From Futiania mangrovi (GTDB lineage Bacteria > Pseudomonadota > Alphaproteobacteria > Futianiales > Futianiaceae), in NCBI RefSeq assembly GCF_024158125.1, contig NZ_JAMZFT010000002.1, positions 868,001-932,000 of the forward strand: a stretch of 64,000 nt of DNA. Direction: 5' to 3'. The notes beneath the pieces are model-generated. The model did no database searches. It was given only the letters and a program-made list of their open reading frames with translations, and was not told the origin of the DNA. Below, in pieces: positions 1-64,000 of this stretch. The position numbers were made by a program, and so were the translations under genes. The number at the start of each line of letters is the position of its first letter. Within the stretch, counting starts at the first letter, position 1.

Positions 1-659
1 GCGTTCTTCAGCAGCACGTAGGCCTCTCCCTCGTCGCGCGCGGTCGATCCGGTGTGGAAGAGGCCGACGATCTTCAGACGCCGGACGAGGCCTGTGGAGG
101 ACACGAGGCTGACGGTGGTGCCCATGGCCGCGCCCAGCCGCTCCGCCATGCGGTCGCCGATGACGATGCTGTTGCCGCCTGCGGAGAGCGCGGAAAAGCT
201 GCCCTGCACGAAGTCCTGCGCGACGGAGGAGACGCGCGCCTCCGCTTCCGGCTCGATCCCCAGGATGGCGGCGCCCACGTCGCGGCCCGAATAGCGCACC
301 ACGCCCTGCGTGCGCAGGCTGACCGCCATGTCGCCCGGCACCCAGGCGTCGAGCGCAGCGCGCACGGCGGTCGGGTTGCGGATGCCGCGGTTGTCCTCAC
401 GCGGGCGCAACCCTGAGAAGTCCGTGGTGTCGAACGCGGCCTCCGCGGGCTGGCGCGGCGGCTCTCGCGTCTCGTCGGTGATGCGGACGTGCGGCATGCT
501 GTCGACGAGATTGGCGATGAGGTCGTCCTGCGACCCCTGCATCAACGCAGCCATCGCGACCGAGAAGCCGACGCCGAGACCGACGCCGAGGATCGCCACG
601 AAGGATTGCCGCGCGCGCCCCGCGAGATGGGTGAAGGCGAGGTCGAGGAGGAGGCGCAT
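1..659 (-). CDS. ABC transporter permease, FtsX/MacB type (partial, left edge)
   Basis: This is the N-terminal part (219 codons) of an inner-membrane ABC permease; the rest lies beyond the left edge. Residues about 6-40 form a hydrophobic segment after a short basic N-terminus, followed by a long polar, periplasm-like domain, the arrangement of MacB/LolE-type permeases (FtsX superfamily). The ATG at 657-659 lies 6 bases after the stop of the upstream membrane-fusion protein, so the two are co-transcribed. With that adaptor it should export a small molecule or lipid-like compound, powered by an ATPase. No ATPase gene is visible between them, so it probably follows the permease outside the window. 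The family call is good; the substrate is unknown. Confidence 0.8.
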   Translation of the reverse strand, partial: MRLLLDLAFTHLAGRARQSFVAILGVGLGVGFSVAMAALMQGSQDDLIANLVDSMPHVRITDETREPPRQPAEAAFDTTDFSGLRPREDNRGIRNPTAVRAALDAWVPGDMAVSLRTQGVVRYSGRDVGAAILGIEPEAEARVSSVAQDFVQGSFSALSAGGNSIVIGDRMAERLGAAMGTTVSLVSSTGLVRRLKIVGLFHTGSTARDEGEAYVLLKN

Positions 660-665
660 CGATGC

Positions 666-1664
666 TTACTCCCGCTCGCGTACGCGGGCGCCGTCGGCGA
701 GCCCGTCCGGGTAGGGCACGATCACGCGCGCGCCGGGCGCAAGCCCCTCCAGCGCCTCGACCTGCTGCGTACCCCGGATGCCCGGCGTGAAGCTGCGTCG
801 GAGGGCGCGGCCGTCTTCCACCACGAACACGGCGCCACCGTCCACGGCGGCGGCGGGCACCAGCGGCGTATCCTCCGAGGTGCCGACGACCACGTTCACG
901 TCGACCGTCATGCCGATCATAAGGGGCGTTTCCGCGGGCAGGGCGAAGCGGACGCGGTAGGTCTTTGTCACCGGGTCGCCCTTGGGCGTGATGCTCTCGA
1001 CCGTGGCGTCGAGCGCGCGGCCGGGGAAGGCGTCGGAGCTGAGCAGCGTGCGCTGGCCGGGACGGATGCGGGGAATGTCCTCCTCGTTGACGTCGGCGAC
1101 GACCTGAAGAGGACGGAGTTGCCCCACCCAGAAGAGCACGTCGCCGGGCTCCGCGATCTCGCCGACCTCGCCGTCCTGGCGCAGGACGACGCCGTCGAGG
1201 GGCGCGCGCAGGACATAGTTGTCGAGCCGCGCGCGCTGACCGGCGATGGCGGCCTCGACCTGGGTCAGTTCGCTCTCCGCCCGCTCGAGGTCCTGGCGGG
1301 AGGTAACGTTGCGGGCGGCGAGGTTGCGGTAGCGCTCGACCTCCTGGCGGGCGAGCAGGCTGCGGGCGGTCAGTTCCTCCAGCGTGGCCTGCGCCTCGCT
1401 GTCGTCAAGGCGGGCAAGCTCGTCGCCGGCCTCGACCTCGCGGCCCTCGCAGTCGCAAACGGACACGATCCGCTCGCGCACGAGCGGCGTCACCTTGGAC
1501 CATGTTACGGGTTCCACCACGCCGGTCGCATAGACGATCTCGGCGGCGTCGCCCCGCGTCACGGGCTGCGTCGCGACCGCCATCGGGCGCTGGGTGTAGA
1601 GCCACGCCGCGCCCGCGGCTGCGAGCAGGGCGAGGATCAGCAGGACGGGCTTGAGCAGACGCAA
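666..1664 (-). CDS. Efflux periplasmic adaptor (HlyD/RND membrane-fusion protein)
   Basis: A membrane-fusion protein linking an inner-membrane pump to the outer membrane. The chosen TTG start (1662-1664) gives 332 residues beginning MRLLKPVLL and has a GAGAGG ribosome-binding site 7 bases upstream; the frame stays open further upstream, but that part is arginine/proline-rich and unlike the family. Residues about 6-21 are a membrane anchor. A biotinyl-lipoyl-like half motif, an alpha-helical hairpin (about 75-130) and the returning half motif with APLDGVV follow, then beta-barrel domains. It precedes the ABC permease by 6 bases. An unusual CDC motif sits in the first lipoyl half. It is probably the MacA-like partner of that permease. 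Confidence 0.82.
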   Translation of the reverse strand: MRLLKPVLLILALLAAAGAAWLYTQRPMAVATQPVTRGDAAEIVYATGVVEPVTWSKVTPLVRERIVSVCDCEGREVEAGDELARLDDSEAQATLEELTARSLLARQEVERYRNLAARNVTSRQDLERAESELTQVEAAIAGQRARLDNYVLRAPLDGVVLRQDGEVGEIAEPGDVLFWVGQLRPLQVVADVNEEDIPRIRPGQRTLLSSDAFPGRALDATVESITPKGDPVTKTYRVRFALPAETPLMIGMTVDVNVVVGTSEDTPLVPAAAVDGGAVFVVEDGRALRRSFTPGIRGTQQVEALEGLAPGARVIVPYPDGLADGARVRERE

Positions 1665-1933
1665 GGGGAAACCTCTCTCGACCGGGCTCAGGGTGCGTGG
1701 CCGCGACCCTAGTGGGCGTGGGCAGGCGGGCGCCTTGATGCGGCGCAAGGGAGCGAAGGGACCGGGCTCCGGTCGATCCCGACGCCGGGCCGGCCTCGGG
1801 CCTGCCTTGCGGCAACCGCTGTTCAGTCTAAACGCAAAAACCTGTATGGGGATAAGTTCCGCGTCCCGGAGGGACCGGGCCGGAAGCCGTGCGCGCCGCC
1901 GGGTGCGCTCTCCCAAAGCAGGATACCTCGCCC

Positions 1934-3121
1934 ATGGCCGGGATCGCCGCGCTCGCCGTCGCCTATGTCTTCTCGCAGTTCTACCGCTCTTTCCTGGCGG
2001 TGCTGACGCCTGCGCTGACGACCGAGCTTGGCGCGACGAGCGCCGACCTGTCGATGGCGTCGGGCGCCTGGTTCGCGGCCTTCGCCCTGATGCAGTTCAT
2101 CGTCGGCGTCTCGCTCGACCGGTTCGGGCCGCGCAGGACGGCGGCGGTCTTGCTGGGCGTGGCGGGCGGGGGCGGCGCGTTCATCTTCGCCGCAGCGACC
2201 CAGCCGTGGATGATCACGCTCGGCATGGTGCTGATCGGGATCGGCTGTTCGCCGGTGCTGATGGCGTCGTTCTTCGTCTTTGCGCGGACGTTCAGGCCGG
2301 CACGCTTCGCGGTGCTCGCCTCCTGGTTCATGGCGATCGGCATGGCGGGGAACGTTATCGGGTCCTCCCCGCTCGCCATCGCGGCCGAGGCGCTGGGCTG
2401 GCGCGCGGTGATGGGCGGGCTCGGCGCGCTGACGGTGCTGTCGGCGCTGGCAGTGCACGCCCTGCTGCGCGACCCGCCGCAGACCGAGGCGGACCGTGCG
2501 GACAACACGGGCTTCAAGGGATATCTCGAGCTGATCCGGATGCCGGTGCTGTGGCCGATCATCCCGCTGGTCGCGGTGCACTACGCGCCATCGGCGGGTA
2601 TCCGCGGCCTGTGGACGGGACCCTATCTCGCCGACGTCCACGGGGCGGGCACGCTGCTGATCGGCGACGTGACGCTGTGGATGGCGCTGTCGATGGTGGC
2701 GGGCAGCTTCCTCTACGGCCCGCTCGACACGCTGCTGAAGACCCGCAAATGGGTGATATTCGGCGGAACGGGGCTGGGGCTTGCGGCGATGGCGGTGCTG
2801 GCGCTCTCGCCCGAGATCGCGCTGACGCCCGCCACGGTGCTGCTGATCGTGATCGGGGTGTCGGGCGCGGGCTACGGCGTCGCCATGGCGCACGCACGCG
2901 CGTTCTTCCCGGCGCAGCTGACCGGCCGGGGGGTAACGCTGATGAATTTCTTCTCGATCGGCGGGGTGGGGCTGATGCAGTTCCTGACGGGCGCGGTCGT
3001 CTCCTCGCGCGAGGCGGCGGGCTCGGTGGAGGCCTATGGCGCGCTGTTCGGGTTCTACGCGATCGTGGTCGCTTCGGCGCTCGCGATCTATCTGTTCGCG
3101 CGCGACGCGCGGCCCGAGTAG
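1934..3121 (+). CDS. Major facilitator superfamily transporter
   Basis: A 395-residue secondary transporter with about twelve hydrophobic segments in two six-helix halves. The MFS signature lies in the loop after helix 2, at DRFGPRR, which matches the D-R-x-G-R-R motif A. An in-frame ATG at 1889 would add 15 residues (MRAAGCAL...); I prefer ATG 1934, which starts directly at the first membrane helix and has GCAGGA about 10 bases upstream. Its neighbour 21 bases downstream is a LysE-type exporter, so the pair may form a small efflux operon divergent from the HlyD/ABC genes. MFS sequence alone does not reveal the substrate or the direction of transport. Confidence 0.85.
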   Translation: MAGIAALAVAYVFSQFYRSFLAVLTPALTTELGATSADLSMASGAWFAAFALMQFIVGVSLDRFGPRRTAAVLLGVAGGGGAFIFAAATQPWMITLGMVLIGIGCSPVLMASFFVFARTFRPARFAVLASWFMAIGMAGNVIGSSPLAIAAEALGWRAVMGGLGALTVLSALAVHALLRDPPQTEADRADNTGFKGYLELIRMPVLWPIIPLVAVHYAPSAGIRGLWTGPYLADVHGAGTLLIGDVTLWMALSMVAGSFLYGPLDTLLKTRKWVIFGGTGLGLAAMAVLALSPEIALTPATVLLIVIGVSGAGYGVAMAHARAFFPAQLTGRGVTLMNFFSIGGVGLMQFLTGAVVSSREAAGSVEAYGALFGFYAIVVASALAIYLFARDARPE

Positions 3122-3142
3122 GGCGGGCGAAAGGGTGGTGTC

Positions 3143-3739
3143 ATGGCGCTGTCGACCCTGTTCGCGCTGCTGGTGTTCGCATTCGTCTCCTCGATCACGC
3201 CGGGGCCGAACAATTTCATGCTGCTCGCCTCGGGCGTGAACTTCGGCTTCCGGCGCACGGTCCCGCACATGCTGGGGATCGCGACGGGCTTCTGCTCGCT
3301 GCTGCTGGGCGTGGGGTTCGGGCTTGGTGCGCTGCTCAAGACCAATCCGGAGCTGCATCTCGCGCTGAAGATCGCGGGCGGGAGCTATTTGCTCTACCTT
3401 GCCTGGCGGATCGCCATGAGCCGCCAGATGGGCCGGGGCGGGGCGGCGAACGCGCGGCCCATGACGCTGCTTGAGGCCGCGGCCTTCCAGTGGGTGAATC
3501 CGAAGGCCTGGGTGATGGCGGTGACCGCGATGGCGCTCTACACGAGCCCGGAGGCGCCGTTCGCGTCGGTGCTGATGGTGGCGGGCGCCTTCACGCTGAC
3601 GAACCTGCCGAGTGTGTCGGTCTGGGCGGGGTTCGGGGTCGCGCTGCGCGGCTGGCTCGCCGATCCCGTCCGGCTCAAATGGTTCAACATCGCGATGGGG
3701 GTGGCGCTGGCCCTCACTCTGGTGCCGATGCTGGGCTAG
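3143..3739 (+). CDS. LysE family amino-acid/metabolite exporter
   Basis: A 198-residue inner-membrane exporter of the LysE/RhtB superfamily. Near the N-terminus it carries the family hallmark SSITPGPNNFMLLASG (about residues 15-30), and about six hydrophobic helices follow. The length is typical (200-210). GGCGAAAGGGTGGTGTC precedes the ATG. It follows the MFS gene by 21 bases and is probably co-transcribed with it. Members export amino acids such as lysine, threonine or homoserine lactone; the substrate here cannot be told. A two-way terminator-like hairpin lies just downstream. Confidence 0.88.
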   Translation: MALSTLFALLVFAFVSSITPGPNNFMLLASGVNFGFRRTVPHMLGIATGFCSLLLGVGFGLGALLKTNPELHLALKIAGGSYLLYLAWRIAMSRQMGRGGAANARPMTLLEAAAFQWVNPKAWVMAVTAMALYTSPEAPFASVLMVAGAFTLTNLPSVSVWAGFGVALRGWLADPVRLKWFNIAMGVALALTLVPMLG

Positions 3740-3771
3740 CGCGCCGGACGTCCGGACAGCGGCAGGAGCAG

Positions 3772-3802
3772 AAAGGGCGGCCCCGATGGGACCGCCCCCT
3801 TT
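3772..3802. terminator. Bidirectional rho-independent-like terminator
   Basis: A 10-bp stem with one C/A mismatch (GGGCGGCCCC at 3775-3784 against GGGACCGCCC at 3788-3797, loop GAT) is flanked by AAA on one side and TTT on the other. It lies between the convergent LysE-type exporter gene and the ABC solute-binding gene, so it can serve both strands. The T runs are short (3-4). Confidence 0.55.
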
Positions 3803-3829
3803 GCGCGTTTCAGCGCAGTAAGGCGCGGA

Positions 3830-4996
3830 TCACTTGGCCTGAACCTCGCCGATCAGCGCCCAGGAGCCGTTCTGCACCTGGCTGATGTAGATGTCGCTGC
3901 TGCCGATGTGGCTGCCGTCGGTGTAGTCGACCGTGTAGCCGCCGATCTCCTCCTCGTACTTCAGCGTGCTCATGGCCTTCTTGAAGCCGTCGAGGGTGAG
4001 GTCGGGGCCCGCGGCCTCCAGCGCGCGGACGAACACTTCCGCCGCGGTGCGGCCGAGCAGCGCGCCCGTGCCCGGCAGGTCCTCGCCCGTCGCGGCCTTC
4101 CACTTGGCGACCCAGTCGGCGACAGCGGGGTTGGAGAGGCGCGCCTCGAGGTCCTGCCAGCCGGCGCCGGCGTAGAGCCCTTCGGTCACGCCGCCCGGCA
4201 CCTTGGCGACGGCGGTGTGGAAACCGGCCGAGGAGACGAGGAAGTCCGCGTCGGTCCAGCCCATCTTCTTCGCCGTGCCGACCGCCGTGATCGTGGCGCG
4301 CAGGCCGAGCGCGATGGAGACGAGGTCGCAGCCCTCCGCCTTCAGCTTGCCGATGGCGCCGGTGAAGTCGGTCTCGTCCGGGCGGTGCTGCGTCTCGGCC
4401 TTGAAGGTGAGGCCGCGCGCTTGTGCCTCGTCCACGGTCGCCGAATGGATCTCCTCGCCGAAGTCGGAGGGGATGTACATGGAGCAGACGGTCTTGCGGC
4501 CGTTCTTCTCCATCAGGTAGCCGGCGGCGGCGCGGATGCCGTCATAGTAGCTCGACAGGCCGGTGAACTTGTTCTCGATCGGGTCCTGCAGCATCTGGCG
4601 CGCCGCGGTCAGAGGGCTGATGTTCGGGATGCCGAGCGGGTCGAGCACGTTGAAGGCGGCGATGTTGTGCGGCGTCCCGAGGCTCAGCAGCATGGCGAAC
4701 ACCTCGTCGCGATTGACGAGCTTGTTGACCGCCTGCACCGCCTTGGGCACCTGGTAGCCGTGATCCTCCACGATGTAGCGGATCTGGCGGCCGTGCACGC
4801 CGCCCTTGGCGTTCAACTCGTCGAAATAGAGCTGGGCGGCCTTCACCGCGGGCACGGAGAAGCCCGCGAAGATGCCCGACATGTCGTGCGCGCCGCCGAC
4901 GCGCACCTCTGTGTCGGTGACGCCGCGGGTCTGCGCATGGACGCCCCCGGCTGCGAGCGCGGCGGCGGCCGCGGCTGCGATGGCAAGTTTCCTCAT
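3830..4996 (-). CDS. ABC transporter solute-binding protein, branched-chain amino acid type
   Basis: A 388-residue periplasmic binding protein of the LivJ family (Peripla_BP_6 fold). Residues 1-22 form a signal peptide (MRKLAIAA... ending VHAQ). The mature start VRVGGAHDMSGIFAGF and the segment ELNAKGGVHGRQIRYIVEDHGY are typical of HAAT receptors. It is the last gene of a minus-strand operon with a CoA ligase, two ATPases and two permeases, so it delivers ligand to that importer. In such operons the ligand is often an aromatic, alicyclic or dicarboxylic acid rather than leucine; the adjacent CoA ligase supports an organic acid here, but this is inference. Confidence 0.9.
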   Translation of the reverse strand: MRKLAIAAAAAAALAAGGVHAQTRGVTDTEVRVGGAHDMSGIFAGFSVPAVKAAQLYFDELNAKGGVHGRQIRYIVEDHGYQVPKAVQAVNKLVNRDEVFAMLLSLGTPHNIAAFNVLDPLGIPNISPLTAARQMLQDPIENKFTGLSSYYDGIRAAAGYLMEKNGRKTVCSMYIPSDFGEEIHSATVDEAQARGLTFKAETQHRPDETDFTGAIGKLKAEGCDLVSIALGLRATITAVGTAKKMGWTDADFLVSSAGFHTAVAKVPGGVTEGLYAGAGWQDLEARLSNPAVADWVAKWKAATGEDLPGTGALLGRTAAEVFVRALEAAGPDLTLDGFKKAMSTLKYEEEIGGYTVDYTDGSHIGSSDIYISQVQNGSWALIGEVQAK

Positions 4997-5034
4997 GGGT
5001 CTCCTCCCGATGTCAGGCCGGGTCCGATGCCGGC

Positions 5035-6885
5035 TCAGGTCTCCGCGTACATGCTGTCGATCAGCGCCTTGTGCTTGTTCTCCACGAAGCCGCGCTTCAG
5101 CTTCATGGTGGGCGTCAGCTCATCGTCCTCGGCGGTCAGCAGGACGTCAATGAGCCGGAACTTCTTGATCTGCTCGACCTGCGCGAAGTCGCGGTTCACC
5201 GCGCGCACGACGCAGTCGATCAGGTCGACGACCTGCGGCGCGGCGCACAGCGAGGCGAAGTCGGTGAAGGGGATGCGGTTGTCCTGCGCGAACTTCTCCA
5301 CGTTCTCCTGGTCGATCATGACGAGCGCGGTCAGGTACTTGCGCCGGTCGCCGATGACCACGGCGTCGGAGACGTAGGGCGAGAACTTCAGGCGGCTCTC
5401 GATCTCCGCCGGGGTGATGTTCTTGCCGCCCGCGGTGATGATGATGTCCTTGAGCCGCCCGGTGATCGTCAGGTTGCCGGAGGCGTCGAGACGGCCCACG
5501 TCGCCGGTGTGCAGCCACCCCTCGGCGTCGATCGTCTCAGCCGTCTTGTCGGGCTTGTTCCAGTAGCCGGGGAAGACGTTGGCGCCGCGCACCAGCACCT
5601 CGCCCGTCTCCGCGATGCGCACCTCGCTGCGCGGCAGCGCCGGGCCGACCGTGCCGATGGCATTGCGCGCGGGCGTGTTGACGCTGACGACGCCTGAGCT
5701 TTCGGTCATGCCGTACCCTTCGACCAGCGGCACGCCCAGCGCGCCGAACCAGCGCAACAGCTCGGGCGAGATGGGCGCGGCCCCGGTCGTGCCGCGCCGG
5801 CAGCGGTCGAGGCCCAGCATCCGGCGCAGATTGCGCAGCACCAGCAGGTCCCAGGCGAGATGGTTGAGCGCGACGTGCGGGGGCACGCGCGCCCCCCGCT
5901 CGACCGCGGCGAGGCGGGCCGCGCCCGCCGCCAGCGCCCGGTCGAACGCCCAGCGTCCGAAGGCGGTGGCTTCGGAGCGCATGATGGAGATGCGGGAATA
6001 CATCTTCTCCCACACCCGCGGCACGCCAGTGAAGACGTGCGGGCTCACCTCCTGCAGGTTCTCGAACACGGTCTCCGGGCTCTCGGCGAAATTGATCGTC
6101 GTGCCGACGGCCACCTGGAACTCGGTCGAGACCAGCCGTTCGAGAATGTGACACAGCGGCAGGAAGCAGAGCTGCTCGTCTCCGGGCCGCGTCTCGAGGA
6201 TCTCCAGCCCCGCCGTGATCTGGTACATGACGTTCAGGTGGCTGATCATCGCGCCCTTCGGCGGCCCCGTGGTGCCGGAGGTGTAGATCAGCATGCGCAC
6301 GTCTTCGGGCTTCGCCTTTGCGATCTCCTCCTCGAAACGGTCGGGGTGGGCGGTCACGGCCTCGTCGCCCAGTTCGTAGAGGCGGTCGAGGAAGATCACC
6401 TTGTCGTCGTGGAAATCGCGCAGGCCCTTGGCGTCGAACACGATCACCTTGCGCAGGGTGGGGACGGAGGCGCGGATTTCCAGGTACTTGTCGAGTTGCT
6501 CGTCGTTCTCGAGGAACAGGAAGGTCGAGCCGCTGTCGTTGACGAGGTAGGCAAGCTGCTGCGCGCTGTCGGTGGTGTAGACCCCGCTCGGGATGCCGCC
6601 GACCGCAGCGATCCCGTAGTCGCAATAGAGCCATTCCTTGCGGTCTTCCGACAGGATCGAGACCGCCTCGCCGCGCTGCAGGCCGAGCGCGATCAGCCCC
6701 ATGCCGATGCGGCGGGCTTGCTCGAAATAATCGGTCCAGGTGAAGCTCTGCCAGATGCCGAGGTCCTTCTCCCGGTGGCAGACGCGCGCCCCGAAGGCTT
6801 TGCAGCGCTTCGCCCACAGCGCGACGGGCGTGTCGCAGCCGTCGAGCACGATGGGGGCGGAGGTGTTGCCGGCCGTCACGGTCAT
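5035..6885 (-). CDS. AMP-forming long-chain-type acyl-CoA synthetase
   Basis: A 616-residue ANL-superfamily ligase that activates a carboxylic acid through an acyl-AMP to acyl-CoA. The phosphate-binding loop YTSGTTGPPK is at residues 201-210. Further motifs are VEGYGMTESSG, the hinge region GDVGRLDASGNLTITGR, and the C-terminal KDIIITAGGKNITPAEIE seen in long-chain (FAA1-like) ligases. The ATG at 6883-6885 has GGGAGG 9 bases upstream; the frame is open further upstream only as a shadow of the ATPase gene. It lies between the solute-binding gene and the livF-like gene of one HAAT operon, 16 bases from the latter, so uptake and CoA activation are probably coupled. Chain length preference is unknown. 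Confidence 0.9.
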   Translation of the reverse strand: MTVTAGNTSAPIVLDGCDTPVALWAKRCKAFGARVCHREKDLGIWQSFTWTDYFEQARRIGMGLIALGLQRGEAVSILSEDRKEWLYCDYGIAAVGGIPSGVYTTDSAQQLAYLVNDSGSTFLFLENDEQLDKYLEIRASVPTLRKVIVFDAKGLRDFHDDKVIFLDRLYELGDEAVTAHPDRFEEEIAKAKPEDVRMLIYTSGTTGPPKGAMISHLNVMYQITAGLEILETRPGDEQLCFLPLCHILERLVSTEFQVAVGTTINFAESPETVFENLQEVSPHVFTGVPRVWEKMYSRISIMRSEATAFGRWAFDRALAAGAARLAAVERGARVPPHVALNHLAWDLLVLRNLRRMLGLDRCRRGTTGAAPISPELLRWFGALGVPLVEGYGMTESSGVVSVNTPARNAIGTVGPALPRSEVRIAETGEVLVRGANVFPGYWNKPDKTAETIDAEGWLHTGDVGRLDASGNLTITGRLKDIIITAGGKNITPAEIESRLKFSPYVSDAVVIGDRRKYLTALVMIDQENVEKFAQDNRIPFTDFASLCAAPQVVDLIDCVVRAVNRDFAQVEQIKKFRLIDVLLTAEDDELTPTMKLKRGFVENKHKALIDSMYAET

Positions 6886-6901
6886 CGCGTCGCCTCCCGC
6901 C

Positions 6902-7678
6902 CTAGCGCCAGGTCTTGCGGCGCTTCCAGCGCCGTCCGCCGCGGTCGTCCCCGCCGCCGTGCTGCCCGAGGTAGAATTCCTGGATGTCCTCCGATGCGAG
7001 AAGCCGGGCGGCGTCGCCCGCCATGACGATGCGGCCCGTCTCCAGCACATAGCCGAAGTGCGCGGTGGTCAGCGCCACCTGCGCGTTCTGCTCCACGATC
7101 AGCATGGTCACGCCCTGCTCCTCGTTGAGGCGGCGGATGATGGCGAAGATCTCCTGCACAAGCAGCGGCGAGAGGCCGAGCGAGGGCTCGTCGAGCAGCA
7201 TCAGCTTCGGCCTGGCCATCAGGCCGCGCCCGATCGCCAGCATCTGCTGCTGCCCGCCCGACAGCGTGCCCGCGATCTGCGCACGCCGTTCCTTCAGGAT
7301 CGGGAAATAGCCGTAGACCATCTCCCGGTCGGCGGCGATGGCCGCGCGGTCGGAGCGGGTGAAGGCGCCGAGCGTCAGGTTCTCCTCCACCGTGAGGAAG
7401 GGGAACACCTCGCGCCCCTCCGGCACGTGCGCCATGCCGCGGCGGACGAGCTGATCGGGCTCCATCCCCTGTACCTCCTCGCCGAGGAAGGCGACGGTGC
7501 CCTTCTCCGGGTCCAGCGCGCCGGAGACGGTCTTCATCAGCGTCGTCTTGCCCGCCCCGTTCGCGCCGAGGATCGTGACGATCCGGCCCCGGTGGACCGA
7601 GAGGCTGACGCCCCGCAGCGCCATGATCGCGCCGTAGAACGTCTCGACATTGCGGACGTCGAGGACGGCCTCGCTCAT
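6902..7678 (-). CDS. livF: Branched-chain amino acid-type ABC transporter ATPase (LivF-like)
   Basis: A 258-residue cytoplasmic ATPase of the HAAT importer. Walker A GANGAGKTT lies at residues 38-46, the signature LSGGQ at 139-143 and the Walker B LMLLDEP at 159-165. The short length and the motif GMAHVPEGREVFPFLTVEENL are characteristic of LivF rather than LivG. The C-terminus carries a basic, glycine-rich tail (about 18 residues, RGGRRWKRRK) not usual for LivF. Its ATG overlaps the stop of the LivG-like gene by 4 bases (ATGA), which indicates translational coupling. Confidence 0.92.
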   Translation of the reverse strand: MSEAVLDVRNVETFYGAIMALRGVSLSVHRGRIVTILGANGAGKTTLMKTVSGALDPEKGTVAFLGEEVQGMEPDQLVRRGMAHVPEGREVFPFLTVEENLTLGAFTRSDRAAIAADREMVYGYFPILKERRAQIAGTLSGGQQQMLAIGRGLMARPKLMLLDEPSLGLSPLLVQEIFAIIRRLNEEQGVTMLIVEQNAQVALTTAHFGYVLETGRIVMAGDAARLLASEDIQEFYLGQHGGGDDRGGRRWKRRKTWR

Positions 7679-8490
7679 GCGTGCGCCTCCCCGCCCGTCT
7701 GTCCCTTGCCCGTCTGTCCCTTGCCCGCATGGCCGGTACCGAGATAGGCCTCGATCACCGCGGGGTCCTTCTGCACCTCCGCCGGCGTCCCCAGCGCCAG
7801 CGGCTGGCCGTTCGCCATGGCGAGCACGCGGGTCGAGACGCGCGAGACGAGGTTCATGTCATGCTCGACCATCAGGACCGTGAGGCCCATGTCCTTCTGC
7901 ATGTCCTCGATCCAGAAGGCCATGTCCTGCGTCTCCTCGACCGAGAGGCCGGAGGCGGGCTCGTCCAGCAGGATCAGCTTGGGGCGCAGCGCCAGCGCGC
8001 GCGCGATCTCCACGACCTTGCGCACGCCATAGGGCAGGCCGGCGATCAGCTTGTTGCGATAGGGCTGCAGCTCGAGGAAGTCGATCACCTCCTCCACGAT
8101 GCGGCGGTCCTCGACCTCCGCGCGCCGGACCGCGGGCAGGAACAGCACGTCCTGCCACCAGGCCGTGCGCCGCGCCGTGTGCCGCCCCACCAGCAGGTTC
8201 GCGAGCACGGTCGAATGGTCGAAAAGCTCGATGTTCTGGAAGGTCCGCGCGATGCCCAGGGGCGCGATCTCGTGCGCCTGAAGCCGCGTGATGTCGCGCC
8301 CGTCGAACACGATGCGGCCCGCGCTCGGCTCGTAGAAGCGCGAGATCAGGTTGAAGATGGTGGACTTTCCCGCCCCGTTCGGGCCGACGATGGTGAAGAC
8401 CTCGCCCGCCTCGACGTCGAAGGAGACACCGTCGACCGCCTTCACCCCGCCGAAGTGCACGGCGAGATCGCGCACTTGGAGCAGGCTCAT
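7675..8490 (-). CDS. livG: Branched-chain amino acid-type ABC transporter ATPase (LivG-like)
   Basis: A 271-residue ATPase, partner of LivF. Walker A GPNGAGKST is at residues 36-44, Walker B is LILLDEPASGLS, and the signature region reads LPYGVRK in place of the common LSYGQQR. It ends in a short repetitive tail, GKGQTGKGQTGGEAHA, from a tandem duplication of about 15 bp near 7694-7725. It overlaps the LivM-like gene upstream and the LivF-like gene downstream by 4 bases each, so all are translated from one message. It energises import of the ligand captured by the solute-binding protein at 3830-4996. Confidence 0.92.
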   Translation of the reverse strand: MSLLQVRDLAVHFGGVKAVDGVSFDVEAGEVFTIVGPNGAGKSTIFNLISRFYEPSAGRIVFDGRDITRLQAHEIAPLGIARTFQNIELFDHSTVLANLLVGRHTARRTAWWQDVLFLPAVRRAEVEDRRIVEEVIDFLELQPYRNKLIAGLPYGVRKVVEIARALALRPKLILLDEPASGLSVEETQDMAFWIEDMQKDMGLTVLMVEHDMNLVSRVSTRVLAMANGQPLALGTPAEVQKDPAVIEAYLGTGHAGKGQTGKGQTGGEAHA

Positions 8491-9584
8491 CGCATCCGCT
8501 CCGTCTTCAGGTAGGACTTCTGGCGGCGGAACATGTCCTTGCGGTAGAGCGGGAAGATCTGGAACCAGGTCCTGATCTTCAGCCAGCGCCCGTAGATGCC
8601 GCGCGGCTCGTAGATCATGAACAGCACGATCAGCGCCGCGAAGAGCGCGGTGTCGAGGCCGGGATAGGCGGAAAGGTCGAGGATGCCGCGCGTGCTCAGC
8701 ACGTCGTTGAGGATCGAGATCGCCTGCGGCAGCAGCCCGACCACGATGGCGCCCAGGAACGCGCCCTGGATGAAGCCCAGCCCGCCGATCACCACCTGCA
8801 GCACCAGCGTGATCGAGATCAGGATCAGGAAGCTTTCATAGTTCACGAACTGCACGAAATGGGCGTAGAGCGCACCCGCGATCCCGGTCATGGCGCAGGA
8901 CAGCCCGAAGGCGAGCGTCTTCGTCCGCGCCACGTTCACGCCCAGCGCGCGCGCCGAAATCTCCGAATCCCGGACGGCGAGGAAGGACCGGCCGGTGGGA
9001 GAGCGCATCACGTTCACATAGCCGAGCGTCACCACGACCGTGACCGCAAGGCAGAGGTAGTAGAAGGCCTCCGCCGTGCCGTAGCGGTCGATCTTCATGC
9101 CGAAAAGGTCGATGGCGGGGGCGGAGACGCCGATCACACCGCCGGTGATGGGCTCCAGCATGATCGCGATGTCCTCGACGATCACGCTCAAGGCCAGCGT
9201 GGCGATGGCAAGGTAGATGCCGCTCATGCGCAGGATCGGCATGGCGACCAGCGCGCCGATGACGCCCGTTGTCAGCGCCGACAGGGGCAGCGCCGCGAGG
9301 AAGGGGATGCCCGCCTCCATGTAGGCGATGTTGGAGAAGGCGCCGATGGCGAGGAAGGCCGCGTGGCCGAGGCTCACCTGCCCCGTGTGCCCCGCGAGGA
9401 TCATCAGGCCCATGCCCGCGACCGACCAGATCAGGATGGCCGTGACCTCGCCCAGGTAATAGGTGCCGAGGAGCCAGGGCAGCGCGACCATGAGCGCCAG
9501 AAGCGCGGCGTAGCGCAGCATGGCGGCCCGGTCCTCGAAAAGCCGGATGTCGGTCAGGTAGCTGTCCTTGAAGAGCACCTTCAT
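8487..9584 (-). CDS. livM: Branched-chain amino acid-type ABC transporter permease (LivM-like)
   Basis: A 365-residue inner-membrane permease with about nine to ten hydrophobic helices. The helix MGLMILAGHTGQVSLGHAAF and the conserved segment RDSEISARALGVNVARTKTLAFGLSCA are LivM hallmarks. The C-terminus ends with a basic cytoplasmic tail. It overlaps the LivG-like gene by 4 bases and follows the LivH-like gene by 6 bases, so it is one half of the heterodimeric membrane channel of this HAAT system. Confidence 0.92.
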   Translation of the reverse strand: MKVLFKDSYLTDIRLFEDRAAMLRYAALLALMVALPWLLGTYYLGEVTAILIWSVAGMGLMILAGHTGQVSLGHAAFLAIGAFSNIAYMEAGIPFLAALPLSALTTGVIGALVAMPILRMSGIYLAIATLALSVIVEDIAIMLEPITGGVIGVSAPAIDLFGMKIDRYGTAEAFYYLCLAVTVVVTLGYVNVMRSPTGRSFLAVRDSEISARALGVNVARTKTLAFGLSCAMTGIAGALYAHFVQFVNYESFLILISITLVLQVVIGGLGFIQGAFLGAIVVGLLPQAISILNDVLSTRGILDLSAYPGLDTALFAALIVLFMIYEPRGIYGRWLKIRTWFQIFPLYRKDMFRRQKSYLKTERMR

Positions 9585-9590
9585 CGCGCG

Positions 9591-10466
9591 TCACACCTTC
9601 TTCTGCCGGACTTGCGCGAAGAGGCCGTGCGGGCGCGTGATCAGTACCACCAGCATGATCGCGTAAGGCGCGACCTGCGCCGTGCCCGCGGGCGCGAAGC
9701 GGGCGGCGAACGGCTCCACGATGCCAATCAGCAGCCCGCCCAGCAGCGCGCCCGGCAGGCTGCCGAAGCCGCCGATCACGGCCGCCGCGAACGCCTTGAT
9801 GCCGAGCAGGCCGACCGAGGGGTCGATGGCGCCCTTGGCCGCGAACATCGCGCCCGCCACCGCCGAGACGACGCCCGACAGGCCCCACACGACCGAGTTC
9901 ACGGTCTTGACCGGGATGCCCATGTAATAGGCCGCCATCTGGTTCTGCGAGGACGCCTGCATGGCGACGCCCAGCTTGGTGCGCGCGAAGAAGAGCCAGA
10001 GCACGCCGGTCAGCAGCATGGTCGCGGCGATTGTCCACACGTCGGCCCAGGCGATGATGACGCCCGCCACCTCGACCTGCTGGCCCGCGAAGGAGGTTTG
10101 CAGCGAGACGGGATCGTGCCCCCAGATCACGCCCGCCACGAAGCGCAGCACGAAGCCCAGCGCGATGGTGAGGATGACCATGGCGAACTGCGGCTGGCCG
10201 AAGATGCCGCGCAGCACGAAGCGGTCGAGCAGATAGCCGAACACGCCCATCACCGCGCCGGCGCACACGATGCCTAGGAGGAAGGGCAAATCCGCGCCCT
10301 CGGCGTTCACGAAGCTTATGGCGAGGAAAGCGCCCAGCATCATGAAGTCGCCCTGGGCAAAATTGACCGCCTCGCTCGCCTTGTAGATCAGGACGAAGCC
10401 GAGGGCCACGAGCCCATAGATACACCCATTCGAAATGCCGCCCACGAGGAGCTGCAGCACTTCCAT
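9591..10466 (-). CDS. livH: Branched-chain amino acid-type ABC transporter permease (LivH-like)
   Basis: A 291-residue inner-membrane permease, first gene of the six-gene minus-strand operon. The ATG at 10464-10466 starts MEVLQLLVGGISNGCIYG, the normal LivH beginning, with GGGGAGGACAGGGG just upstream; longer in-frame extensions are arginine-rich and atypical. The motif ALGFVLIYKASEAVNFAQGDF and the later GIKAFAAAVIGGFGSLPGALLGG are LivH signatures. About 220 bases separate it from the next minus-strand gene, so the operon promoter should lie in that gap. A TTGACG element (minus strand, 10579-10574) followed after 15 bases by TATCTC is a weak candidate. Confidence 0.92.
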   Translation of the reverse strand: MEVLQLLVGGISNGCIYGLVALGFVLIYKASEAVNFAQGDFMMLGAFLAISFVNAEGADLPFLLGIVCAGAVMGVFGYLLDRFVLRGIFGQPQFAMVILTIALGFVLRFVAGVIWGHDPVSLQTSFAGQQVEVAGVIIAWADVWTIAATMLLTGVLWLFFARTKLGVAMQASSQNQMAAYYMGIPVKTVNSVVWGLSGVVSAVAGAMFAAKGAIDPSVGLLGIKAFAAAVIGGFGSLPGALLGGLLIGIVEPFAARFAPAGTAQVAPYAIMLVVLITRPHGLFAQVRQKKV

Positions 10467-10688
10467 CGACCCCTGTCCTCCCCTGCGGCGGCGCGCTGCC
10501 GTCCAGGCCCTGTTCGCGAAGCGGTCTTGTCGCCGTCTTCCTGCCTGCAGAGGAGATAGTTCCGCGCGCGCGCCGTCAAGCGCCGTCTCGCGCTTCTCGC
10601 TGCGTAAGCATCCGCATTGCCTTTCAGATTCGTGGGGGCCGACCTGCAGCCCGGCCACGCCCGGGCGGCCGGACTGGGTACCCGCCCG

Positions 10689-12344
10689 TCAGCCCTTCTG
10701 CGCATAGGGCGGCGGCTTGTAATAGGGCGGGTAGGGGCCGATGGCGGTCATGTCCACCTCGACGAGCGCCGGGCCGTGGTGGTCGAGCGCCTGTCTCAGT
10801 GCGCCTTCCAGTTCGCCGACCGCACTCACGCGGCCGAAGGGGATGCCCGCAAGCTCGGCAAGGCCTTCGAGGCTCGGCGCCTTCAGGTCGCCGAAGAAGT
10901 GCCGCCCGCCGTAGAGCGCATCCTGGATGTGCTTGATGACGCCATAGCCCTTGTCGTTCATGACCACGATGGCGACCTGGACGTTTTCCTGCACGGCGGT
11001 CCACAGCTCGCCCACATTCAGGAAGAAGCCGCCGTCGCCGGTCATCACCACGGTCTTGCGGCCCTCCGCCGCGAAGGCCGCGCCGATGCCCATCGCGAGG
11101 CCCGGCCCGATCGCCGCGCCGATGGGATAGACGTTCTGGCCGGGTTCCTTGAGCGGCAGCAGCCGGTTCCCCCAGGTCGTGTTGTTCAGCGTGACGTCGC
11201 GCACCCACAGCGCGTCCGGCCCCATGGCGCGGGCGAAGGCGTCCGGCACGTCGCGGTAGGGGCCGAGCGTGTCGCGGAACGTCTCCACGATGCGGGTCTT
11301 GAGGTCCGCGATCTCCGCCCGGTAGCTGTCCTCGACCGCAAGCCGCCCCTCCAGCCGGTCGGCGATTGCGGAGAGCGCCGCCCCTGCCTCGCCCGTGTGG
11401 AACAGGTCCGTCGTGTAGGTGCGCCCGCGCGCGGCGGGGTCGATGTCGATCTGCACGCGGGTTTCGGGCAGCTTCATGGAGAGGTCGCGCGTCTCGTGCC
11501 CGCGCAGCCGTCCGCCCGCGACGACCATCATGTCGACGGTTTCGTAGAAGGCCTCCACCACGGGGCCTGCGTGGAACGCGCCGAGCATCATCGGGTGAGT
11601 CTCCGGAATGACCGCGCGGCCCGCTCCGCTCGTCACCACCGCGATACCCATGTCCGCAAGCCGTTCGACCGCGGCGCGCGCGTGCCTCGCGCCATTGCCG
11701 CACCAGAGCAGCGGGCGCTTCGCCCCGGCCACCGCGTCGGCCAACCGGTCGAGCGAGCCCGCATCGCCCGCCCACGCCGGCGGGATCGGCAGGACGAGGC
11801 CTTCGAGGTCCGCGGGCCGGTCGATTCGCGTGCGCTGGATGTCGATGGGGATCTCGACGGAAACGGGCCCCATCGGCGGGGCCAGGGCCGCCGTCGCCGC
11901 CTCGATCAGCGTGCCGAGCGCCTCATCCGCCGAGCGGACGCGAAACGCCTTCTTGGAGACCGAGGCGAGCATGCCGAGCTGGTCCGGCACGTCGTGCACC
12001 GCGCCGTGGCCCGTGTCGATGTCGGCGGTCTGCGTCTGGCCCGTGATGTGGAGCAGCGGCGCGCCGCCGAAGCGCGCCTCGACGAGGCCCGGCACGGCGT
12101 TCGCAGCCCCCGGCCCGGTCGAGGTGAACAGCACGCCGAGGTTGCCCGAGACGCGGGCATAGGCGTCGGCCATGTGCGCACCGCCCATCTCGCCCCGCGC
12201 CATCACGAAGCGGATCGCGTTGCCGCGCCCGATGGCGTCGAGCATCGGGATGTTGTGGACCGAGACGATGCCGAACACGGTCTCGACGCCCAGCGCGTGG
12301 AGGAAGTCGGCAACCAGGTCGCCGACGGTGTAGGTGCCTGTCAT
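10689..12344 (-). CDS. Thiamine diphosphate-dependent enzyme, acetolactate synthase-like
   Basis: A 551-residue-class ThDP enzyme with the three domains of the acetohydroxyacid synthase/benzoylformate decarboxylase family. The cofactor-activating glutamate is Glu52 in RGEMGGAHMAD, and the diphosphate/metal motif runs from GDG at 436-438 to ND at 463-464. The start ATG (12342-12344) has AAGGA about 10 bases upstream. It follows a zinc alcohol dehydrogenase gene by 32 bases. Family members carry out decarboxylation or carboligation of 2-oxo acids. The pairing with an alcohol dehydrogenase suggests a decarboxylase making an aldehyde, but the sequence does not settle this. No regulatory-subunit gene (ilvN type) is adjacent, which argues against true acetolactate synthase. 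Confidence 0.85.
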   Translation of the reverse strand: MTGTYTVGDLVADFLHALGVETVFGIVSVHNIPMLDAIGRGNAIRFVMARGEMGGAHMADAYARVSGNLGVLFTSTGPGAANAVPGLVEARFGGAPLLHITGQTQTADIDTGHGAVHDVPDQLGMLASVSKKAFRVRSADEALGTLIEAATAALAPPMGPVSVEIPIDIQRTRIDRPADLEGLVLPIPPAWAGDAGSLDRLADAVAGAKRPLLWCGNGARHARAAVERLADMGIAVVTSGAGRAVIPETHPMMLGAFHAGPVVEAFYETVDMMVVAGGRLRGHETRDLSMKLPETRVQIDIDPAARGRTYTTDLFHTGEAGAALSAIADRLEGRLAVEDSYRAEIADLKTRIVETFRDTLGPYRDVPDAFARAMGPDALWVRDVTLNNTTWGNRLLPLKEPGQNVYPIGAAIGPGLAMGIGAAFAAEGRKTVVMTGDGGFFLNVGELWTAVQENVQVAIVVMNDKGYGVIKHIQDALYGGRHFFGDLKAPSLEGLAELAGIPFGRVSAVGELEGALRQALDHHGPALVEVDMTAIGPYPPYYKPPPYAQKG

Positions 12345-12376
12345 GTGCAGGTGGTCCTTCGTGCTTGTGCTGGTCT

Positions 12377-13438
12377 TCAGGGGGTCAGGACCACGCGGCC
12401 CACCACCTTGCCCGCGCGCAGGTCGGCGAGCGAGCGGCCGGCCTCGGCGAAGGGGCGGCACTCGATGGGCACCTCGGGCAGGCCGTGCGCCTTCACGAGA
12501 TCGACGAGCGCCCGCAATTCCTCAAGCGTGCCGACATAGCTGCCCTGGATGGTGATCGCGCGCATCGGGATGTAGGGGACGGGGATGGTCACGTCGCCGC
12601 CCAGCAGCCCGACCACCACGACCTTGCCGCCGCGCGCCAGAAGCTCGATCCCGAGGTCGAGGGAGGATCCGCTGCCGACGAGGTCGAGGACGATGTGCAC
12701 CGTTCCGCCTGCGGCCTTGCGGATCTGTGCCGCCGCGTCCTCGGCGCCCGGGTCGACGGCGGCCACCGCGCCCGCCTTCAGCGCCGCTTCGCGCTTGGCG
12801 GGGTCGGGCTCCACCACGACCGCGCCCTTCGCGCCCATCATGCCCATGAGGCCGAGCGCCATGAGCCCCAGCCCGCCCGCGCCCATCACCACCAGCATAT
12901 GGCGGGACAGGTCCGCGCCCAACTTGCCGAGCGCGCTGTAGGTCGTCAGCCCCGAGCAGTTGAGCGGCGCGGCCTTCACCGGGTCGAGCCCGTCGAGCGG
13001 CACGAGATAGCGCGCGTCCGGCACCAGCAGGTGATCGGCATAGCCGCCCGCGCGGTTCACGCCGAGGAAGCGCGGCCTGCCGCAATAATTCTCCTGCCCG
13101 CCCGCGCACACCGGGCAGTCGCCGCAGCCGATCCAGGAGAAGGCGAGCACCTTGTCGCCCGGCTTCACACCGGTCGCGTCCGGGCCCGTGGCAACGACCT
13201 CGCCCGCCGTCTCGTGGCCCATGGTCAGGGGGAAGTGCACCCGTCCCTCGAACGACAGCTTGCGTCCATGGCCGAGGTCGTATGCACCCTCCCAGATGTG
13301 CACGTCGGAATGGCAGACGCCCGCGCCCAGCACCTTCAGCAGCACCTCCGCGCCCTTCGGTTCGGGCAGCGGCTCCGTCGCCTCGGCCAGCGGGGTCTCG
13401 AACCCGGTCAGCTGGTAGCTGCGCATCGTTCCGGTCAT
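12377..13438 (-). CDS. Zinc-dependent alcohol dehydrogenase
   Basis: A 353-residue medium-chain dehydrogenase/reductase. Catalytic zinc ligands are visible as Cys42 (GVCHSD) and the GHE motif at 74-76. The structural-zinc cysteines are Cys105, 108, 111 and 119 (CGDCPVCAGGQENYC). The Rossmann motif is MGAGGLGLM, followed by VEPDP, whose acidic residue favours NAD over NADP. The ATG at 13436-13438 has GAGAGGG upstream; a second ATG four codons later (13424-13426) is possible. It oxidises an alcohol or reduces an aldehyde, plausibly the product of the ThDP enzyme encoded 32 bases downstream. Substrate range is unknown. Confidence 0.9.
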   Translation of the reverse strand: MTGTMRSYQLTGFETPLAEATEPLPEPKGAEVLLKVLGAGVCHSDVHIWEGAYDLGHGRKLSFEGRVHFPLTMGHETAGEVVATGPDATGVKPGDKVLAFSWIGCGDCPVCAGGQENYCGRPRFLGVNRAGGYADHLLVPDARYLVPLDGLDPVKAAPLNCSGLTTYSALGKLGADLSRHMLVVMGAGGLGLMALGLMGMMGAKGAVVVEPDPAKREAALKAGAVAAVDPGAEDAAAQIRKAAGGTVHIVLDLVGSGSSLDLGIELLARGGKVVVVGLLGGDVTIPVPYIPMRAITIQGSYVGTLEELRALVDLVKAHGLPEVPIECRPFAEAGRSLADLRAGKVVGRVVLTP

Positions 13439-13721
13439 CGGCTGTCCCTCTCCCTCCCGTTTTCGTGGGTCTTGTTTGCGGGCAAGCCTAGCCAATGGCC
13501 CGCCCGGCCACAAAGGCAAAGCCGCGCGTGGCAGCCCGTCACGGCGCGCAAGGCCCTCGCGCGCCCCGGTGGATCGACAGGGCGGGCGCGGATGCTCTAT
13601 CACTCGACCCGAACGCCGCTCCCGGGCGACGGCATGGCGGGCATGAGTGCGCGCAGGGTGTTCCCGCGGGGCAGGTCAAGAAACAATGCGCGCCAACGAT
13701 GCGCGATCCGAGGGAGAGCAG

Positions 13722-14903
13722 ATGATCGATTTCTCCATGACCGACCGTCAGCGCGAGCTGAAGGAGCGGGTGACCGCCTTCATCGACGAGACGGTCATTC
13801 CCTACGAGAAGGACGCCCGCGCGACCAGCCACGGTCCGACCGACGAGCTTCGGGTGGAGCTGAACGCGCTCGCCAAGGAGGCGGGCCTCTTCGCCCCGCA
13901 CGTGTCTGAGGAATATGGCGGCTTGGGCCTCGGCCATGTCGACCGGGCGATCGTGTTCGAGGCCGCGGGCCGCTCCCCTCTCGGTCCTGTCGCGCTGCAT
14001 TGCGCCGCTCCCGACGAGGGCAACATGCACCTGCTGGAGAAGGTTGCGACGCACGCGCAGAAGGAGAAGTACCTGCTGCCGCTCGCGAGCGGTGCGGTGC
14101 GGTCCTGCTTCGCCATGACGGAGCGCGGCGGCGCGGGCGCCGACCCCAGCGACATGAAGACGGTGGCGACGCCCGACGGCGCGGGCGGCTATATCATCAA
14201 CGGCAGCAAATGGCTGATCACCGGGGCGGACGGGGCGGGCTTCTCCATCATCATGGCGACCGTCGACGACCCCAAGGGCAAGAGCGGGCCGACCATGTTT
14301 CTGACCCCGCTGCCGGCCGAGGGGGTCAAGCTCGACCGCCTGATGGACACGATGGATTCGAGCTTTACCGGCGGGCACGGCGAGATCGTCTACGAGAACC
14401 TGCGCGTCGGGCCGGACGCCGTGCTGGGCGAGGTGGGCGAGGGCTTCCGCTACGCCCAGGTGCGGCTTGCGCCCGCGCGCCTCACGCACTGCATGCGCTG
14501 GCTGGGGGGCGCGACCCGGGCGCACGAGATCGCGACGGAGTACGCCCGCCAGCGCCACGCCTTCGGCAAGCCCATCGGCGAGCACGAGGGCGTGGGCTTC
14601 ATGCTGGCCGACAACGAGATCGACATCGCCCAGTCGCGCCTGACGATCTGGCACACGGCGTGGCTGCTCGACCAGGGCGAGCATGCGCGCCACGAATCCT
14701 CCATGGCCAAGGTCGCGGTGTCGGAGGCGCTCTTCCGCATCGTCGACCGCTGCGTGCAGACGCTGGGCGGCCTCGGCATGAGCCGGGAGACGGTGGTGGA
14801 GCAATTGTTCCGCGAGATCCGCGGGTTCCGCATCTATGACGGCCCCTCGGAGGTGCACCGCTGGGCCATCGCGAAACGGGTGATGAGGGCGAACCGGACA
14901 TGA
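13722..14903 (+). CDS. Acyl-CoA dehydrogenase (ACAD10/11-like)
   Basis: A 393-residue flavoprotein that introduces a double bond into an acyl-CoA. The N-terminal helical domain, the middle domain with AMTERGGAGADPSDMKT, and the C-terminal domain with RQRHAFGKPIGEHEGV and LGGLGM are all present. At the place of the usual catalytic Glu in the Y-E-G motif it reads IYDGPSEVHR, with Asp. That is the pattern of the ACAD10/ACAD11 branch, some of which act on 4-hydroxyacyl-CoA or bulky acids. The ATG at 13722 has GAGGGAGAG upstream. It overlaps the following short-chain dehydrogenase gene by 4 bases and opens a four-gene operon. Confidence 0.9.
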   Translation: MIDFSMTDRQRELKERVTAFIDETVIPYEKDARATSHGPTDELRVELNALAKEAGLFAPHVSEEYGGLGLGHVDRAIVFEAAGRSPLGPVALHCAAPDEGNMHLLEKVATHAQKEKYLLPLASGAVRSCFAMTERGGAGADPSDMKTVATPDGAGGYIINGSKWLITGADGAGFSIIMATVDDPKGKSGPTMFLTPLPAEGVKLDRLMDTMDSSFTGGHGEIVYENLRVGPDAVLGEVGEGFRYAQVRLAPARLTHCMRWLGGATRAHEIATEYARQRHAFGKPIGEHEGVGFMLADNEIDIAQSRLTIWHTAWLLDQGEHARHESSMAKVAVSEALFRIVDRCVQTLGGLGMSRETVVEQLFREIRGFRIYDGPSEVHRWAIAKRVMRANRT

Positions 14904-15664
14904 GCGGCATGTTCGACCTGACGGGCAAGGTGGCGGTCGTCACCGGCGGCGGCCGCGGCATCGGGCGCGCCATCGCGGAGGCGCTGGCCGCGCACGGCGC
15001 GAAGGTGATGATCGCGAGCCGGTCGGAGGCCACGCTGAAGGAGGCTGCGGCCGCGATCGCCGCGCAGGGCGGCACCGTCCGCCACCACGCCTGCGACGTG
15101 ACGAAGGCGGAGGACCTGGAGGCGCTGCGCGACGCGACGCTGGAGGCGTTCGGGCGCATCGACATCCTCGTCAACAATGCGGGCATCGACCCGCATTACG
15201 CGAGCATGGAGAAAACCGATCCCGCCGAATGGCAGAAGATCGTCGACGTCAACCTGACGGGCGTCTTCCTCGGCTGCCGCATCGTGGGCACGGCGATCCT
15301 CGAAGGCGGCGGCGGCTCGATCATCAACATCTCCTCCATCGCCGGGCACACGGGCCTCAAGCGCCAGGTGCCCTATTGCGCGACCAAGGGGGGCGTCGAG
15401 CAACTCACCAAGGCGCTGGCGCTCGACTGGGCGGAGAAGGGGGTGCGCGTCAATGCCATCGCCTATGCGTTCATCGCCACGGACCTGACGAGCGGCGTGC
15501 TGGGGCACGAGCACATCGGGCCGAAGCTGCAGGCGCGCACGCCGATGAACCGCTTCGGGCGGGTCGAGGAGACAGGCGGCGCGGCGGTGTTCCTCGCCTC
15601 CGACGCGGCGAGCTACGTCACCGGCTCGACCCTTCTCGTGGACGGCGGCTGGACGGCGGGGTGA
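14900..15664 (+). CDS. Short-chain dehydrogenase/reductase
   Basis: A 254-residue NAD(P)-dependent oxidoreductase of the classical SDR family. The nucleotide-binding motif TGGGRGIG is near residue 15, NNAG near 91, and the catalytic Ser-Tyr-Lys set lies in SSIAGHTG...PYCATKGG. The absence of a basic residue after the glycine motif and ASRS downstream make either cofactor possible. ATGA overlap with the preceding dehydrogenase gene and a GTGA/ATG junction with the following CoA ligase place it inside one operon. It most likely oxidises a 3-hydroxyacyl-CoA or a ring alcohol formed in that pathway. Confidence 0.9.
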   Translation: MSGMFDLTGKVAVVTGGGRGIGRAIAEALAAHGAKVMIASRSEATLKEAAAAIAAQGGTVRHHACDVTKAEDLEALRDATLEAFGRIDILVNNAGIDPHYASMEKTDPAEWQKIVDVNLTGVFLGCRIVGTAILEGGGGSIINISSIAGHTGLKRQVPYCATKGGVEQLTKALALDWAEKGVRVNAIAYAFIATDLTSGVLGHEHIGPKLQARTPMNRFGRVEETGGAAVFLASDAASYVTGSTLLVDGGWTAG

Positions 15665-15669
15665 GCGCC

Positions 15670-17316
15670 ATGCGGACGCCGGAGATGACCACCTACGAGG
15701 CCGCGCGCGACGCCTTCCGCTGGGAGGTGCCGGAGACGTTCAACTTCGGCGCCGATGTGGTCGACTATTGGGCGAGCGCGCGCCCCGATCACCTCGCGCT
15801 AATCTGGTGCGACGACGCCGGGAACGAGCGCCGCTTCACCTATGCCGACATGGCAGAGGCGACGAACCGTGTGGCGAACGCGCTGAAGGCGCGCGGCGTG
15901 AAACGCGGCGACCGCGTGATCGTCATGCTGCCGCGCCTGCCCGAATGGCAGATGGCGATGGTCGGGTGCCTCAAGCTGGGCGCGATCCCGATTCCGTGCG
16001 TCGAGATGCTGACCGAGCGCGACATCGCCTACCGGCTGGAAAACTCCGGGGCCACGGGCGCGATCACGACCGCGGACAACACCCACAAGTTCGCAGGCGG
16101 GGACGCGCTGAAGGCACGGCTTTCTGTGGGCGGCGCGGTCGGCGGGGCGGGGGACGGCTGGGACGACTTCGCCGCGGCCTCGGCCGACGCCGCGCCCGAC
16201 TTCGCGCCTGCCAGGCTCGGCGCGGAAGAGCCCGCGATCATGTATTACACGTCCGGGTCCACGGGCCATCCGAAGGGCGTGCTGCACGCCAGCCGCGGGC
16301 TTTTCGCGTGGCGCGTCTCGGCCTGGTACTGGCTGACGCTCGGCCCCGACGACGTGATGTGGTGCACCGCCGACACCGGCTGGAGCAAGGCCGGCACCTC
16401 GATCCTGTTCGGGCCGTGGAGTTGCGGGTCGACGGTGGTCTTCTACCATGGCCGCTACGATCCTAAGCTGCGGCTGGAGACACTGGCGCGCCACCGCGTG
16501 AGCGTCTATTGCGCGGCGGCGACGGAGTTGCGCCGCCTGGTGCAGGAAGATGTCTCCGGCCACGATCTCTCCGCGCTGCGCCTGACGGTCTCGGCGGGGG
16601 AGAGCGTGAACCCCGAGATCGTGCGCGCCTGGAGGCGGCTGACCGGCGTCGACCTGCTCGACGGGTACGGCCAGACCGAGACGCTGATGACCGTGCTCAA
16701 CTATCCGCCGCTGCCCGTGAAGCCCGGCTCCATGGGCAAGCCGCTGCCGGGCACCGATGCCGCCGTCCTCGACGCCGACGGCCGCATCGCGCCGCCGGAG
16801 ACGGTCGGGCGCCTCGTCATCGGCCTGCCGAACCCGCAGATCATGCTCGGCTACTGGAAGGAGCCGGAGCGGACGGCGGCGAACCGCGTCGCCGTGGACG
16901 GGCGGGAGTGGTTCCTGACCGGCGACCTCGCTCGCATGGATGGCGACGGCTATCTCTTCTACGAAGGACGGTCGGACGACGTGATCAACTCGGCCGGCTA
17001 CCGCATCGGGCCGATGGAGGTGGAGAACGTGCTGATGGAGCATGAGGCGGTCGCCGAGTGCGCCGCCGTCGCCAGCCCGCACGAGGAGCGCGGCGAGGTT
17101 GTGAAGGCCTTTGTGGTGCTGAAGCGCGGCTTCGAGGGCTCCGACGCGCTGGTGAAGGACCTGCAGGATCATTGCAAGCGCCTGACCGGCCCCTACAAGT
17201 ACCCGCGCCGCGTCGCATTCGTCGACGACCTGCCCAAGACCGCCTCCGGCAAGATCCGCCGCCGCGAACTGCGCGACCGGGAGTTCGCGGGCTGGACGCG
17301 CGGGGCAGGGGCATGA
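15670..17316 (+). CDS. AMP-forming acyl-CoA synthetase (medium-chain/benzoate-CoA ligase-like)
   Basis: A 548-residue ANL-superfamily ligase. The phosphate loop is YYTSGSTGHPKGVLH, followed by TADTGWSKAG, LLDGYGQTET, TGDLARMDGDGYLFYEGRSDD and the catalytic lysine motif PKTASGKIRRREL near the C-terminus. The WSKAG stretch resembles the ACSM/2-aminobenzoate-CoA ligase group. The chosen ATG (15670) follows the stop of the SDR gene by 5 bases; a GTG at 15661 that overlaps that stop is an alternative adding three residues. It activates the acid substrate of this operon, and its class differs from the ADP-forming enzyme encoded in the facing operon. Confidence 0.9.
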   Translation: MRTPEMTTYEAARDAFRWEVPETFNFGADVVDYWASARPDHLALIWCDDAGNERRFTYADMAEATNRVANALKARGVKRGDRVIVMLPRLPEWQMAMVGCLKLGAIPIPCVEMLTERDIAYRLENSGATGAITTADNTHKFAGGDALKARLSVGGAVGGAGDGWDDFAAASADAAPDFAPARLGAEEPAIMYYTSGSTGHPKGVLHASRGLFAWRVSAWYWLTLGPDDVMWCTADTGWSKAGTSILFGPWSCGSTVVFYHGRYDPKLRLETLARHRVSVYCAAATELRRLVQEDVSGHDLSALRLTVSAGESVNPEIVRAWRRLTGVDLLDGYGQTETLMTVLNYPPLPVKPGSMGKPLPGTDAAVLDADGRIAPPETVGRLVIGLPNPQIMLGYWKEPERTAANRVAVDGREWFLTGDLARMDGDGYLFYEGRSDDVINSAGYRIGPMEVENVLMEHEAVAECAAVASPHEERGEVVKAFVVLKRGFEGSDALVKDLQDHCKRLTGPYKYPRRVAFVDDLPKTASGKIRRRELRDREFAGWTRGAGA

Positions 17317-18035
17317 GCGTGCGCGCGAAGGGCTTTCCCGTGCCGCCCGAGGCCGACGTGGCGGAAAGCGTCGACGACGCCATCGCCAGCCGCCGGTCGG
17401 TCCGCGCCTTCCTGCCGACGCCCGTGCCGCGTGACCTGGTCGAGCATATCCTGGAGGTCTCGGCGCGCGCGCCCAGCGGCACCAACACGCAGCCCTGGAA
17501 GGTCTATGCGGTCGCGGGCGCGCCGCAGAAGGCGCTGATCGCCGATCTGCTCGCCGCCCACGACGACCCGGCGCAGCAGGCGAAGCGCGAGTACGAATAC
17601 TATCCGACGCAATGGTTCGAGCCCTATCTCGGCCGGCGCCGCAAGGTCGGCTGGGACATGTACGGCCTGCTCGGCATTGCCAAGGGCGACAAGGCGGCAA
17701 TGCACCGCCAGCACGGGGAGAACTACACCTTCTTCGGTGCGCCGGCGGGCCTGTTCTTCACCGTCGACCGGCGGCTGGAGACGGGAAGCTGGCTCGACTG
17801 CGGCATGTTCATCGAGAACGTGATGATCGCGGCGCGAGGCCACGGGCTGCACACCTGTCCGCAGGCCGCGCTCGCGAACTTCCCGGCCATCGTGCGCCGC
17901 CATCTCTCCATCCCGGAGGACGAGATCGTCATCTGCGGCATGGCCCTGGGCTACGAGGACAAGTCCGCGCGCATCAACGAACTCACGACAGAGCGGGAGC
18001 CCGTGTCCGGCTTCGCCCGCTTTTTGGGCTGGTAG
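17313..18035 (+). CDS. Nitroreductase family protein
   Basis: A 240-residue FMN-dependent nitroreductase-fold protein. The N-terminal SRRSVRAFLPTPVPRDLVE and RAPSGTNTQPWKVY motifs form the FMN site. The C-terminal part carries MALGYEDKSARINELTTEREPV, also typical. It overlaps the CoA ligase by 4 bases (ATGA) and is the last gene of the operon; its stop is only 6 bases from the end of the facing gene. Members reduce nitro groups, quinones or enone double bonds. Next to acyl-CoA enzymes, enoate or ring-double-bond reduction is plausible, but the substrate is unknown. Confidence 0.88.
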   Translation: MSVRAKGFPVPPEADVAESVDDAIASRRSVRAFLPTPVPRDLVEHILEVSARAPSGTNTQPWKVYAVAGAPQKALIADLLAAHDDPAQQAKREYEYYPTQWFEPYLGRRRKVGWDMYGLLGIAKGDKAAMHRQHGENYTFFGAPAGLFFTVDRRLETGSWLDCGMFIENVMIAARGHGLHTCPQAALANFPAIVRRHLSIPEDEIVICGMALGYEDKSARINELTTEREPVSGFARFLGW

Positions 18036-18041
18036 ACGCCA

Positions 18042-20180
18042 TCATGGCGTGAGCACGACGAGGGCGTCGAGCGCGGCGACGCCTGCGCCTTCCGCCTTCA
18101 CAAGCAGCGGGTTCACCTCCGCCTCCGCGACGCGCTCGAGGCCTGACGCACCGAGCTGCGACAGCGCCGCGACGGCGTCCGCCAGCGCGTCGAGGTCGCC
18201 GCGCGGCAGCCCCCGCCAGCCCGACAGCGCCTTAAGCCCCCGGACCTCCGCGATCATGGCGCGCGCGGTCTCGACCGTCACCGGCGCGGGCCGGATCGCG
18301 GCGTCGCGGTAAAGCTCCGCCAGCACGCCGCCCATGGCGACGGTCACGATGGGGCCGACGACGGGGTCGCGCCGGTAGCCGGCGAGCACCTCGCCCAGGC
18401 CCCTCTCCATGCGCTGCACGAGAACGCCCGATATTGCGGCTTCCGGGTGCGCCTTCGCCACGCGCTCCAGCATCTCCGTCGCCGCCGACGCGACCGCCGC
18501 GCCGTCGCCGAGGCCGAGGACCACGCCGCCCGTGTCCGTCTTGTGCGCGATGTCGGGCGACAGGATCTTCAGCGCGACCGGGTAGCCGATGCGGTCCGCC
18601 GCGGCTGCCGCGTCCTCCGCCGTCGCCGCCGTGGCCATCTCCGCGAACGGCAGGCCGAGGCGCGCCAGCAACGCCGCCCCCTCCGCCTCGTCGAGGCGGG
18701 TGCGGCCCTGCGGCAGGTGGGGGGTGAGCGCCGTGCCGTGCTGCGCGTCGGTCTCTGGCGGCGGCGGGGTGCGGCGGACGAGTGCGGCCAGCGCGTCGGC
18801 GCACGCCTCCGGCGTCCGAAAGGCGGCGATGCCCGCATCCGCGAGCCGTCTCAACGCATCTGGCGCGTCCGGCACGACGAACACGGCGAACGGCTTGGGC
18901 GCATCCGCGAACGCGAGCAGCGGATCGACCGCAAGGTCGGGCCGGAACTGCGCCGAGGAGCCGACCACCATCACCACGGCGTCGACCGTCTCCTCCGCCA
19001 TCAGTGCGCCGACCGCCGCGCCCACCGTGTCGGGACGCGCGCCCGCCAGCGTCAGGTCGATCAGCGGCGCATGGTCGTCGAGCGCAAGCCCGTGCTCCGC
19101 CAGCGTCTCTACCGTGCCGGGTGGGGGCGGCACGGCCGTCGCCCCGCGCGTGCCAAGCGCGTCGACCATCATGGCCCCGCCGCCGCCCGTCGTGGTGACG
19201 ACGGCGATGCGGCCCTCCCCTGCGCCGCGCGCGCCCGCGAGAAGCTGCGGCGCCTCGACCAGCGCCTCGAAACTGTCGACGAGATAGATGCCCGCATGGC
19301 GCAGGAATGCGTCGACCGCGGCCCCCGATCCCGCGATGGCGCCGGTATGGGAGACGGCCAGCGCCTCGCCCGCGCCCGACCGGCCGAGCCGGTAGGCGAC
19401 GACGGGCTTGCCCGCCTCGTGCGCCAACCGGCAGGCGGCCATGAGGCGCTGGGGTTCCCGCACCGTCTCGAGGAACAGCAGGATCGCGTCGGTTCCCTCG
19501 TCCGCCACCATCAGGCGGATGAAGTCGCCGACGGTCAGGTCCGCCTCGTTGCCCGTCGAGACGAGCGTGGAGAAGCCGAGGCCGCGCGCCTCCCCGCGCG
19601 AGGCGAGCGCGCCGATCATGCTGCCCGACTGCGAGATGACACCGATCCGGCCCTTCGTCAGGCGCGGAAGTTCGAGCACGGCATTGGCTGAGAGCGTAAG
19701 CCCTGCGCGCGTGTCGATCACGCCCAGCGAATTGGGTCCGACGAGGCGCATGCCGGCGTCGCGTGCGATCTCCACCACGCGGGCCTGGCGCGCCTTGCCC
19801 TCCGCCCCCGCTTCCGAGAAGCCGCTGGCGAGGATCGTGGCGCAGGCCACGCCCTTCGCCGCGCAGGCCGCCAGCGCGTCCTCCACGGCATCCGTCCCGA
19901 CCATGACGAAGGCGTGGTCGACCGGCCCGTCGATGGCGCCCACGTCCGGCGCGCAGGGCACACCGAAAATCTCCGCCCGCGTCGGGTTCACGGGCACCAC
20001 GCGGCCCGCGAACCCGTGGCGCGCGAGAAATCTCTGCGGGCGCGAGGTCGTCTTGCGCGGGTCGCCCGACGCGCCGATCAGCGCGACCGTGCGCGGCGCG
20101 AACAGCGCGCGGGCGAGCGCCGCGCCGCCGTCCCCGCCGCTGTCCGGGGCGGGCGTGCCTCCGGCCGCGGCCACGCTCAT
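18042..20180 (-). CDS. ADP-forming (NDP-forming) acyl-CoA synthetase, fused alpha-beta
   Basis: A 712-residue two-part enzyme that makes acyl-CoA with ATP giving ADP and phosphate. The N-terminal CoA-binding Rossmann domain starts VALIGASGDPRKT, and a succinyl-CoA-ligase-like flavodoxin domain follows with the phospho-histidine motif AVSHTGAIAGSG. The C-terminal ATP-grasp domain has GYPVALKILSPDIAHKTDTGGV and VNPLLV. The ATG at 20178-20180 overlaps the stop of the upstream dehydrogenase gene. It is a paralogue of the protein encoded at 48075-50222. Reaction class is clear; the acid substrate is not. Confidence 0.9.
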   Translation of the reverse strand: MSVAAAGGTPAPDSGGDGGAALARALFAPRTVALIGASGDPRKTTSRPQRFLARHGFAGRVVPVNPTRAEIFGVPCAPDVGAIDGPVDHAFVMVGTDAVEDALAACAAKGVACATILASGFSEAGAEGKARQARVVEIARDAGMRLVGPNSLGVIDTRAGLTLSANAVLELPRLTKGRIGVISQSGSMIGALASRGEARGLGFSTLVSTGNEADLTVGDFIRLMVADEGTDAILLFLETVREPQRLMAACRLAHEAGKPVVAYRLGRSGAGEALAVSHTGAIAGSGAAVDAFLRHAGIYLVDSFEALVEAPQLLAGARGAGEGRIAVVTTTGGGGAMMVDALGTRGATAVPPPPGTVETLAEHGLALDDHAPLIDLTLAGARPDTVGAAVGALMAEETVDAVVMVVGSSAQFRPDLAVDPLLAFADAPKPFAVFVVPDAPDALRRLADAGIAAFRTPEACADALAALVRRTPPPPETDAQHGTALTPHLPQGRTRLDEAEGAALLARLGLPFAEMATAATAEDAAAAADRIGYPVALKILSPDIAHKTDTGGVVLGLGDGAAVASAATEMLERVAKAHPEAAISGVLVQRMERGLGEVLAGYRRDPVVGPIVTVAMGGVLAELYRDAAIRPAPVTVETARAMIAEVRGLKALSGWRGLPRGDLDALADAVAALSQLGASGLERVAEAEVNPLLVKAEGAGVAALDALVVLTP

Positions 20181-21343
20181 GCCTTGCCCGCGGGCTTCGG
20201 CGGGCGCTGCGAAAAGCGGCGGTCGAACACGTGCTCGGCGATGCGGTTCAGCATCATCTCGTTCGATCCGCCCGCGATCATCCAGCCGCGCGTCTTGCGG
20301 AAGCAGTATTCGACGAGCGAATCCCGGCAATAGCCGCCGCCGCCCATGCACTGCAGCGCCTCGTTGGCGATGTCGAAGCCCGCGCGGTTGCAGAACGCCT
20401 TGGCGATGGAGGTGTCCTCCGCCGACGGCAGGCCCCGGTCGGCCCTGGTCGCGGCGCGGTAGAGCAGCAACTGCCCGGCGTCGAGCCGGATCTTCATTTC
20501 CGCGAACTTCCACTGGATGCCCTGGAAGTCGGCGAGCGGGCGGCCGAACTGCTCCCGGTGCAGGACGTGCTCGCGCGCCGCCTCGTAGGCATAGCGGCCG
20601 AGCGCCAGCGAGCGCGCCGTGTTGCCGATCCGCTCGGCGTTGAAGCCCTGGATCTGCTTCTTGAAGCCGCCTGGGCCCAGCAGCACGTCCTCCGGCGGCA
20701 CGTACACATTGTCGAAATAGAGCGCGCACCACGCCTCGTCGTTCATGTAGTGGACGGGCTTTCCTTGCGTGAACCCCTCCGCGCCGCGCTCGACCATGAC
20801 CGAGCCGATGCCGCCCACGCCCGGCCCGAAGCGGCAGTAGATCAGGAAGATGTCGGCCTCCGCCGAGTGGCTGGTGAACACCTTTCCGCCATTGAGGCGG
20901 TAGCCCTTGCCGTCGGGCGTCGCGGTCGTCGCGAGGTCGGTGACGGCAGAGCCCGCGCCCGGCTCCGACATGCCGAGGCCGATCAGCGTCTCGCCCTTCA
21001 GAAGCGGCTTCAGGTAACGCTCTTTCTGGTCGGGCGTCGCATATTCGGCGAGCGTGCGGATCGCGCCGAAATTGCCGGCCTGGATCACGTCGGCGCTGCG
21101 CGGGCAGGCGGCGGCCACCTCCTCGATGGCGATGACCGCGTCCATCAGCGTGCCGCCCTGACCTCCGTCCGCCTCCGGGATCGTGATGCCCATGAGGCCG
21201 GCGTCCGCCAGCAGGCGCGCCACGTCGAAGTCGAAGCGGTCGGAATGTGCACGCGCCAGCGCCCCCTCCGGCAGGTGGCGCCGGGCAAGCCCGCGCACGG
21301 CGTCGCGGAAGATCTGCTGTTCTTCGCTGAGTTCGAAATCCAT
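20177..21343 (-). CDS. Acyl-CoA dehydrogenase (isovaleryl-CoA dehydrogenase-like catalytic pattern)
   Basis: A 388-residue acyl-CoA dehydrogenase. It carries GLGMSEPGAGSAVTDL in the flavin domain, REQFGRPLADFQGIQ, and CMGGGGYCRD near the C-terminus. The usual C-terminal catalytic position is glycine (IAGGSNEMM), while NAERIGNTARSLALG places a glutamate where isovaleryl-CoA dehydrogenase has its base. This suggests a branched acyl substrate. It is the first gene of a two-gene minus-strand operon with the ADP-forming CoA ligase (4-base overlap). The upstream gap to the GntR gene holds a pair of exact repeats that may be regulatory. Confidence 0.9.
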   Translation of the reverse strand: MDFELSEEQQIFRDAVRGLARRHLPEGALARAHSDRFDFDVARLLADAGLMGITIPEADGGQGGTLMDAVIAIEEVAAACPRSADVIQAGNFGAIRTLAEYATPDQKERYLKPLLKGETLIGLGMSEPGAGSAVTDLATTATPDGKGYRLNGGKVFTSHSAEADIFLIYCRFGPGVGGIGSVMVERGAEGFTQGKPVHYMNDEAWCALYFDNVYVPPEDVLLGPGGFKKQIQGFNAERIGNTARSLALGRYAYEAAREHVLHREQFGRPLADFQGIQWKFAEMKIRLDAGQLLLYRAATRADRGLPSAEDTSIAKAFCNRAGFDIANEALQCMGGGGYCRDSLVEYCFRKTRGWMIAGGSNEMMLNRIAEHVFDRRFSQRPPKPAGKA

Positions 21344-21397
21344 CGGGTGTCCTGCCGGGTGTCCTGACGGCCCGTGGCGGGCCTCACTTGTTTTCTC

Positions 21398-21433
21398 GAC
21401 AATACCTTTCAGGACGTATGCAAGACAATACCT
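21398..21433. repeat. Two exact 10-bp direct repeats upstream of an acyl-CoA dehydrogenase gene
   Basis: GACAATACCT occurs at 21398-21407 and again at 21424-21433, start-to-start distance 26 bases, in the 115-bp AT-richer gap between the dehydrogenase start (minus) and the GntR gene. Tandem copies at a promoter suggest a regulator site; the adjacent GntR protein is the obvious candidate, but this is inference. Confidence 0.45.
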
Positions 21434-21458
21434 CTTTCGGCGCCTGCGGGGGCGGGGC

Positions 21459-22271
21459 TCAGAGGCTGCCGCCCGACGGCGTCCATAGCGCGGGCTCCTC
21501 CGTCTCGGACGGACCCATGTCGAGGTTGATCTCGAACTCGTAGCGGTCCGGGCGATAGAGGGCGCGGATATACTCCACGGGCCGGCCGTTCTGGTCGCGC
21601 ACGGTCCGGATGATGCAGAGCAGCGGCGCGCCGACCTCCACCCCGATCAGCGGCGCGACGGTCGCGTCCGCGGCCCGCGCGGTCACCCGCTGGTAGGCGC
21701 GGGCGACCTTCACGCCCGCACGGTCGAGCAATTGCAGGAAGGGCATCTTCTGCATGTCCGCGCGCGTGTAGGTGCGGCCCACGTCCTCCGGTACCCAGGT
21801 CACGGCATGGGAGAACGGCTCGCCCTTGTGCGAGCGCAGGCGCACCGCCTTCTGCACGGTCGCGCCGCGCGGCAGATCCAGCGCCGCGGCGATGTGGTCG
21901 GGGGCGGCCATGTACTGGAACTCCAGCACCTTGACCTTTGTGCGCAGGCCCATGGCGAGCAGGTTCTCCATCAGCCCGCGCAGGCCCGCGTCGACCGCGC
22001 GCGAGGCGCGTTGCGGGCGGGCGAACGTGCCGCGCCCGCGCTGGCGCACGACGAGACCCTCGGCCTCCAGCCGCTCCAGCGTCTTGCGGATGGTCACGCG
22101 CGAGACGCCGAAACTCTGGCCAAGCTCCACCTCGCTCGGCATCGGTGTGTCCTCGGGGAAGAAGCCCTCGAGGATCTGCTCGCGCAGCACCATGTAGATG
22201 CGGTGATAGAGCGGCAGCGGCGAACTGCCCGCGTCCTGCCCGGCCTGCGTGGCTGGCTGCGACCCCTTCAC
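21459..22271 (-). CDS. GntR family transcriptional regulator, UTRA (HutC-type)
   Basis: A 270-residue regulator. The winged-helix domain (about residues 20-85) has LYHRIYMVLREQILEGFF, MPSEVELGQSFGVSRVTIRK and LVVRQRGRGTFA. The rest is a UTRA ligand-binding domain, starting around LMENLLAMGLRTKVKVLEF and ending VEYIRALYRPDRYEFEI. The GTG at 22269-22271 with AGGGGAG 7-8 bases upstream is preferred; an ATG at 22332-22334 would add 21 low-complexity residues. It sits between the dehydrogenase/CoA-ligase operon and the divergent RraA-Tct genes, so it may control either. UTRA regulators are usually repressors released by a pathway metabolite. Confidence 0.88.
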   Translation of the reverse strand: MKGSQPATQAGQDAGSSPLPLYHRIYMVLREQILEGFFPEDTPMPSEVELGQSFGVSRVTIRKTLERLEAEGLVVRQRGRGTFARPQRASRAVDAGLRGLMENLLAMGLRTKVKVLEFQYMAAPDHIAAALDLPRGATVQKAVRLRSHKGEPFSHAVTWVPEDVGRTYTRADMQKMPFLQLLDRAGVKVARAYQRVTARAADATVAPLIGVEVGAPLLCIIRTVRDQNGRPVEYIRALYRPDRYEFEINLDMGPSETEEPALWTPSGGSL

Positions 22272-22421
22272 GGCCCGTCTCCCCTCACCCTGTCCCCCTT
22301 CGCACGTCCGCCCGCCGCCGCGTTCCGCCGGCATCCGGCGCGCCCGGTGCCATGTTTCCGCGGTCCGCGCAAGCGGTCAGCGCTGCGGCAGGCGTCCGCC
22401 CGGACGCTTCAAAAAGTATTA

Positions 22422-22450
22422 TTGACACAACAATCGCTCCGCGCGAACAT
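22422..22450 (+). promoter_or_regulatory. Candidate promoter of the RraA-Tct operon
   Basis: TTGACA at 22422-22427 is a perfect -35 hexamer in an AT-rich patch (AAAAAGTATTATTGACACAA). After a 17-base spacer, GAACAT at 22445-22450 is a poor -10 (3 of 6). It lies about 40 bases before the likely TTG start of the RraA-type gene and in the divergent gap with the GntR gene. Confidence 0.4.
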
Positions 22451-22490
22451 CCTTTTCAAGCACGCGGAACGATGCGGAGGGGATGAGGCG

Positions 22491-23186
22491 TTGGCGGCGA
22501 ACTGCACCTTCACAAGGGACATCGTCCGCCCCGATCCGGCGGCTGTCGCGGCGGCGGCGGACCTTCCGGTCGCCACCGTCTCCGACATTCTCGGCTGGGA
22601 CTGCCTGATGGCTCCCCGGCTGCGCCCCATCGACCGCGCAATGCGGCTCTGTGGCCCGGCGGTGACGCTGAAGCTCGGCGTCGGCGACAATCTCATGATG
22701 CACAAGGCGATGCAGGTGGCGGAGGCGGGCGACATCCTCGTGGTCGACCAGGAGGCGAGCACCAGCCACGCGCCCTTCGGCGGGATCATGGCGACGGCGG
22801 CGCAGGCAAAAGGGCTCGGCGGTCTCGTCATCGACGGGTCGGTTCGCGACGCGACCGAGATCCGCGAGATGGGGTTCCCCGTGTTCTGCGTCGGGCTGAC
22901 GCCGCGGCAGGCGGGCAAGAACGGTCCGGGTCACGTGAACGTGCCCGTCTCCTGCGGCGGGGCGCGGGTCGAACCCGGCGACCTGGTGATCGGGGACGAG
23001 GACGGCATCTGCGTCATCCCGCGCGCTCGCGTCGCGGACGTGACGGCGGCGGTGCGCGAACGCATTGCGGCGGAGGAGCGGCGCAAGGCGGCCATCGCGC
23101 GCGGCGAACTTTATCCCGGCTGGCTGGACGACCGGCTGGCCGAGGTCGGTGCGGTCGAAACCGGCGGAAGACCGGAGACGGCCTGA
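22491..23186 (+). CDS. RraA family protein (HMG/CHA aldolase-like)
   Basis: A 231-residue protein of the RraA/4-hydroxy-4-methyl-2-oxoglutarate aldolase fold. Features are VATVSDIL near the N-terminus, HAPFGGIMATAAQAKG, the Arg-Asp pair in IDGSVRDATEIREMG that the aldolases use for metal and pyruvate binding, and VIGDEDGICVIPR. No ATG lies in a sensible place; TTG 22491-22493 with GGAGGGGATGAGG upstream is the best start. Aldolase members cleave 4-hydroxy-2-oxo acids to pyruvate; RraA itself inhibits RNase E. Position next to a TctCBA importer favours the catabolic role. It starts the plus-strand run opposite the GntR gene. Confidence 0.85.
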   Translation: MAANCTFTRDIVRPDPAAVAAAADLPVATVSDILGWDCLMAPRLRPIDRAMRLCGPAVTLKLGVGDNLMMHKAMQVAEAGDILVVDQEASTSHAPFGGIMATAAQAKGLGGLVIDGSVRDATEIREMGFPVFCVGLTPRQAGKNGPGHVNVPVSCGGARVEPGDLVIGDEDGICVIPRARVADVTAAVRERIAAEERRKAAIARGELYPGWLDDRLAEVGAVETGGRPETA

Positions 23187-23223
23187 AACAACAGGGCGAA
23201 GAAGATTCCCGGAGGAGGAGAAG

Positions 23224-24186
23224 ATGGGAGTGCGGAAACCGATCGGGGCGCTGCTTGCCGGCGCCGCGATGATGCTGACGGCAGCCGGTGCGCTGGCCGA
23301 GTATCCGGACAAGACGATCACCATGGTGGTGCCATATGCCCCGGGCGGCGGCGGCGACACCTTCACCCGCGCCATCGCCGAGGAGGCGAAGGAGATCTTC
23401 GGGGTCAACATCCTCGTGGAGAACCGCACGGGCGCGGGCGCGACCATCGGCGTGGGCTCGGTCGCACGCTCGGCGCCGGACGGCTACACGATCGGCTTCG
23501 TCTCGACGAGCCCCGTGGTGCTTGCGCCGAATTTCTCGAACGTGCCCTACGATCCGTCGAAGGATCTCACCTACCTCGCGCAGTTTATCGTCAGCCCGCA
23601 CCCGTTCATGGTGCGCGCGGATTCCCAGTGGCAGACCTTCGACGAGGTGCTGGCCTGGGCCAAGGCGAACCCCGGCAAGCTGCGCTGGTCGACGGCGGGT
23701 CCGCGCGGCGCGCCGCATATCGCGACCGAGGCGGCGTTCCGCAAGGAAGGCGTCGAGGCGGTCTTCGTGCCGATGAAGGGGTCGTCGGAGGTGCTGGCGG
23801 GCCTGCTCGGCGACACGCTCGACGCGGGCGTGATCTCCGACTACGCCGTGCCGATGCAGGCCGGACAGATCCGCGTCCTCGCCGAGATCGGCCCGCGCCC
23901 GATCCCGGGTCTCGACGTGCCGACGTACAAGGACAAGGGCTATCCGATGACGCCGACGATCTTCTTCGGCCTCGCCGGGCCGGCAGGTCTGCCGGACGCG
24001 GTGATCGCCAAGTGGAACGACGCGATGGCGAAGATCGTGGAGACCGAGCGCTTCAAGGAGACGGCCAAGCGCCTCGGCGGCCAGATTTCCTTCCTGCCGC
24101 ATGCCGAGTTCCAGCCGACGGTGCTGGACGACATCGCGTCGACGCGAAAGGCGCTGGTCGACCTGGGCATGCTCGACAAGAAATAG
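23224..24186 (+). CDS. tctC: Tripartite tricarboxylate transporter substrate-binding protein
   Basis: A 320-residue periplasmic receptor of the Bug/TctC family. Residues 1-25 form a signal peptide ending ALAEYPDK, and the mature N-terminus YPDKTITMVVPYAPGGGGDTFTR holds the ligand-loop hallmark. The ATG at 23224 has GGAGGAGGAG upstream. TctB and TctA follow, completing the system; a strong hairpin with a T tract separates this gene from tctB. Ligands of the family include citrate, other carboxylates and some aromatics, so the actual ligand is open. It follows the RraA gene by 37 bases. Confidence 0.93.
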   Translation: MGVRKPIGALLAGAAMMLTAAGALAEYPDKTITMVVPYAPGGGGDTFTRAIAEEAKEIFGVNILVENRTGAGATIGVGSVARSAPDGYTIGFVSTSPVVLAPNFSNVPYDPSKDLTYLAQFIVSPHPFMVRADSQWQTFDEVLAWAKANPGKLRWSTAGPRGAPHIATEAAFRKEGVEAVFVPMKGSSEVLAGLLGDTLDAGVISDYAVPMQAGQIRVLAEIGPRPIPGLDVPTYKDKGYPMTPTIFFGLAGPAGLPDAVIAKWNDAMAKIVETERFKETAKRLGGQISFLPHAEFQPTVLDDIASTRKALVDLGMLDKK

Positions 24187-24240
24187 GCTGACGCGGGGGG
24201 CGCGCGCCCTTGCGCGCCCCGCCGGCACAGACGGAGACGA

Positions 24241-24270
24241 GGGCGGCGGTGTCCGCACTGCCGCCCTTTT
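24241..24270 (+). terminator. Rho-independent terminator/attenuator between tctC and tctB
   Basis: An 11-bp stem with one G-T wobble (24241-24251 with 24256-24266), a TCCG tetraloop, then TTTT. It lies 54 bases after the tctC stop and 52 before the tctB start. A second GC-only hairpin without a T tract lies at 24197-24220. Partial termination here would give more receptor than membrane subunits. Confidence 0.75.
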
Positions 24271-24322
24271 CCGTCCGGACCGTGTAACACCTGGTGCGCC
24301 CGGCAGGGGCGAGGGGAGACCG

Positions 24323-24862
24323 ATGAAGGCGCTCAATGGCGAGGCGATGCTCGCAATGGCCGTTCTGGCGGCCTGCGCGCTGTTCAGCTTCGTGATCGTG
24401 CCCGCGGGCGTCGACACCTCCTATGTCGACCCGCGCGACCTCGGCCCCCGGTTCATCCTCGACATCGCGAGTGCCGGCATGGCGCTGGCCGCGGGCGCGG
24501 CGCTGGTGCGGATCGGGCTCGGCAAGGCCGCTTCGGGCGAGGCCGCGCCGTCGCAGGCGGAGGCGCCCGTTCCGGAGCCGCGCGCAGAAGCCCATGCGGA
24601 CGAACGCCGCGGCAGGCGCCGCGTGCTGGTGGTTCTGGCCGCGCTCGGCATCTATTCCTTCGTGTTGATCGACCTGATCGGTTTCTACGTGGCGAGCGTG
24701 GTGACGCTCGGCGCGGTGACCTGGCTCCTGGGGGAGCGGCGGGTGGCGCTCGTCGCGCTCTATGCGCTCGTGCTGACCGCGTCCATCTACGTGCTGTTCG
24801 AGATGGTGCTGCAGAGCCGCCTGCCCAAGGGCTGGATCCTGCAGTCGCTGGGCGTGTCATGA
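24323..24862 (+). CDS. tctB: Tripartite tricarboxylate transporter small membrane subunit
   Basis: A 179-residue protein with about four hydrophobic segments. The first two are near residues 7-25 and 45-65; then comes a charged, Ala/Pro/Glu-rich loop (about 70-95) and two more helices. This is the TctB architecture, whose sequence is poorly conserved. The ATG at 24323 has GAGGGGAG 7 bases upstream. TctA starts 16 bases downstream. It forms the membrane complex with TctA and is driven by an ion gradient. Identification rests on topology and position more than on motifs. Confidence 0.88.
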   Translation: MKALNGEAMLAMAVLAACALFSFVIVPAGVDTSYVDPRDLGPRFILDIASAGMALAAGAALVRIGLGKAASGEAAPSQAEAPVPEPRAEAHADERRGRRRVLVVLAALGIYSFVLIDLIGFYVASVVTLGAVTWLLGERRVALVALYALVLTASIYVLFEMVLQSRLPKGWILQSLGVS

Positions 24863-24878
24863 GCGGGGGGCGTCGGAC

Positions 24879-26414
24879 ATGCTGAGCCAGATTCTCGAGG
24901 GGATGTCGCTCGCGCTGCATGTCGACGCGCTGCTCGGCATCGTGATCGGCGTCGCGGTGGGGCAGGTGCTGGGCGCGATCCCCGGCCTGACCGCCAGCAT
25001 GGCGGTGGCGCTGCTCATTCCCTTCACCTTCTATTTCGACCCCTGGGTCGGCATCCCGATGATGCTCGGCATGTTCAAGGGCTCGCTGTTCGGCTCCAGC
25101 ATGGCGGCGATCCTGATCCGCACGCCGGGCGCGCCGGCAGCCGCGGCCACCGTGCTCGACGGCGGGCCGCTCGCCGACCAGGGCAAGGGCGGAAAGGCGA
25201 TGCAGACCGCGCTCGCGGCGTCGGTGTTCGGGGACACCTTCTCCGACATCTGCCTGATCCTCGCCTCCGGTGTGCTGGCGGCCATCGCTATCCGCTTCGG
25301 TCCGGGCGAGTACGTGCTGCTCATCGCCTTCTCGCTGCTGACGCTTGCCTCGCTGTCGGGCAAGTCGGCGTGGAAGGCGACGGTGGCGACGCTGCTGGGC
25401 CTCGTGTTCGGCGCCATCGGCCTCGACCCGATGCTGGGGACGGAGCGGCTGACCTTCGGACAGCTCGACCTGTTCGACGGGCTGGGGCTCATCCCGGTCC
25501 TGATCGGTGTGCTCGCGGTCTCGGAAGTGTTCATGCAGATGGGCAAGCCGCTGACACACCTCGCATCCAAGACGGTGGAGTTCTCGGCGAAGCGGGAGGA
25601 CAACCGCCTGAGCTGGCTGGAGTTCCGCGGGCTTCTGCCGTGCCTGACGCGCTCCTCCGTGATCGGCACGATCGTGGGCGCGCTGCCCGGCCTCGGCGCG
25701 ACCATCGCGGCCTTCCTCGCCTACAACGACGCGCGCAACATCTCCAGGACGCCGGAGAAGTTCGGCAAGGGCGCGCTCGAAGGCGTCGCCGCGCCCGAGG
25801 CCGCGAACAATGCGGTTTCAGGCTCGAACATGATCCCGCTTCTGGCGTTCGGTATTCCGGGCGACGTGGCCGCCGCGCTCATCCTCGGGGCCTTCCTGAT
25901 CCAGGGCATCACGCCGGGCCCGGTGGCATTCCAGGCGAACCCGGTTCCGCTGTACGCGATCTTCACGGCGATGCTGCTGGCGAACGCGGTCAATTTCGGG
26001 ATCGGCAAGGCGTTCATCCCGCTCGCCAAGCGGATGGTCGCGGTGCCCAAGCGGCTGCTCTTCCCGGGCGTGCTGATCATCGCGTCGGCGGGGGCCTACG
26101 CGATCCGCGGCTCGCTGTTCGACGTGCAGCTGACGCTCGTCTCCGGCGCGGTGGGCTATGCCATGCTGCGGCTCGGCTTCCCGCCCGTGCCGATGCTGAT
26201 CGGCTTCATCCTGACGCCGATCCTGGAGAAGTCGCTGCGCCAGACGGTGCTGGTCGTGTCGGCGGCCGACGGCTGGCTCGACTATGTGCTGAGCCGGCCG
26301 GTCCTGATGGTGCTGCTCGTGCTGTTCGCGGCGGTGAGCGTGATGATGCTGCGCAAGCGGATGCAGTTCGTGCGGCAGAGCACGGGGGCGGGCGACCTGG
26401 CGTCGGACGAATAG
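24879..26414 (+). CDS. tctA: Tripartite tricarboxylate transporter large permease
   Basis: A 511-residue inner-membrane permease with about twelve hydrophobic segments. The N-terminal GVAVGQVLGAIPGLTASMAVALLIPFTF and the middle IVGALPGLGATIAAFLAY are the duplicated TctA signatures. The loop with RTPGAPAAAATVLDGGPLADQGKGG and the motif EAANNAVSGSNMIPLLAFGIPGD are also family hallmarks. Length is normal. It completes the tctCBA set on the plus strand and is followed 66 bases later by the aminotransferase gene. Confidence 0.94.
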   Translation: MLSQILEGMSLALHVDALLGIVIGVAVGQVLGAIPGLTASMAVALLIPFTFYFDPWVGIPMMLGMFKGSLFGSSMAAILIRTPGAPAAAATVLDGGPLADQGKGGKAMQTALAASVFGDTFSDICLILASGVLAAIAIRFGPGEYVLLIAFSLLTLASLSGKSAWKATVATLLGLVFGAIGLDPMLGTERLTFGQLDLFDGLGLIPVLIGVLAVSEVFMQMGKPLTHLASKTVEFSAKREDNRLSWLEFRGLLPCLTRSSVIGTIVGALPGLGATIAAFLAYNDARNISRTPEKFGKGALEGVAAPEAANNAVSGSNMIPLLAFGIPGDVAAALILGAFLIQGITPGPVAFQANPVPLYAIFTAMLLANAVNFGIGKAFIPLAKRMVAVPKRLLFPGVLIIASAGAYAIRGSLFDVQLTLVSGAVGYAMLRLGFPPVPMLIGFILTPILEKSLRQTVLVVSAADGWLDYVLSRPVLMVLLVLFAAVSVMMLRKRMQFVRQSTGAGDLASDE

Positions 26415-26435
26415 GCAGGCGGGCCTGCATGTTTC

Positions 26436-26463
26436 CGGGGCGCGCGACGGGCGGCCCCGCTTT
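26436..26463 (+). terminator. Weak hairpin after tctA
   Basis: CGGGGC (26436-26441) pairs with GCCCCG (26454-26459) around a 12-base loop, followed by CTTT. The stem is short and the T run minimal, so this may only attenuate read-through into the aminotransferase gene. Confidence 0.3.
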
Positions 26464-26480
26464 CGAGGTGTGACGAGACG

Positions 26481-27404
26481 ATGGATACGAGCAACGCTCC
26501 CTACATGATCCTCAACGGCAAGGTGGTGCCCTTCGCCGAGGCGCGCATCCACTGCCTGGCCCCCGCCGTGACCTATGGCGCGAACGTGTTCGAGGGCCTG
26601 CGCGCCTACTGGAACGCGGACGACGGGCAGCTTTACGTGTTCCGCGTGGAGGAGCATCTCGACCGCCTGTTCTATTCCGCGAAGGTCATGCGGATCGAGC
26701 ATCCCTGGACGCGGGAGGATTTCCGCAACGGCCTGCTGGAGCTTCTGCGCGTCAACGAGGTGAAGGAGAGCGTCCACATGCGCATCCACCTCTATGTCGA
26801 CGAGGACGGCTTCATGACCGCGACCTCGCCCGGCGGCATGTTCATCTCCTGCGTGTTCCGGCCGACCTCGAAGATCGCAATGCAGGGCTGCCGCGCGCAG
26901 GTCAGTTCCTGGACGCGGATCTCGGACAATGCGAGCCCGCCGCGGGTGAAGAGCGCGGCCAACTACTTCAACGGGCGGCTGGCCTCGCTGCAGGCCAAGA
27001 GCGACGGCTACGACACCGCGATCCTGCTGTCGGAAACGGGCCGTGTGACGGAGGGGCCGGGCGCGTGCCTGTTCATCGTCCGCGACGGCCGCATCGTCAC
27101 GCCCGACGTCTCCAACGACATTCTCGAGAGCATCACGCGCGCGACCCTGATCGAGGGCGCGAAGGAATGGCTGGGCCTCGACGTCGAACAGCGCCCCATC
27201 GCGCGGACCGAGCTTTACGCCGCCGACGAGGTCTTCTTCTGCGGCACCGGCCAGGAGGTCCTGCCCGTCGTGGAGGTCGACCGCTTCCCCGTGGGCACCG
27301 GCACGGTCGGCCCGATCACGGCGGAGCTTCAGCGCCGCTATTTCGGCGTCGCGCGCGGCACCGACACGGCGCATCCCGACTGGCGCACGCCCGTCTATGT
27401 CTGA
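26481..27404 (+). CDS. ilvE: Class IV aminotransferase, branched-chain amino acid aminotransferase type
   Basis: A 307-residue pyridoxal-phosphate enzyme of fold type IV. The PLP lysine is Lys157 in PPRVKSAANYFNG, and further motifs are YGANVFEGLRAYW, ETGRVTEGPGACLFIV and EVFFCGTGQEVLPV. These fit bacterial IlvE rather than D-alanine aminotransferase or aminodeoxychorismate lyase. It transfers the amino group of a branched or related amino acid to 2-oxoglutarate, giving a 2-oxo acid. It stands between tctA and the HyuB gene (51 bases away), so a catabolic paralogue is more likely than the biosynthetic IlvE. That role is inferred from context. Confidence 0.88.
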   Translation: MDTSNAPYMILNGKVVPFAEARIHCLAPAVTYGANVFEGLRAYWNADDGQLYVFRVEEHLDRLFYSAKVMRIEHPWTREDFRNGLLELLRVNEVKESVHMRIHLYVDEDGFMTATSPGGMFISCVFRPTSKIAMQGCRAQVSSWTRISDNASPPRVKSAANYFNGRLASLQAKSDGYDTAILLSETGRVTEGPGACLFIVRDGRIVTPDVSNDILESITRATLIEGAKEWLGLDVEQRPIARTELYAADEVFFCGTGQEVLPVVEVDRFPVGTGTVGPITAELQRRYFGVARGTDTAHPDWRTPVYV

Positions 27405-27455
27405 GCGCGGCCAAAGCAGGCCCGCCGCGCACGCCCTACTGACCCGGAGACCGAC

Positions 27456-29102
27456 ATGAGCAAGACACTGAGCCCGATCCAGCTCGGGATCATCTGGCAG
27501 CGCCTCACCGGCCTGATGGACGAGGTGGCGCAGACCTTCGTGCGCACCTCCTTCTCGGTCGTGGTACGGGAGAACTGGGACCTCGCCTGCTCGCTGATGG
27601 ACGCCGACGGGCGGCAGTTCGCGCAGTCCTCGCGCTCCATCCCCTCCTTCATCGGCACCATGCCGCGCACGCTGAAGGGGATGCTGGAGCGCTACCCGCG
27701 CGAGGCGCTGGAGCCTGGCGACGTGCTGATCAGCAACGACCCGTGGCTGGGCACCGGGCACCTCAACGACATCACCATGGTGCAGCCAATCTTCCGGGAC
27801 CGCACCCTGGTGGCCTTCGTCGGCTCGACCTTCCACACGGTCGACATCGGCGGCGCGCCGTCGCCGACCGCCAAGGACGCCTTCGAGGAAGGGCTCTGCA
27901 TACCGGTCGCGAAGATCAAGCGGCGCGGCGAGGAGAACGAGGACGTCATCGCCTTCCTGCGCGAGAACCTGCGCGAGCCCGACGAGACGCTGGGCGACAT
28001 CCGCGCGCAGTTCGCCTCCTACACGCTGGCGGCCAACCGGCTGCTGACGCTGATGCAGGAGGAGGGGATCGAGGACCTGAAGGACGTCACCGACGAGATC
28101 CTCGCCCGCTCAGAACACTCCATGCGCGAGGCGATCGCCGCGATCCCGGACGGGGAGTTCACCGACACCGTCACCTCCGACGGCTTCGACGAGGAACTGA
28201 CGATCCGCTGCACGGTGCGCAAGCAGGGCACCGAGATCGGCGTCGACTACACCGGTACCTCGCCGCAGGTGCAATGGCCGGTCAATTCGGTGATGAACTT
28301 CACCTTCGCCTACAGCGCCTATGCGCTGAAGTGCGCGCTCGACCCGACCGCGCCGAACAACGACGGCTGCTTCCGGCCCATCGACATCACCGCGCCCGAG
28401 GGCTGCCTGGTCAATCCGCGCCGCCCGGCGCCGGTCTGGGCGCGGCACCTGTCGGGCCACTACATGCCCTTCGTGATCTACCGCGCGCTCTCGCAGATCG
28501 TGCCGGAGAAAGTGGCCGCCGAAAGCGGCTCGCCCCTCTGGAACGTCTATTTCAAGGGCGTGAACCGCAACGGGCGCAAGTTCGTGAAGATGTTCTTCAT
28601 GAGCGGCGGCTACGGGGCGCGGCCGAGCTCGGACGGTCCCTCCACGCTCAGCTTCCCGAGCAATGTGGCCAACACGCCGGTCGAGCAGTTCGAGAACGCC
28701 GTCCCCCTCGTCATGACGGAGAAGGCGCTGATCCCCGACAGCGGCGGCGCGGGCCGGTTCCGCGGCGGCCTCGGCCAGCGGCTGACGTTCCGCTCGGTCT
28801 CTCCCGAACCCCTCAGCTTCGTGATCCGGCACGAGCGGGTGAAGAACCCGCCGGGCGGCCTGCTGGGCGGGCTCGCGGGGGCTGCGGGCGTCGACCTCGT
28901 GAACGGGGAGAAGATCCCCGCCAAGACCACGCAGACGCTGAAAACCGGCGACACGGTGACGTTCGAGACGCCGGGCGGCGGTGGCCTCTACCCGCCGGAG
29001 ACGCGCGATCCCGCGGCCCTTGCCCGCGACATCGAGGACGGACTCGTCAGCGCCGAGGCGGCGCGTTCCATCTATGGCGCCGCGGCGCCCGCAGGCGAAT
29101 GA
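27456..29102 (+). CDS. hyuB: Hydantoinase B/oxoprolinase family protein
   Basis: A 548-residue subunit of an ATP-dependent amidohydrolase of the oxoprolinase/N-methylhydantoinase type. It starts LSPIQLGIIWQRLTGLMDEVA and carries EPGDVLISNDPWLGTGHLNDIT, FVGSTFHTVDIGG and a C-terminal SGGAGRFRGGLGQ with FETPGGGGLYPP. All are HyuB hallmarks. HyuA follows 21 bases downstream. Family pairs open 5-oxoproline, hydantoins or related lactams; some relatives are acetone or acetophenone carboxylases, which normally have further subunits not seen here. Substrate unknown. Confidence 0.92.
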   Translation: MSKTLSPIQLGIIWQRLTGLMDEVAQTFVRTSFSVVVRENWDLACSLMDADGRQFAQSSRSIPSFIGTMPRTLKGMLERYPREALEPGDVLISNDPWLGTGHLNDITMVQPIFRDRTLVAFVGSTFHTVDIGGAPSPTAKDAFEEGLCIPVAKIKRRGEENEDVIAFLRENLREPDETLGDIRAQFASYTLAANRLLTLMQEEGIEDLKDVTDEILARSEHSMREAIAAIPDGEFTDTVTSDGFDEELTIRCTVRKQGTEIGVDYTGTSPQVQWPVNSVMNFTFAYSAYALKCALDPTAPNNDGCFRPIDITAPEGCLVNPRRPAPVWARHLSGHYMPFVIYRALSQIVPEKVAAESGSPLWNVYFKGVNRNGRKFVKMFFMSGGYGARPSSDGPSTLSFPSNVANTPVEQFENAVPLVMTEKALIPDSGGAGRFRGGLGQRLTFRSVSPEPLSFVIRHERVKNPPGGLLGGLAGAAGVDLVNGEKIPAKTTQTLKTGDTVTFETPGGGGLYPPETRDPAALARDIEDGLVSAEAARSIYGAAAPAGE

Positions 29103-29123
29103 AGAGGCGGAAGGCATAAAGGC

Positions 29124-31226
29124 ATGACCAGCGCACACATGACCATCGGTGTCGATATCGGCGGCACCTTCACCGACCTCGTTATGCTGGACGAGGCGAC
29201 GGGTCGCCTTTTCAACGAGAAGGTGCTGACCACGCCCGACGATCCCTCGCGCGGCGTCCTGCAGGGCATTTCCCAGATCCTCGACAAGAACGGCGTCGCA
29301 CCCGCGCAGGTGATGCGGGTGATCCACGGCACGACGCTCGTCGCCAACGCGCTGATCGAGCGCAAGGGCGTGGCGACCGCGCTCGTTACCACGCAGGGCT
29401 TCCGCGACATCATCGAGATCGGGCGGGAGTGGCGCTACGACACCTACGACCTGTTCATCGGCGTCGTGGACCCGCTGGTCAGGCGGTCCCGCCGCTTCGA
29501 GGTGGCCGAGCGCGTGGGCCCCGACGGCGCGGTTCTCTCGCCGCTGACCGATGCCGCGCTCGAGGCGCTGGTGGCGGACCTGCGCGACGTGCCCGTGGAG
29601 GCCGTCGCCGTCTCGCTGCTGCATTCCTTCAAGAACGGGGAGCACGAGCGGCGCGTGCGCGACCGCCTGGCGGCGGCCTTTCCCGACCGCACCATCTGCA
29701 TCTCCTCGGAGGTGATGCCCGAGATCGGGGAGTACGAACGCACCTCCACCACCATCGCCAACGCCTATGTGCAGCCGATCTTCCGCCGCTACATCCAGCG
29801 CCTGTCGGAAGGGCTGAAGGCCATGGGGATCGGGCGCGACCTGTTCCTGATGCAGTCCGACGGCGGCACGGTTCACCAGGCGACCGCGATGGAGTTCCCG
29901 ATCCGTCTCGTCCAGTCCGGACCGGCGGGCGGCGTGCAGGCGACGACGCTGATCGGCAAGCTGGCGGGCGAGTCCGACGTTCTGTGCTTCGACATGGGCG
30001 GCACCACGGCCAAGGCGTGCCTCATCGAGGACGGCGAGCCGACGCGCACCACCGATTTCGAGGTGGCGCGCATGTTCCGCTTCAAGAAGGGCTCGGGCAT
30101 CCCGCTCAAGGTGCCGGTCGTCGACATGATCGAGATCGGCGCGGGCGGCGGCTCCATCGCGCGCGTCAACCGCATGGGGCTGATCCAGGTCGGCCCGGAC
30201 AGTTCCAGCGCGGTGCCGGGTCCCGCCTGCTACGGCCAGGGCGGGGAGGACGCGACCGTCACCGATGCCGACCTGCTGCTGGGCTACCTCGACGCCGGGA
30301 ACTTTCTCGGCGGGGACATGGCGCTCGACGTGGACGCCTCCGCCTCCGCCATCAAGGCGAAGATCGCCGATCCGCTCGGGCTTTCCGTCACCGAGGCGGC
30401 GTGGGGCATCCACGAGACGGTGAACGAGAACATGGCGCAGGCCACCGGCATCCATGCGCTGGAGAAGGGCAAGCGCGCCGACCGCTTCGTCATGGTGCCC
30501 ATCGGCGGCGCAGGGCCGGTCCATGCCTGCCAGGTCGCGCGCAAGCTGCGGATGCGCAGCGTGATCTGCCCGCTCGGCGCGGGCGTCGCCTCCGCCTTCG
30601 GCTTCCTCGCCTCGCCCATGTCGTTCGAGTTCGTGCAGGCCTCCGTCGCCGCGCTCGACGATCTGGACGCCGCGACCCTCGCCGACATGTTCGGCGGGCT
30701 GGAGGCGCGGGGCCGCGAGCTTCTCTCCAGCGCGGGCGTCGACCCGGCGTCCTTCGGCGTGCGCATCCTCGCCTCCATGCGCTACCAGGGGCAGGGGTAC
30801 GAGGTCGACGTGCCGATGCCGGAGGACGCGCTCGACGGCGGTCTCCAGCCGAAGCTCAAGGCGGCGTTCGAGAAGGCCTATGGCGACCTCTACGGCCGGA
30901 TCGAGGCGGGCATGCCGGTCGAGGTCGTCTCCTGGCGGCTGATCGTCGCCTCGCCCTATCCCGACCTGAAGCCGCAGGCCGCGGACGTGCAGGGCGGTGA
31001 CATCGCGGACGCGCTCAAGGGCACGCGCCGGATCTACGACGGGGAGGCGCGCGACTTCGTGGAGGCGCCGGTCTACGACCGCTACAAGCTGACGGAGGGC
31101 ATGACAGCGGCCGGTCCCGCCATCGTGGAGGAGCGGGAATCGACCCTCGTCGTGCCCGCGCACAGCACGATCCGCATCGACCGCTACCGCAACCTCATCG
31201 TCGACTTCGCCTATCCGGACGCCTGA
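29124..31226 (+). CDS. hyuA: Hydantoinase A/oxoprolinase family protein
   Basis: A 700-residue partner of HyuB. It belongs to the actin-like ATPase fold: the phosphate motif is TIGVDIGGTFTDLVMLDE at the N-terminus, with IHGTTLVANALIERKG, LVTTQGFRDIIEIGR, FDMGGTTAKACLIEDG and GPACYGQGG further on. The C-terminal part has RYQGQGYEVDVPMP. It phosphorylates the substrate amide so that the ring can be opened together with HyuB. It lies in the same operon, 21 bases after HyuB and 31 bases before the ThDP enzyme. Length is normal for hydantoinase A. Confidence 0.93.
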   Translation: MTSAHMTIGVDIGGTFTDLVMLDEATGRLFNEKVLTTPDDPSRGVLQGISQILDKNGVAPAQVMRVIHGTTLVANALIERKGVATALVTTQGFRDIIEIGREWRYDTYDLFIGVVDPLVRRSRRFEVAERVGPDGAVLSPLTDAALEALVADLRDVPVEAVAVSLLHSFKNGEHERRVRDRLAAAFPDRTICISSEVMPEIGEYERTSTTIANAYVQPIFRRYIQRLSEGLKAMGIGRDLFLMQSDGGTVHQATAMEFPIRLVQSGPAGGVQATTLIGKLAGESDVLCFDMGGTTAKACLIEDGEPTRTTDFEVARMFRFKKGSGIPLKVPVVDMIEIGAGGGSIARVNRMGLIQVGPDSSSAVPGPACYGQGGEDATVTDADLLLGYLDAGNFLGGDMALDVDASASAIKAKIADPLGLSVTEAAWGIHETVNENMAQATGIHALEKGKRADRFVMVPIGGAGPVHACQVARKLRMRSVICPLGAGVASAFGFLASPMSFEFVQASVAALDDLDAATLADMFGGLEARGRELLSSAGVDPASFGVRILASMRYQGQGYEVDVPMPEDALDGGLQPKLKAAFEKAYGDLYGRIEAGMPVEVVSWRLIVASPYPDLKPQAADVQGGDIADALKGTRRIYDGEARDFVEAPVYDRYKLTEGMTAAGPAIVEERESTLVVPAHSTIRIDRYRNLIVDFAYPDA

Positions 31227-31257
31227 GCCGGGGCGCACGCAAGGGACCAGCAGCCGC

Positions 31258-32874
31258 ATGAGCGCACAGCACACCGTCGCCGAAGCCTTTGCCGACGCCC
31301 TCGTCCGGCATTGCGTCACCCGCATGTTCGGCGTGCCGGGCGGGGGATCGAGCCTCGACGTGATCGCGGCGGCCGCCGCGCGCGGCATCCCCTTCGTTCT
31401 GGCGCGGACGGAGAACGGCGCGGTGATGATGGCGGGCGCGACAGCGGAGCTTTCCGGCACGCCGGGCGTCGCGCTGACCACCAAGGGACCGGGCCTCGCC
31501 AACGGCGCGAACGGCGCGGCCTACGCCATGCTCGACCGTGCGCCCGTGCTGATGGTGACGGACGGGTTCACGCCGAAGCAACTCGCCTACATCACGCACC
31601 AGGTGTTCGACCAGAAGGCGATGCTCGCCCCCGTGATGAAGGGGCATGGGCGGCTCGAAGGCGACGACGCGGCCCAGGAGATCGAGACGCTGATACAGAC
31701 CGCGCTCGCGCCCCGCCGCGGCCCCGTGCATGTCGAGCTGACCGGCCCTGCCGCGCGGCGCGAGGTGGCGCCCTTCGCAGGCGGCGCGCGGGCGGAAGCG
31801 GGCATCGCGGGCGACGTGGATGCGCTTCGCGCCCGCATCGCGGCGGCGAAGCGGCCGGTGGTCGTCGCGGGGCTCGAAGCCTGCCGGCCCGAGGCGGCGG
31901 ACGCCCTGCGCCGGCTGTGCGCGGGCCTCGGCTGCGCCGGGCTCGTCACCTACAAGGCCAAGGGGACCATAGCCGACGACGACCCGGCCTATGCGGGCAT
32001 CTTCACCGGCGGTGCGGCGGAAGGCCCGTGCGTTTCCTCCGCCGACCTGATCGTGCTCTACGGCATGGACCCGGTGGAGCTGATCCTGCAGCCCTGGCCC
32101 TACGACATTCCGGTAGTGGAGATGTCGACCGCGCCGCACCCGGTCCATTATTGCGCGCGCGAGGCCTCGGTCTACGGGCCGCTCGACGCCGTCGTGGGGG
32201 CGCTGGGGCCGCTTCAGCCCGCGCCCGGCTGGCGCGAGGGGGAAGCACACGCTTTCCGCGACACGCAACGCGCGGCGCTCGCCTATCCCTCGACCGGCAA
32301 CCTGCTGAGCCCGCAGGAGGTGGTCGAACGCGCCGCCGCCCACGCCGCCAGGCGGCCCGGCCCTCTGCCGCGCATCGCGGTCGATGCCGGCGCGCACATG
32401 TTCTCCGCCACCATGTTCTGGCCGTGCCGGGAGCCGGGGGACATCCTCATCTCGAACGGGCTCGCGACCATGGCCTACGCGCTGCCCGCAGGCATCGCCG
32501 CGGCGCTGCACGATCCGGCGCGCGGCGCGGTCGTGTTCACGGGCGACGGTGGCCTGCTGATGTGCCTCGGCGAGCTTGCGACCGCCGCGCAGTACGGCGC
32601 GAACGTGACAGTCGTCGTGTTCAACGACGCCTCGCTCTCGCTGATCGACGTGAAGCAGCAGAGCCGCAAGCTCGCGCCCGACGGCGTGCGGTGGGAGCGG
32701 CCGGACTTCGCCGGAACCGCGCGTGGCCTGGGCTTCGAGGCATGGCGGGCCGACAGCGCCGAGACGCTGGAGACTGCGCTTGCGGCTGCGATGGCGCATG
32801 ACGGCCCCGCACTGGTCGATGCGTGGATCGACCCGCGCGGCTATGGCGCGCAGCTCAAGGCCTCGCGCGGCTGA
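31258..32874 (+). CDS. Thiamine diphosphate-dependent enzyme, acetolactate synthase/oxo-acid decarboxylase-like
   Basis: A 538-residue ThDP enzyme. The activating glutamate is Glu52 in RTENGAVMMAGATAELSG, and the cofactor motif runs from GDGGLLMCLGELATAA to VVVFNDASLSLID. The N-terminal domain reads MFGVPGGGSSLDVI, as in sulfopyruvate decarboxylase-like and acetolactate synthase-like groups. It is distinct from the other ThDP enzyme in the window (10689-12344). As last gene of the RraA-Tct-IlvE-Hyu run, it may decarboxylate the 2-oxo acid formed by the aminotransferase. It ends 19 bases before a convergent lipoprotein gene. Confidence 0.85.
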   Translation: MSAQHTVAEAFADALVRHCVTRMFGVPGGGSSLDVIAAAAARGIPFVLARTENGAVMMAGATAELSGTPGVALTTKGPGLANGANGAAYAMLDRAPVLMVTDGFTPKQLAYITHQVFDQKAMLAPVMKGHGRLEGDDAAQEIETLIQTALAPRRGPVHVELTGPAARREVAPFAGGARAEAGIAGDVDALRARIAAAKRPVVVAGLEACRPEAADALRRLCAGLGCAGLVTYKAKGTIADDDPAYAGIFTGGAAEGPCVSSADLIVLYGMDPVELILQPWPYDIPVVEMSTAPHPVHYCAREASVYGPLDAVVGALGPLQPAPGWREGEAHAFRDTQRAALAYPSTGNLLSPQEVVERAAAHAARRPGPLPRIAVDAGAHMFSATMFWPCREPGDILISNGLATMAYALPAGIAAALHDPARGAVVFTGDGGLLMCLGELATAAQYGANVTVVVFNDASLSLIDVKQQSRKLAPDGVRWERPDFAGTARGLGFEAWRADSAETLETALAAAMAHDGPALVDAWIDPRGYGAQLKASRG

Positions 32875-32893
32875 AAGGGTACCTTGTGGCGCG

Positions 32894-33466
32894 TCAGTCC
32901 TCGCGCGGCGGCTCCAGCGGCTGGCCCTTCGACCAGCGCACGACGGAGCCCGCGGTTTCCTTGCCCAGTTCCTGCACGAGGTCTTCCATGTCGAGGAAGT
33001 CGGCCCCGCCGATCCCCGCGCCGCCGGAATAGGCTTTCCAGCTCTCGAACTTCGCGAGCGAGGTACCGTCCGTGCCTCCGATCTCGAACGCGCCGCGCGC
33101 CTTGGCCCGGCCAGCCCCGAAGCCGATGATCCAGCGCGCCGCCCGGTTGCCGCGGTCGACCTCGGTCAGGCGCCCCGTCAGGAGGACGGTTTGCGCGGGC
33201 AGCGTCTCGGGCGCGGGGTCGTAGACCTGGGCAAAGGCGTTCGACTCCCGCAATTCGGCCACCAGGCCCGCGCGCAGATAGGGCAGGTACAGCGCCCACA
33301 GCTCGTTGTCGGCGGTCAGTTCGCCGATCGCAACGCCCGTCGCCGGCTCCTGCGGCTTGGACACGTACTCTGGCGTTACGGTGGTCGTCGTGCAGCCGGC
33401 AAGAACTAGGCCCGCCAGCATCACCAGCACGGCCGGCAGGCCGCGCATAGCGCGCATCGTCAGCAT
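32894..33466 (-). CDS. DUF4410-like lipoprotein
   Basis: A 190-residue secreted lipoprotein of unknown function. The signal peptide ends in a lipobox, LVLAGC, with the lipidated cysteine near residue 25, followed by a threonine run. The middle segment TGRLTEVDRGNRAARWIIGFGAGRAKARGAFEI is a glycine-rich stretch typical of the DUF4410 family. It is probably anchored to the inner leaflet of the outer membrane, since Thr rather than Asp follows the cysteine. It stands alone, convergent with the ThDP gene and divergent from the sodium channel gene. Confidence 0.8.
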   Translation of the reverse strand: MLTMRAMRGLPAVLVMLAGLVLAGCTTTTVTPEYVSKPQEPATGVAIGELTADNELWALYLPYLRAGLVAELRESNAFAQVYDPAPETLPAQTVLLTGRLTEVDRGNRAARWIIGFGAGRAKARGAFEIGGTDGTSLAKFESWKAYSGGAGIGGADFLDMEDLVQELGKETAGSVVRWSKGQPLEPPRED

Positions 33467-33641
33467 CTGGGCACCCCCCGGTGATTCTGTTGTTCTTCTT
33501 TGCAGGCTACGTCACGCCTTCGAAATCAGGAATATGAAAACGGCGGCCCGGCGGCGCCTCTCGCGGACCTTGACCGCGGGCCGCGGCATTCCCTTATTTG
33601 GCCGTTATCGGCTTGGGTCATCCGCCCTTCAGGGAGCTTCC

Positions 33642-34445
33642 ATGGACATTATGCGCCGCATCGTGGAATCGGAGCGGTTCCAGACCGCGATCATCGCGGT
33701 CATCGTGCTGAACGCGATCGTGCTGGGGCTCGAGACCTGGCCCGCGGCCATGACGCAGGCGGGCGGCGTGCTGGTCGTGCTCGACCGCATCGCCATCGCG
33801 ATCTTCGTGGTGGAGATTGCGATGAAGCTCGCGGTCTACCGGTTGTCCTTCTTCCGCTCGGCGTGGAACGTGTTCGACCTCGCCATCGTGTCGATCACCT
33901 TCGTGCCCGCGGGCGAGGGAGTGTCGGTGCTGCGCGCGTTACGCATCCTGCGGGCGCTCAGGCTCATCTCGGTCGTCCCGTCCATGCGGCGCGTGGTGCA
34001 GGCGCTCTTGCGCGCGATCCCGGGCATGGGGTCGGTCGTGACGCTGCTCGCGCTCGTCTTCTATGTCGCCGCCGTGATGGCGACCAAGCTGTTCGGCGCA
34101 GCGTTCCCGGACTGGTTCGGCAGCATGGGCGCTTCGTTCTACTCGCTCTTCCAGATCATGACGCTGGAAAGCTGGTCCATGGGGATCGTGCGGCCCGTCA
34201 TGGAGGTCTATCCCTTCGCGTGGATCTTCTTCGTCGTCTTCATCCTGCTCACGACATTCGCGGTGCTGAACCTGTTCATCGCGATCATCGTCGACTCCAT
34301 GAGCCAGGAGCACGCGGCGGAGGAGGCCGCGACCCGCGGCGCGCTCGGCAGCGAGCATCAGCAGATCATGGCGGAACTGACCGCGCTGCGGGCGGAGGTC
34401 GCAGCACTCGCGCGCGGTCCGGGCGCGGGCCCGCGCGGAGATTGA
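33642..34445 (+). CDS. Voltage-gated sodium channel, NaChBac type
   Basis: A 267-residue single-domain ion channel with six membrane segments, functioning as a tetramer. S4 carries four arginines at every third position (R98, R101, R104, R107 in VLRALRILRALR). The pore loop contains TLESWSM at 174-180, the selectivity filter sequence of NaChBac. S6 (about 194-218) is followed by a short cytoplasmic helix with a heptad-like tail at AELTALRAEVAAL, as in the C-terminal four-helix bundle of the family. The ATG at 33642 has AGGGAG upstream. Such channels are linked to motility and pH or salt response in alkaliphiles; the role here is unknown. Confidence 0.92.
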   Translation: MDIMRRIVESERFQTAIIAVIVLNAIVLGLETWPAAMTQAGGVLVVLDRIAIAIFVVEIAMKLAVYRLSFFRSAWNVFDLAIVSITFVPAGEGVSVLRALRILRALRLISVVPSMRRVVQALLRAIPGMGSVVTLLALVFYVAAVMATKLFGAAFPDWFGSMGASFYSLFQIMTLESWSMGIVRPVMEVYPFAWIFFVVFILLTTFAVLNLFIAIIVDSMSQEHAAEEAATRGALGSEHQQIMAELTALRAEVAALARGPGAGPRGD

Positions 34446-34458
34446 TGGGGGAACAGGC

Positions 34459-35475
34459 ATGAGCGATGCGCGCTACCGGCTGATTGGATCGACGGCCTCG
34501 CCCTATGCGCTCAAGCTGCGCGGCATCCTGCGCTACCGGCGCATCCCCTTCGACTGGGTGATCATGACGCGGGAGTTGCGGGCCGCGACCCGGCACCTCA
34601 AGCCCATGCTGATCCCTGTGCTGCAATACCCGGACGGAAGCCATGGGGCGGAGACGACTGCGCTCGCCCACGACCTCGAGGTGCGCCACGAGGGCCGGTC
34701 CGTCATTCCCGAAGACCCCGCGGCGGCGTTCCTGAACGACCTGCTGGAGGACATGGCGGACGAATGGGCGGTCAAGGCGCTCTTCTTCTACCGCTGGTGG
34801 GATCCGGAGGACCAGGAATACGTCGCGCGCTGGGCCGGCGAGGAATGGTCGGTCTTCGATGCGGAACCGGGAAGCGCGGAGGAGGCCGAAGCGATGCGCA
34901 TCCGGCAGGTCGGGCGCATGCCGATCCTCGGCGCGACGCAGGAGAACCGCGCGCTGCTGGAGGAAAGCTACCGCCGGATGCTCGCCGCGTTCGAACCGCA
35001 CGTGGGCATGAACCGCTATCTCTTCGGCACGCGGCCCTCGCTCGCCGATTTCGCGTGGTACGGGCAGTTCAGCCAGCTTGCCATCGACCCGACGCCCATG
35101 CGGATCATGCGGGCTATTGCGCCGCGCACCGACATCTGGACGCGCCGCCTCGACGACGCCTCGGGCGTGGAGGGGGCGTGGCACACGCTCGACCGCGCGC
35201 TGGAGGGTGCGGCAGGCGCGCTGCTGAGCCTCGCGGGCGAACTCTATCTGCCCTTCCTCGCGGCCAATGCCGAGGCCTATGCGAAGGGTGCCGAGCGTCT
35301 GCGCATCCGCGTCTGGGGCCTCGACTACACGCTCTCGCCCTTCAAGTACCAGGTGAAGTGCCTCGACCGGTTGCGGGCACGGTTCGCCGCCTTGCCGGAA
35401 GATGCCCGCGCCCGTCTCTCAGGCTCTCTCGATGAGGCTGGCGCGCTGAAGATCCTTGCGGGCGGCACTGCATAG
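34459..35475 (+). CDS. Glutathione S-transferase-like protein
   Basis: A 338-residue protein with a thioredoxin-fold GST N-terminal domain: STASPYALKLRGILRYRRIPFDW, then MLIPVLQYPDGSHGAETTAL, matching the P-x-L and S/T-E glutathione-binding elements. The C-terminal helical domain has LFGTRPSLADFAWYGQFSQL. The length exceeds the usual 200-230 residues; the extra C-terminal 80 residues resemble longer GST-like proteins with no assigned reaction. The residue normally activating glutathione is probably in STASPY (Ser or Tyr). It follows the channel gene by 13 bases. Confidence 0.82.
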   Translation: MSDARYRLIGSTASPYALKLRGILRYRRIPFDWVIMTRELRAATRHLKPMLIPVLQYPDGSHGAETTALAHDLEVRHEGRSVIPEDPAAAFLNDLLEDMADEWAVKALFFYRWWDPEDQEYVARWAGEEWSVFDAEPGSAEEAEAMRIRQVGRMPILGATQENRALLEESYRRMLAAFEPHVGMNRYLFGTRPSLADFAWYGQFSQLAIDPTPMRIMRAIAPRTDIWTRRLDDASGVEGAWHTLDRALEGAAGALLSLAGELYLPFLAANAEAYAKGAERLRIRVWGLDYTLSPFKYQVKCLDRLRARFAALPEDARARLSGSLDEAGALKILAGGTA

Positions 35476-35486
35476 TTGTGCACAAC
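35475..35486. promoter_or_regulatory. 12-bp perfect palindrome GTTGTGCACAAC
   Basis: A perfect inverted repeat that begins on the last base of the GST stop codon, in the 173-bp gap before the lyase operon. Together with the TGTATACA element at 35562-35569 it may mark regulator binding upstream of that operon. No dedicated regulator gene is adjacent. Confidence 0.4.
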
Positions 35487-35559
35487 CGGCCGCGAATCTC
35501 CCGGAAAATTCTTCCTTGTGGCTGCATTGAATCTCGGTGTTGCACGCCTCGTTGGCGTG

Positions 35560-35571
35560 GTTGTATACATC
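35560..35571. promoter_or_regulatory. GntR-like operator element (TTGTATACA)
   Basis: GTTGTATACATC contains the 8-bp palindrome TGTATACA, close to the TTGTATACAA type of site bound by many GntR-family (FadR subfamily) regulators. It lies about 78 bases before the GTG start of the lyase gene. Function is inferred from resemblance only. Confidence 0.4.
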
Positions 35572-35648
35572 GATCTCGGCCCCGCGCGGGCTGAGCCAGA
35601 CAACACGAGGGGCGCGAACGCCCCCGCGACAAGGGAGGCCGATCCGCC

Positions 35649-36518
35649 GTGGAGACACCCGCCGCGCGCCTGCGCACCTTGCTGGAGGAGCCCGTCCTCC
35701 GCCTCATGCCGTGCTGCTTCGATCCGCTGTCCGCGCGGCTGATCCGCGAGGCGGGCTTCCCGCTGTCGCTGATGAGCGGCTTTGCCGTGTCCGGCAGCCG
35801 GCTTGCCATGCCGGACACCGGACTCATCTCCTTCGCCGAGATGGTCGACCAGCTTGGCGCGATCTGCGACGCGGAGCCGGACCTGCTGGTCATCGGCGAC
35901 GGCGACACGGGCTTCGGCAACGCGATGAACGCGCAGCGCACGGTCCGCGCCTATGCAAAGGCCGGGGCCGCCGCCGTGATGATCGAGGACCAGGTCTCGC
36001 CGAAGAAGTGCGGCCACACCAAGGGCAAGCAGGTCGTCTCGCGCAAGGAGGCGCGCATGAAGGTCCGCGCCGCGGTCGACGCCGCGCGCACCGGCCCACA
36101 CGACATCCTCGTCATGGCGCGGACCGACGCGCGTGCGCCGCTGGGCTTCGAGGAGGCGCTCGCCCGCTGCCATGACTTCGTGGAGGAAGGCGCCGACATC
36201 ATCTTCCTCGAGGCGCCGGAAAACGCCGAGGAGATGCGCGCCTTCACCGCCGCCATCGACAGGCCCTGCATGGCCAACATGGTGCGCGGCGGCAAGACGC
36301 CCGTGCCGGCGCCGGCGGAGCTTCAGGCGATGGGCTTCCGGATCGCGGCCTATCCGCTGACGCTGCTGACCGCCAGCATCGCGGCCCAGCGCGCGGCGCT
36401 GAAGGCCATTGCCGACGGCGATGACGCGACCGTGCCGCAGGTCGACTTCGAGACGCTCAAGACGCTCGTCGGCTTCGACGACTACTACGCCGGCGAGGAG
36501 AGATACCGCGCCGACTGA
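35649..36518 (+). CDS. Isocitrate lyase/PEP mutase family lyase
   Basis: A 289-residue (beta/alpha)8-barrel lyase. The metal-binding stretch GDGDTGFGN is at about 83-91 and the catalytic loop KKCGH at 119-123, with Cys121 as the probable general acid/base. This loop is found in isocitrate, 2-methylisocitrate and 2,3-dimethylmalate lyases. It starts with GTG at 35649, with AAGGGAGG about 11 bases upstream. LeuC/LeuD-type genes follow, so it may cleave an alkylated malate or isocitrate analogue to a 2-oxo acid plus an acid. Oxaloacetate decarboxylase-like and PEP mutase members lack the KKCGH cysteine arrangement. Exact substrate is unknown. Confidence 0.88.
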   Translation: METPAARLRTLLEEPVLRLMPCCFDPLSARLIREAGFPLSLMSGFAVSGSRLAMPDTGLISFAEMVDQLGAICDAEPDLLVIGDGDTGFGNAMNAQRTVRAYAKAGAAAVMIEDQVSPKKCGHTKGKQVVSRKEARMKVRAAVDAARTGPHDILVMARTDARAPLGFEEALARCHDFVEEGADIIFLEAPENAEEMRAFTAAIDRPCMANMVRGGKTPVPAPAELQAMGFRIAAYPLTLLTASIAAQRAALKAIADGDDATVPQVDFETLKTLVGFDDYYAGEERYRAD

Positions 36519-36559
36519 GGCGCTGCACCCCGGCGACAAACGGACAGGACAGGCCCGCC

Positions 36560-37987
36560 ATGACCGCTTCCGAACCGCAGACCATCATCGACAAGGTGTG
36601 GAACGCCCACGCCGTCGCCGACCTGGGCAACGGGCGCACGCTGATCCACGTCGACCGCCACGTGCTGCACGACGTATCGAGCCCGCAGGCCTTCTCCGGC
36701 CTGAAGGCCGCGGGCCGCAAGGTGCGTAACCCGGAACTGACCTTCGCCACCGCGGACCACATCGTCTCGACCGACCCGGGCCGCACCGACGCGACCGTGC
36801 CGGGCGGGGAGGAGATGATCGTCGCACTGCGGCGCAACACGGCGGCGAGCGGCATCCGCAACTTCGACATCGACGATCCGCAGCAGGGCATCGTGCACGT
36901 GATCGCGCCGGAGCTTGGCATCGCTCTGCCGGGCGCGACGCTCACCTGCGGGGACAGCCACACCTCCACGGTGGGCGCGCTGGGCGCGATGGCGTGGGGC
37001 ATCGGCACGAGCGAGGTGGAGCACATCCTCGCCACCCAGACCGCGATCCTGCGCCGCCCGCGCACCATGCGCATCCGCTTTACCGGCACCCGGCCGGAGG
37101 GCGTCTCGGCCAAGGACATCGTGCTGCACCTGATCGCCACCATCGGCACGGCGGGCGCGACGGGCCATGCGGTCGAATATGCCGGCCCGGTCGTCGAGGC
37201 GATGAGCATCGAGGAGCGGCTCACCCTCTGCAACATGACGGTGGAGCTTGGCGGCCGCTTCGGCATGGTCGCGCCCGACGAGACGACCTTCGCCTATCTG
37301 AAGGGCAAGCCCTATGCCCCGACGGGCGCCATGTGGGACGCCGCCGTCGCCGCCTGGCGGGAGCTGCGCACCGACGAGGGCGCGACCTTCGACCGCGAGG
37401 TGGAGATCGACGTGAGCGGCCTCGTCCCGCAGGTCTCCTGGGGCACGAGCCCGCAGGACACCGCCGGCATCGACGCCCGCGTGCCCGACCCGGCCGCCGA
37501 GAGCGATCCGAAGCGGCGGGCGGGGCTGGAGCGCGCGCTGGCCTACATGGGGCTCGAGCCCGGTGCGCCGATCGCAGGCGTGGAAGTCCAGCGGGTGTTC
37601 ATCGGCTCCTGCACCAACAGCCGGATCGAGGATCTGCGCGCGGCTGCCGCCATCGCGCGGGGCCGCAAGGTCGCGCCGGGCGTGCAGGCGATGGTGGTGC
37701 CAGGCTCGGGCACGGTCGCGGCCGCCGCGAAGGCGGAAGGCCTCGACCGCGTGTTCATGGAGGCCGGCTTCGCCTGGCGGGAGCCCGGATGCTCCATGTG
37801 CGCAGGGATCAACGCCGACAAGGTCGGGCCGGGGGAGCGCTGCGTCGCCACCTCCAACCGCAATTTCGAGGGCCGCCAGGGTCCGGGCGCGCGCACGCAC
37901 CTCGCAAGTCCCGCGACCGCCGCGGCGGCCGCCGTCACCGGCCGCATCACCGATCCGCGCACGCTGATGGCCAGGGAGGCCGCCTGA
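36560..37987 (+). CDS. leuC: 3-isopropylmalate dehydratase large subunit (LeuC family)
   Basis: A 475-residue aconitase-family large subunit that isomerises or dehydrates a hydroxy-dicarboxylate. The 4Fe-4S cysteines are Cys351 (IGSCTNSR), Cys411 and Cys414 (PGCSMC). Other motifs are CGDSHTSTVGALGAMAWGIGTSEVEH and SNRNFEGRQGPGARTHL. The length and motifs match the bacterial LeuC type rather than the shorter homoaconitase/dimethylmaleate hydratase type. The small subunit follows after one base. No leuB or leuA is nearby, and the neighbours are a lyase and an importer, so a catabolic role on an alkylmalate is possible; it could equally be the leucine-pathway gene. Confidence 0.9.
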   Translation: MTASEPQTIIDKVWNAHAVADLGNGRTLIHVDRHVLHDVSSPQAFSGLKAAGRKVRNPELTFATADHIVSTDPGRTDATVPGGEEMIVALRRNTAASGIRNFDIDDPQQGIVHVIAPELGIALPGATLTCGDSHTSTVGALGAMAWGIGTSEVEHILATQTAILRRPRTMRIRFTGTRPEGVSAKDIVLHLIATIGTAGATGHAVEYAGPVVEAMSIEERLTLCNMTVELGGRFGMVAPDETTFAYLKGKPYAPTGAMWDAAVAAWRELRTDEGATFDREVEIDVSGLVPQVSWGTSPQDTAGIDARVPDPAAESDPKRRAGLERALAYMGLEPGAPIAGVEVQRVFIGSCTNSRIEDLRAAAAIARGRKVAPGVQAMVVPGSGTVAAAAKAEGLDRVFMEAGFAWREPGCSMCAGINADKVGPGERCVATSNRNFEGRQGPGARTHLASPATAAAAAVTGRITDPRTLMAREAA

Positions 37988-37988
37988 G

Positions 37989-38621
37989 ATGGGAGCGCTC
38001 GAGAAGACCCGCAAGGTGAAGGGCGTGGCCGCGCCGCTGCCGCGCGCCAACATCGACACCGACGCCATCATCCCGATCCGGCACTTGATCACCGTCAGCC
38101 GCGAGGGGCTGGGCAAGGGCCTGTTCAGCGGGTGGCGGCTCGACGCCCAGGACAGGGAGGTTCCGGACTTCGTGCTCAACCGTCCGGCATTCCGGAATGC
38201 GAAGATCCTGATCGCTGGGGAAAACTTCGGCTGCGGCTCCTCGCGCGAGCATGCGGTGTGGAGCCTCGTCGACTATGGCATCCGTGCCGTGATCGCGCCG
38301 AGCTTCGCCAGCATCTTCTACGAGAACTGCAAGAAGAACGGCCTCGCAGCGGTCGTGCTGCCTGACGAGGCGGTGCGCGCGCTCACCGACGCGGCCGAGG
38401 CCCATGCCGGCCGCGACACGCTGATCGATATCGAGGGCTGCACGGTGACCGGTCCCGATGGTAGCCTATATCCCTTCGAGATGGAGGCGGACCGCCGCGA
38501 GGCGCTGCTCCAGGGACTGGACGAGATCGGCATGACGCTGCGCCATGCCGAGGCAATTGCCGCTTTCCAGGCGCGTGACAGCAAGTTGCGCCCCTGGATC
38601 TACGAGGTGCCGGCCGTCTGA
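37989..38621 (+). CDS. leuD: 3-isopropylmalate dehydratase small subunit (LeuD family)
   Basis: A 210-residue swivel-domain subunit that completes the LeuC active site. Recognisable motifs are LPRANIDTDAIIPIRHL near the N-terminus, AKILIAGENFGCGSSREHAVW and YENCKKNGLAAVVLP. The length is typical for bacterial LeuD. It starts one base after the leuC stop, so the two are translated together and form the heterodimer. The later ABC importer begins 82 bases downstream. Confidence 0.92.
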   Translation: MGALEKTRKVKGVAAPLPRANIDTDAIIPIRHLITVSREGLGKGLFSGWRLDAQDREVPDFVLNRPAFRNAKILIAGENFGCGSSREHAVWSLVDYGIRAVIAPSFASIFYENCKKNGLAAVVLPDEAVRALTDAAEAHAGRDTLIDIEGCTVTGPDGSLYPFEMEADRREALLQGLDEIGMTLRHAEAIAAFQARDSKLRPWIYEVPAV

Positions 38622-38703
38622 AGCAGGCGTCCGGCCAATCACGCGAAGCCTGCCGAGGCCGGGCCTGGCGTCCGGGCGACTGCAGCGAAACACAGGGGAG
38701 GTC

Positions 38704-39684
38704 ATGAAACACATGTCGATCTTTGCAACGTTCGGAAAGGCTGCCTGCGTGGCGGCTGCGCTTGCACTCGGCGGCGCGGGGGCCATGACGGCGAGCGCGC
38801 CGCGCGCGGATGCCGCCGAGGTTACGGTCACGCATTGGGGCGTGCTGATGTATGGCGCGCCCTATGCGGTGGCGATGGAGAAGGGCTTCTTCAAGGAGGC
38901 CGGCGTCGACGTCACCGGCGTGCTCACCTCCAAGGGCGGCGGTACCACCATGCGCAACGTCATGGCGGCGGACCTGCCCTATGGCGAGGTGGCGCTGTCG
39001 GCGGTCGTGGCCGCGATCAACCAGGGCGCCGACCTGAAGATCGTCAACACGGGTGTGCAGACGGTGGGCGAGATCCTGTGGGTCACGCTGCCGGATTCGC
39101 CGATCAAGACGACGAAGGACCTCGACGGCAAGAAGGTCTCCTTCACCAGCCCGAAGTCGGTGACCGAGATGCTGCTGACCATGGTCAGCGACGCCAACGG
39201 CATCAAGCCCGACATGGTCGCGGCGGGCGGCATCGGCGCGGGCCTGACGCTCCTGAAGGAAGGCGCGGTCGTCGCCGCCCCGATCATGGACCCGATCTGG
39301 GCCAAGCTCTCCGACAACTACCGCCCGGTGTTCCAGGTGGCCGACGAGCTGCCGCAGATGATCCAGTCGGTGGGCGTCACCACGTCGGAGTTCCTGAAGG
39401 AGAACCCGGACACGATCCGCGCTCTGGTCGAGGGGCGGCGCAAGGGCGTCGACTTCGTCTACGCGAACCCGGAGGAGGCCGCGCAGATCGTCGCCAAGTA
39501 CTACGAGATGGACCCGGCGCTGGCGCTGAAAGCGATCAACAACCTCATCAAGCTCAACTACTGGAGCCGGGGCGAGTTCAATCTCGAAGCCATGGACCGT
39601 CTGATCGGCGGCCTGCGGATCATCGGCGAGGTCGAGGGCAAGGTCGACTGGGCGAAGTACGTCGACGACAGCTTCGTGAAGTAA
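38704..39684 (+). CDS. ABC transporter substrate-binding protein (nitrate/sulfonate/taurine type)
   Basis: A 326-residue periplasmic binding protein of the NMT1/SsuA-like group. The signal peptide covers about residues 1-37 (MKHMSIFATF... to ADAAEV). The mature part begins VTVTHWGVLMYGAPYAVAMEKGFFKEAGVDV, with the family motif in which the protein is pulled to an effector-like ligand site. The ATG at 38704 has GGGGAGG upstream. An ATPase and two permeases follow. It supplies ligand to that importer; by context the ligand is the di- or tricarboxylate used by the lyase/LeuCD genes, although family members more often bind sulfonates, pyrimidines or aromatic acids. Confidence 0.88.
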   Translation: MKHMSIFATFGKAACVAAALALGGAGAMTASAPRADAAEVTVTHWGVLMYGAPYAVAMEKGFFKEAGVDVTGVLTSKGGGTTMRNVMAADLPYGEVALSAVVAAINQGADLKIVNTGVQTVGEILWVTLPDSPIKTTKDLDGKKVSFTSPKSVTEMLLTMVSDANGIKPDMVAAGGIGAGLTLLKEGAVVAAPIMDPIWAKLSDNYRPVFQVADELPQMIQSVGVTTSEFLKENPDTIRALVEGRRKGVDFVYANPEEAAQIVAKYYEMDPALALKAINNLIKLNYWSRGEFNLEAMDRLIGGLRIIGEVEGKVDWAKYVDDSFVK

Positions 39685-39784
39685 GCCTACCGGGGAGGAC
39701 CTGGCCATTTCCAAGCTCGCCGAGGCGAGTGCCCCGTCCGCGACGCGCGACGCGCCGCGGGCGGCGCACGCCGAACTGACCGGT

Positions 39785-40564
39785 GTGACGCGGGTCTATC
39801 CCGCGACGGGCGGCGGGCCCGGGGTGCATGCCCTGGGTCCGGTCGACCTGACGCTGGCGCAGGGAGAGTTCTATTCCGTCGTCGGCCCGTCGGGTTGCGG
39901 AAAGTCCACGCTGCTCGACGTGCTGGCCGGGCTCTCGGCCCCGACCGAGGGCACGATCCTGTTTGAAGGGCAGGAGGTGCGCGGCTCGGTGCCGGCCGGC
40001 ATCGGCGTCGTCTTCCAGGAGGATGCGACCTTCTCCTGGCTGACCGTGTGGGACAACATCGCCTTCGGCCTGCGCCGGGCGGGGATGGACGCCGCCGAGA
40101 TCGAGCGGCGCGTGTCCTACGCGCTGGCCTTCATGGGCCTCACCGATTTCTCCAAGGCCTATCCCTCGCAATTGTCGGGCGGGATGCGCCAGCGGGTGTG
40201 CATCGCGCGCACGCTGGTGATGCAGCCGCGCCTGATCCTGCTCGACGAGCCGTTCGGCGCGCTCGACGCGCAGACCCGCCTGCTGATGGGCGACGAGCTG
40301 CTCAGGCTCTGGCGGGAGACGGGCGCGACCGTCATGCTCATCACCCACGCGCTGGACGAAGCGGCGATGCTGTCGGACCGCATCGGGGTCATGTCGGCGC
40401 GTCCGGGCTGCCTGATCGCCGACATCGAGACCGGGTGGCCGCGGGAGCGCGACAGCCGCATCGCATCCGACGACGCCTTCGGCCACATTACGAGCAAGCT
40501 GTGGGGTCTCCTCCGCGAGGAAAGCATGAAGGCCGCTGGCATGGCGGAGAAGGGCCGGGCATGA
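39785..40564 (+). CDS. ABC transporter ATP-binding protein (nitrate/sulfonate type)
   Basis: A cytoplasmic ATPase with Walker A GPSGCGKST (residues 34-42 from the GTG at 39785), signature LSGGMRQR and Walker B LILLDEPFGALDAQ. The stated start is the only GTG/ATG/TTG nearby, but it has no ribosome-binding site and cuts off the first beta strand. The same frame is open back to CTG 39701 and ATT 39707, and GGGGAGGA at 39692-39699 fits these, so the true protein is probably longer by 26-28 residues. It is 100 bases from the binding-protein gene and overlaps the first permease by 4 bases. Confidence 0.88.
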   Translation: MTRVYPATGGGPGVHALGPVDLTLAQGEFYSVVGPSGCGKSTLLDVLAGLSAPTEGTILFEGQEVRGSVPAGIGVVFQEDATFSWLTVWDNIAFGLRRAGMDAAEIERRVSYALAFMGLTDFSKAYPSQLSGGMRQRVCIARTLVMQPRLILLDEPFGALDAQTRLLMGDELLRLWRETGATVMLITHALDEAAMLSDRIGVMSARPGCLIADIETGWPRERDSRIASDDAFGHITSKLWGLLREESMKAAGMAEKGRA

Positions 40565-41310
40565 CGCGGCTCGGCTGGATCCGGCTCGCGGTGGTCGCGG
40601 CCTTCGTCCTGCTCATCGAGGTGCTGTGCCGCACCGGTGTGATCGGCAAGCTGACCATGATCCCGCCGAGCGCCATGGCCGTCGAGTTGTGGGCGCTGCT
40701 GAAGTCCGGCAAGGCCGACGCGGACATCGTGCAGACGCTGCGCAATGTCGCGGTCGCCTTCGCCCTGTCGGTCGTGGGCGGCTTCGTGCTCGGTGCGGGG
40801 CTCCATTCCGTCACGCGGCTGCGCCGGGCGGTCGACCCGTTCCTCGCGACCTATTACGCGATCCCGTTCTTCGCCTTCTACCCGCTCTTGGTCGCGATCT
40901 TCGGGCTGGGGCCGGCCCCGATCATCCTGATCGGCTTCCTGTTCGGCGTCGTCGCCATGATCATCAACACGATCAACGGTCTCGACCGCGTGCCGCGCGT
41001 GCTCTTGAAGACGGCGCGCGTGTGCGGGATGGACCCGGTGCGCACGGCGCTGATGATCAAGCTGCCGAGCGCGGCGCCGCATCTCTTCACCGGGGCCAAG
41101 CTCGCCATCGCCTATTCCTTCATCGGCGTGATCGCGGCGGAGTTCATCATGTCGACCTCGGGCATCGGCTACTCCATCGCCTATGCGTTCAACAATTTCG
41201 ACAACCGGACCATGTATGCGCTGATGCTCTTCATCATCGCGCTGGTGACGGTCATCAACGCCGTCTTCCACGTTTGGGAGCGGCGGATCATGGCGCGGAG
41301 GGGGCGCTGA
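40561..41310 (+). CDS. ABC transporter permease (nitrate/sulfonate type), first of two
   Basis: A 249-residue inner-membrane permease with about six helices. The EAA-type cytoplasmic loop is around TARVCGMDPVRTALMIKLPSAAPHLFTGAKLAIAYSFIG, where it docks with the ATPase. ATGA overlap with the ATPase gene and a 4-base gap to the next permease show a single operon. Two distinct permeases encoded together imply a heterodimeric channel, less common than the homodimer of SsuC-type systems. Confidence 0.9.
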   Translation: MTRLGWIRLAVVAAFVLLIEVLCRTGVIGKLTMIPPSAMAVELWALLKSGKADADIVQTLRNVAVAFALSVVGGFVLGAGLHSVTRLRRAVDPFLATYYAIPFFAFYPLLVAIFGLGPAPIILIGFLFGVVAMIINTINGLDRVPRVLLKTARVCGMDPVRTALMIKLPSAAPHLFTGAKLAIAYSFIGVIAAEFIMSTSGIGYSIAYAFNNFDNRTMYALMLFIIALVTVINAVFHVWERRIMARRGR

Positions 41311-41314
41311 GACC

Positions 41315-42052
41315 ATGCGCCAATCCCTCGACACGATTCTCCTGGTGCTCGGCATCCTCGCCGTGTGGCAGCTTCTCAACTGGTCGGCGGGCGACATCGC
41401 CATCGCCTCGCCGGCCGCGACGTTCGCGCGCGCGGGTGAGCTGCTGACGAGCGCGACATTCTGGCCGCACGTCTGGGAAACCGCCTCCGCGCTCGTCTAT
41501 GCGCTCCTCATCGCGATCCTGGGCGGGCTGACCGTCGGCCTTGCGCTCGGCCTGCACAAGGTATCGGGCGAGGTGGCGGAGCCGATCCTGATCTCGCTCT
41601 ATTCGCTGCCCAAGATCACGCTCTACCCGCTGATCCTGCTGGTGTTCGGCCTCGGCATGTCGGCCAAGGTGGCGTTCGGTGCGATCCATGGCATCATTCC
41701 GGTCGCGATCTTCACGCTCGGCGCGGTCAGGACCATCGCGCCCGTCTATTTCAAGACTGCCCGGGTGCTGAGGCTGAGCCGCGGCCAGCTCGTCTCCACC
41801 GTGGTGGTTCCGGCGGCGATCCCCGAGCTTGTCTCGGGCCTTCGCGTCGGCTTCTCGCTGACCCTGCTCGGCGTGATGATCGGGGAGATGTTCGCCTCCC
41901 AGCGCGGGCTGGGCTACCTCATCATGAACGCCATCGGGACGCTGGACGTGCCGACCATGATGGCGGTGATCCTGATCCTTGCGACGGTCGCCATCGCGAT
42001 CAGCGGCGGGCTGCTCTATCTCGACCGCCGGCTGCATCACCGCGCGTCCTGA
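41315..42052 (+). CDS. ABC transporter permease (nitrate/sulfonate type), second of two
   Basis: A 245-residue permease, paralogous in fold to the preceding gene. Its docking loop reads TARVLRLSRGQLVSTVVVPAAIPELVSGLRVGFSLTLLG. About six hydrophobic helices are visible. The start is 4 bases after the stop of the first permease. It completes the importer; an EthD-type gene follows 10 bases downstream. Confidence 0.9.
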   Translation: MRQSLDTILLVLGILAVWQLLNWSAGDIAIASPAATFARAGELLTSATFWPHVWETASALVYALLIAILGGLTVGLALGLHKVSGEVAEPILISLYSLPKITLYPLILLVFGLGMSAKVAFGAIHGIIPVAIFTLGAVRTIAPVYFKTARVLRLSRGQLVSTVVVPAAIPELVSGLRVGFSLTLLGVMIGEMFASQRGLGYLIMNAIGTLDVPTMMAVILILATVAIAISGGLLYLDRRLHHRAS

Positions 42053-42062
42053 GGGCCTTCCG

Positions 42063-42728
42063 ATGCGCAAGCTCGTCCATCTCTACAAGCGCCGTCCCGG
42101 GATGGAGGTTGCGGACTTTCACGCCCGGCTGGCGGGGGCCGCAGAGGGCGACCCGGACATTCCGGGCCTTGTCCGCTATGTGCAGTCGCACAGCCTGCTC
42201 AAGGGCTATGCCAGGGGCGAACTGGCCTTCGACGCGATGGAGGAGTTCGCCTTCGCCCACCCCGACCTCGCGGGGCTATGGTGCGCCTCGCCCGGCGCGG
42301 GCGACCTGCTGGCGCGGCGCGAGGGCATCCTCGACCCCGGCGCCACCATCACGCTCATCGTCGACGTCCACCGGATCAAGAGCCGCCCGGTGCCCGCCGG
42401 CGCGGTGAAGAGCATCGAGCTCGTCACCCGGCGCGACAGCCTGTCGCTTGCCGACTTCCGCCATCACTGGCGCGTCGTGCACGGGCCGCTCGCAGCGACG
42501 ATCCCGAGCGTCTTGCGCTACGAGCAGAACCATTGCGCGCTGGAAGACTACATGGGCGGTGGCGCGCCGCGCCTCGACGGGCTCGCCATCACCTGGTTCG
42601 CCACGACCGACGCGATGCGCGAGGGCGCGCGGACGCAGGCCTATACTGACACCCGCGCCGACGAGCCCAATTTCCTGCCCGACGGCCACCTGCCGACCGT
42701 CCTCGCCCGCGAGGTGCTGGAGCGCTGA
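42063..42728 (+). CDS. Tandem EthD-domain protein
   Basis: A 221-residue protein made of two ferredoxin-like EthD/dimeric alpha-beta-barrel repeats. The first starts MRKLVHLYKRRPGMEVADFHARL, the second VKSIELVTRRDSLSLADFRHHW. Only the second keeps the WRVVHGP and RYEQNH motifs. EthD domains occur in small enzymes and accessory proteins of ether, polyketide and dicarboxylate-like catabolism. It is the last gene of the lyase-LeuCD-ABC run (10 bases after the second permease). The reaction is unknown; two fused domains would mimic the usual homodimer. Confidence 0.82.
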   Translation: MRKLVHLYKRRPGMEVADFHARLAGAAEGDPDIPGLVRYVQSHSLLKGYARGELAFDAMEEFAFAHPDLAGLWCASPGAGDLLARREGILDPGATITLIVDVHRIKSRPVPAGAVKSIELVTRRDSLSLADFRHHWRVVHGPLAATIPSVLRYEQNHCALEDYMGGGAPRLDGLAITWFATTDAMREGARTQAYTDTRADEPNFLPDGHLPTVLAREVLER

Positions 42729-42733
42729 AGGCA

Positions 42734-42753
42734 GGCGCCGGGCGCACCCGGCG
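42734..42753. terminator. Hairpin between convergent EthD and TRAP genes
   Basis: A perfect 8-bp stem GCGCCGGG/CCCGGCGC with a CGCA loop sits in the 31-bp gap between the convergent EthD and TRAP permease genes. There is no T tract on either strand, so its ability to terminate is uncertain. Confidence 0.45.
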
Positions 42754-42759
42754 CGCGCC

Positions 42760-44067
42760 TCAGTCGACGAGGTTCGGCAGGAACATCACGATGTCCGGCC
42801 ACAGGATCAGCAGCGCCAGCAGCACGATGTCGGCGACGAGGAACCAGGCGACGCCCTTGAAGATCGTCGCGACGGACGCGATGTCGCCCACCACGCCCTT
42901 GATGACGAAGACGTTCAGGCCCACAGGCGGCGTGACGAGCCCGATCTCCAGGAACTTCACGAGCAGGATGCCGAACCAGATCAAGTCGACGTTCTGCGCC
43001 TCGAGGATCGGCAGCAGGATCGGCAGGGTCAGCAGCATGCAGCCCAGCGGATCGAGGAACATGCCGAGGAACACGTAGAGCAGCGCGATCGCGAAAATCA
43101 GCGACACGACGCCGAGGTCAAGCGCGGTCACGAAGTCCGACAGCGTCGCGGGCAGCCCCGTGAACGACAGGAAGCGCGTCAGAAGCGCCGCGCCCATGGC
43201 GATGAAGAACACCGCCGCCGTGCTGAACAGCGTCTCCTTCACCGCGGTCAGGAACAGCTTCCAGGTGAGCGCGCGCTGCGCCATCGCGATCACGATGGAG
43301 AGGGAGGCGCCGACCGCGCCCGCCTCCGTCGGGGTGAAGACGCCGCCGAACAGGCCGCCGATCACGCCCACCACGAGGACGGCGAAGGGCCAGACGCCGC
43401 GCAGAGAGGCGAACTTCTCGCCCCAGGTCGGCCGGTAGGTGAGGCCGGGTGCAAGCGCGGGCCGCAGCCAGACCCGCGCGATGATGACGATGCAGAAGAA
43501 CAGCGCCGTCAGCAGGCCCGGTATGACCCCGCCGACGAACAGCTTGGCGATGGAGACCTCGGCGAAGATGCCGAAGATGATCATCAGGATCGACGGCGGG
43601 ATCATCGCGCCGATGGTGCCCGCGGCGGCCACCGTTCCCGTGGCGAGGCCAGGGTCGTAGCCGTTGCGGGTCATCTCCGGCACGGCGATCCGCCCCATGG
43701 CGGCCGCGGCGGCGATGCTCGACCCCGTCACCGCGGCAAAGCCCGCCGCGCCCGACACGGTCGCCACCGCGAGCCCGCCCGGCAGGCGGCCGAGCCAGAC
43801 CTGGGCTGCGTTGAAGATGCCGACCGTCAGGCCGGAATGAAAGGCGACATAGCCCATCAGCAGGAACATCGGCACCGAGCTGAGCGTCCAGTGCGCGATG
43901 AACTCGTAGGGCACTTCAGACAGCATGCCCCAGGCCGCGCGGGGGCCCGCGAACAGCCAGATGCCGATGAAGCCGGTGCCGCCCAGCGCGACCCCGATGG
44001 GCACGCGCAGCACGAGCAGGACGAGAACGGCGATGAGCCCGTAGGCGCCGAGTGCGAGACTGGACAT
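42760..44067 (-). CDS. dctM: TRAP transporter large permease (DctM)
   Basis: A 435-residue inner-membrane permease of the TRAP family, about twelve hydrophobic segments. The signatures GYDPGLATGTVAAAGTIGAMIPPSILMIIFG and the C-terminal EIGLVTPPVGLNVFVIKGV are DctM hallmarks. The ATG (44065-44067) shares its first base with the end of the small-permease stop (TGATG), so the two are coupled. Import is driven by a sodium or proton gradient with the receptor encoded at 44658-45794. Confidence 0.93.
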   Translation of the reverse strand: MSSLALGAYGLIAVLVLLVLRVPIGVALGGTGFIGIWLFAGPRAAWGMLSEVPYEFIAHWTLSSVPMFLLMGYVAFHSGLTVGIFNAAQVWLGRLPGGLAVATVSGAAGFAAVTGSSIAAAAAMGRIAVPEMTRNGYDPGLATGTVAAAGTIGAMIPPSILMIIFGIFAEVSIAKLFVGGVIPGLLTALFFCIVIIARVWLRPALAPGLTYRPTWGEKFASLRGVWPFAVLVVGVIGGLFGGVFTPTEAGAVGASLSIVIAMAQRALTWKLFLTAVKETLFSTAAVFFIAMGAALLTRFLSFTGLPATLSDFVTALDLGVVSLIFAIALLYVFLGMFLDPLGCMLLTLPILLPILEAQNVDLIWFGILLVKFLEIGLVTPPVGLNVFVIKGVVGDIASVATIFKGVAWFLVADIVLLALLILWPDIVMFLPNLVD

Positions 44068-44615
44068 CACGCGCCCTCGTCCGTGCCGGTGTAGGCGTCG
44101 TGGCCGTTGCCCTCGGTGCCCTCGGCGGGCACCACCTTCCAGGGATGGCTGAGGTGGAGCGCGAGTTTCCACGCCAGAACCGTCGCCAGCAGGCCGAAGC
44201 CGATGATGGGCAGGAAGCGGGTAGGCCAGGTGATCAGCGTCGAGACGCCGACCGCATAGGCGCCGACGTCATAGGCGTGCACCGCGGGCTTCACCGCGGC
44301 ATAGCCCGCCGCCCCGCAATAGCCGAGCGCGAGCAGGAGGGCGAGCGCCAGCACCAGCCAGCGCACGCCCTCCGGCATCATGTCGTAGAACAGCTCCACA
44401 TGGATCAGCGTGCCGTTGCGCTCCAGTCCCGCAAGCGGCAGGAACGCCACGCCTGCCATGTAGTAGTAGGACACGGTTTCCAGCGTGGCGGGAACGGGCG
44501 AGTTGAAGAGATACTTCATCACCACGTCGAGCGTGATGTGCAGCATCATCGCGATCAGCGACACCCCGCCCACAAGGGTGCAGATGTCCACGAACCCGAA
44601 ATACGCCCGGCGCAT
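44067..44615 (-). CDS. dctQ: TRAP transporter small permease (DctQ)
   Basis: A 182-residue membrane protein with four hydrophobic helices, the DctQ topology. Features such as LHITLDVVMKYLFNSPVPATLETVSYYYM and PLAGLERNGTLIHVELFYDMM, a conserved helix-loop, support it. The C-terminal tail is hydrophilic. It lies between the receptor gene (42 bases upstream) and DctM, giving the order P-Q-M. It stabilises the receptor-permease complex. Confidence 0.9.
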   Translation of the reverse strand: MRRAYFGFVDICTLVGGVSLIAMMLHITLDVVMKYLFNSPVPATLETVSYYYMAGVAFLPLAGLERNGTLIHVELFYDMMPEGVRWLVLALALLLALGYCGAAGYAAVKPAVHAYDVGAYAVGVSTLITWPTRFLPIIGFGLLATVLAWKLALHLSHPWKVVPAEGTEGNGHDAYTGTDEGA

Positions 44616-44657
44616 GCCGTTCCCCCCTCGCTGGTTTCCCGTGTCCGCCGGCGCGGA

Positions 44658-45794
44658 TCAGAGGCCGTAGGTGTTGACGTCGACCTTGGAGAAGATCTCG
44701 TCGCGCAGCGCCTGCAGCATCTTCTCGCGGTCGCCGCCGGCTTGTGCCATCAGGCCTTCCCACTTGGTCAGCAGCTCGCGATAGGCCGCGATCCACTTGT
44801 CGGGGTCCGCCACGCCATGCTTGGTCTTGGCAGTTTCCGCCACGGTCTTCAGGTCGGCGGCCACGAAGTCCTGGATCTGCCTGGCAAGCTCCGCGCTCGG
44901 CTCGAGCACGGTCACGCCCTTCTCCTTGGCCTGCGCCAGCGCCTTCTCGTCGAGCGCCATGTAGTCGAGCGTGGTGCCGAGGTTGCCCAGCGCCGCGCCG
45001 TCGAGGATCGCCTTGCGCTGGTCGGCGTTCAGGCCTTCCCAGAACTCCTTGCTGAGCGCGAAGGTGGCGGCGACCTGGTAGGTGCCGAGCTTTGTCAGGA
45101 TGTTGTAGCTCGCCACGTCCCACAGGCTGAAGGACGACAGCGAGGCCGACGACATGATCGCGATGTCGACGCCGCCGCGGTCCATCGTCTCGAACATCTC
45201 CGAGGACGGCACGTTGATCGCGGTGCCGTTCACCGACGCGATCCAGCGGTTCCACAGCGCGCCGCCGGAGCGGAACTTCTTGCCCGCGAGCGCTTCCGGC
45301 GAATTGTAGTCACCCTTGGAGATCAGCGTGTAGGGCGACGTCGAATAGACGCCCGTGAACACGATGTCGCGCTTGGTGAACTCGTCGCGGCAGGGCTGGC
45401 ACTGCAGCATGACGAACTCGGTCACCGCCGCCGACGCGGCCAGTGGGTCCGAACTCATCATCCCGAAGTCGGCGATCATCTGCGAATAGGGGAACTCCGC
45501 CGGGAAGTACGACAGTGCCAGCATCCCGATGTCGGCGATGCCGTTCTGCAGGCCGGGCAGCGTCTCCTTCGCCTTCACCAGCGAGCCGCCGCTCCACAGC
45601 TTGATCTTGAGCGAGCCGTTGGAGATCTCTTCCACGTGCTTCACGAACGGCTCGTAGCCGCCGGTCACGACCGGGTGCTTGGGCGGGTGCCAGTTGGTCG
45701 CGCGCACCTCCGTCTGGGCTTGCGCCGCGCCCACGCTCAGCGCCGATGCGCACGCGAACGCCAGCGTTCCCGTAACGAGTGACTTGAGTTTCAT
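44658..45794 (-). CDS. dctP: TRAP transporter substrate-binding protein (DctP)
   Basis: A 378-residue periplasmic receptor. The signal peptide (residues 1-26, KLKSLVTGTLAFACASALSVGAAQAQ) precedes VRATNWHPPKHPVV. The pair of cysteines in LQCQPCRDEF is unusual for DctP and could form a disulfide or metal site. The motif GGALWNRWIASVNGTAINVP and its surroundings carry the carboxylate-binding arginine environment of the family. It is the first gene of the P-Q-M operon. TRAP receptors bind acids such as succinate, sialic acid or 2-oxo acids; the downstream 2-hydroxyacid dehydrogenase suggests a hydroxy or oxo acid. Confidence 0.9.
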   Translation of the reverse strand: MKLKSLVTGTLAFACASALSVGAAQAQTEVRATNWHPPKHPVVTGGYEPFVKHVEEISNGSLKIKLWSGGSLVKAKETLPGLQNGIADIGMLALSYFPAEFPYSQMIADFGMMSSDPLAASAAVTEFVMLQCQPCRDEFTKRDIVFTGVYSTSPYTLISKGDYNSPEALAGKKFRSGGALWNRWIASVNGTAINVPSSEMFETMDRGGVDIAIMSSASLSSFSLWDVASYNILTKLGTYQVAATFALSKEFWEGLNADQRKAILDGAALGNLGTTLDYMALDEKALAQAKEKGVTVLEPSAELARQIQDFVAADLKTVAETAKTKHGVADPDKWIAAYRELLTKWEGLMAQAGGDREKMLQALRDEIFSKVDVNTYGL

Positions 45795-45900
45795 GCCAGT
45801 TCTCCCTTCCTCTTGATGCCGGTTGGCTTTCGGTTCTGCGCGCTGTTGGGCCGCGCGCTTGGTGGTGCCGGAGGGGTGCGGCGTGCGCCCCCGCCCGGCG

Positions 45901-46938
45901 TCAGGTGCGCCGTGTCTCCCAGATCTCCGGGTTCATCAGGTTCGGCGGGCGCTCGCCCTTCAGGACCTGAACGACCTGGCCCGCGGCCGAGAGCGCGAGC
46001 CTGCGGCAGGCGCTGCGGCTCAGGCCAGCGACGTGCGGCGTCACGATCACGTTGGGCAGGGCGAGCAGCGGGTGGTCCTTCGGCAAGGGCTCCTCCTCGA
46101 ACACGTCGAGGCCCGCGCCTGCGATCCGGCCCTCCGCGAGAGCTTCGCAGAGCGCGTCGCCGTCGACGACCGGCCCGCGCGCGGTGTTGATCACATAGGC
46201 CGTGGGCTTCAGGTGCGAGATCGCCTCGCGCCCCAAGAGGTGATGCGTTGCGGGGCCGAGCGGCACATTCACCGACAGGAAATCGGCGCGCGCGCACAGG
46301 GCGTTGAGGTCCGGCTCCCAGTCGTAGCCCGCGGGCAGGTCGGCGGGCCGCGTGCGGCAATGCACGGCGACGTTCATGTCGAAGGCCGTGTGGCAGATGC
46401 GCGCGATGTCCCGCGCGATGGGGCCGAAGCCGACCGTGCATAGCGTCTTCTCGTAGAGGTCGTCGGCCAGGTTCTCGTGATGGAAGGTCTCGCGCACGCT
46501 CCAGCCTTGCGTCCGCAACAGCCGGTCGCCCCGGTGGATGTGCTTGGCGAGGCCCAGCATCAGGCCCAGCGTGTGCTCGGCCACGGCCCGCGCGCCCACG
46601 TAGCGGTTGTTGACGACCGGGATCCGGGCGGCGGTGGCGGCAGGGATGTCGATATGGTCGGTGCCCGATCCGCTCGACGCGACGATCTTCGCGCGGCCCG
46701 CCAGCGCCACCAGGTCCGCCGGAAACGCGGCGGGCAGGCGCACGACGATGGCGTCGGCACGCGGGAGAGCGGCGCGCACGGCGGCCGTATCGGTCCAGGC
46801 GACGACCTCCACCTCCGCGCCCGACGCGCGCAGCATCTCCTCGCCTGCTGGGTCGAGCATGCGGTTCAGGCACACGACATGAGCGGGCTGCACAAGGCGA
46901 TCCCCCGCCGCCGGTGCTGTCGAGGTGTCAGCGTGCAT
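45901..46938 (-). CDS. D-isomer-specific 2-hydroxyacid dehydrogenase (phosphoglycerate dehydrogenase-like)
   Basis: A 345-residue NAD-dependent dehydrogenase. The C-terminal catalytic and Rossmann domain has VGFGPIARDIARICHTAF, TARGPVVDGDALCEAL, GAGLDVFEEEPLPKDHPL and TPHVAGLS, holding the Arg-Glu-His catalytic set. The glycine motif reads VGFGPI where G-x-G-x-x-G is expected, with proline instead of a third glycine. ATG 46936-46938 is used; an ATG 13 codons upstream (46975-46977) is also possible, with no clear ribosome-binding site for either. It lies upstream of and on the same strand as the TRAP genes and opposite the IclR gene, with which it shares the gap holding a palindromic site. Confidence 0.88.
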   Translation of the reverse strand: MHADTSTAPAAGDRLVQPAHVVCLNRMLDPAGEEMLRASGAEVEVVAWTDTAAVRAALPRADAIVVRLPAAFPADLVALAGRAKIVASSGSGTDHIDIPAATAARIPVVNNRYVGARAVAEHTLGLMLGLAKHIHRGDRLLRTQGWSVRETFHHENLADDLYEKTLCTVGFGPIARDIARICHTAFDMNVAVHCRTRPADLPAGYDWEPDLNALCARADFLSVNVPLGPATHHLLGREAISHLKPTAYVINTARGPVVDGDALCEALAEGRIAGAGLDVFEEEPLPKDHPLLALPNVIVTPHVAGLSRSACRRLALSAAGQVVQVLKGERPPNLMNPEIWETRRT

Positions 46939-47086
46939 CGCGGCCGCCGCTGCGTACCAGGCGCCGGACAAGGCCATCCCGGCGCGGCGCGGGATGACCC
47001 CTTCGCCGCGGGCCGCGAACGCCCGTGCTCCCTGCGCGCATCCTTCCTCCCCGGGCGATGCAGCCCGTTGTCTTGTTTGGCCACAT

Positions 47087-47103
47087 GTTCCAATATTTGA
47101 AAC
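47087..47103. promoter_or_regulatory. 17-bp palindromic operator candidate (IclR type)
   Basis: GTTCCAATATTTGAAAC is an inverted repeat with 7-base arms, one mismatch and a TAT centre, in the divergent gap between the hydroxyacid dehydrogenase and IclR genes. It lies just before the -35 box of the IclR gene. This spacing and shape suit autoregulation plus control of the TRAP operon. Confidence 0.6.
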
Positions 47104-47116
47104 ACAAGACCGATAG

Positions 47117-47145
47117 TTGACACAATTCAAACCGCTCCCTAGGCT
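47117..47145 (+). promoter_or_regulatory. Promoter of the IclR gene
   Basis: TTGACA (47117-47122) is a perfect -35 box, followed after exactly 17 bases by TAGGCT (47140-47145), a fair -10. Transcription would begin about 30 bases before the GTG start at 47180. Confidence 0.55.
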
Positions 47146-47179
47146 CCGTGTCAATCTTCTTGGGACAGGGAAACGCCGC

Positions 47180-48064
47180 GTGCCGCCGCAGGATGCCACC
47201 TCATCCGCTGCATCGGAGCCAGCAGGGACGGACGGCTCGTTCGCCCTGACGCTGGCGAAGGGGCTGGCGGTCCTGCGGGCTTTCCGCGCGGGCGAAACCT
47301 ATCTTTCCAACCGCGACCTGGCGGAGCGGACGGGCTTCAGCAAGCCGACGGTGTCGCGTCTGGCGCGCACGCTGCTGGAGCTTGGCTACCTGCGCCATTC
47401 GCCCACGCTCGGGCGCTATGCGCTGGGGACGGCGGTGCTGACGCTCGCCTACCCGATGCTGGCGGGGCTCGGCATCCGGCACATCGCGCGGCCCTTCATG
47501 CACGAACTGGCAAACGACGTCGCGGGCCAGGTGTCCATGGGCATGCGCGACCGGCACACCATGGTCTTCGTGGAAAGCGCGCGCAGCCGCGCCCACCGCC
47601 TGACGCTGCCGGAGATCGGGGCGACCCTGTCGATCCTCGCAAGCTCCATGGGCCGGGCCTATCTCGCGGCCCTCGCGCCCGACGACCGCGACGCCCTGCT
47701 GGAGGAATTGCGCGCCGCCGAGCCGGACGGGTTCGCGCGCTATGCAGGCGCGGTCGAGGAGGCGGTGGAGACGTTCGCGGAGCGGGGCTTCGCCTGCTCC
47801 TTCGGCGACGTGCGGCGCGAGATGTACGCCTGCGCCGCGCCCCTGCGCGTCCGCGTGGACGGCGAACTCGTTATCCTCAATTGCGGCGTTCCCGCTGCGG
47901 GCATGAGCCGGGAGGCATTCGTCGAGACGATCGGGCCGAAGCTCGTCGCCATGACGCACGCCATCGACGCGGCCGCCGGGGCGGGGCTTGGTCCCGATCA
48001 GGCGATGCACGCGCCCGCGGGCGCTGTCCGGCGTGTGACGCCCGTGCCCGCTCATCCGTCCTGA
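47180..48064 (+). CDS. IclR family transcriptional regulator
   Basis: A 294-residue regulator. The N-terminal winged helix (about residues 22-75) has LAKGLAVLRAFRAGE, LSNRDLAERTGFSKPTVSRLARTLLELGYL, and the C-terminal domain (about 95-270) is the IclR effector-binding fold with YACAAPLRV and NCGVPAAGM. The GTG at 47180 with AGGGAAA upstream is preferred; an upstream TTG at 47117 coincides with the -35 box. It is separated from the CoA ligase gene by 10 bases, so it is probably co-transcribed with the catabolic genes and may also control the divergent TRAP genes. IclR proteins respond to pathway metabolites. Confidence 0.9.
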   Translation: MPPQDATSSAASEPAGTDGSFALTLAKGLAVLRAFRAGETYLSNRDLAERTGFSKPTVSRLARTLLELGYLRHSPTLGRYALGTAVLTLAYPMLAGLGIRHIARPFMHELANDVAGQVSMGMRDRHTMVFVESARSRAHRLTLPEIGATLSILASSMGRAYLAALAPDDRDALLEELRAAEPDGFARYAGAVEEAVETFAERGFACSFGDVRREMYACAAPLRVRVDGELVILNCGVPAAGMSREAFVETIGPKLVAMTHAIDAAAGAGLGPDQAMHAPAGAVRRVTPVPAHPS

Positions 48065-48074
48065 AGGTGCCCGC

Positions 48075-50222
48075 ATGACCGTTCCCGCACGAGGGGCCGA
48101 AGCTCTCACCCGCATGTTCCAGCCGCGGTCGGTGGCGATCGTCGGCGCCTCCGACGACCCGGCGCGCATTTCGGGCCGGGCGCTGCGCTTCCTGCGCGAG
48201 GCGGGCTTCGCAGGTGGGCTCTACCCGGTCAATCCGCGCCGCGAGACGGTGCAGGGCCTGCGCGCCTATCCCAGCGTCGCCGACATCCCCGAGGTGCCGG
48301 ACGTCGGCCTGATCGCGGTGCCCGCCGCCATGGCGCTCGACGCCGTGCGCGACTGCGCGGCCAAGGGCATGGCGGGGGTCTATGTCTTCTCCTCCGGCTT
48401 TTCGGAAGCGGGGGTGGAGGGTGCGAAGGCGCAGGCCGAGATCCTGCGCGTCGCGCGCGAGGCGGGCATGCGCGTGCTGGGGCCCAACTGCCTCGGCGCG
48501 TTCAATTCCGAGATCGGCTTCTTCGGCATGTTCGCGACCTCGCTCGACCGCGGGCTGCCCTCGCCGGGCCCCGTCGCCGTGGTCAGCCAGAGCGGCGCGC
48601 ACGGCCAGCACATCGCCTACATGGCGCGCCAGCGCGGCCTCGGCGTCACCTATTGCATCACCACCGGCAACGAGATGGACGTGGACGCGGCCGAGGTCCT
48701 CGACTGGGTCGTGCGCCAGCCGGACGTGAAGGTCGTGATGGTCTATGCGGAAGGGGTGCGCGACGGGGCGCGCCTCGTCTCCGCCCTCAAGACCGCCCGC
48801 GCGCTGAAGAAGCCCGTGGTGTTCATGAAGGTCGGCTCGTCCGCGGCGGGCGCGCGCGCGGTCAGCTCGCACACCTCCGCGCTCGCCGGGGCAGATGCGA
48901 TTCACGACGCGGTGCTGCGCCAGTACGGGGCGTGGCGCGCCGTCTCCACCCAGGACCAGGTCGACATCGCCTATGCCTGCGCGTGGGGGATCTACCCGGC
49001 GTCGGGGCGGGTGGGGCTCGTCTCGGTGTCGGGCGGCGGCGGCGTGCAGATGGCGGACTTCGCCGAGCGCTTCGGCCTCGACGCCGCGCCGATGCCGGAG
49101 GGGGCGCGCGCGAAACTCCGCGAGATCATGCCCCATGCCGCGCCGGAAAACCCGTTCGACGTCACCGGCCAGATCGTCAACGATGCGAGCCTGATGGAGC
49201 GGGCGCTGCGCGTGCTCTGCACCGACACCGACTATGACGTGCTCGCGGGCTATTTCACCACGGTCGCGCTGGACCGTGGGGCGACCGGGCGCTTGCGCGA
49301 CGCGATCCTCAAGGGGACGGAGGGGCACGACCGGCTGATCGTGCTGTGCATGCTCGCCGATCCGGAGACGGTGCGCGCCTATGAGGAGGCGGGCTTCCTT
49401 GTCTACGAGGATCCCTACCGGGCCATGGCGGCGGTCGCGGCGCTGCGCTTCTTCGCGGAAAGCTTCGCGCGGGCCGAGGAGGCGGCGGCGCCCTTGCCGC
49501 CCGCCTGCGCCCGTCCCGGCGGTCCGCTCGACGAGGTCGCGGCGCGCCGCCTGCTGGCGGAGGCGGGGCTGCCGGTCTTGCCGGAAACGCTGGCGGCCTC
49601 TGCGGACGAGGCGGCCGCGGCGGCCGACGCCATGGGCTACCCGGTCGCCATGAAGATCGTCTCCCCCGACATCGCCCACAAGACGGAGATCGGCGGGGTT
49701 CTGCTGAACGTCGCGGACCGGGCCGCCGTGCGCGCGGGCTTCGACACGCTCACGTCCCGCGCGCGCGACGCCGCGCCCGGCGCCCGCCTCTCCGGCATCC
49801 TCGTGACGCCGATGGCGCGCAAGGGCGTGGAGACGATCGTCGGCGTGACCGTCGATCCGACCTTCGGGCCGGTGGTCATGTTCGGGCTCGGCGGCGTGTT
49901 CGTGGAGGTGTTCCGCGACGTGTGCTTCCGTGCTGCTCCCTTCGGCGTTGAGGAGGCGCGCGCCATGATCCCGGAGACGAAGGCCGCAAGTCTTCTCGCA
50001 GGCGCGCGCGGCGCACCCGCGGCGGACGTGGAGGCGCTTGCCCATGCGCTCGCCGCCGTCTCCCGCTTCGCAGCGGCCAACGCGCACTGGCTCGACAGCA
50101 TCGACATCAATCCCTTCCTGGTCCTGCCCGCGGGCGAGGGCGCGCTTGCGCTCGACGCGGTGATCGTCCCGTCGCCCGATGCGCCCGGCGATGCGGCAGA
50201 TGAAGAGAGAAAGGCCTCATGA
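48075..50222 (+). CDS. ADP-forming acyl-CoA synthetase, fused alpha-beta
   Basis: A 715-residue NDP-forming CoA ligase. N-terminal CoA-binding domain: SVAIVGASDDPARISGRALRFL at about 19-40. The phospho-histidine is His266 in SSHTSALAG. The ATP-grasp domain (about 490-715) has GYPVAMKIVSPDIAHKTEIGGV and SIDINPFLVLPAG. The layout is that of acetate-CoA ligase (ADP-forming), as in the gene at 18042-20180; the two share domain order but differ in many positions. Overlap of 4 bases with the next gene (ATGA) shows operon structure. It activates the acid substrate at the entry of this pathway. Confidence 0.92.
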   Translation: MTVPARGAEALTRMFQPRSVAIVGASDDPARISGRALRFLREAGFAGGLYPVNPRRETVQGLRAYPSVADIPEVPDVGLIAVPAAMALDAVRDCAAKGMAGVYVFSSGFSEAGVEGAKAQAEILRVAREAGMRVLGPNCLGAFNSEIGFFGMFATSLDRGLPSPGPVAVVSQSGAHGQHIAYMARQRGLGVTYCITTGNEMDVDAAEVLDWVVRQPDVKVVMVYAEGVRDGARLVSALKTARALKKPVVFMKVGSSAAGARAVSSHTSALAGADAIHDAVLRQYGAWRAVSTQDQVDIAYACAWGIYPASGRVGLVSVSGGGGVQMADFAERFGLDAAPMPEGARAKLREIMPHAAPENPFDVTGQIVNDASLMERALRVLCTDTDYDVLAGYFTTVALDRGATGRLRDAILKGTEGHDRLIVLCMLADPETVRAYEEAGFLVYEDPYRAMAAVAALRFFAESFARAEEAAAPLPPACARPGGPLDEVAARRLLAEAGLPVLPETLAASADEAAAAADAMGYPVAMKIVSPDIAHKTEIGGVLLNVADRAAVRAGFDTLTSRARDAAPGARLSGILVTPMARKGVETIVGVTVDPTFGPVVMFGLGGVFVEVFRDVCFRAAPFGVEEARAMIPETKAASLLAGARGAPAADVEALAHALAAVSRFAAANAHWLDSIDINPFLVLPAGEGALALDAVIVPSPDAPGDAADEERKAS

Positions 50223-51415
50223 GCACGCCCGTTCCCATCCCTCCCTTGCCGGGGCCCGAGGAGGCGGATGCCGAGACCCTCGGCATGATCGCCGACGCGG
50301 TCGCATCCTATGCCGTGCCCGACGCGGCCCGTACGCGCCGGGTGCGCGACAGCGCCGACGGCTTCGACGCGAAGGTCTGGCGCGACATGGCCGAGCAGGG
50401 CTGGCTCGGCGTGCTGGTGCCGGAGGGGCAGGGCGGGCTTGCCCTCGGCCTCGAGGCCGCCGCCGCCATCGCGCGGCGTCTGGGCTATGCGGCCTTCCCC
50501 GAGCCCTATGTGCCGGTCGCGGTGCTCGCCGCGCGGGTGCTGGCCCGCGCGCCCGAAACTGCGCTGCGCGACGATCTGCTCGCACGCCTCGTTGCGGGCG
50601 ACCTGCTGCCCGGCGTCGCGTGGCAGGGCGTGCGCGGGGGCATCGACGTGGCCGGAACCCATGTGCGCGCGGTGCCCGCGGGCGACGGCGTCCACCTCGG
50701 CGGCGAGAGCCGCTTCATTCCGGTGCCCGGCGCCGACGGCTTCATCGTGTCGGCGTCCGCGGACGGTGGCCTCGGCCTTTACTGGGCCGAAGCGGGGCAG
50801 GAGGGCGTCGACGTCGCGGCCGAGCGTGCGGCGGACGGCACGCGCAGCCTGCGGGTGACCTTTTCCGACGCGCTGGTTCCGGCGGAGAACTGCCTTGCGG
50901 CACCGGGCGAGGGCGCGGCCATCCTGCGCGCTGCGCTCGCCGAGGCGACGGTCGCCGCGAGCGCGGAGATGACCGGCCTGATCGAGCGCGCGCTCGACAT
51001 CACGCTCGACTATCTGCGCACGCGCGAGCAGTTCAACCGGCCCATCGGCAGCTTCCAGGCGTTGCAGCACCGCGCCGTCGACCTCTGGATCCAGAAGGAG
51101 CTTGCGCGCACCACGCTCGATGCGACCGTGCGCGCGCTGGCCGGGGGCGCGGGCAATCTCGACGGGTGGGAGACCGCGGCGAGCAGCCTGAAGGCGCGCG
51201 CCGCCATCGCGGGCCGGATGGTCGCGGGCCAGTCCGTGCAGCTTCACGGCGCCATCGGCTTCACCGACGAGTACGAGCTTGGCGTCTACGTCAACCGCGC
51301 GCTGGTGCTGGCCGCATGGCTCGGCAACGCGGCGGAGCATCAACGCCGGTTCGGTGAGCGCGCGCCCATCGGCGGCGCGCTGCCGGGACAGGTCAAGGGG
51401 GAGGGGCGGTCGTGA
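50219..51415 (+). CDS. Acyl-CoA dehydrogenase, alpha-type subunit of a probable heterotetramer
   Basis: A 398-residue acyl-CoA dehydrogenase-like subunit. It keeps the FAD/substrate element REQFNRPIGSFQALQH and the C-terminal LHGAIGFTDEYELG. It lacks the glutamate found in the partner's GFERVSLG helix, here reading EATVAASAEMTG. That is the pattern of the non-catalytic FadE subunits of actinobacterial steroid degradation, which pair with a second subunit. It overlaps the CoA ligase by 4 bases and the next dehydrogenase gene by 4 bases (GTGA). Bulky or branched acyl-CoA substrates are expected for such pairs. Confidence 0.88.
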   Translation: MSTPVPIPPLPGPEEADAETLGMIADAVASYAVPDAARTRRVRDSADGFDAKVWRDMAEQGWLGVLVPEGQGGLALGLEAAAAIARRLGYAAFPEPYVPVAVLAARVLARAPETALRDDLLARLVAGDLLPGVAWQGVRGGIDVAGTHVRAVPAGDGVHLGGESRFIPVPGADGFIVSASADGGLGLYWAEAGQEGVDVAAERAADGTRSLRVTFSDALVPAENCLAAPGEGAAILRAALAEATVAASAEMTGLIERALDITLDYLRTREQFNRPIGSFQALQHRAVDLWIQKELARTTLDATVRALAGGAGNLDGWETAASSLKARAAIAGRMVAGQSVQLHGAIGFTDEYELGVYVNRALVLAAWLGNAAEHQRRFGERAPIGGALPGQVKGEGRS

Positions 51416-52587
51416 CGGCTTACGGCGTGCCGCAGGAGCGCGACTGGGACGCGCTCACCGACGAGGAATTCCGCGAGCACATCCGCGCGGAGTTCGTGGC
51501 GAACTACCCGGCGCATCTGCGCTATCCGCCGCGGCGGCTTCGCTGGCGCGACCTGGAGGACTGGTACCGCCGCATGGCGCGCAAGGGCTGGATTGCGCCC
51601 GCCTGGCCCGCGGAGTACGGCGGCATGGGGCTGTCCGCCTCCAAGCTGCTGATCTTCCTGGAGGAGCAGGAACGCCACGGCATCGCGCGCTTCCAGGACC
51701 ACGGCATATTGATGATCGGCCCGGTGCTGATGCGCTTCGGCACCGAGGACCAGCGCCGCCGCTTCCTGCCGGGCATCCTCTCGTGCGACGAGATCTGGTG
51801 CCAGGGCTATTCGGAACCGGGCGCGGGCTCCGACCTCGCCTCCCTGCGCACCCGCGCGGTGGCGGACGGCGATCATTTCGTGATCAACGGCCAGAAGATC
51901 TGGACGACGCTGGCGCAGGACGCGACGCACATCTTCGTGCTCGCCCGCACAGACCCGGACGTGAAGAAGCAGGAGGGAATCAGCTTCCTGCTGGTGGACA
52001 TCACGACGCCGGGCATCGACGTGCGCCCGATCCGCGACATCGCGGGGCACGAGGAGTTCTGCGAGGTCTTCTTCGACAATGTCCGCGTGCCCGCCGAGAA
52101 CCTCGTGGGCGGGCTCAACCGCGGCTGGACGGTGGCGAAGTCGCTGCTGGGGTTCGAGCGGGTCTCCCTCGGCAGCCCCAAGTTCGCCGAATACGGCCTG
52201 CACGTGCTGGTCGAGACGGCGGAGGCGTGCGGCGTTCTGGACGATCCGGTGTTTCGCGACAAGCTCGCGGGCCTGCAACTCGACGTCGCGCACCTCGCCA
52301 ACGCCTATCACCATTTCGCCGGGATCCTGACGCGGGGAGAGCCGCTCGGTCCCGACGTGTCGCTGCTCAAGATCTGGTCGACGGAGACCTTCCAGCGCAT
52401 CGCCGACCTCATCATCGAGACGGCAGGCGCGGCGGGCGGCCTCGCCGGCGAAGTCGACGTGGGCGCCGCGGAAATCAACGTGCTCGCGGCCTATTACAAG
52501 GCCAGGCCCGCGACGATCTACGGCGGCAGCAACGAGATCCAGCGCAACATCATCGCGCGCAACGTCCTCGGCCTTCCGGCCGGCTGA
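51412..52587 (+). CDS. Acyl-CoA dehydrogenase, catalytic subunit of a probable heterotetramer
   Basis: A 391-residue acyl-CoA dehydrogenase. It has QGYSEPGAGSDLASL and the glutamate in GFERVSLG, while the usual R-x-Q-F-G segment is missing (the region reads AEYGLHVLVETAEACG). The C-terminal motif has glycine at the MCAD catalytic place (IYGGSNEIQ). These are the complementary losses expected of an alpha2-beta2 enzyme. It starts with GTG at 51412, overlapping the previous stop. The citrate-synthase-fold lyase gene begins 21 bases later. Confidence 0.9.
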   Translation: MTAYGVPQERDWDALTDEEFREHIRAEFVANYPAHLRYPPRRLRWRDLEDWYRRMARKGWIAPAWPAEYGGMGLSASKLLIFLEEQERHGIARFQDHGILMIGPVLMRFGTEDQRRRFLPGILSCDEIWCQGYSEPGAGSDLASLRTRAVADGDHFVINGQKIWTTLAQDATHIFVLARTDPDVKKQEGISFLLVDITTPGIDVRPIRDIAGHEEFCEVFFDNVRVPAENLVGGLNRGWTVAKSLLGFERVSLGSPKFAEYGLHVLVETAEACGVLDDPVFRDKLAGLQLDVAHLANAYHHFAGILTRGEPLGPDVSLLKIWSTETFQRIADLIIETAGAAGGLAGEVDVGAAEINVLAAYYKARPATIYGGSNEIQRNIIARNVLGLPAG

Positions 52588-52608
52588 ATTCTCAGGGAGC
52601 AGAAGACA

Positions 52609-53403
52609 ATGACCGACAAGAAATGGCGCACGGCCATCTCGACCTTCGACGACGACGGCGCCTCGATCGGCGGCTACCAGATCCAGGACCTGATGGAGAA
52701 CCTCGACTTCGGGGCCGCCATGTTCGTGCTCTACCAGCAGCGTGTGCCGTCCAAGGAAGAGGCGAAGCTCCTCAACGCGCTGATGGTCTCCGTGATCGAC
52801 CACGGCATCGTGGCACCCTCGGCGGTGAGCCGGATCGTCGCCGCCTCGGGTGTGCCGCTGCAGGCGTGCGTGGCCGCGGGCATCCTGACCATCGGCGACG
52901 TGCACGGCGGCGCGGGCCAGGAGATCGCGCGCAAGCTGCAGATCTGGGTGGAAGAGGCGAAGGCCGCGGGCCAGTCTCTGGCCGACAAGGCGCGCGCCAT
53001 CGTCGCGGACTCGCGCAAGGCGAAGGAGCGGATCGAAGGCTACGGCCACCCGCTGCACCCGCACCGCGACGACCGCGTCGACTGCCTCGTGAAGATGGCG
53101 GGGGAGCTTGGCCTGCGCGGCGACAATCTCAACCTCGCGCTCGCCATCCAGGACGCCATCGAGGAGGCGACGGGCCGCCACATCCCGCTCAACATCGACG
53201 GCATCATGGCGGCGGTGCTGTGCGACCTCGGCTTCGACTGGCGGGTCGCGCGCGTGTTCATCTTCGTGCCGCGCGCGGCGGGCATTTCCGCCCACGCGGT
53301 CGAGGAGGTGAAGCGCGAGCGCGGCTGGCGCAAGATCGCCAACCACGACGAGGTCGAATACGACGGCCCCACGGGCCGGACGGTGGGCGAAGCGGCGGAA
53401 TGA
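52609..53403 (+). CDS. Citryl-CoA lyase-like protein (citrate synthase fold, large domain)
   Basis: A 264-residue protein carrying the catalytic parts of citrate synthase: His99 (GDVHGGAG), His147 (YGHPLHPHRDDR) and Asp197 (LNIDGIM). These match the three catalytic residues of citrate synthase. RAAGISAHAVEEVKRE is the C-terminal CoA-site element. The length is far below full citrate synthase (about 430) and matches the short citryl-CoA lyase-like group. Expected chemistry is reversible C-C cleavage of a 3-hydroxy-3-carboxymethyl acyl-CoA to acetyl-CoA and an oxo compound. It is 35 bases from the AtuA-type gene. Confidence 0.85.
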   Translation: MTDKKWRTAISTFDDDGASIGGYQIQDLMENLDFGAAMFVLYQQRVPSKEEAKLLNALMVSVIDHGIVAPSAVSRIVAASGVPLQACVAAGILTIGDVHGGAGQEIARKLQIWVEEAKAAGQSLADKARAIVADSRKAKERIEGYGHPLHPHRDDRVDCLVKMAGELGLRGDNLNLALAIQDAIEEATGRHIPLNIDGIMAAVLCDLGFDWRVARVFIFVPRAAGISAHAVEEVKRERGWRKIANHDEVEYDGPTGRTVGEAAE

Positions 53404-53437
53404 CCGCAAGGCCCGGCGCGGGCGGGGAGCGGCGGCC

Positions 53438-54787
53438 ATGACGATCAGGATCGGTTCGGGCTCGGCCTGGTGGGGCGACCGCATCTCGCCGGCCGAGGCC
53501 AACGCCGCGCACGGGCGTCTCGACTTTCTGTGCTTCGAGACGATGGCGGAGGCGACCGTCTCCGCCGCGCAGGTGCGCAAGTCCCGCGATCCGTCCTTTC
53601 CGGGCTACGACACCTATCTGGAGGACCGCTTCCGCGCGGTCCTGCCTCATTGCCTCGCCAATGGCACGCGCATCGTCTCCAACCAGGGCTGGATCAACCC
53701 GTCGGGTGCGGCCGAGAAGACGAAGGAGATCCTCGCCGGGCTCGGTCATGGGGACGTGAAGGTCGCAGCCGTCGAGGGCGCGCTCATCACGGACCGGATC
53801 GCGGCGCTTGCCGGGCCGATCCTGGAAACGGGCGGCAGCCTTTCCGAGATCGCGGGCGAGATCGTCTCGGCGGAGGCCTACATGGGCGCCGGGCCCATCG
53901 TGGAGGCGCTCGACAATGGCGCGCAGATCGTGCTGACGGGCCGCGTGGCCGATCCGTCGATCTTCCTCGCGCCGATGATCCACGCCTTCGGCTGGGGCCC
54001 GGACGAGGTGCAGAAATACGCCATGGGCTCCGCCATCGGGCACCTGATGGAGTGCGGCGCGCAGGTCACCGGCGGCTATTTCGCCGACCCCGGCTACAAG
54101 GACGTTCCGGAGCCGTGGAACTTCGCCTTCCCCATCGCGGAGGTGGAGGAGGACGGATCCGCCGTGCTCTCCAAGCTCGACGGCACCGGCGGGCGGATCG
54201 ACCGGCGCACGGTGCTGGAGCAGATGTTCTACGAGGTGCACGACCCCGCGAACTACATCACGCCCGACTGCGTCGTCGACTTCACCAGCGCAACGATCGA
54301 GGAGGTGGACCCCGACCGGGTGCGCATCAGCGGCATCTCCGGCAAGCCGCGCACGCCGACGCTCAAGGCCTCCATCGGCGCGCGGGAAGGCTTCATCGGC
54401 CAGGACATGTTCTTTTATGCGGGGCCCGGCGCGCTCGCCAAGGCACGGCTCGCCAAGCGGGTTCTGGAGGAACGCTTCCGCATCGTGAACCTTCAGGCGG
54501 AGGACGTGCGCATCGACTTCCTGGGCGTCAACGCGATCCATGGACCGATGTCGCCGGAGCCCGACCCCGCGCACGAACCCTACGAGGTCTGCGTCCGCGT
54601 CGCCGCCCGCACCCGTACCCGCGCGGAGGCCGAGAAGGTGGGGCGCGAGGTCGACGGCATGGCGGTCTCCGGCCTCGGTTCGACAGGCAAGAGCGTGCCC
54701 TTCGGCGACCGCGTGCGCGAGGTGGTCGGCGTCTGGTCCACGCTGGTCGACCGCGCGGCGGTCACCCCCTCCATCCGCTATTTCTGA
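53438..54787 (+). CDS. atuA: AtuA family protein, N-terminal DUF1446 part
   Basis: A 449-residue DUF1446 protein, the N-terminal part of AtuA of acyclic terpene utilisation in Pseudomonas. It starts IRIGSGSAWWGDRISPAEA and has IVSNQGWINPSG, AEAYMGAGPIVEAL, VLTGRVADPSIFLAP and PFGDRVREVVGVWSTLV. Pseudomonas AtuA is about 590 residues with a small C-terminal domain; here that domain is encoded as a separate gene 15 bases downstream. The reaction of AtuA is not firmly established; a lyase or hydratase role on a branched acyl-CoA has been considered. It lies after the citryl-CoA lyase-like gene in the same operon. Confidence 0.88.
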   Translation: MTIRIGSGSAWWGDRISPAEANAAHGRLDFLCFETMAEATVSAAQVRKSRDPSFPGYDTYLEDRFRAVLPHCLANGTRIVSNQGWINPSGAAEKTKEILAGLGHGDVKVAAVEGALITDRIAALAGPILETGGSLSEIAGEIVSAEAYMGAGPIVEALDNGAQIVLTGRVADPSIFLAPMIHAFGWGPDEVQKYAMGSAIGHLMECGAQVTGGYFADPGYKDVPEPWNFAFPIAEVEEDGSAVLSKLDGTGGRIDRRTVLEQMFYEVHDPANYITPDCVVDFTSATIEEVDPDRVRISGISGKPRTPTLKASIGAREGFIGQDMFFYAGPGALAKARLAKRVLEERFRIVNLQAEDVRIDFLGVNAIHGPMSPEPDPAHEPYEVCVRVAARTRTRAEAEKVGREVDGMAVSGLGSTGKSVPFGDRVREVVGVWSTLVDRAAVTPSIRYF

Positions 54788-54802
54788 CGGGAGGCGACGC
54801 CC

Positions 54803-55162
54803 ATGCACGTATCCTTGCGCGAGCTTGCCCATAGCCGCAGCGGCGACAAGGGCAACACGCTCAACATCGCCGTCATTGCCTACGAGGCGGAGTTCTATCC
54901 GCACATCGAGGCGCAGATCACGGAGGAGGCGGTCGCGCGCCACTATGCCGGCGTGGTCAAGGGCAGGGTCACGCGCTACGCCGTGGACCGGCTGGGCGTG
55001 CTCAATTTCGTGTGCGAGGGGACGCTGGGCGGCGGCGTCTCGCGCAACCTCTGCCTCGACAATTACGGCAAGGCGCTGGCGAGCGGCGTGCTCACGATGA
55101 CCGTCGAGATTCCCGACGACCTGGCACCCCGCCTGCGCTCGGCGCAGACGGCGACATCCTGA
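54803..55162 (+). CDS. AtuA-like C-terminal domain protein
   Basis: A 119-residue protein that corresponds to the C-terminal ferredoxin-like domain of full-length AtuA. It begins VSLRELAHSRSGDKGNTLNIAV, the family hallmark, and contains LGVLNFVCEGTLGGGVSRNLCLDNYGKAL. It starts 15 bases after the large AtuA part and is the last gene of the operon, 15 bases from a convergent gene. A fission of one ancestral protein, or the ancestral two-gene state, are both possible. The two products are expected to form one complex. Confidence 0.85.
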   Translation: MHVSLRELAHSRSGDKGNTLNIAVIAYEAEFYPHIEAQITEEAVARHYAGVVKGRVTRYAVDRLGVLNFVCEGTLGGGVSRNLCLDNYGKALASGVLTMTVEIPDDLAPRLRSAQTATS

Positions 55163-55177
55163 CGGACGCGCCTGGCC

Positions 55178-55924
55178 TCACTCCTCGGCGGCGCAGGGCC
55201 AGCTTTCGGGCACGGACAGGCCGGGCGGCAGGCGGGTTTGCGCGTCCCCGCAGGCGATGTCGAGCTGCCCCTGCTCGAGGCCGTTCACGCCCGTCAGGTC
55301 CACCCCTTCGATCCGTGTCAGGAACAGGAAGGCGTGGCTGAGATCGATCCTGCCGGAGAGCTGAGCCTTGCGCAGGTCGGCGCGCGCCAGGTTGGCGAAG
55401 TCGAAGCGCACGTCCTTCAGGATCGCGCCGTCGAATACGGTCCGCCCCATCTCGGCCTTCTCGAAGTCCGCGCCGGTGAGGTCTGCCCCGCTGAAGTCGG
55501 TGCGCTGCAGCTCGGCGCTGCGGAAGTTGGCGCCCCTGGCGGAGAGACGCGAGAAGTTCGCGCGGTAGGCCTCCACCTTCCGGAAGTTCGCCTCGTCTGC
55601 CACGGAGCCGGCGAGCGAGGCACGCACCAGCGTGGTCTTTTCGAGGCTGGCGGACGTCAGCGTGCTGCCGCTCAGGTCCGTCAGCGTGAAGTCCGCGCCG
55701 TCGAGCTTCGCCCGTGCGAGGTCGGCGCCGCTCAGGATCAAATTGGTCCGGCTGCACTCGCTCCAGTCGATGCCGGGACGCGGCGCGCGCCTGCAATCTG
55801 CCGCCAGCGCCGGGCCGGCGCCTGCGGCCAGCGCCAGAACAGCAGCCAGACCTGCTGAAAGCCCCCACGCCGCCAGACGCGGCGCACCCGCGCCCTGCCC
55901 GCTCGCACGCTTCATTGGCTGCAC
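55178..55924 (-). CDS. Secreted pentapeptide-repeat protein
   Basis: A 248-residue protein with a signal peptide (hydrophobic core about residues 18-38, cut after ALA). About 110 residues of five-residue A(D/N)LxX repeats follow, for example ADLARAKLDGADFTLTDLSG and FSGADLTGADFEKAEMG. These fold as a right-handed quadrilateral beta-helix. Cysteines are present near both ends of the repeat region (ADCRRAP, ECSR, and later IACGDAQ and WPCAAEE). Function is unknown; periplasmic location is inferred. It is the last gene before a convergent AtuA operon, downstream of PPK2. Confidence 0.85.
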   Translation of the reverse strand: MQPMKRASGQGAGAPRLAAWGLSAGLAAVLALAAGAGPALAADCRRAPRPGIDWSECSRTNLILSGADLARAKLDGADFTLTDLSGSTLTSASLEKTTLVRASLAGSVADEANFRKVEAYRANFSRLSARGANFRSAELQRTDFSGADLTGADFEKAEMGRTVFDGAILKDVRFDFANLARADLRKAQLSGRIDLSHAFLFLTRIEGVDLTGVNGLEQGQLDIACGDAQTRLPPGLSVPESWPCAAEE

Positions 55925-55962
55925 GTCTCCTCCTCCCTCCCGGCAGGCGGACGCCGCCCTTG

Positions 55963-57030
55963 TCAGGCGTCGGCCGTGCTGCGCCGCAGGTCGGGGTGCA
56001 GCGCCTTGCCGAGAATATGCTCATCCCGATGAACCACGTGGGCGCATTCCCCGACGATGAGCGGATCGGGTGCCTGTGCCACCCGTGTATTCTTGCCCGG
56101 ATAGTCGAAGGCGTCGAGGAAATGCAGCATGCAATTCAGCCGCGCGCGCTTCTTGTCGTCCGATTTCACGATGGTCCAGGGCGCATCCGCAGTATCCGTG
56201 TAGAAGAACATCGCCTCCTTCGCCTCGGTGTAGTCGTCCCAGCGGTCGAGGCTGGCGAGGTCGATGGGCGAGAGCTTCCATTGCTTCAGCGGGTCGGTGC
56301 GGCGCGCCTCGAAGCGGCGGCGCTGTTCCTCCCGCGTGACGGAGAACCAGTACTTGAACAGGTGGATGCCGGAACGCACGAGCATCCGCTCCAGTTCCGG
56401 CGTCTGCCGCATGAATTCCAGATATTCCGACGGGCTGCAGAAGCCCATCACCCGCTCCACGCCAGCCCGGTTGTACCAGGAGCGGTCGAACAGCACGATC
56501 TCGCCGGCCGTCGGCAGGTGCCGGATGTAGCGTTGGAAGAACCACTCCCCGCGTTCCGTCTCGCTCGGCTTCTCCAGCGCGACGACGCGCGCGCCGCGGG
56601 GGTTCAGGTGCTCCGTGAAGCGCTTGATGGTGCCGCCCTTGCCCGCGGCGTCGCGGCCCTCGAACAGGATGACGATCTTCTGGCCGGTGTCCTTCGCCCA
56701 CAGCTGGAGCTTCAGAAGCTCGGCCTGCAGGGCTTCCTTCTTCGTCTCGTAGGGGCGGCGGCTGAGCTTGGTCGTGTAGGGATACTCGCCGTTCTCGAAA
56801 CTGCGGCGGATCGCCTCCGGGTCATGCCGCAGCTTGCCGAGCGAGCGCCGGTGTTCCGCCGCGGGCTTCCCTTCGGCCGGCTGCTCCGCCGCGGCCGCGG
56901 CTTCCTCCGGGCCCGGCGCCTCCTCCGGCTGCACCGTTTCCGGTCCGGCTGCGTCCGCCAAGTTCCCGGGCGCGGATACAGGTTCCTCCAGGACGGCTGC
57001 CCCCGCCGCATCTCCCTTGCCCCCGGTCAT
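55963..57030 (-). CDS. ppk2: Polyphosphate kinase 2
   Basis: A 355-residue PPK2-family kinase that moves phosphate between polyphosphate and nucleotides. Walker A is FEGRDAAGKGGT (123-134), followed by RYIRHLPTAGEIVLFDRSWYNRAG around 168-190 with the Walker B-like stretch FDRSWYNR. These fit the class I enzymes, which mainly make polyphosphate-dependent ATP or GTP. Residues 1-65 are an acidic, Ala/Pro/Glu-rich low-complexity extension not needed for the fold. It lies between the pentapeptide gene and a TRAP permease gene; a TTGAC/GTCAA palindrome lies about 70 bases upstream. Confidence 0.92.
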   Translation of the reverse strand: MTGGKGDAAGAAVLEEPVSAPGNLADAAGPETVQPEEAPGPEEAAAAAEQPAEGKPAAEHRRSLGKLRHDPEAIRRSFENGEYPYTTKLSRRPYETKKEALQAELLKLQLWAKDTGQKIVILFEGRDAAGKGGTIKRFTEHLNPRGARVVALEKPSETERGEWFFQRYIRHLPTAGEIVLFDRSWYNRAGVERVMGFCSPSEYLEFMRQTPELERMLVRSGIHLFKYWFSVTREEQRRRFEARRTDPLKQWKLSPIDLASLDRWDDYTEAKEAMFFYTDTADAPWTIVKSDDKKRARLNCMLHFLDAFDYPGKNTRVAQAPDPLIVGECAHVVHRDEHILGKALHPDLRRSTADA

Positions 57031-57096
57031 GCCGTCCTCCCGTCTGCTTCATGGTGTCCCTGGCACACATGCAAGACCCGGGTTGGAGAAGGCGCC

Positions 57097-57110
57097 TTGA
57101 CACACGTCAA
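57097..57110. promoter_or_regulatory. TTGAC-ACAC-GTCAA palindrome upstream of ppk2
   Basis: A perfect 5-bp inverted repeat with a 4-base centre (57097-57110) in the 116-bp gap between the TRAP permease stop and the ppk2 start. On the minus strand it also supplies a TTGACG -35-like hexamer, so it could be promoter or operator. Confidence 0.35.
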
Positions 57111-57146
57111 CTCGCGCGTGCGCGGCCAGAGCCGTGAGGGCAAGGG

Positions 57147-58448
57147 TCAGGGCAGGACGGCTGGCAACCAGGTCGCGAGGCCGGGGAAGACGAGCACGAG
57201 CAGAAGCCCGAACAGCAGCACGCCGACGAAGGGCAGGGCGCCCAGCGCGATGTCCTTGGTCGTGATCTCGCGCGGCACGACGCCCTGCAGCACGAAGAGG
57301 TTGAGCCCGACCGGCGGCGTAATCATGCCGATCTCGACCGCGATGGTCACCAGCACGCCGATCCAGACGGGATCGAAGCCCAGCTGCTTCAGGACCGGGA
57401 AGGCGAGCGGCAGGGTGATGACCATCATGGACGCGGGGTCCATGAGCGTGCCCAGGATCACCAGCAGGATCAGGTAGCCGATCAGCACGGTCCATGGCGA
57501 GACCTGGGCCTCCACGAGGACTGCGACCATCTCGTGCGCGATGCCGAGTGCGGAGATCACGAAGCCGAAGAACGAGCCGCAGATGATCAGCAGCAGGATC
57601 ATCGAGGTTGTCTGGGCCGTCCGCACCAGGACGAGCGACAGGCCGGAAAGGCCCATCCCCTGCCGCGGCAGCGTCAGGATCAGCGCCACCATGGCGCCGA
57701 TGGCGGCGGCCTCGGTCGGCGTGGCGATACCGCCGTAGATCGCGCCCATCACCGCGATGAACAGCAACACGATGGCCCAGATCCCCTTCAGCGCGGCGAA
57801 GCGGTCGGACCATGTGATGACCGTGTTCTCGATCGACACGGGCGGCGTGCGGATGCACGACACCATGACATAGAGCATCAGAAGCAGGCTGAGGAGGATG
57901 CCCGGGATGATGCCGGCGGCGAACAGGTCTCCGATCGATGTCTCGGTGATGATGCCGTAGATGATCATCACGACGCTGGGCGGAATGAGGATGCCGAGCG
58001 TGCCGCCCGCAGCCACGGTGCCCACCGCGAGGCGCTTGCTATAGCCGTGCTTCAGCATTTCCGGCACGGCGGTGTAGCCTATCGCCGCCGCCGTCGCCGG
58101 GCTCGACCCCGAGATCGCCGAGAACAGCGTGGCCGAGGCGACGGTGCTGATCGCCAGCGGCCCCGGCAGGCGGTTCATCCACTTGGTCGCCGCGAGGAAG
58201 GCTTTCTCCGCCACGTCGGACTGTGAGACGAGCCCCGCCATCAGTACGAACAGCGGCGCGACGATGAAGAGATGCGTGCTCGCGACATCGAACGAGATGC
58301 GCGCAAGCTGCATCAGCATGTGCGGGGTGAGGAACAGGTAGACCGCGACCGTCCCGGCAAGGCCCAGGCTGAACGCCACGGGCACGCCGATCAGGATGAA
58401 GCCGATCAGGATCGCGAACAGGGTCGCCCCCATCCAGTACCATTCCAT
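57147..58448 (-). CDS. dctM: TRAP transporter large permease (DctM)
   Basis: A 433-residue TRAP large permease, about twelve helices. It shows GYSKRLAVGTVAAGGTLGILIPPSVVMIIYG and VEIGMITPPVGLNLFVLQGV. It is distinct from the DctM at 42760-44067. It follows the VOC-family gene by 78 bases. The receptor is encoded upstream on the same strand (59083-60153), but the small permease is on the opposite strand at 63112-63639, an unusual split. Confidence 0.93.
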   Translation of the reverse strand: MEWYWMGATLFAILIGFILIGVPVAFSLGLAGTVAVYLFLTPHMLMQLARISFDVASTHLFIVAPLFVLMAGLVSQSDVAEKAFLAATKWMNRLPGPLAISTVASATLFSAISGSSPATAAAIGYTAVPEMLKHGYSKRLAVGTVAAGGTLGILIPPSVVMIIYGIITETSIGDLFAAGIIPGILLSLLLMLYVMVSCIRTPPVSIENTVITWSDRFAALKGIWAIVLLFIAVMGAIYGGIATPTEAAAIGAMVALILTLPRQGMGLSGLSLVLVRTAQTTSMILLLIICGSFFGFVISALGIAHEMVAVLVEAQVSPWTVLIGYLILLVILGTLMDPASMMVITLPLAFPVLKQLGFDPVWIGVLVTIAVEIGMITPPVGLNLFVLQGVVPREITTKDIALGALPFVGVLLFGLLLVLVFPGLATWLPAVLP

Positions 58449-58526
58449 GCGGATGCGCCTCGTCGAGCCATCGGGAAACGAAGCCCGGCCGCACCGCGCG
58501 GCCGGGCGCTTCGGGCAGAAGCCCGT

Positions 58527-59057
58527 TCAGGTGAAGGGCACCTCGGGCGCGTAGGGGTACCAGCGCTCCGGATCCGGGCGGCGGTAGCCCGGATAGGTCG
58601 GGCGTTCGACCAGCTCGAGGATCATCTTGAGCGGGCCGTCGGTCTCGACGTAGGCGAAATTGGTACCCTTGTAGCTGCCCTCCATGCAGGGCGGGCAGCC
58701 GCGCCGCTCGAACTCCGCGATGGCGTCTGCCATGGAGTCGCAGGTGTGGCGGACGAGGACGTGGTGCATCCCCTCGCCGTAGCGGTCCAGGAACTCCCGG
58801 TAGATGGACGGTCCCTCCAGCGGCTGGATGACCTCCCACATGAAGGAGCCGGTCCAGGCGAGCGCCAGGCGCATGCCATAGGCGACCTCCTTGCCGCGCA
58901 CCTTCATGTTGGTGAGGTCCGGCGGGGCGTAGGTGTAGACCGCCCAGGGGCCGATGCCGGCCTTCTCCACGAAGTTCTCGATCGTCTGGTCGAGGTCGTT
59001 GACGACGACGCAGACCTGTTCGATCCCGTTCACCAGGCCCTTGGGCGGGTCCATCAT
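58527..59057 (-). CDS. VOC/glyoxalase-superfamily protein
   Basis: A 176-residue protein of the vicinal-oxygen-chelate fold. It starts MMDPPKGLVNGIEQVCVVVNDLDQTIENF and has GEGMHHVLVRHTCDSMADAIAEFERRGCPP and TNFAYVETDGPLKMILELVERP, in which two beta-alpha-beta-beta-beta units and His/Glu metal ligands can be seen. The family covers glyoxalase, methylmalonyl-CoA epimerase and ring-cleavage dioxygenases; which applies is not clear. It lies between the TRAP receptor and permease genes, 25 bases from the former. ATG 59055-59057 is used; a second ATG follows directly. Confidence 0.82.
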   Translation of the reverse strand: MMDPPKGLVNGIEQVCVVVNDLDQTIENFVEKAGIGPWAVYTYAPPDLTNMKVRGKEVAYGMRLALAWTGSFMWEVIQPLEGPSIYREFLDRYGEGMHHVLVRHTCDSMADAIAEFERRGCPPCMEGSYKGTNFAYVETDGPLKMILELVERPTYPGYRRPDPERWYPYAPEVPFT

Positions 59058-59082
59058 GTCCGTGTCTCCCCCTGGCGCGGTG

Positions 59083-60153
59083 TCAGCACGGGTTGTTCGG
59101 GCCGATCGACGGCTTGGCCGTGACCCGCTTGCGGTAGGAGTCCACGATCTTGATGATCGCGGCGCCGTCCGCGGAAACCTCGCCGCGGATGCTGTCGATG
59201 ACCTTGTCCATCGCGCCGACGAGACGGGCGAACTCGGCATCGCTCGGCGTGCAGAACTTCGCGCCCTTGGCGGACAGGTCCTCGATCACCGCGGCCAGGC
59301 GGTCGTTGGTCTGCTGCGCGGCCCAGGTGACGATCTCGTCACCCGCATCCTGCATGATCTTGCGGTCGGCTTCGGAGATGCGGGACCATGCGGCATCGCT
59401 GACGTTGATCGTGCCGAACGCGATCGAGTGGTCGATGCGCGTGATCTGCGGCGCGACTTCGAAGAGCTTGAGCGAGTTCACGCCGTTGTAGACCATCAGC
59501 GTGCAGTTCGCCGTGCCGCGCTCCAGAGCGGTGTAAAGCTCCGCCGGCGGGATCACGACCGGGCTGCCGCCCCAGGCCTTGATGCTTTCCGCCTGCCAGC
59601 GGCCCGCCGCCCGCACGAGCGCGCCGTTCCACTGCTCCGGCCCGGTCAGGAACCGGTCGCTGCAGGTCAGCGGGTTCGGCAGGATGATCGGGGTGGCCGA
59701 CACCACCTGGCTGCCATGCTTTGCGTAGATGTTGGCGACGTGCGGCTTCACCTCGCGGTGGAAGGCGGCGAGCCCCTCTGCGTCCAGCGGGAAGCTGAAC
59801 GGAATGTCCAGCACGCCGAGGTCGATGATGTCGCCGGAGACATAGGGCGTGAACTGGACCGCCACGTCGACGACGCCGTCGCGCAGGCCGTCGAGCGTCT
59901 TGTTGCCGACCAGGCTACCCGCCCAGTGATAGCGGAAGTCGATGCGGCCCTCGGTCCGCTGCTTGACGAGGTCCGCCCAGCGCAGCAGCACCTGGGAAGA
60001 GAAATCGGATTCCGGAAAGACGGTCGTCGCCTGAAGCGTCATCTGCGCCTCGGCATCGGCCGCCTGCCATCCCAGTGCGACCGCCGCCGCCAGCGCGGCA
60101 GCGCCCGCCGTCCGGCGGAGACCCGATACCCAATTTCCTGCGCCATGCACCAT
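59083..60153 (-). CDS. dctP: TRAP transporter substrate-binding protein (DctP)
   Basis: A 356-residue periplasmic receptor. The signal peptide covers about residues 1-36 (MVHGAGNWVSGLRRTAG... ADAEAQ). Family motifs include QATTVFPESDFSSQVLLRWADLV and LRDGVVDVAVQFTPYVSGD. The ATG at 60151-60153 has GAGGGAGG about 8 bases upstream; longer in-frame reading is not supported. It is the first gene of the minus-strand TRAP operon and faces the E1 gene across an AT-rich divergent promoter region. The ligand is unknown but should feed the E1/SDR enzymes of the facing operon. Confidence 0.9.
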   Translation of the reverse strand: MVHGAGNWVSGLRRTAGAAALAAAVALGWQAADAEAQMTLQATTVFPESDFSSQVLLRWADLVKQRTEGRIDFRYHWAGSLVGNKTLDGLRDGVVDVAVQFTPYVSGDIIDLGVLDIPFSFPLDAEGLAAFHREVKPHVANIYAKHGSQVVSATPIILPNPLTCSDRFLTGPEQWNGALVRAAGRWQAESIKAWGGSPVVIPPAELYTALERGTANCTLMVYNGVNSLKLFEVAPQITRIDHSIAFGTINVSDAAWSRISEADRKIMQDAGDEIVTWAAQQTNDRLAAVIEDLSAKGAKFCTPSDAEFARLVGAMDKVIDSIRGEVSADGAAIIKIVDSYRKRVTAKPSIGPNNPC

Positions 60154-60208
60154 GTGATTGCCTCCCTCTTGCATGTGCCCGATGTCGTTGTGACAGCTTG
60201 CAGATTTC

Positions 60209-60225
60209 GTTATTTTGAAGATAAC
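60209..60225. promoter_or_regulatory. 17-bp palindromic operator candidate in the TRAP/E1 divergent gap
   Basis: GTTAT (60209-60213) and ATAAC (60221-60225) form an inverted repeat with a 7-base spacer in an AT-rich patch. It overlaps the -10 box of the minus-strand promoter. Total length and GTT...AAC ends match the site at 47087-47103; the nearby IclR gene at 63759 is the likely binder. Confidence 0.5.
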
Positions 60226-60252
60226 TATTCTATATCGAAAAATTGCTGTCAA
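60224..60252 (-). promoter_or_regulatory. Promoter of the minus-strand TRAP receptor operon
   Basis: On the minus strand TTGACA (60252-60247) is followed after 17 bases by AATAGT (60229-60224), a perfect -35 and a 4-of-6 -10. It lies about 70 bases upstream of the receptor ATG. Confidence 0.5.
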
Positions 60253-60323
60253 TCGCAGGGCCGCGGGCCACCGGGCCAGGGCGATGCAACGACAGGCAAA
60301 AAGGGGGGAGGGATGAACGCGGC

Positions 60324-62330
60324 ATGACGACCACGGCCGAACGTGCATTGCGCAACCGGGAGCTTCCGGCGGAGGATCTGGAAGCGATCTACCGGACAGC
60401 CCTGAAGATCCGCACCTTCGAGGAGCGCACCGCCGAACTCTTTGCCGAGGGGCTGGTGAAGGGCACCGCGCACAGCTATGTGGGCGAGGAGGCCATCGCC
60501 TCGGCCGTCTGCCGGAACCTGCGCAAGGACGACTACATCGGCAGCTATCACCGCGGCCACGGCCACTGCATCGCCAAGGGCGCGCAGGTCGACCGCATGA
60601 TGGCGGAGCTGATGGGCAAGGCCACGGGCTATTGCGCGGGCCTTGGCGGTTCGATGCACATTGCCGACCTCAGCCTCGGTATCCTCGGCGCGAACGGGAT
60701 CGTCGGCGCGGCCATGCCGCTGTGCACCGGGGCGGCGCTGGCCGCCAAGCTGAAGAACACCGGGCAGGTCGCGGTCGCCTTCTTCGGCGACGGCGCCTCG
60801 AACCAGGGCATCTTCCACGAATCGCTCAATCTCGCGTCGGTCTGGAAGCTGCCGCTGATCTTCATCTGCGAGAACAACCAGTACGCACTGACCACGTCCT
60901 ACCGCGCGACGACGGCGATCGACCGGGTGGCGGACCGGGCTGCGTCCTACACGATGCCGGGCGTGCAGGTCGACGGGAACGACGCGACCGACGTGGCCTT
61001 CGCCATGAAGGAAGCGGTCGAGCGCGCGCGCGCCGGCGAGGGGCCGACGCTGATCGAGGCGCTGACCTACCGGTGGGGCCAGCACTCCATGCGCGCGAAC
61101 CTGCGCGACCCGCGCCCCGACGAGGAGCAGAAGCACTGGCGCGACCGCGATCCCGTGAAGGCGCTGGAGGAGGCGCTGCTCGCCCGCAAGATCTACACCG
61201 CCGCCTCGGTCGAGGAGGCCCGAAAGGAGGCGAAGGCCGAGATCGAGGCCGCAGTCGAATACGGCAAGGCGAGTCCGGAGCCGAGCGCGGAACAGATGAT
61301 GGCCTCGGTCTACGCCCCGCACCCGGTCGCGGTCGAGCCCGCCTCGAAGGGCACCCGCGAGATCGGCTTCATCGAGGCGCTGAACGAGGCCATGCACCAG
61401 GAGATGGAGCGCGACGGCGACGTCATCGTCATGGGCGAGGACGTGGGCCTGACGGGCGGCATCTTCGCGGCGACCAAGGGTCTCGCGGAGCGCTTCGGCC
61501 TCGACCGCGTGCGCGACACGCCGATCTCGGAAGCGACCTTCGTCGGCTGCGGCGTCGGCGCGGCGATCGCCGGGCTGCGGCCGGTCGTCGAGATCCAGAT
61601 CTTCGACTTCGTGGCGCTGACCATGGACATGCTGGTCAACCAGGCGGCCAAGTTCCGCTTCATGCTGGGCGGCGGGCCGAAGGTGCCGCTGGTGATCCGG
61701 GGCCCTCAGGGTGGCGGCATCCGCATGGCGGCCCAGCACAGCCAGTCGCTGGAAGCCTGGTTCACGCATGTGCCGGGCCTCGTCGTCATGGCGCCGTCGA
61801 CGCCCTACGACGCCAAGGGCCTGCTCACGACCGCGATCCGCGACGACAATCCGGTGATCTTCCTCGAGAGCAAGCTGCTCTATGTCTCCGGCGGCGGCCC
61901 GGTGCCGGAGCAGCAGTACGCCATCCCGCTCGGCAAGGGCGACGTGAAGCGCGAGGGGACCGACGTCACCGTGGTCGCGACCATGGCGATGGTGCCGCGC
62001 GCGCTGTCGGCGGCCCAGCAGCTGGAGCGCGAGGGGATCAGCGTCGAGGTGATCGACCCGCGCACGCTGAAGCCGCTCGACGAGGAGCTGATCCTCTCCT
62101 CGGTGCGCAAGACCAACCGCCTCGTCATCGCGCACGAGGCGTGGACGCACGGCGGCTTCGGGGCGGAAGTGACCGCCATTGTGGTGGAGAAGGCGTTCGA
62201 TTGGCTGGATGCACCCATCGTCCGCGTCGGCGCGCCGGATGTGCCCATGCCCTACAATGACGAGCTGGAGCGGAGCGTGATCCCGTCCCAGGGCCGCATC
62301 GCGCAGGCCATCCGGGAGGTGCTGAAATGA
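60324..62330 (+). CDS. 2-oxoacid dehydrogenase E1, alpha and beta subunits fused
   Basis: A 668-residue ThDP enzyme. The alpha part (about 1-330) holds the cofactor motif FFGDGASNQGIFHESLNLASVW...ENNQYALTT, with GDG at 155-157. A short Ala/Glu-rich linker leads to the beta part (about 345-668) with MGEDVGLTGGIFAATKGLAERFG, ISEATFVGCGVGAAIAGL and TMDMLVNQAAKFRFMLGG. Fused E1 occurs in branched-chain, acetoin and related systems. No E2 or E3 gene is in the window, so partners must lie elsewhere or the enzyme acts alone. The ATG at 60324 overlaps a four-codon ORF. It feeds a short-chain dehydrogenase gene that overlaps it by 4 bases. Confidence 0.9.
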   Translation: MTTTAERALRNRELPAEDLEAIYRTALKIRTFEERTAELFAEGLVKGTAHSYVGEEAIASAVCRNLRKDDYIGSYHRGHGHCIAKGAQVDRMMAELMGKATGYCAGLGGSMHIADLSLGILGANGIVGAAMPLCTGAALAAKLKNTGQVAVAFFGDGASNQGIFHESLNLASVWKLPLIFICENNQYALTTSYRATTAIDRVADRAASYTMPGVQVDGNDATDVAFAMKEAVERARAGEGPTLIEALTYRWGQHSMRANLRDPRPDEEQKHWRDRDPVKALEEALLARKIYTAASVEEARKEAKAEIEAAVEYGKASPEPSAEQMMASVYAPHPVAVEPASKGTREIGFIEALNEAMHQEMERDGDVIVMGEDVGLTGGIFAATKGLAERFGLDRVRDTPISEATFVGCGVGAAIAGLRPVVEIQIFDFVALTMDMLVNQAAKFRFMLGGGPKVPLVIRGPQGGGIRMAAQHSQSLEAWFTHVPGLVVMAPSTPYDAKGLLTTAIRDDNPVIFLESKLLYVSGGGPVPEQQYAIPLGKGDVKREGTDVTVVATMAMVPRALSAAQQLEREGISVEVIDPRTLKPLDEELILSSVRKTNRLVIAHEAWTHGGFGAEVTAIVVEKAFDWLDAPIVRVGAPDVPMPYNDELERSVIPSQGRIAQAIREVLK

Positions 62331-63088
62331 GCGGGTGGAGCAAGGGCGCCGTCGTCGTCACCGGCGGCAGCCGCGGCATCGGCGCGGCCATCGTGCGGGG
62401 GCTGGCCGCGCGCGGCGTGCCCGTCTGCATCAATCACCGCGACAGCGCGGCGGATGCCGAACGGCTGAGGATCGAGGCGGAGGCGATGGGGGCCGAGGCC
62501 TCCGTCATCAAGGCAGACATTGGCAGTGAGGCCGACATCGTCGCCCTGTTCGAGGAGGCGCAGCAGCGGCACGGACGGCTCTGGGGCCTTGTCAACAACG
62601 CGGGCTTCGTCGGCCAGGCCGGCCGCCGCGTGGACGAGGCGGACGCCCGCGTGCTCGAAGCATCGTTCCGCGTCAACGCCATCGGGCCGATCCTCTGCAC
62701 GCGCGAGATGTTGCGCCGCATCTCCACCCGGCACGGCGGGCTGGGCGGGCGCATCGTCAACATCTCCTCCATCGCCAAGCGGACGGGCAGCCCGAACGAC
62801 TGGGTGGACTATGCCGCATCGAAGGGCGCGCTCGACACGTTCACGCTGGGCGTGGCGCGCGAGGTGGCGACCGAGGGCGTGCAGGTGAACGGGGTGGCAC
62901 CGGGGCTCGTCGCGACCGAAATCCATGCCCGCGCCGGCGCGCCCGACCGGATCGAGCGCATGTCCGCCGCGGTTCCGATGAAGCGTGCAGGCACGCCGGA
63001 GGACATCGCCGACGTGGCGATCTGGCTGCTGCTCGAGGCGCCTGACTATGTGCACGGCACCACCATCGACGTGGCCGGCGGGGTCTAG
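62327..63088 (+). CDS. Short-chain dehydrogenase/reductase
   Basis: A 253-residue classical SDR. The cofactor motif TGGSRGIG is near residue 13, NNAG near 92, and SSIAKRTGSPNDWVDYAASKGAL holds the Ser-Tyr-Lys set. Similar to 3-oxoacyl-ACP reductase and to acetoin or diol reductases. ATGA overlap with the E1 gene and a 23-base gap to the small TRAP permease put it in the middle of the plus-strand operon. The substrate is probably a hydroxy acid or ketone linked to the E1 reaction. Confidence 0.88.
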   Translation: MSGWSKGAVVVTGGSRGIGAAIVRGLAARGVPVCINHRDSAADAERLRIEAEAMGAEASVIKADIGSEADIVALFEEAQQRHGRLWGLVNNAGFVGQAGRRVDEADARVLEASFRVNAIGPILCTREMLRRISTRHGGLGGRIVNISSIAKRTGSPNDWVDYAASKGALDTFTLGVAREVATEGVQVNGVAPGLVATEIHARAGAPDRIERMSAAVPMKRAGTPEDIADVAIWLLLEAPDYVHGTTIDVAGGV

Positions 63089-63111
63089 GGGCAGAAGGGG
63101 AGGAAAGCCGC

Positions 63112-63639
63112 ATGAGGGCACTCGCGGAACGCATCCACGCCGTCCTGTCCGGCATCAACACCGGCTTCATCATGCTGTCGGGCTGGGGCATCCTGCTGAT
63201 CACTGTGCTGACCACCTACAGCGTGACGATGCGCTATGTGTTCAACGCGCCGGACATCTGGACCTATCCGCTGTCGGCGTACATCCTCTGCTTCGTGGTG
63301 TTCGCGTCGCTCGCGCACACCCACCAGGACGGGGTGCACGTCCGCGTCGACTATGTCCTGCAGATCCTGCCGCGCCCGCTCGCCATCCTGCTCAGGATCG
63401 TGGGCGACGTTGCCTCCTCGGTCTTCCTTGCGCTCTTCGCCTGGTACATGTGGAAGCTGCTGGACGAGACGATCGCACGCAACCGGGTGGACGAGACGAC
63501 GCTCGGCCTTCCGCTGGTGTTCATCCAGTGGATTCTCCCGCTGGGCGCGGGGCTGCTGCTTCTCACCCATCTTGCGCTCGCCTTTCGGGCGGCTGCAACG
63601 GGGCGCTACGGACGGGAGGAGGGCGGGCCTGCCCACTAG
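63112..63639 (+). CDS. dctQ: TRAP transporter small permease (DctQ)
   Basis: A 175-residue protein with four hydrophobic helices. Features such as TYSVTMRYVFNAPDIWTYPLSAYILCF and ASLAHTHQDGVHVRVDYVLQIL are typical of DctQ. It lies after the E1-SDR pair on the plus strand, while the matching receptor and large permease are on the minus strand 3-5 kb away. It is the only small TRAP permease in this part, so it is taken as their partner. Confidence 0.88.
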   Translation: MRALAERIHAVLSGINTGFIMLSGWGILLITVLTTYSVTMRYVFNAPDIWTYPLSAYILCFVVFASLAHTHQDGVHVRVDYVLQILPRPLAILLRIVGDVASSVFLALFAWYMWKLLDETIARNRVDETTLGLPLVFIQWILPLGAGLLLLTHLALAFRAAATGRYGREEGGPAH

Positions 63640-63758
63640 GCGGCTTCGGAACGGGTTCGGCGGCAGTCGCCCATCGTCCGTGTTGACGCGGCCGCGCGAA
63701 CCGGCCCAATTACGCGGATGTGTGCCGTGCGGTGCGGCCAGAGCAGGGGGCGTATCCA

Positions 63759-64000
63759 ATGGCAGAGAAGACGGCGGCAGGTCCGGTCAAGACGGCGGCG
63801 CGCACGCTAGACGTGTTCGAGGCGTTCAGGGCCGCGGGCGAGCCCCTGTCGCTCTCGGAACTGGCCGAGCGGATCAAGTCCCCGATCAGCAGTTGCCACG
63901 CTCTCGTCAAGACGCTGCAGGCGCGGGGATATGTCTACACGCTCGACCAGCGGCGTCACATCTACCCGACCAAGCGGCTGCTGGAGGTTGCAACCGACAT
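63759..64000 (+). CDS. IclR family transcriptional regulator (partial, right edge)
   Basis: The first 80 codons of an IclR-type regulator; the effector domain is outside the window. The winged helix shows KTAARTLDVFEAFRAAGEPLSLSELAERIKSPISSCHALVKTLQARGYVYTLD. The ATG at 63759-63761 has AGGGGG upstream. It follows the small TRAP permease by 119 bases on the same strand. It is a likely controller of the E1/TRAP genes through the palindrome at 60209-60225, by position only. Confidence 0.85.
   Translation, partial: MAEKTAAGPVKTAARTLDVFEAFRAAGEPLSLSELAERIKSPISSCHALVKTLQARGYVYTLDQRRHIYPTKRLLEVATD

Follow-up and report, generated by a model that had tools for sequence, protein, structure and literature searches.

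A conserved HyuBA, aminotransferase and ThDP enzyme gene set in Futiania mangrovi, possibly for the breakdown of a carboxylated lactam

HyuA/HyuB proteins form a large family whose annotation is mostly guesswork, and a gene cluster of the alphaproteobacterium Futiania mangrovi raises the question of which ring such an enzyme may open and what would become of the product. The window analysed here is a stretch of 64,000 nucleotides (contig NZ_JAMZFT010000002.1, positions 868,001 to 932,000). An earlier note had described eight plus-strand genes opposite a GntR gene, and the coordinates of all nine agree with that description, as do their Pfam matches, which are strong. The borders given there (22491-32874) proved too narrow: on the minus strand the unit extends past GntR and takes in the acyl-CoA dehydrogenase and acyl-CoA ligase genes at 18042-21343, both of which have close relatives in other loci. 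The features, in window positions, are as follows.

18042..20180, minus strand: NDP-forming (acetate--CoA ligase type) acyl-CoA ligase, 712 aa (Pfam CoA_binding_2, Succ_CoA_lig, ATP-grasp_5)
20177..21343, minus strand: acyl-CoA dehydrogenase, 388 aa (Pfam Acyl-CoA_dh)
21459..22334, minus strand: GntR/UTRA (HutC-type) regulator, divergent to the main operon (Pfam GntR, UTRA)
22418..22434, no strand: candidate operator/promoter ATTATTG-ACA-CAACAAT (from sequence, a lead only)
22491..23186, plus strand: RraA-like protein (4-hydroxy-2-oxo-acid aldolase / oxaloacetate decarboxylase type), accessory (PF03737)
23224..24186, plus strand: TctC, periplasmic solute-binding protein (PF03401)
24323..24862, plus strand: TctB, small membrane subunit (PF07331)
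24879..26414, plus strand: TctA, large membrane subunit (PF01970, 443 bits)
26481..27404, plus strand: IlvE-type class IV aminotransferase (PF01063, Aminotran_4)
27456..29102, plus strand: HyuB, metal-site subunit of a predicted ATP-dependent cyclic amide hydrolase (PF02538, Hydantoinase_B)
29124..31226, plus strand: HyuA, predicted ATP-site subunit (PF05378, PF01968, PF19278; Hydantoinase_A, N- and C-terminal domains)
31258..32874, plus strand: ThDP enzyme, acetolactate synthase fold (PF02775/02776/00205, TPP_enzyme N/M/C)

The probable true starts are a TTG at 22491 for RraA and ATG codons at 23224 for TctC, which has a signal peptide, and at 24323 for TctB. Gaps between the plus-strand genes are 16-66 bp, except for the 136 bp between TctC and TctB, which contain a weak hairpin; on the minus strand, the start of the ligase gene overlaps the end of the dehydrogenase gene. 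The tripartite tricarboxylate transporter is complete, with TctA, TctB and TctC each above its Pfam cut-off.

Scanning 84,980 genomes for the HyuB subfamily of the cluster returned 78 loci, which belong to Alpha-, Beta- and Gammaproteobacteria; 41 of them are well covered (at least 5 kb present on each side of HyuB). Cultured strains that carry the cluster include Jannaschia seohaensis DSM 25227, Salipiger mucosus DSM 16094, Limnohabitans sp. and Variovorax sp. KK3. Near HyuB in the well-covered loci lie HyuA (41 of 41), an IlvE-type aminotransferase (40), the ThDP enzyme (38) and TctC (31), which upholds the view of the genes as one dissimilation unit; neither IlvE nor ThDP genes lie near any of the seven other HyuB copies in the F. 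mangrovi genome. The placement of IlvE and ThDP genes beside HyuB is far beyond chance, and persists despite varied gene orders (38 of 41 loci). In Rhodobacteria the operon runs TctCBA-IlvE-HyuBA-acyl-CoA dehydrogenase-3-hydroxyacyl-CoA dehydrogenase and continues with aldehyde dehydrogenase-3-oxoadipyl-CoA thiolase-enoyl-CoA hydratase. Distances among HyuA, HyuB, IlvE and ThDP sequences correlate (r = 0.87-0.97, 50 loci), and the linked ThDP enzymes group on their tree (2 changes versus 17.6 when shuffled); their group also takes in a single unlinked copy. Gene content, conservation, co-inheritance and catalytic residues are matters of direct observation for this cluster. Phylogenetic profiles add little, since the HyuB subfamily is carried by 5 of 385 sampled genomes of the class.

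On the most likely reading, the gene set serves to take up an acid that contains a cyclic amide, to open this ring at the expense of ATP and to oxidise what results. Judging by its sequence, HyuBA possesses the metal and ATP residues typical of ATP-dependent lactamases: the predicted HyuB metal ligands D42, H102, D105 and H127 are invariant in 51 sequences and align with D41, H99, D102 and H124 of CapB (the Asp-His-Asp-His site), and HyuA, in which D11, K33, D290 and G366 are invariant (51 sequences), carries the ASKHA ATP-site motifs DxGGTxTD, DMGGT and GxxPGP. The bacterial 5-oxoprolinase OplAB and N-methylhydantoinase have in common with HyuBA the two subunits or domains, the ATP motifs and the metal site, whereas their gene neighbourhood differs, and N-methylhydantoinase (7hk5) is a single fused chain rather than separate HyuA and HyuB. 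Because of these residues, and because a gene of the D-glutamate cyclase family (another lactam enzyme family) occurs in 10 of the 78 loci, a lactam or other cyclic amide is a plausible substrate, as had been proposed; 5-oxoproline, named there among the acids to try, is unlikely, since its product glutamate would require none of the later genes. With the NCBIfam equivalogs for the caprolactamase subunits CapA and CapB, HyuA and HyuB score 518 and 214 bits, far short of the 1000 that each requires, and the hydrophobic pocket positions of CapB are occupied in the cluster's HyuB by the invariant polar residues S64, H331 and R458.

Two other activities were weighed for HyuBA. Its best solved sequence relative being an N-methylhydantoinase, it could turn a hydantoin into an N-carbamoyl amino acid, with the later genes using the amino acid; we regard this as quite improbable, as no carbamoylase is found among the neighbours clustered and scanned, which include many small clusters without identification. 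That HyuBA carboxylates a ketone instead of acting as a hydrolase is suggested by HyuA K297, which sits where the alpha' subunit of acetophenone carboxylase has Lys281 and caprolactamase (CapA) has Asp302. This lysine, however, is shared with one HyuA paralogue of unknown function, the small gamma subunit of known acetone/acetophenone carboxylases has no counterpart in the window's operon, the small recurrent neighbours of HyuBA are mostly TctB-like, and the gene order, B then A, agrees with capBA, all of which makes a carboxylase very unlikely.

Opening of a cyclic amide by HyuBA would yield an amino acid for the next two enzymes. The IlvE-type protein, whose PLP lysine K157 is invariant (four sequences) and whose closest solved structures are 6h65 and 6gkr, scores above the cut-off of TIGR01122, the branched-chain aminotransferase (273 versus 246 bits). 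In the ThDP enzyme, E52, G429-D430-G431 and N456 are invariant (15 sequences), corresponding to the ThDP glutamate and the GDG...N motif; the structures closest to its AlphaFold model (pLDDT 92) are those of acetolactate synthases (Z about 42), in a comparison that resolves the broad family only, with many ties, and does not separate decarboxylases from carboligases. Taken together, the equivalog score of IlvE and this fold could mean that both proteins serve branched-chain amino acid synthesis and stand beside HyuBA and Tct incidentally, a reading to which we give hardly any credence: the ThDP enzyme is far under all NCBIfam acetolactate synthase equivalog cut-offs (best 244 versus 509 bits), neither ilvC, ilvD nor ilvN appears among the neighbours scanned, and the linkage holds under varied gene orders, as described above. 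Glyoxylate carboligase, which as far as is known lacks the ThDP glutamate, was set aside as an identity because E52 is invariant. The ThDP enzyme is probably a 2-oxo-acid decarboxylase.

The earlier note had let the pathway end with cleavage of the 2-oxo acid. Steps through an aldehyde, an acid and a CoA ester after the ThDP enzyme are instead indicated by the two minus-strand genes next to GntR, for acyl-CoA ligase and dehydrogenase, and by an aldehyde dehydrogenase in 19 of the 78 loci. No aldehyde dehydrogenase lies within the window's unit, and the best that the genome offers shares 42% identity with the type found in the cluster. The dehydrogenase of the minus-strand arm is 68-73% identical over its full length to those of 12 related loci, to which one fragment can be added, and the ligase is 41-55% identical to those of seven. 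Of the 78 loci, 13 have the dehydrogenase and 8 the ligase. Because so few loci hold the pair, and because it is seen without HyuBA too, it may serve several acids; on an Acinetobacter plasmid it adjoins pcaF and dcaP. Arg/Lys82 of the dehydrogenase, considered as a counterpart of the carboxylate-binding Arg94 of glutaryl-CoA dehydrogenase, is out of register with the arginine that 5AF7 has at position 84 and is retained as a lead only.

On balance we favour, as a single joint proposition, that the genes of 18042-32874 make up a conserved catabolic unit and that it takes a carboxylated lactam to a dicarboxylyl-CoA; its reactions, their order, their regulation and the substrate are what we infer. 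The Tct transporter would import an anionic cyclic amide, that is, a lactam also bearing a carboxylate, and HyuBA would spend ATP to open it, leaving an amino dicarboxylic acid. From this product the IlvE-type enzyme would pass the alpha-amino group to an acceptor, the ThDP enzyme would decarboxylate the resulting 2-oxo dicarboxylic acid to a semialdehyde, and an aldehyde dehydrogenase (part of the cluster in other loci, in trans in F. mangrovi) would produce the dicarboxylic acid, from which the NDP-forming ligase would make the CoA ester and the acyl-CoA dehydrogenase would begin beta-oxidation; GntR would control both arms. Our best guesses at the substrate are the lactam of 2-aminoadipate (6-oxopipecolate, leading to glutaryl-CoA) or of 2-aminopimelate (leading to adipyl-CoA), and we know of no natural compound matching the proposed seven-membered lactam.

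The order of uptake, HyuAB, aminotransferase and ThDP enzyme assumed by the earlier note stays plausible; RraA, present in 7 of 78 loci, drops out as a regular part and was rejected as a core member. Of the NCBIfam equivalogs for 4-carboxy-4-hydroxy-2-oxoadipate aldolase/oxaloacetate decarboxylase, the RraA protein reaches NF006731 (191 bits, cut-off 179) and stays below TIGR02798 (175 versus 304.5), and it has 3NOJ as its best PDB match; a role as RNase E regulator was rejected (equivalog score 91 versus 136 bits). RraA, like the HpcH/HpaI or class II aldolases of sister loci, is left unaccounted for by the proposed pathway. An alternative would give these proteins the main C-C cleavage: HyuBA and IlvE would make a 4-hydroxy-2-oxo acid, the aldolase would split off pyruvate and leave an aldehyde or oxo acid, with a product falling to the ThDP enzyme. 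Three unrelated aldolase-like families do recur (RraA 7, HpcH/HpaI 12 and class II 9 of 78 loci), and in Comamonadaceae RraA comes directly after ThDP; in over half of the 41 loci with good coverage, however, none of the three is found, whereas ThDP is rarely missing, and HpcH/HpaI is far under its own equivalog cut-off, so that we think this alternative improbable.

The proposed lactam route follows the same logic as caprolactam degradation in Pseudomonas jessenii (PMC6061476, PMC8453981), with which it has in common the two-subunit CapBA/HyuBA type of ATP-dependent lactam opening, an aminotransferase, CoA activation and an acyl-CoA dehydrogenase. Many of the sister loci share an aldehyde dehydrogenase with it too, and those of Rhodobacteria also a set of beta-oxidation genes and a regulator of the IclR type. 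It would resemble a variant of that pathway, in which a class IV alpha-aminotransferase and a ThDP enzyme replace the omega-aminotransferase; the cluster also differs in its Tct importer and in its NDP-forming ligase in place of a CoA transferase. Adipate (dca-type) degradation shares the acyl-CoA dehydrogenase and ligase beside 3-hydroxyacyl-CoA dehydrogenase, pcaF and dcaP, as on the Acinetobacter plasmid, but no HyuBA, IlvE or ThDP gene is listed in the plasmid region shown. To our knowledge, the indoleacetate (iaa) pathway acts on CoA-bound indole intermediates and has neither a class IV aminotransferase nor a ThDP enzyme. Compared by description, it likewise joins a HyuAB-type lactamase (IaaCE) to an acyl-CoA dehydrogenase (IaaF) in one pathway (named in PMC8453981, PMC5214803, PMC8360864). 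As the earlier note had supposed, no description of this gene set was located in open-licence papers. That Proteobacteria of wide aquatic distribution, SAR116 and Limnohabitans among them, use an undescribed route from carboxylated six- or seven-membered lactams, by ATP-dependent ring opening, alpha-transamination and ThDP decarboxylation, to dicarboxylyl-CoA is a tentative and rather doubtful proposal; if true, it points to a source of dissolved organic nitrogen without any described breakdown pathway.

A conserved operon in which one HyuA/HyuB subfamily stands with an alpha-aminotransferase, a ThDP enzyme and CoA-arm genes narrows the substrate to a few structures, obtainable by purchase or synthesis and open to testing. 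Because freshwater and marine lineages of wide distribution carry the unit, that substrate may be an overlooked natural source of nitrogen and carbon. The GntR regulator is under every NCBIfam equivalog cut-off. The candidate operator at 22418-22434, which is not significant alone, has six of its seven arm positions paired and encloses a TTGACA box at 22422-22427.

The eight plus-strand genes that the earlier note had described (RraA-TctC-TctB-TctA-IlvE-HyuB-HyuA-ThDP) and the divergent GntR gene opposite them are borne out by Pfam matches, and the spacing of the eight is operon-like, with successive gaps of 37, 136, 16, 66, 51, 21 and 31 bp. The 136 bp gap lies directly after the solute-binding protein gene (TctC) and contains a weak terminator-like hairpin; shuffled sequence yields such matches at least as often as the region does. 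Next after the ThDP gene is a DUF4410 gene on the opposite strand. The borders of the eight-gene unit did not hold, as two genes beyond GntR belong to it as well:

18042-20180, minus strand: NDP-forming acyl-CoA ligase, overlapping the acyl-CoA dehydrogenase gene
20177-21343, minus strand: acyl-CoA dehydrogenase, beginning 115 bp past GntR

Because relatives of both recur in related loci (the dehydrogenase at 68-73% identity over its length in 12, the ligase at 41-55% in seven), the pair is not a chance neighbour, and the unit is larger than eight genes.

Searching 84,980 genomes with a four-protein HyuB alignment recovered 78 loci, supplying the neighbourhood search that had been proposed earlier. 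Carriers include Limnohabitans, Ramlibacter, Variovorax, Alcaligenaceae, Woeseiaceae and other Gammaproteobacteria, along with SAR116, Rhodospirillaceae, Thalassobaculaceae, Jannaschia, Salipiger and Pelagibius. Among the 41 loci whose HyuB has 5 kb or more of sequence on both sides, the core partners are HyuA (41/41), IlvE (40/41) and ThDP (38/41), followed by TctC (31), TctA (20), aldehyde dehydrogenase (17), acyl-CoA dehydrogenase (10), HpcH/HpaI (10), the D-glutamate cyclase family (9) and RraA (6); these counts are not independent, since the scan was seeded from four linked loci and the 78 include several near copies. Gene order runs TctCBA-IlvE-HyuBA-ThDP in many Alphaproteobacteria, HyuBA-aldehyde dehydrogenase-ThDP-RraA-TctC-IlvE in Comamonadaceae, HyuBA-ThDP-TctC-IlvE in Alcaligenaceae and HyuBA-ThDP-dehydrogenase-TctCBA in Gammaproteobacteria, and the retention of the same parts in such varied orders argues for a common function. 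Two loci (L074 and L172) are an exception to the HyuBA-IlvE-ThDP linkage: two tandem HyuBA pairs of the window subfamily adjoin TctCBA, with IlvE and ThDP absent.

Pairwise distances of HyuA, HyuB, IlvE and ThDP correlate at 0.87-0.97 across 50 complete loci and the window. When cluster-linked ThDP enzymes were placed in a tree with 20 unlinked ones, the linked enzymes made up one side, save one unlinked copy nested within, and linkage state changed twice, against 17.6 times in shuffles. The 3.39 Mb genome itself holds eight Hydantoinase_B copies; the seven outside the unit served as a control and have no IlvE or ThDP gene close by. The HyuA/HyuB pairs seen elsewhere in it run HyuA then HyuB; the window unit runs HyuB then HyuA.

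The four metal ligands of CapB, from the Pseudomonas jessenii caprolactamase, are invariant in 51 HyuB sequences, as are the CapA ATP-site residues that were checked in 51 sequences. HyuB S64, H331, P360, W362 and R458 are likewise invariant and map, by low-identity pairwise alignment, to the lining of the caprolactamase hydrophobic pocket; the HyuBA site residues suggest an anionic substrate. HyuA K297 stands where CapA has D302, and a lysine is also found there in acetophenone carboxylase alpha', which would be compatible with HyuBA carboxylating its substrate; however, none of the genes that recur beside HyuBA was recognised as coding for a small gamma subunit, and we consider carboxylation improbable.

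From protein families and gene neighbourhood we infer, as the best-supported order of steps, that the substrate would be taken up and its ring opened at the expense of ATP, the product alpha-transaminated and then decarboxylated by the ThDP enzyme, and the resulting aldehyde oxidized, activated with CoA and passed to beta-oxidation. This order parallels the P. jessenii caprolactam pathway, with one more carboxylate to remove, which would explain why an alpha-aminotransferase and a ThDP enzyme take the place of the omega-aminotransferase. The thiolase type favours a C6 diacid; the known natural occurrence of 6-oxopipecolate favours a C5 diacid. Each part belongs to a known family and the unit would be a variant of ATP-dependent cyclic amide catabolism; a literature search of open-licence papers found no description of the combination, in agreement with the earlier note, whose author knew of no described pathway that uses these parts together.

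Candidate genes for the lower steps are found past HyuBA in the operon as it occurs in Rhodobacteria (acyl-CoA dehydrogenase, 3-hydroxyacyl-CoA dehydrogenase, aldehyde dehydrogenase, thiolase and enoyl-CoA hydratase), whose thiolase scores above the 3-oxoadipyl-CoA thiolase cut-off. Elsewhere in the window's genome are a thiolase with 64% identity to the cluster type and an aldehyde dehydrogenase with only 42%. The dehydrogenase-ligase pair also occurs on its own outside the cluster, together with pcaF and dcaP on an Acinetobacter plasmid and with succinate-semialdehyde dehydrogenase or Tct genes on other plasmids. Locus L120 (3182-4887) and others like it, which hold the cluster in its Rhodobacteria form, carry a D-glutamate cyclase-family gene (PF07286, NF003969) that forms a pair with an HpcH/HpaI aldolase gene and is divergent to TctC.

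The window region is rich in 2-oxo-acid enzymes, among them another ThDP enzyme with TPP_enzyme N/M/C domains (10689-12461) and a fused E1 dehydrogenase (60243-62330). A PEP mutase/isocitrate lyase-family gene, large and small aconitase subunits and then an NMT1-type ABC transporter (35649-42728) presumably form a catabolic unit of their own, of the methylcitrate or dimethylmalate type, and a second pair of NDP-forming acyl-CoA ligase and acyl-CoA dehydrogenase, ligase first, lies at 48075-51415. Shortly downstream of the unit, an Ion_trans domain protein of the ion channel type (33306-34445) has a 61% relative in another locus (L160), at most 10 kb from a relative of the dehydrogenase-ligase pair.
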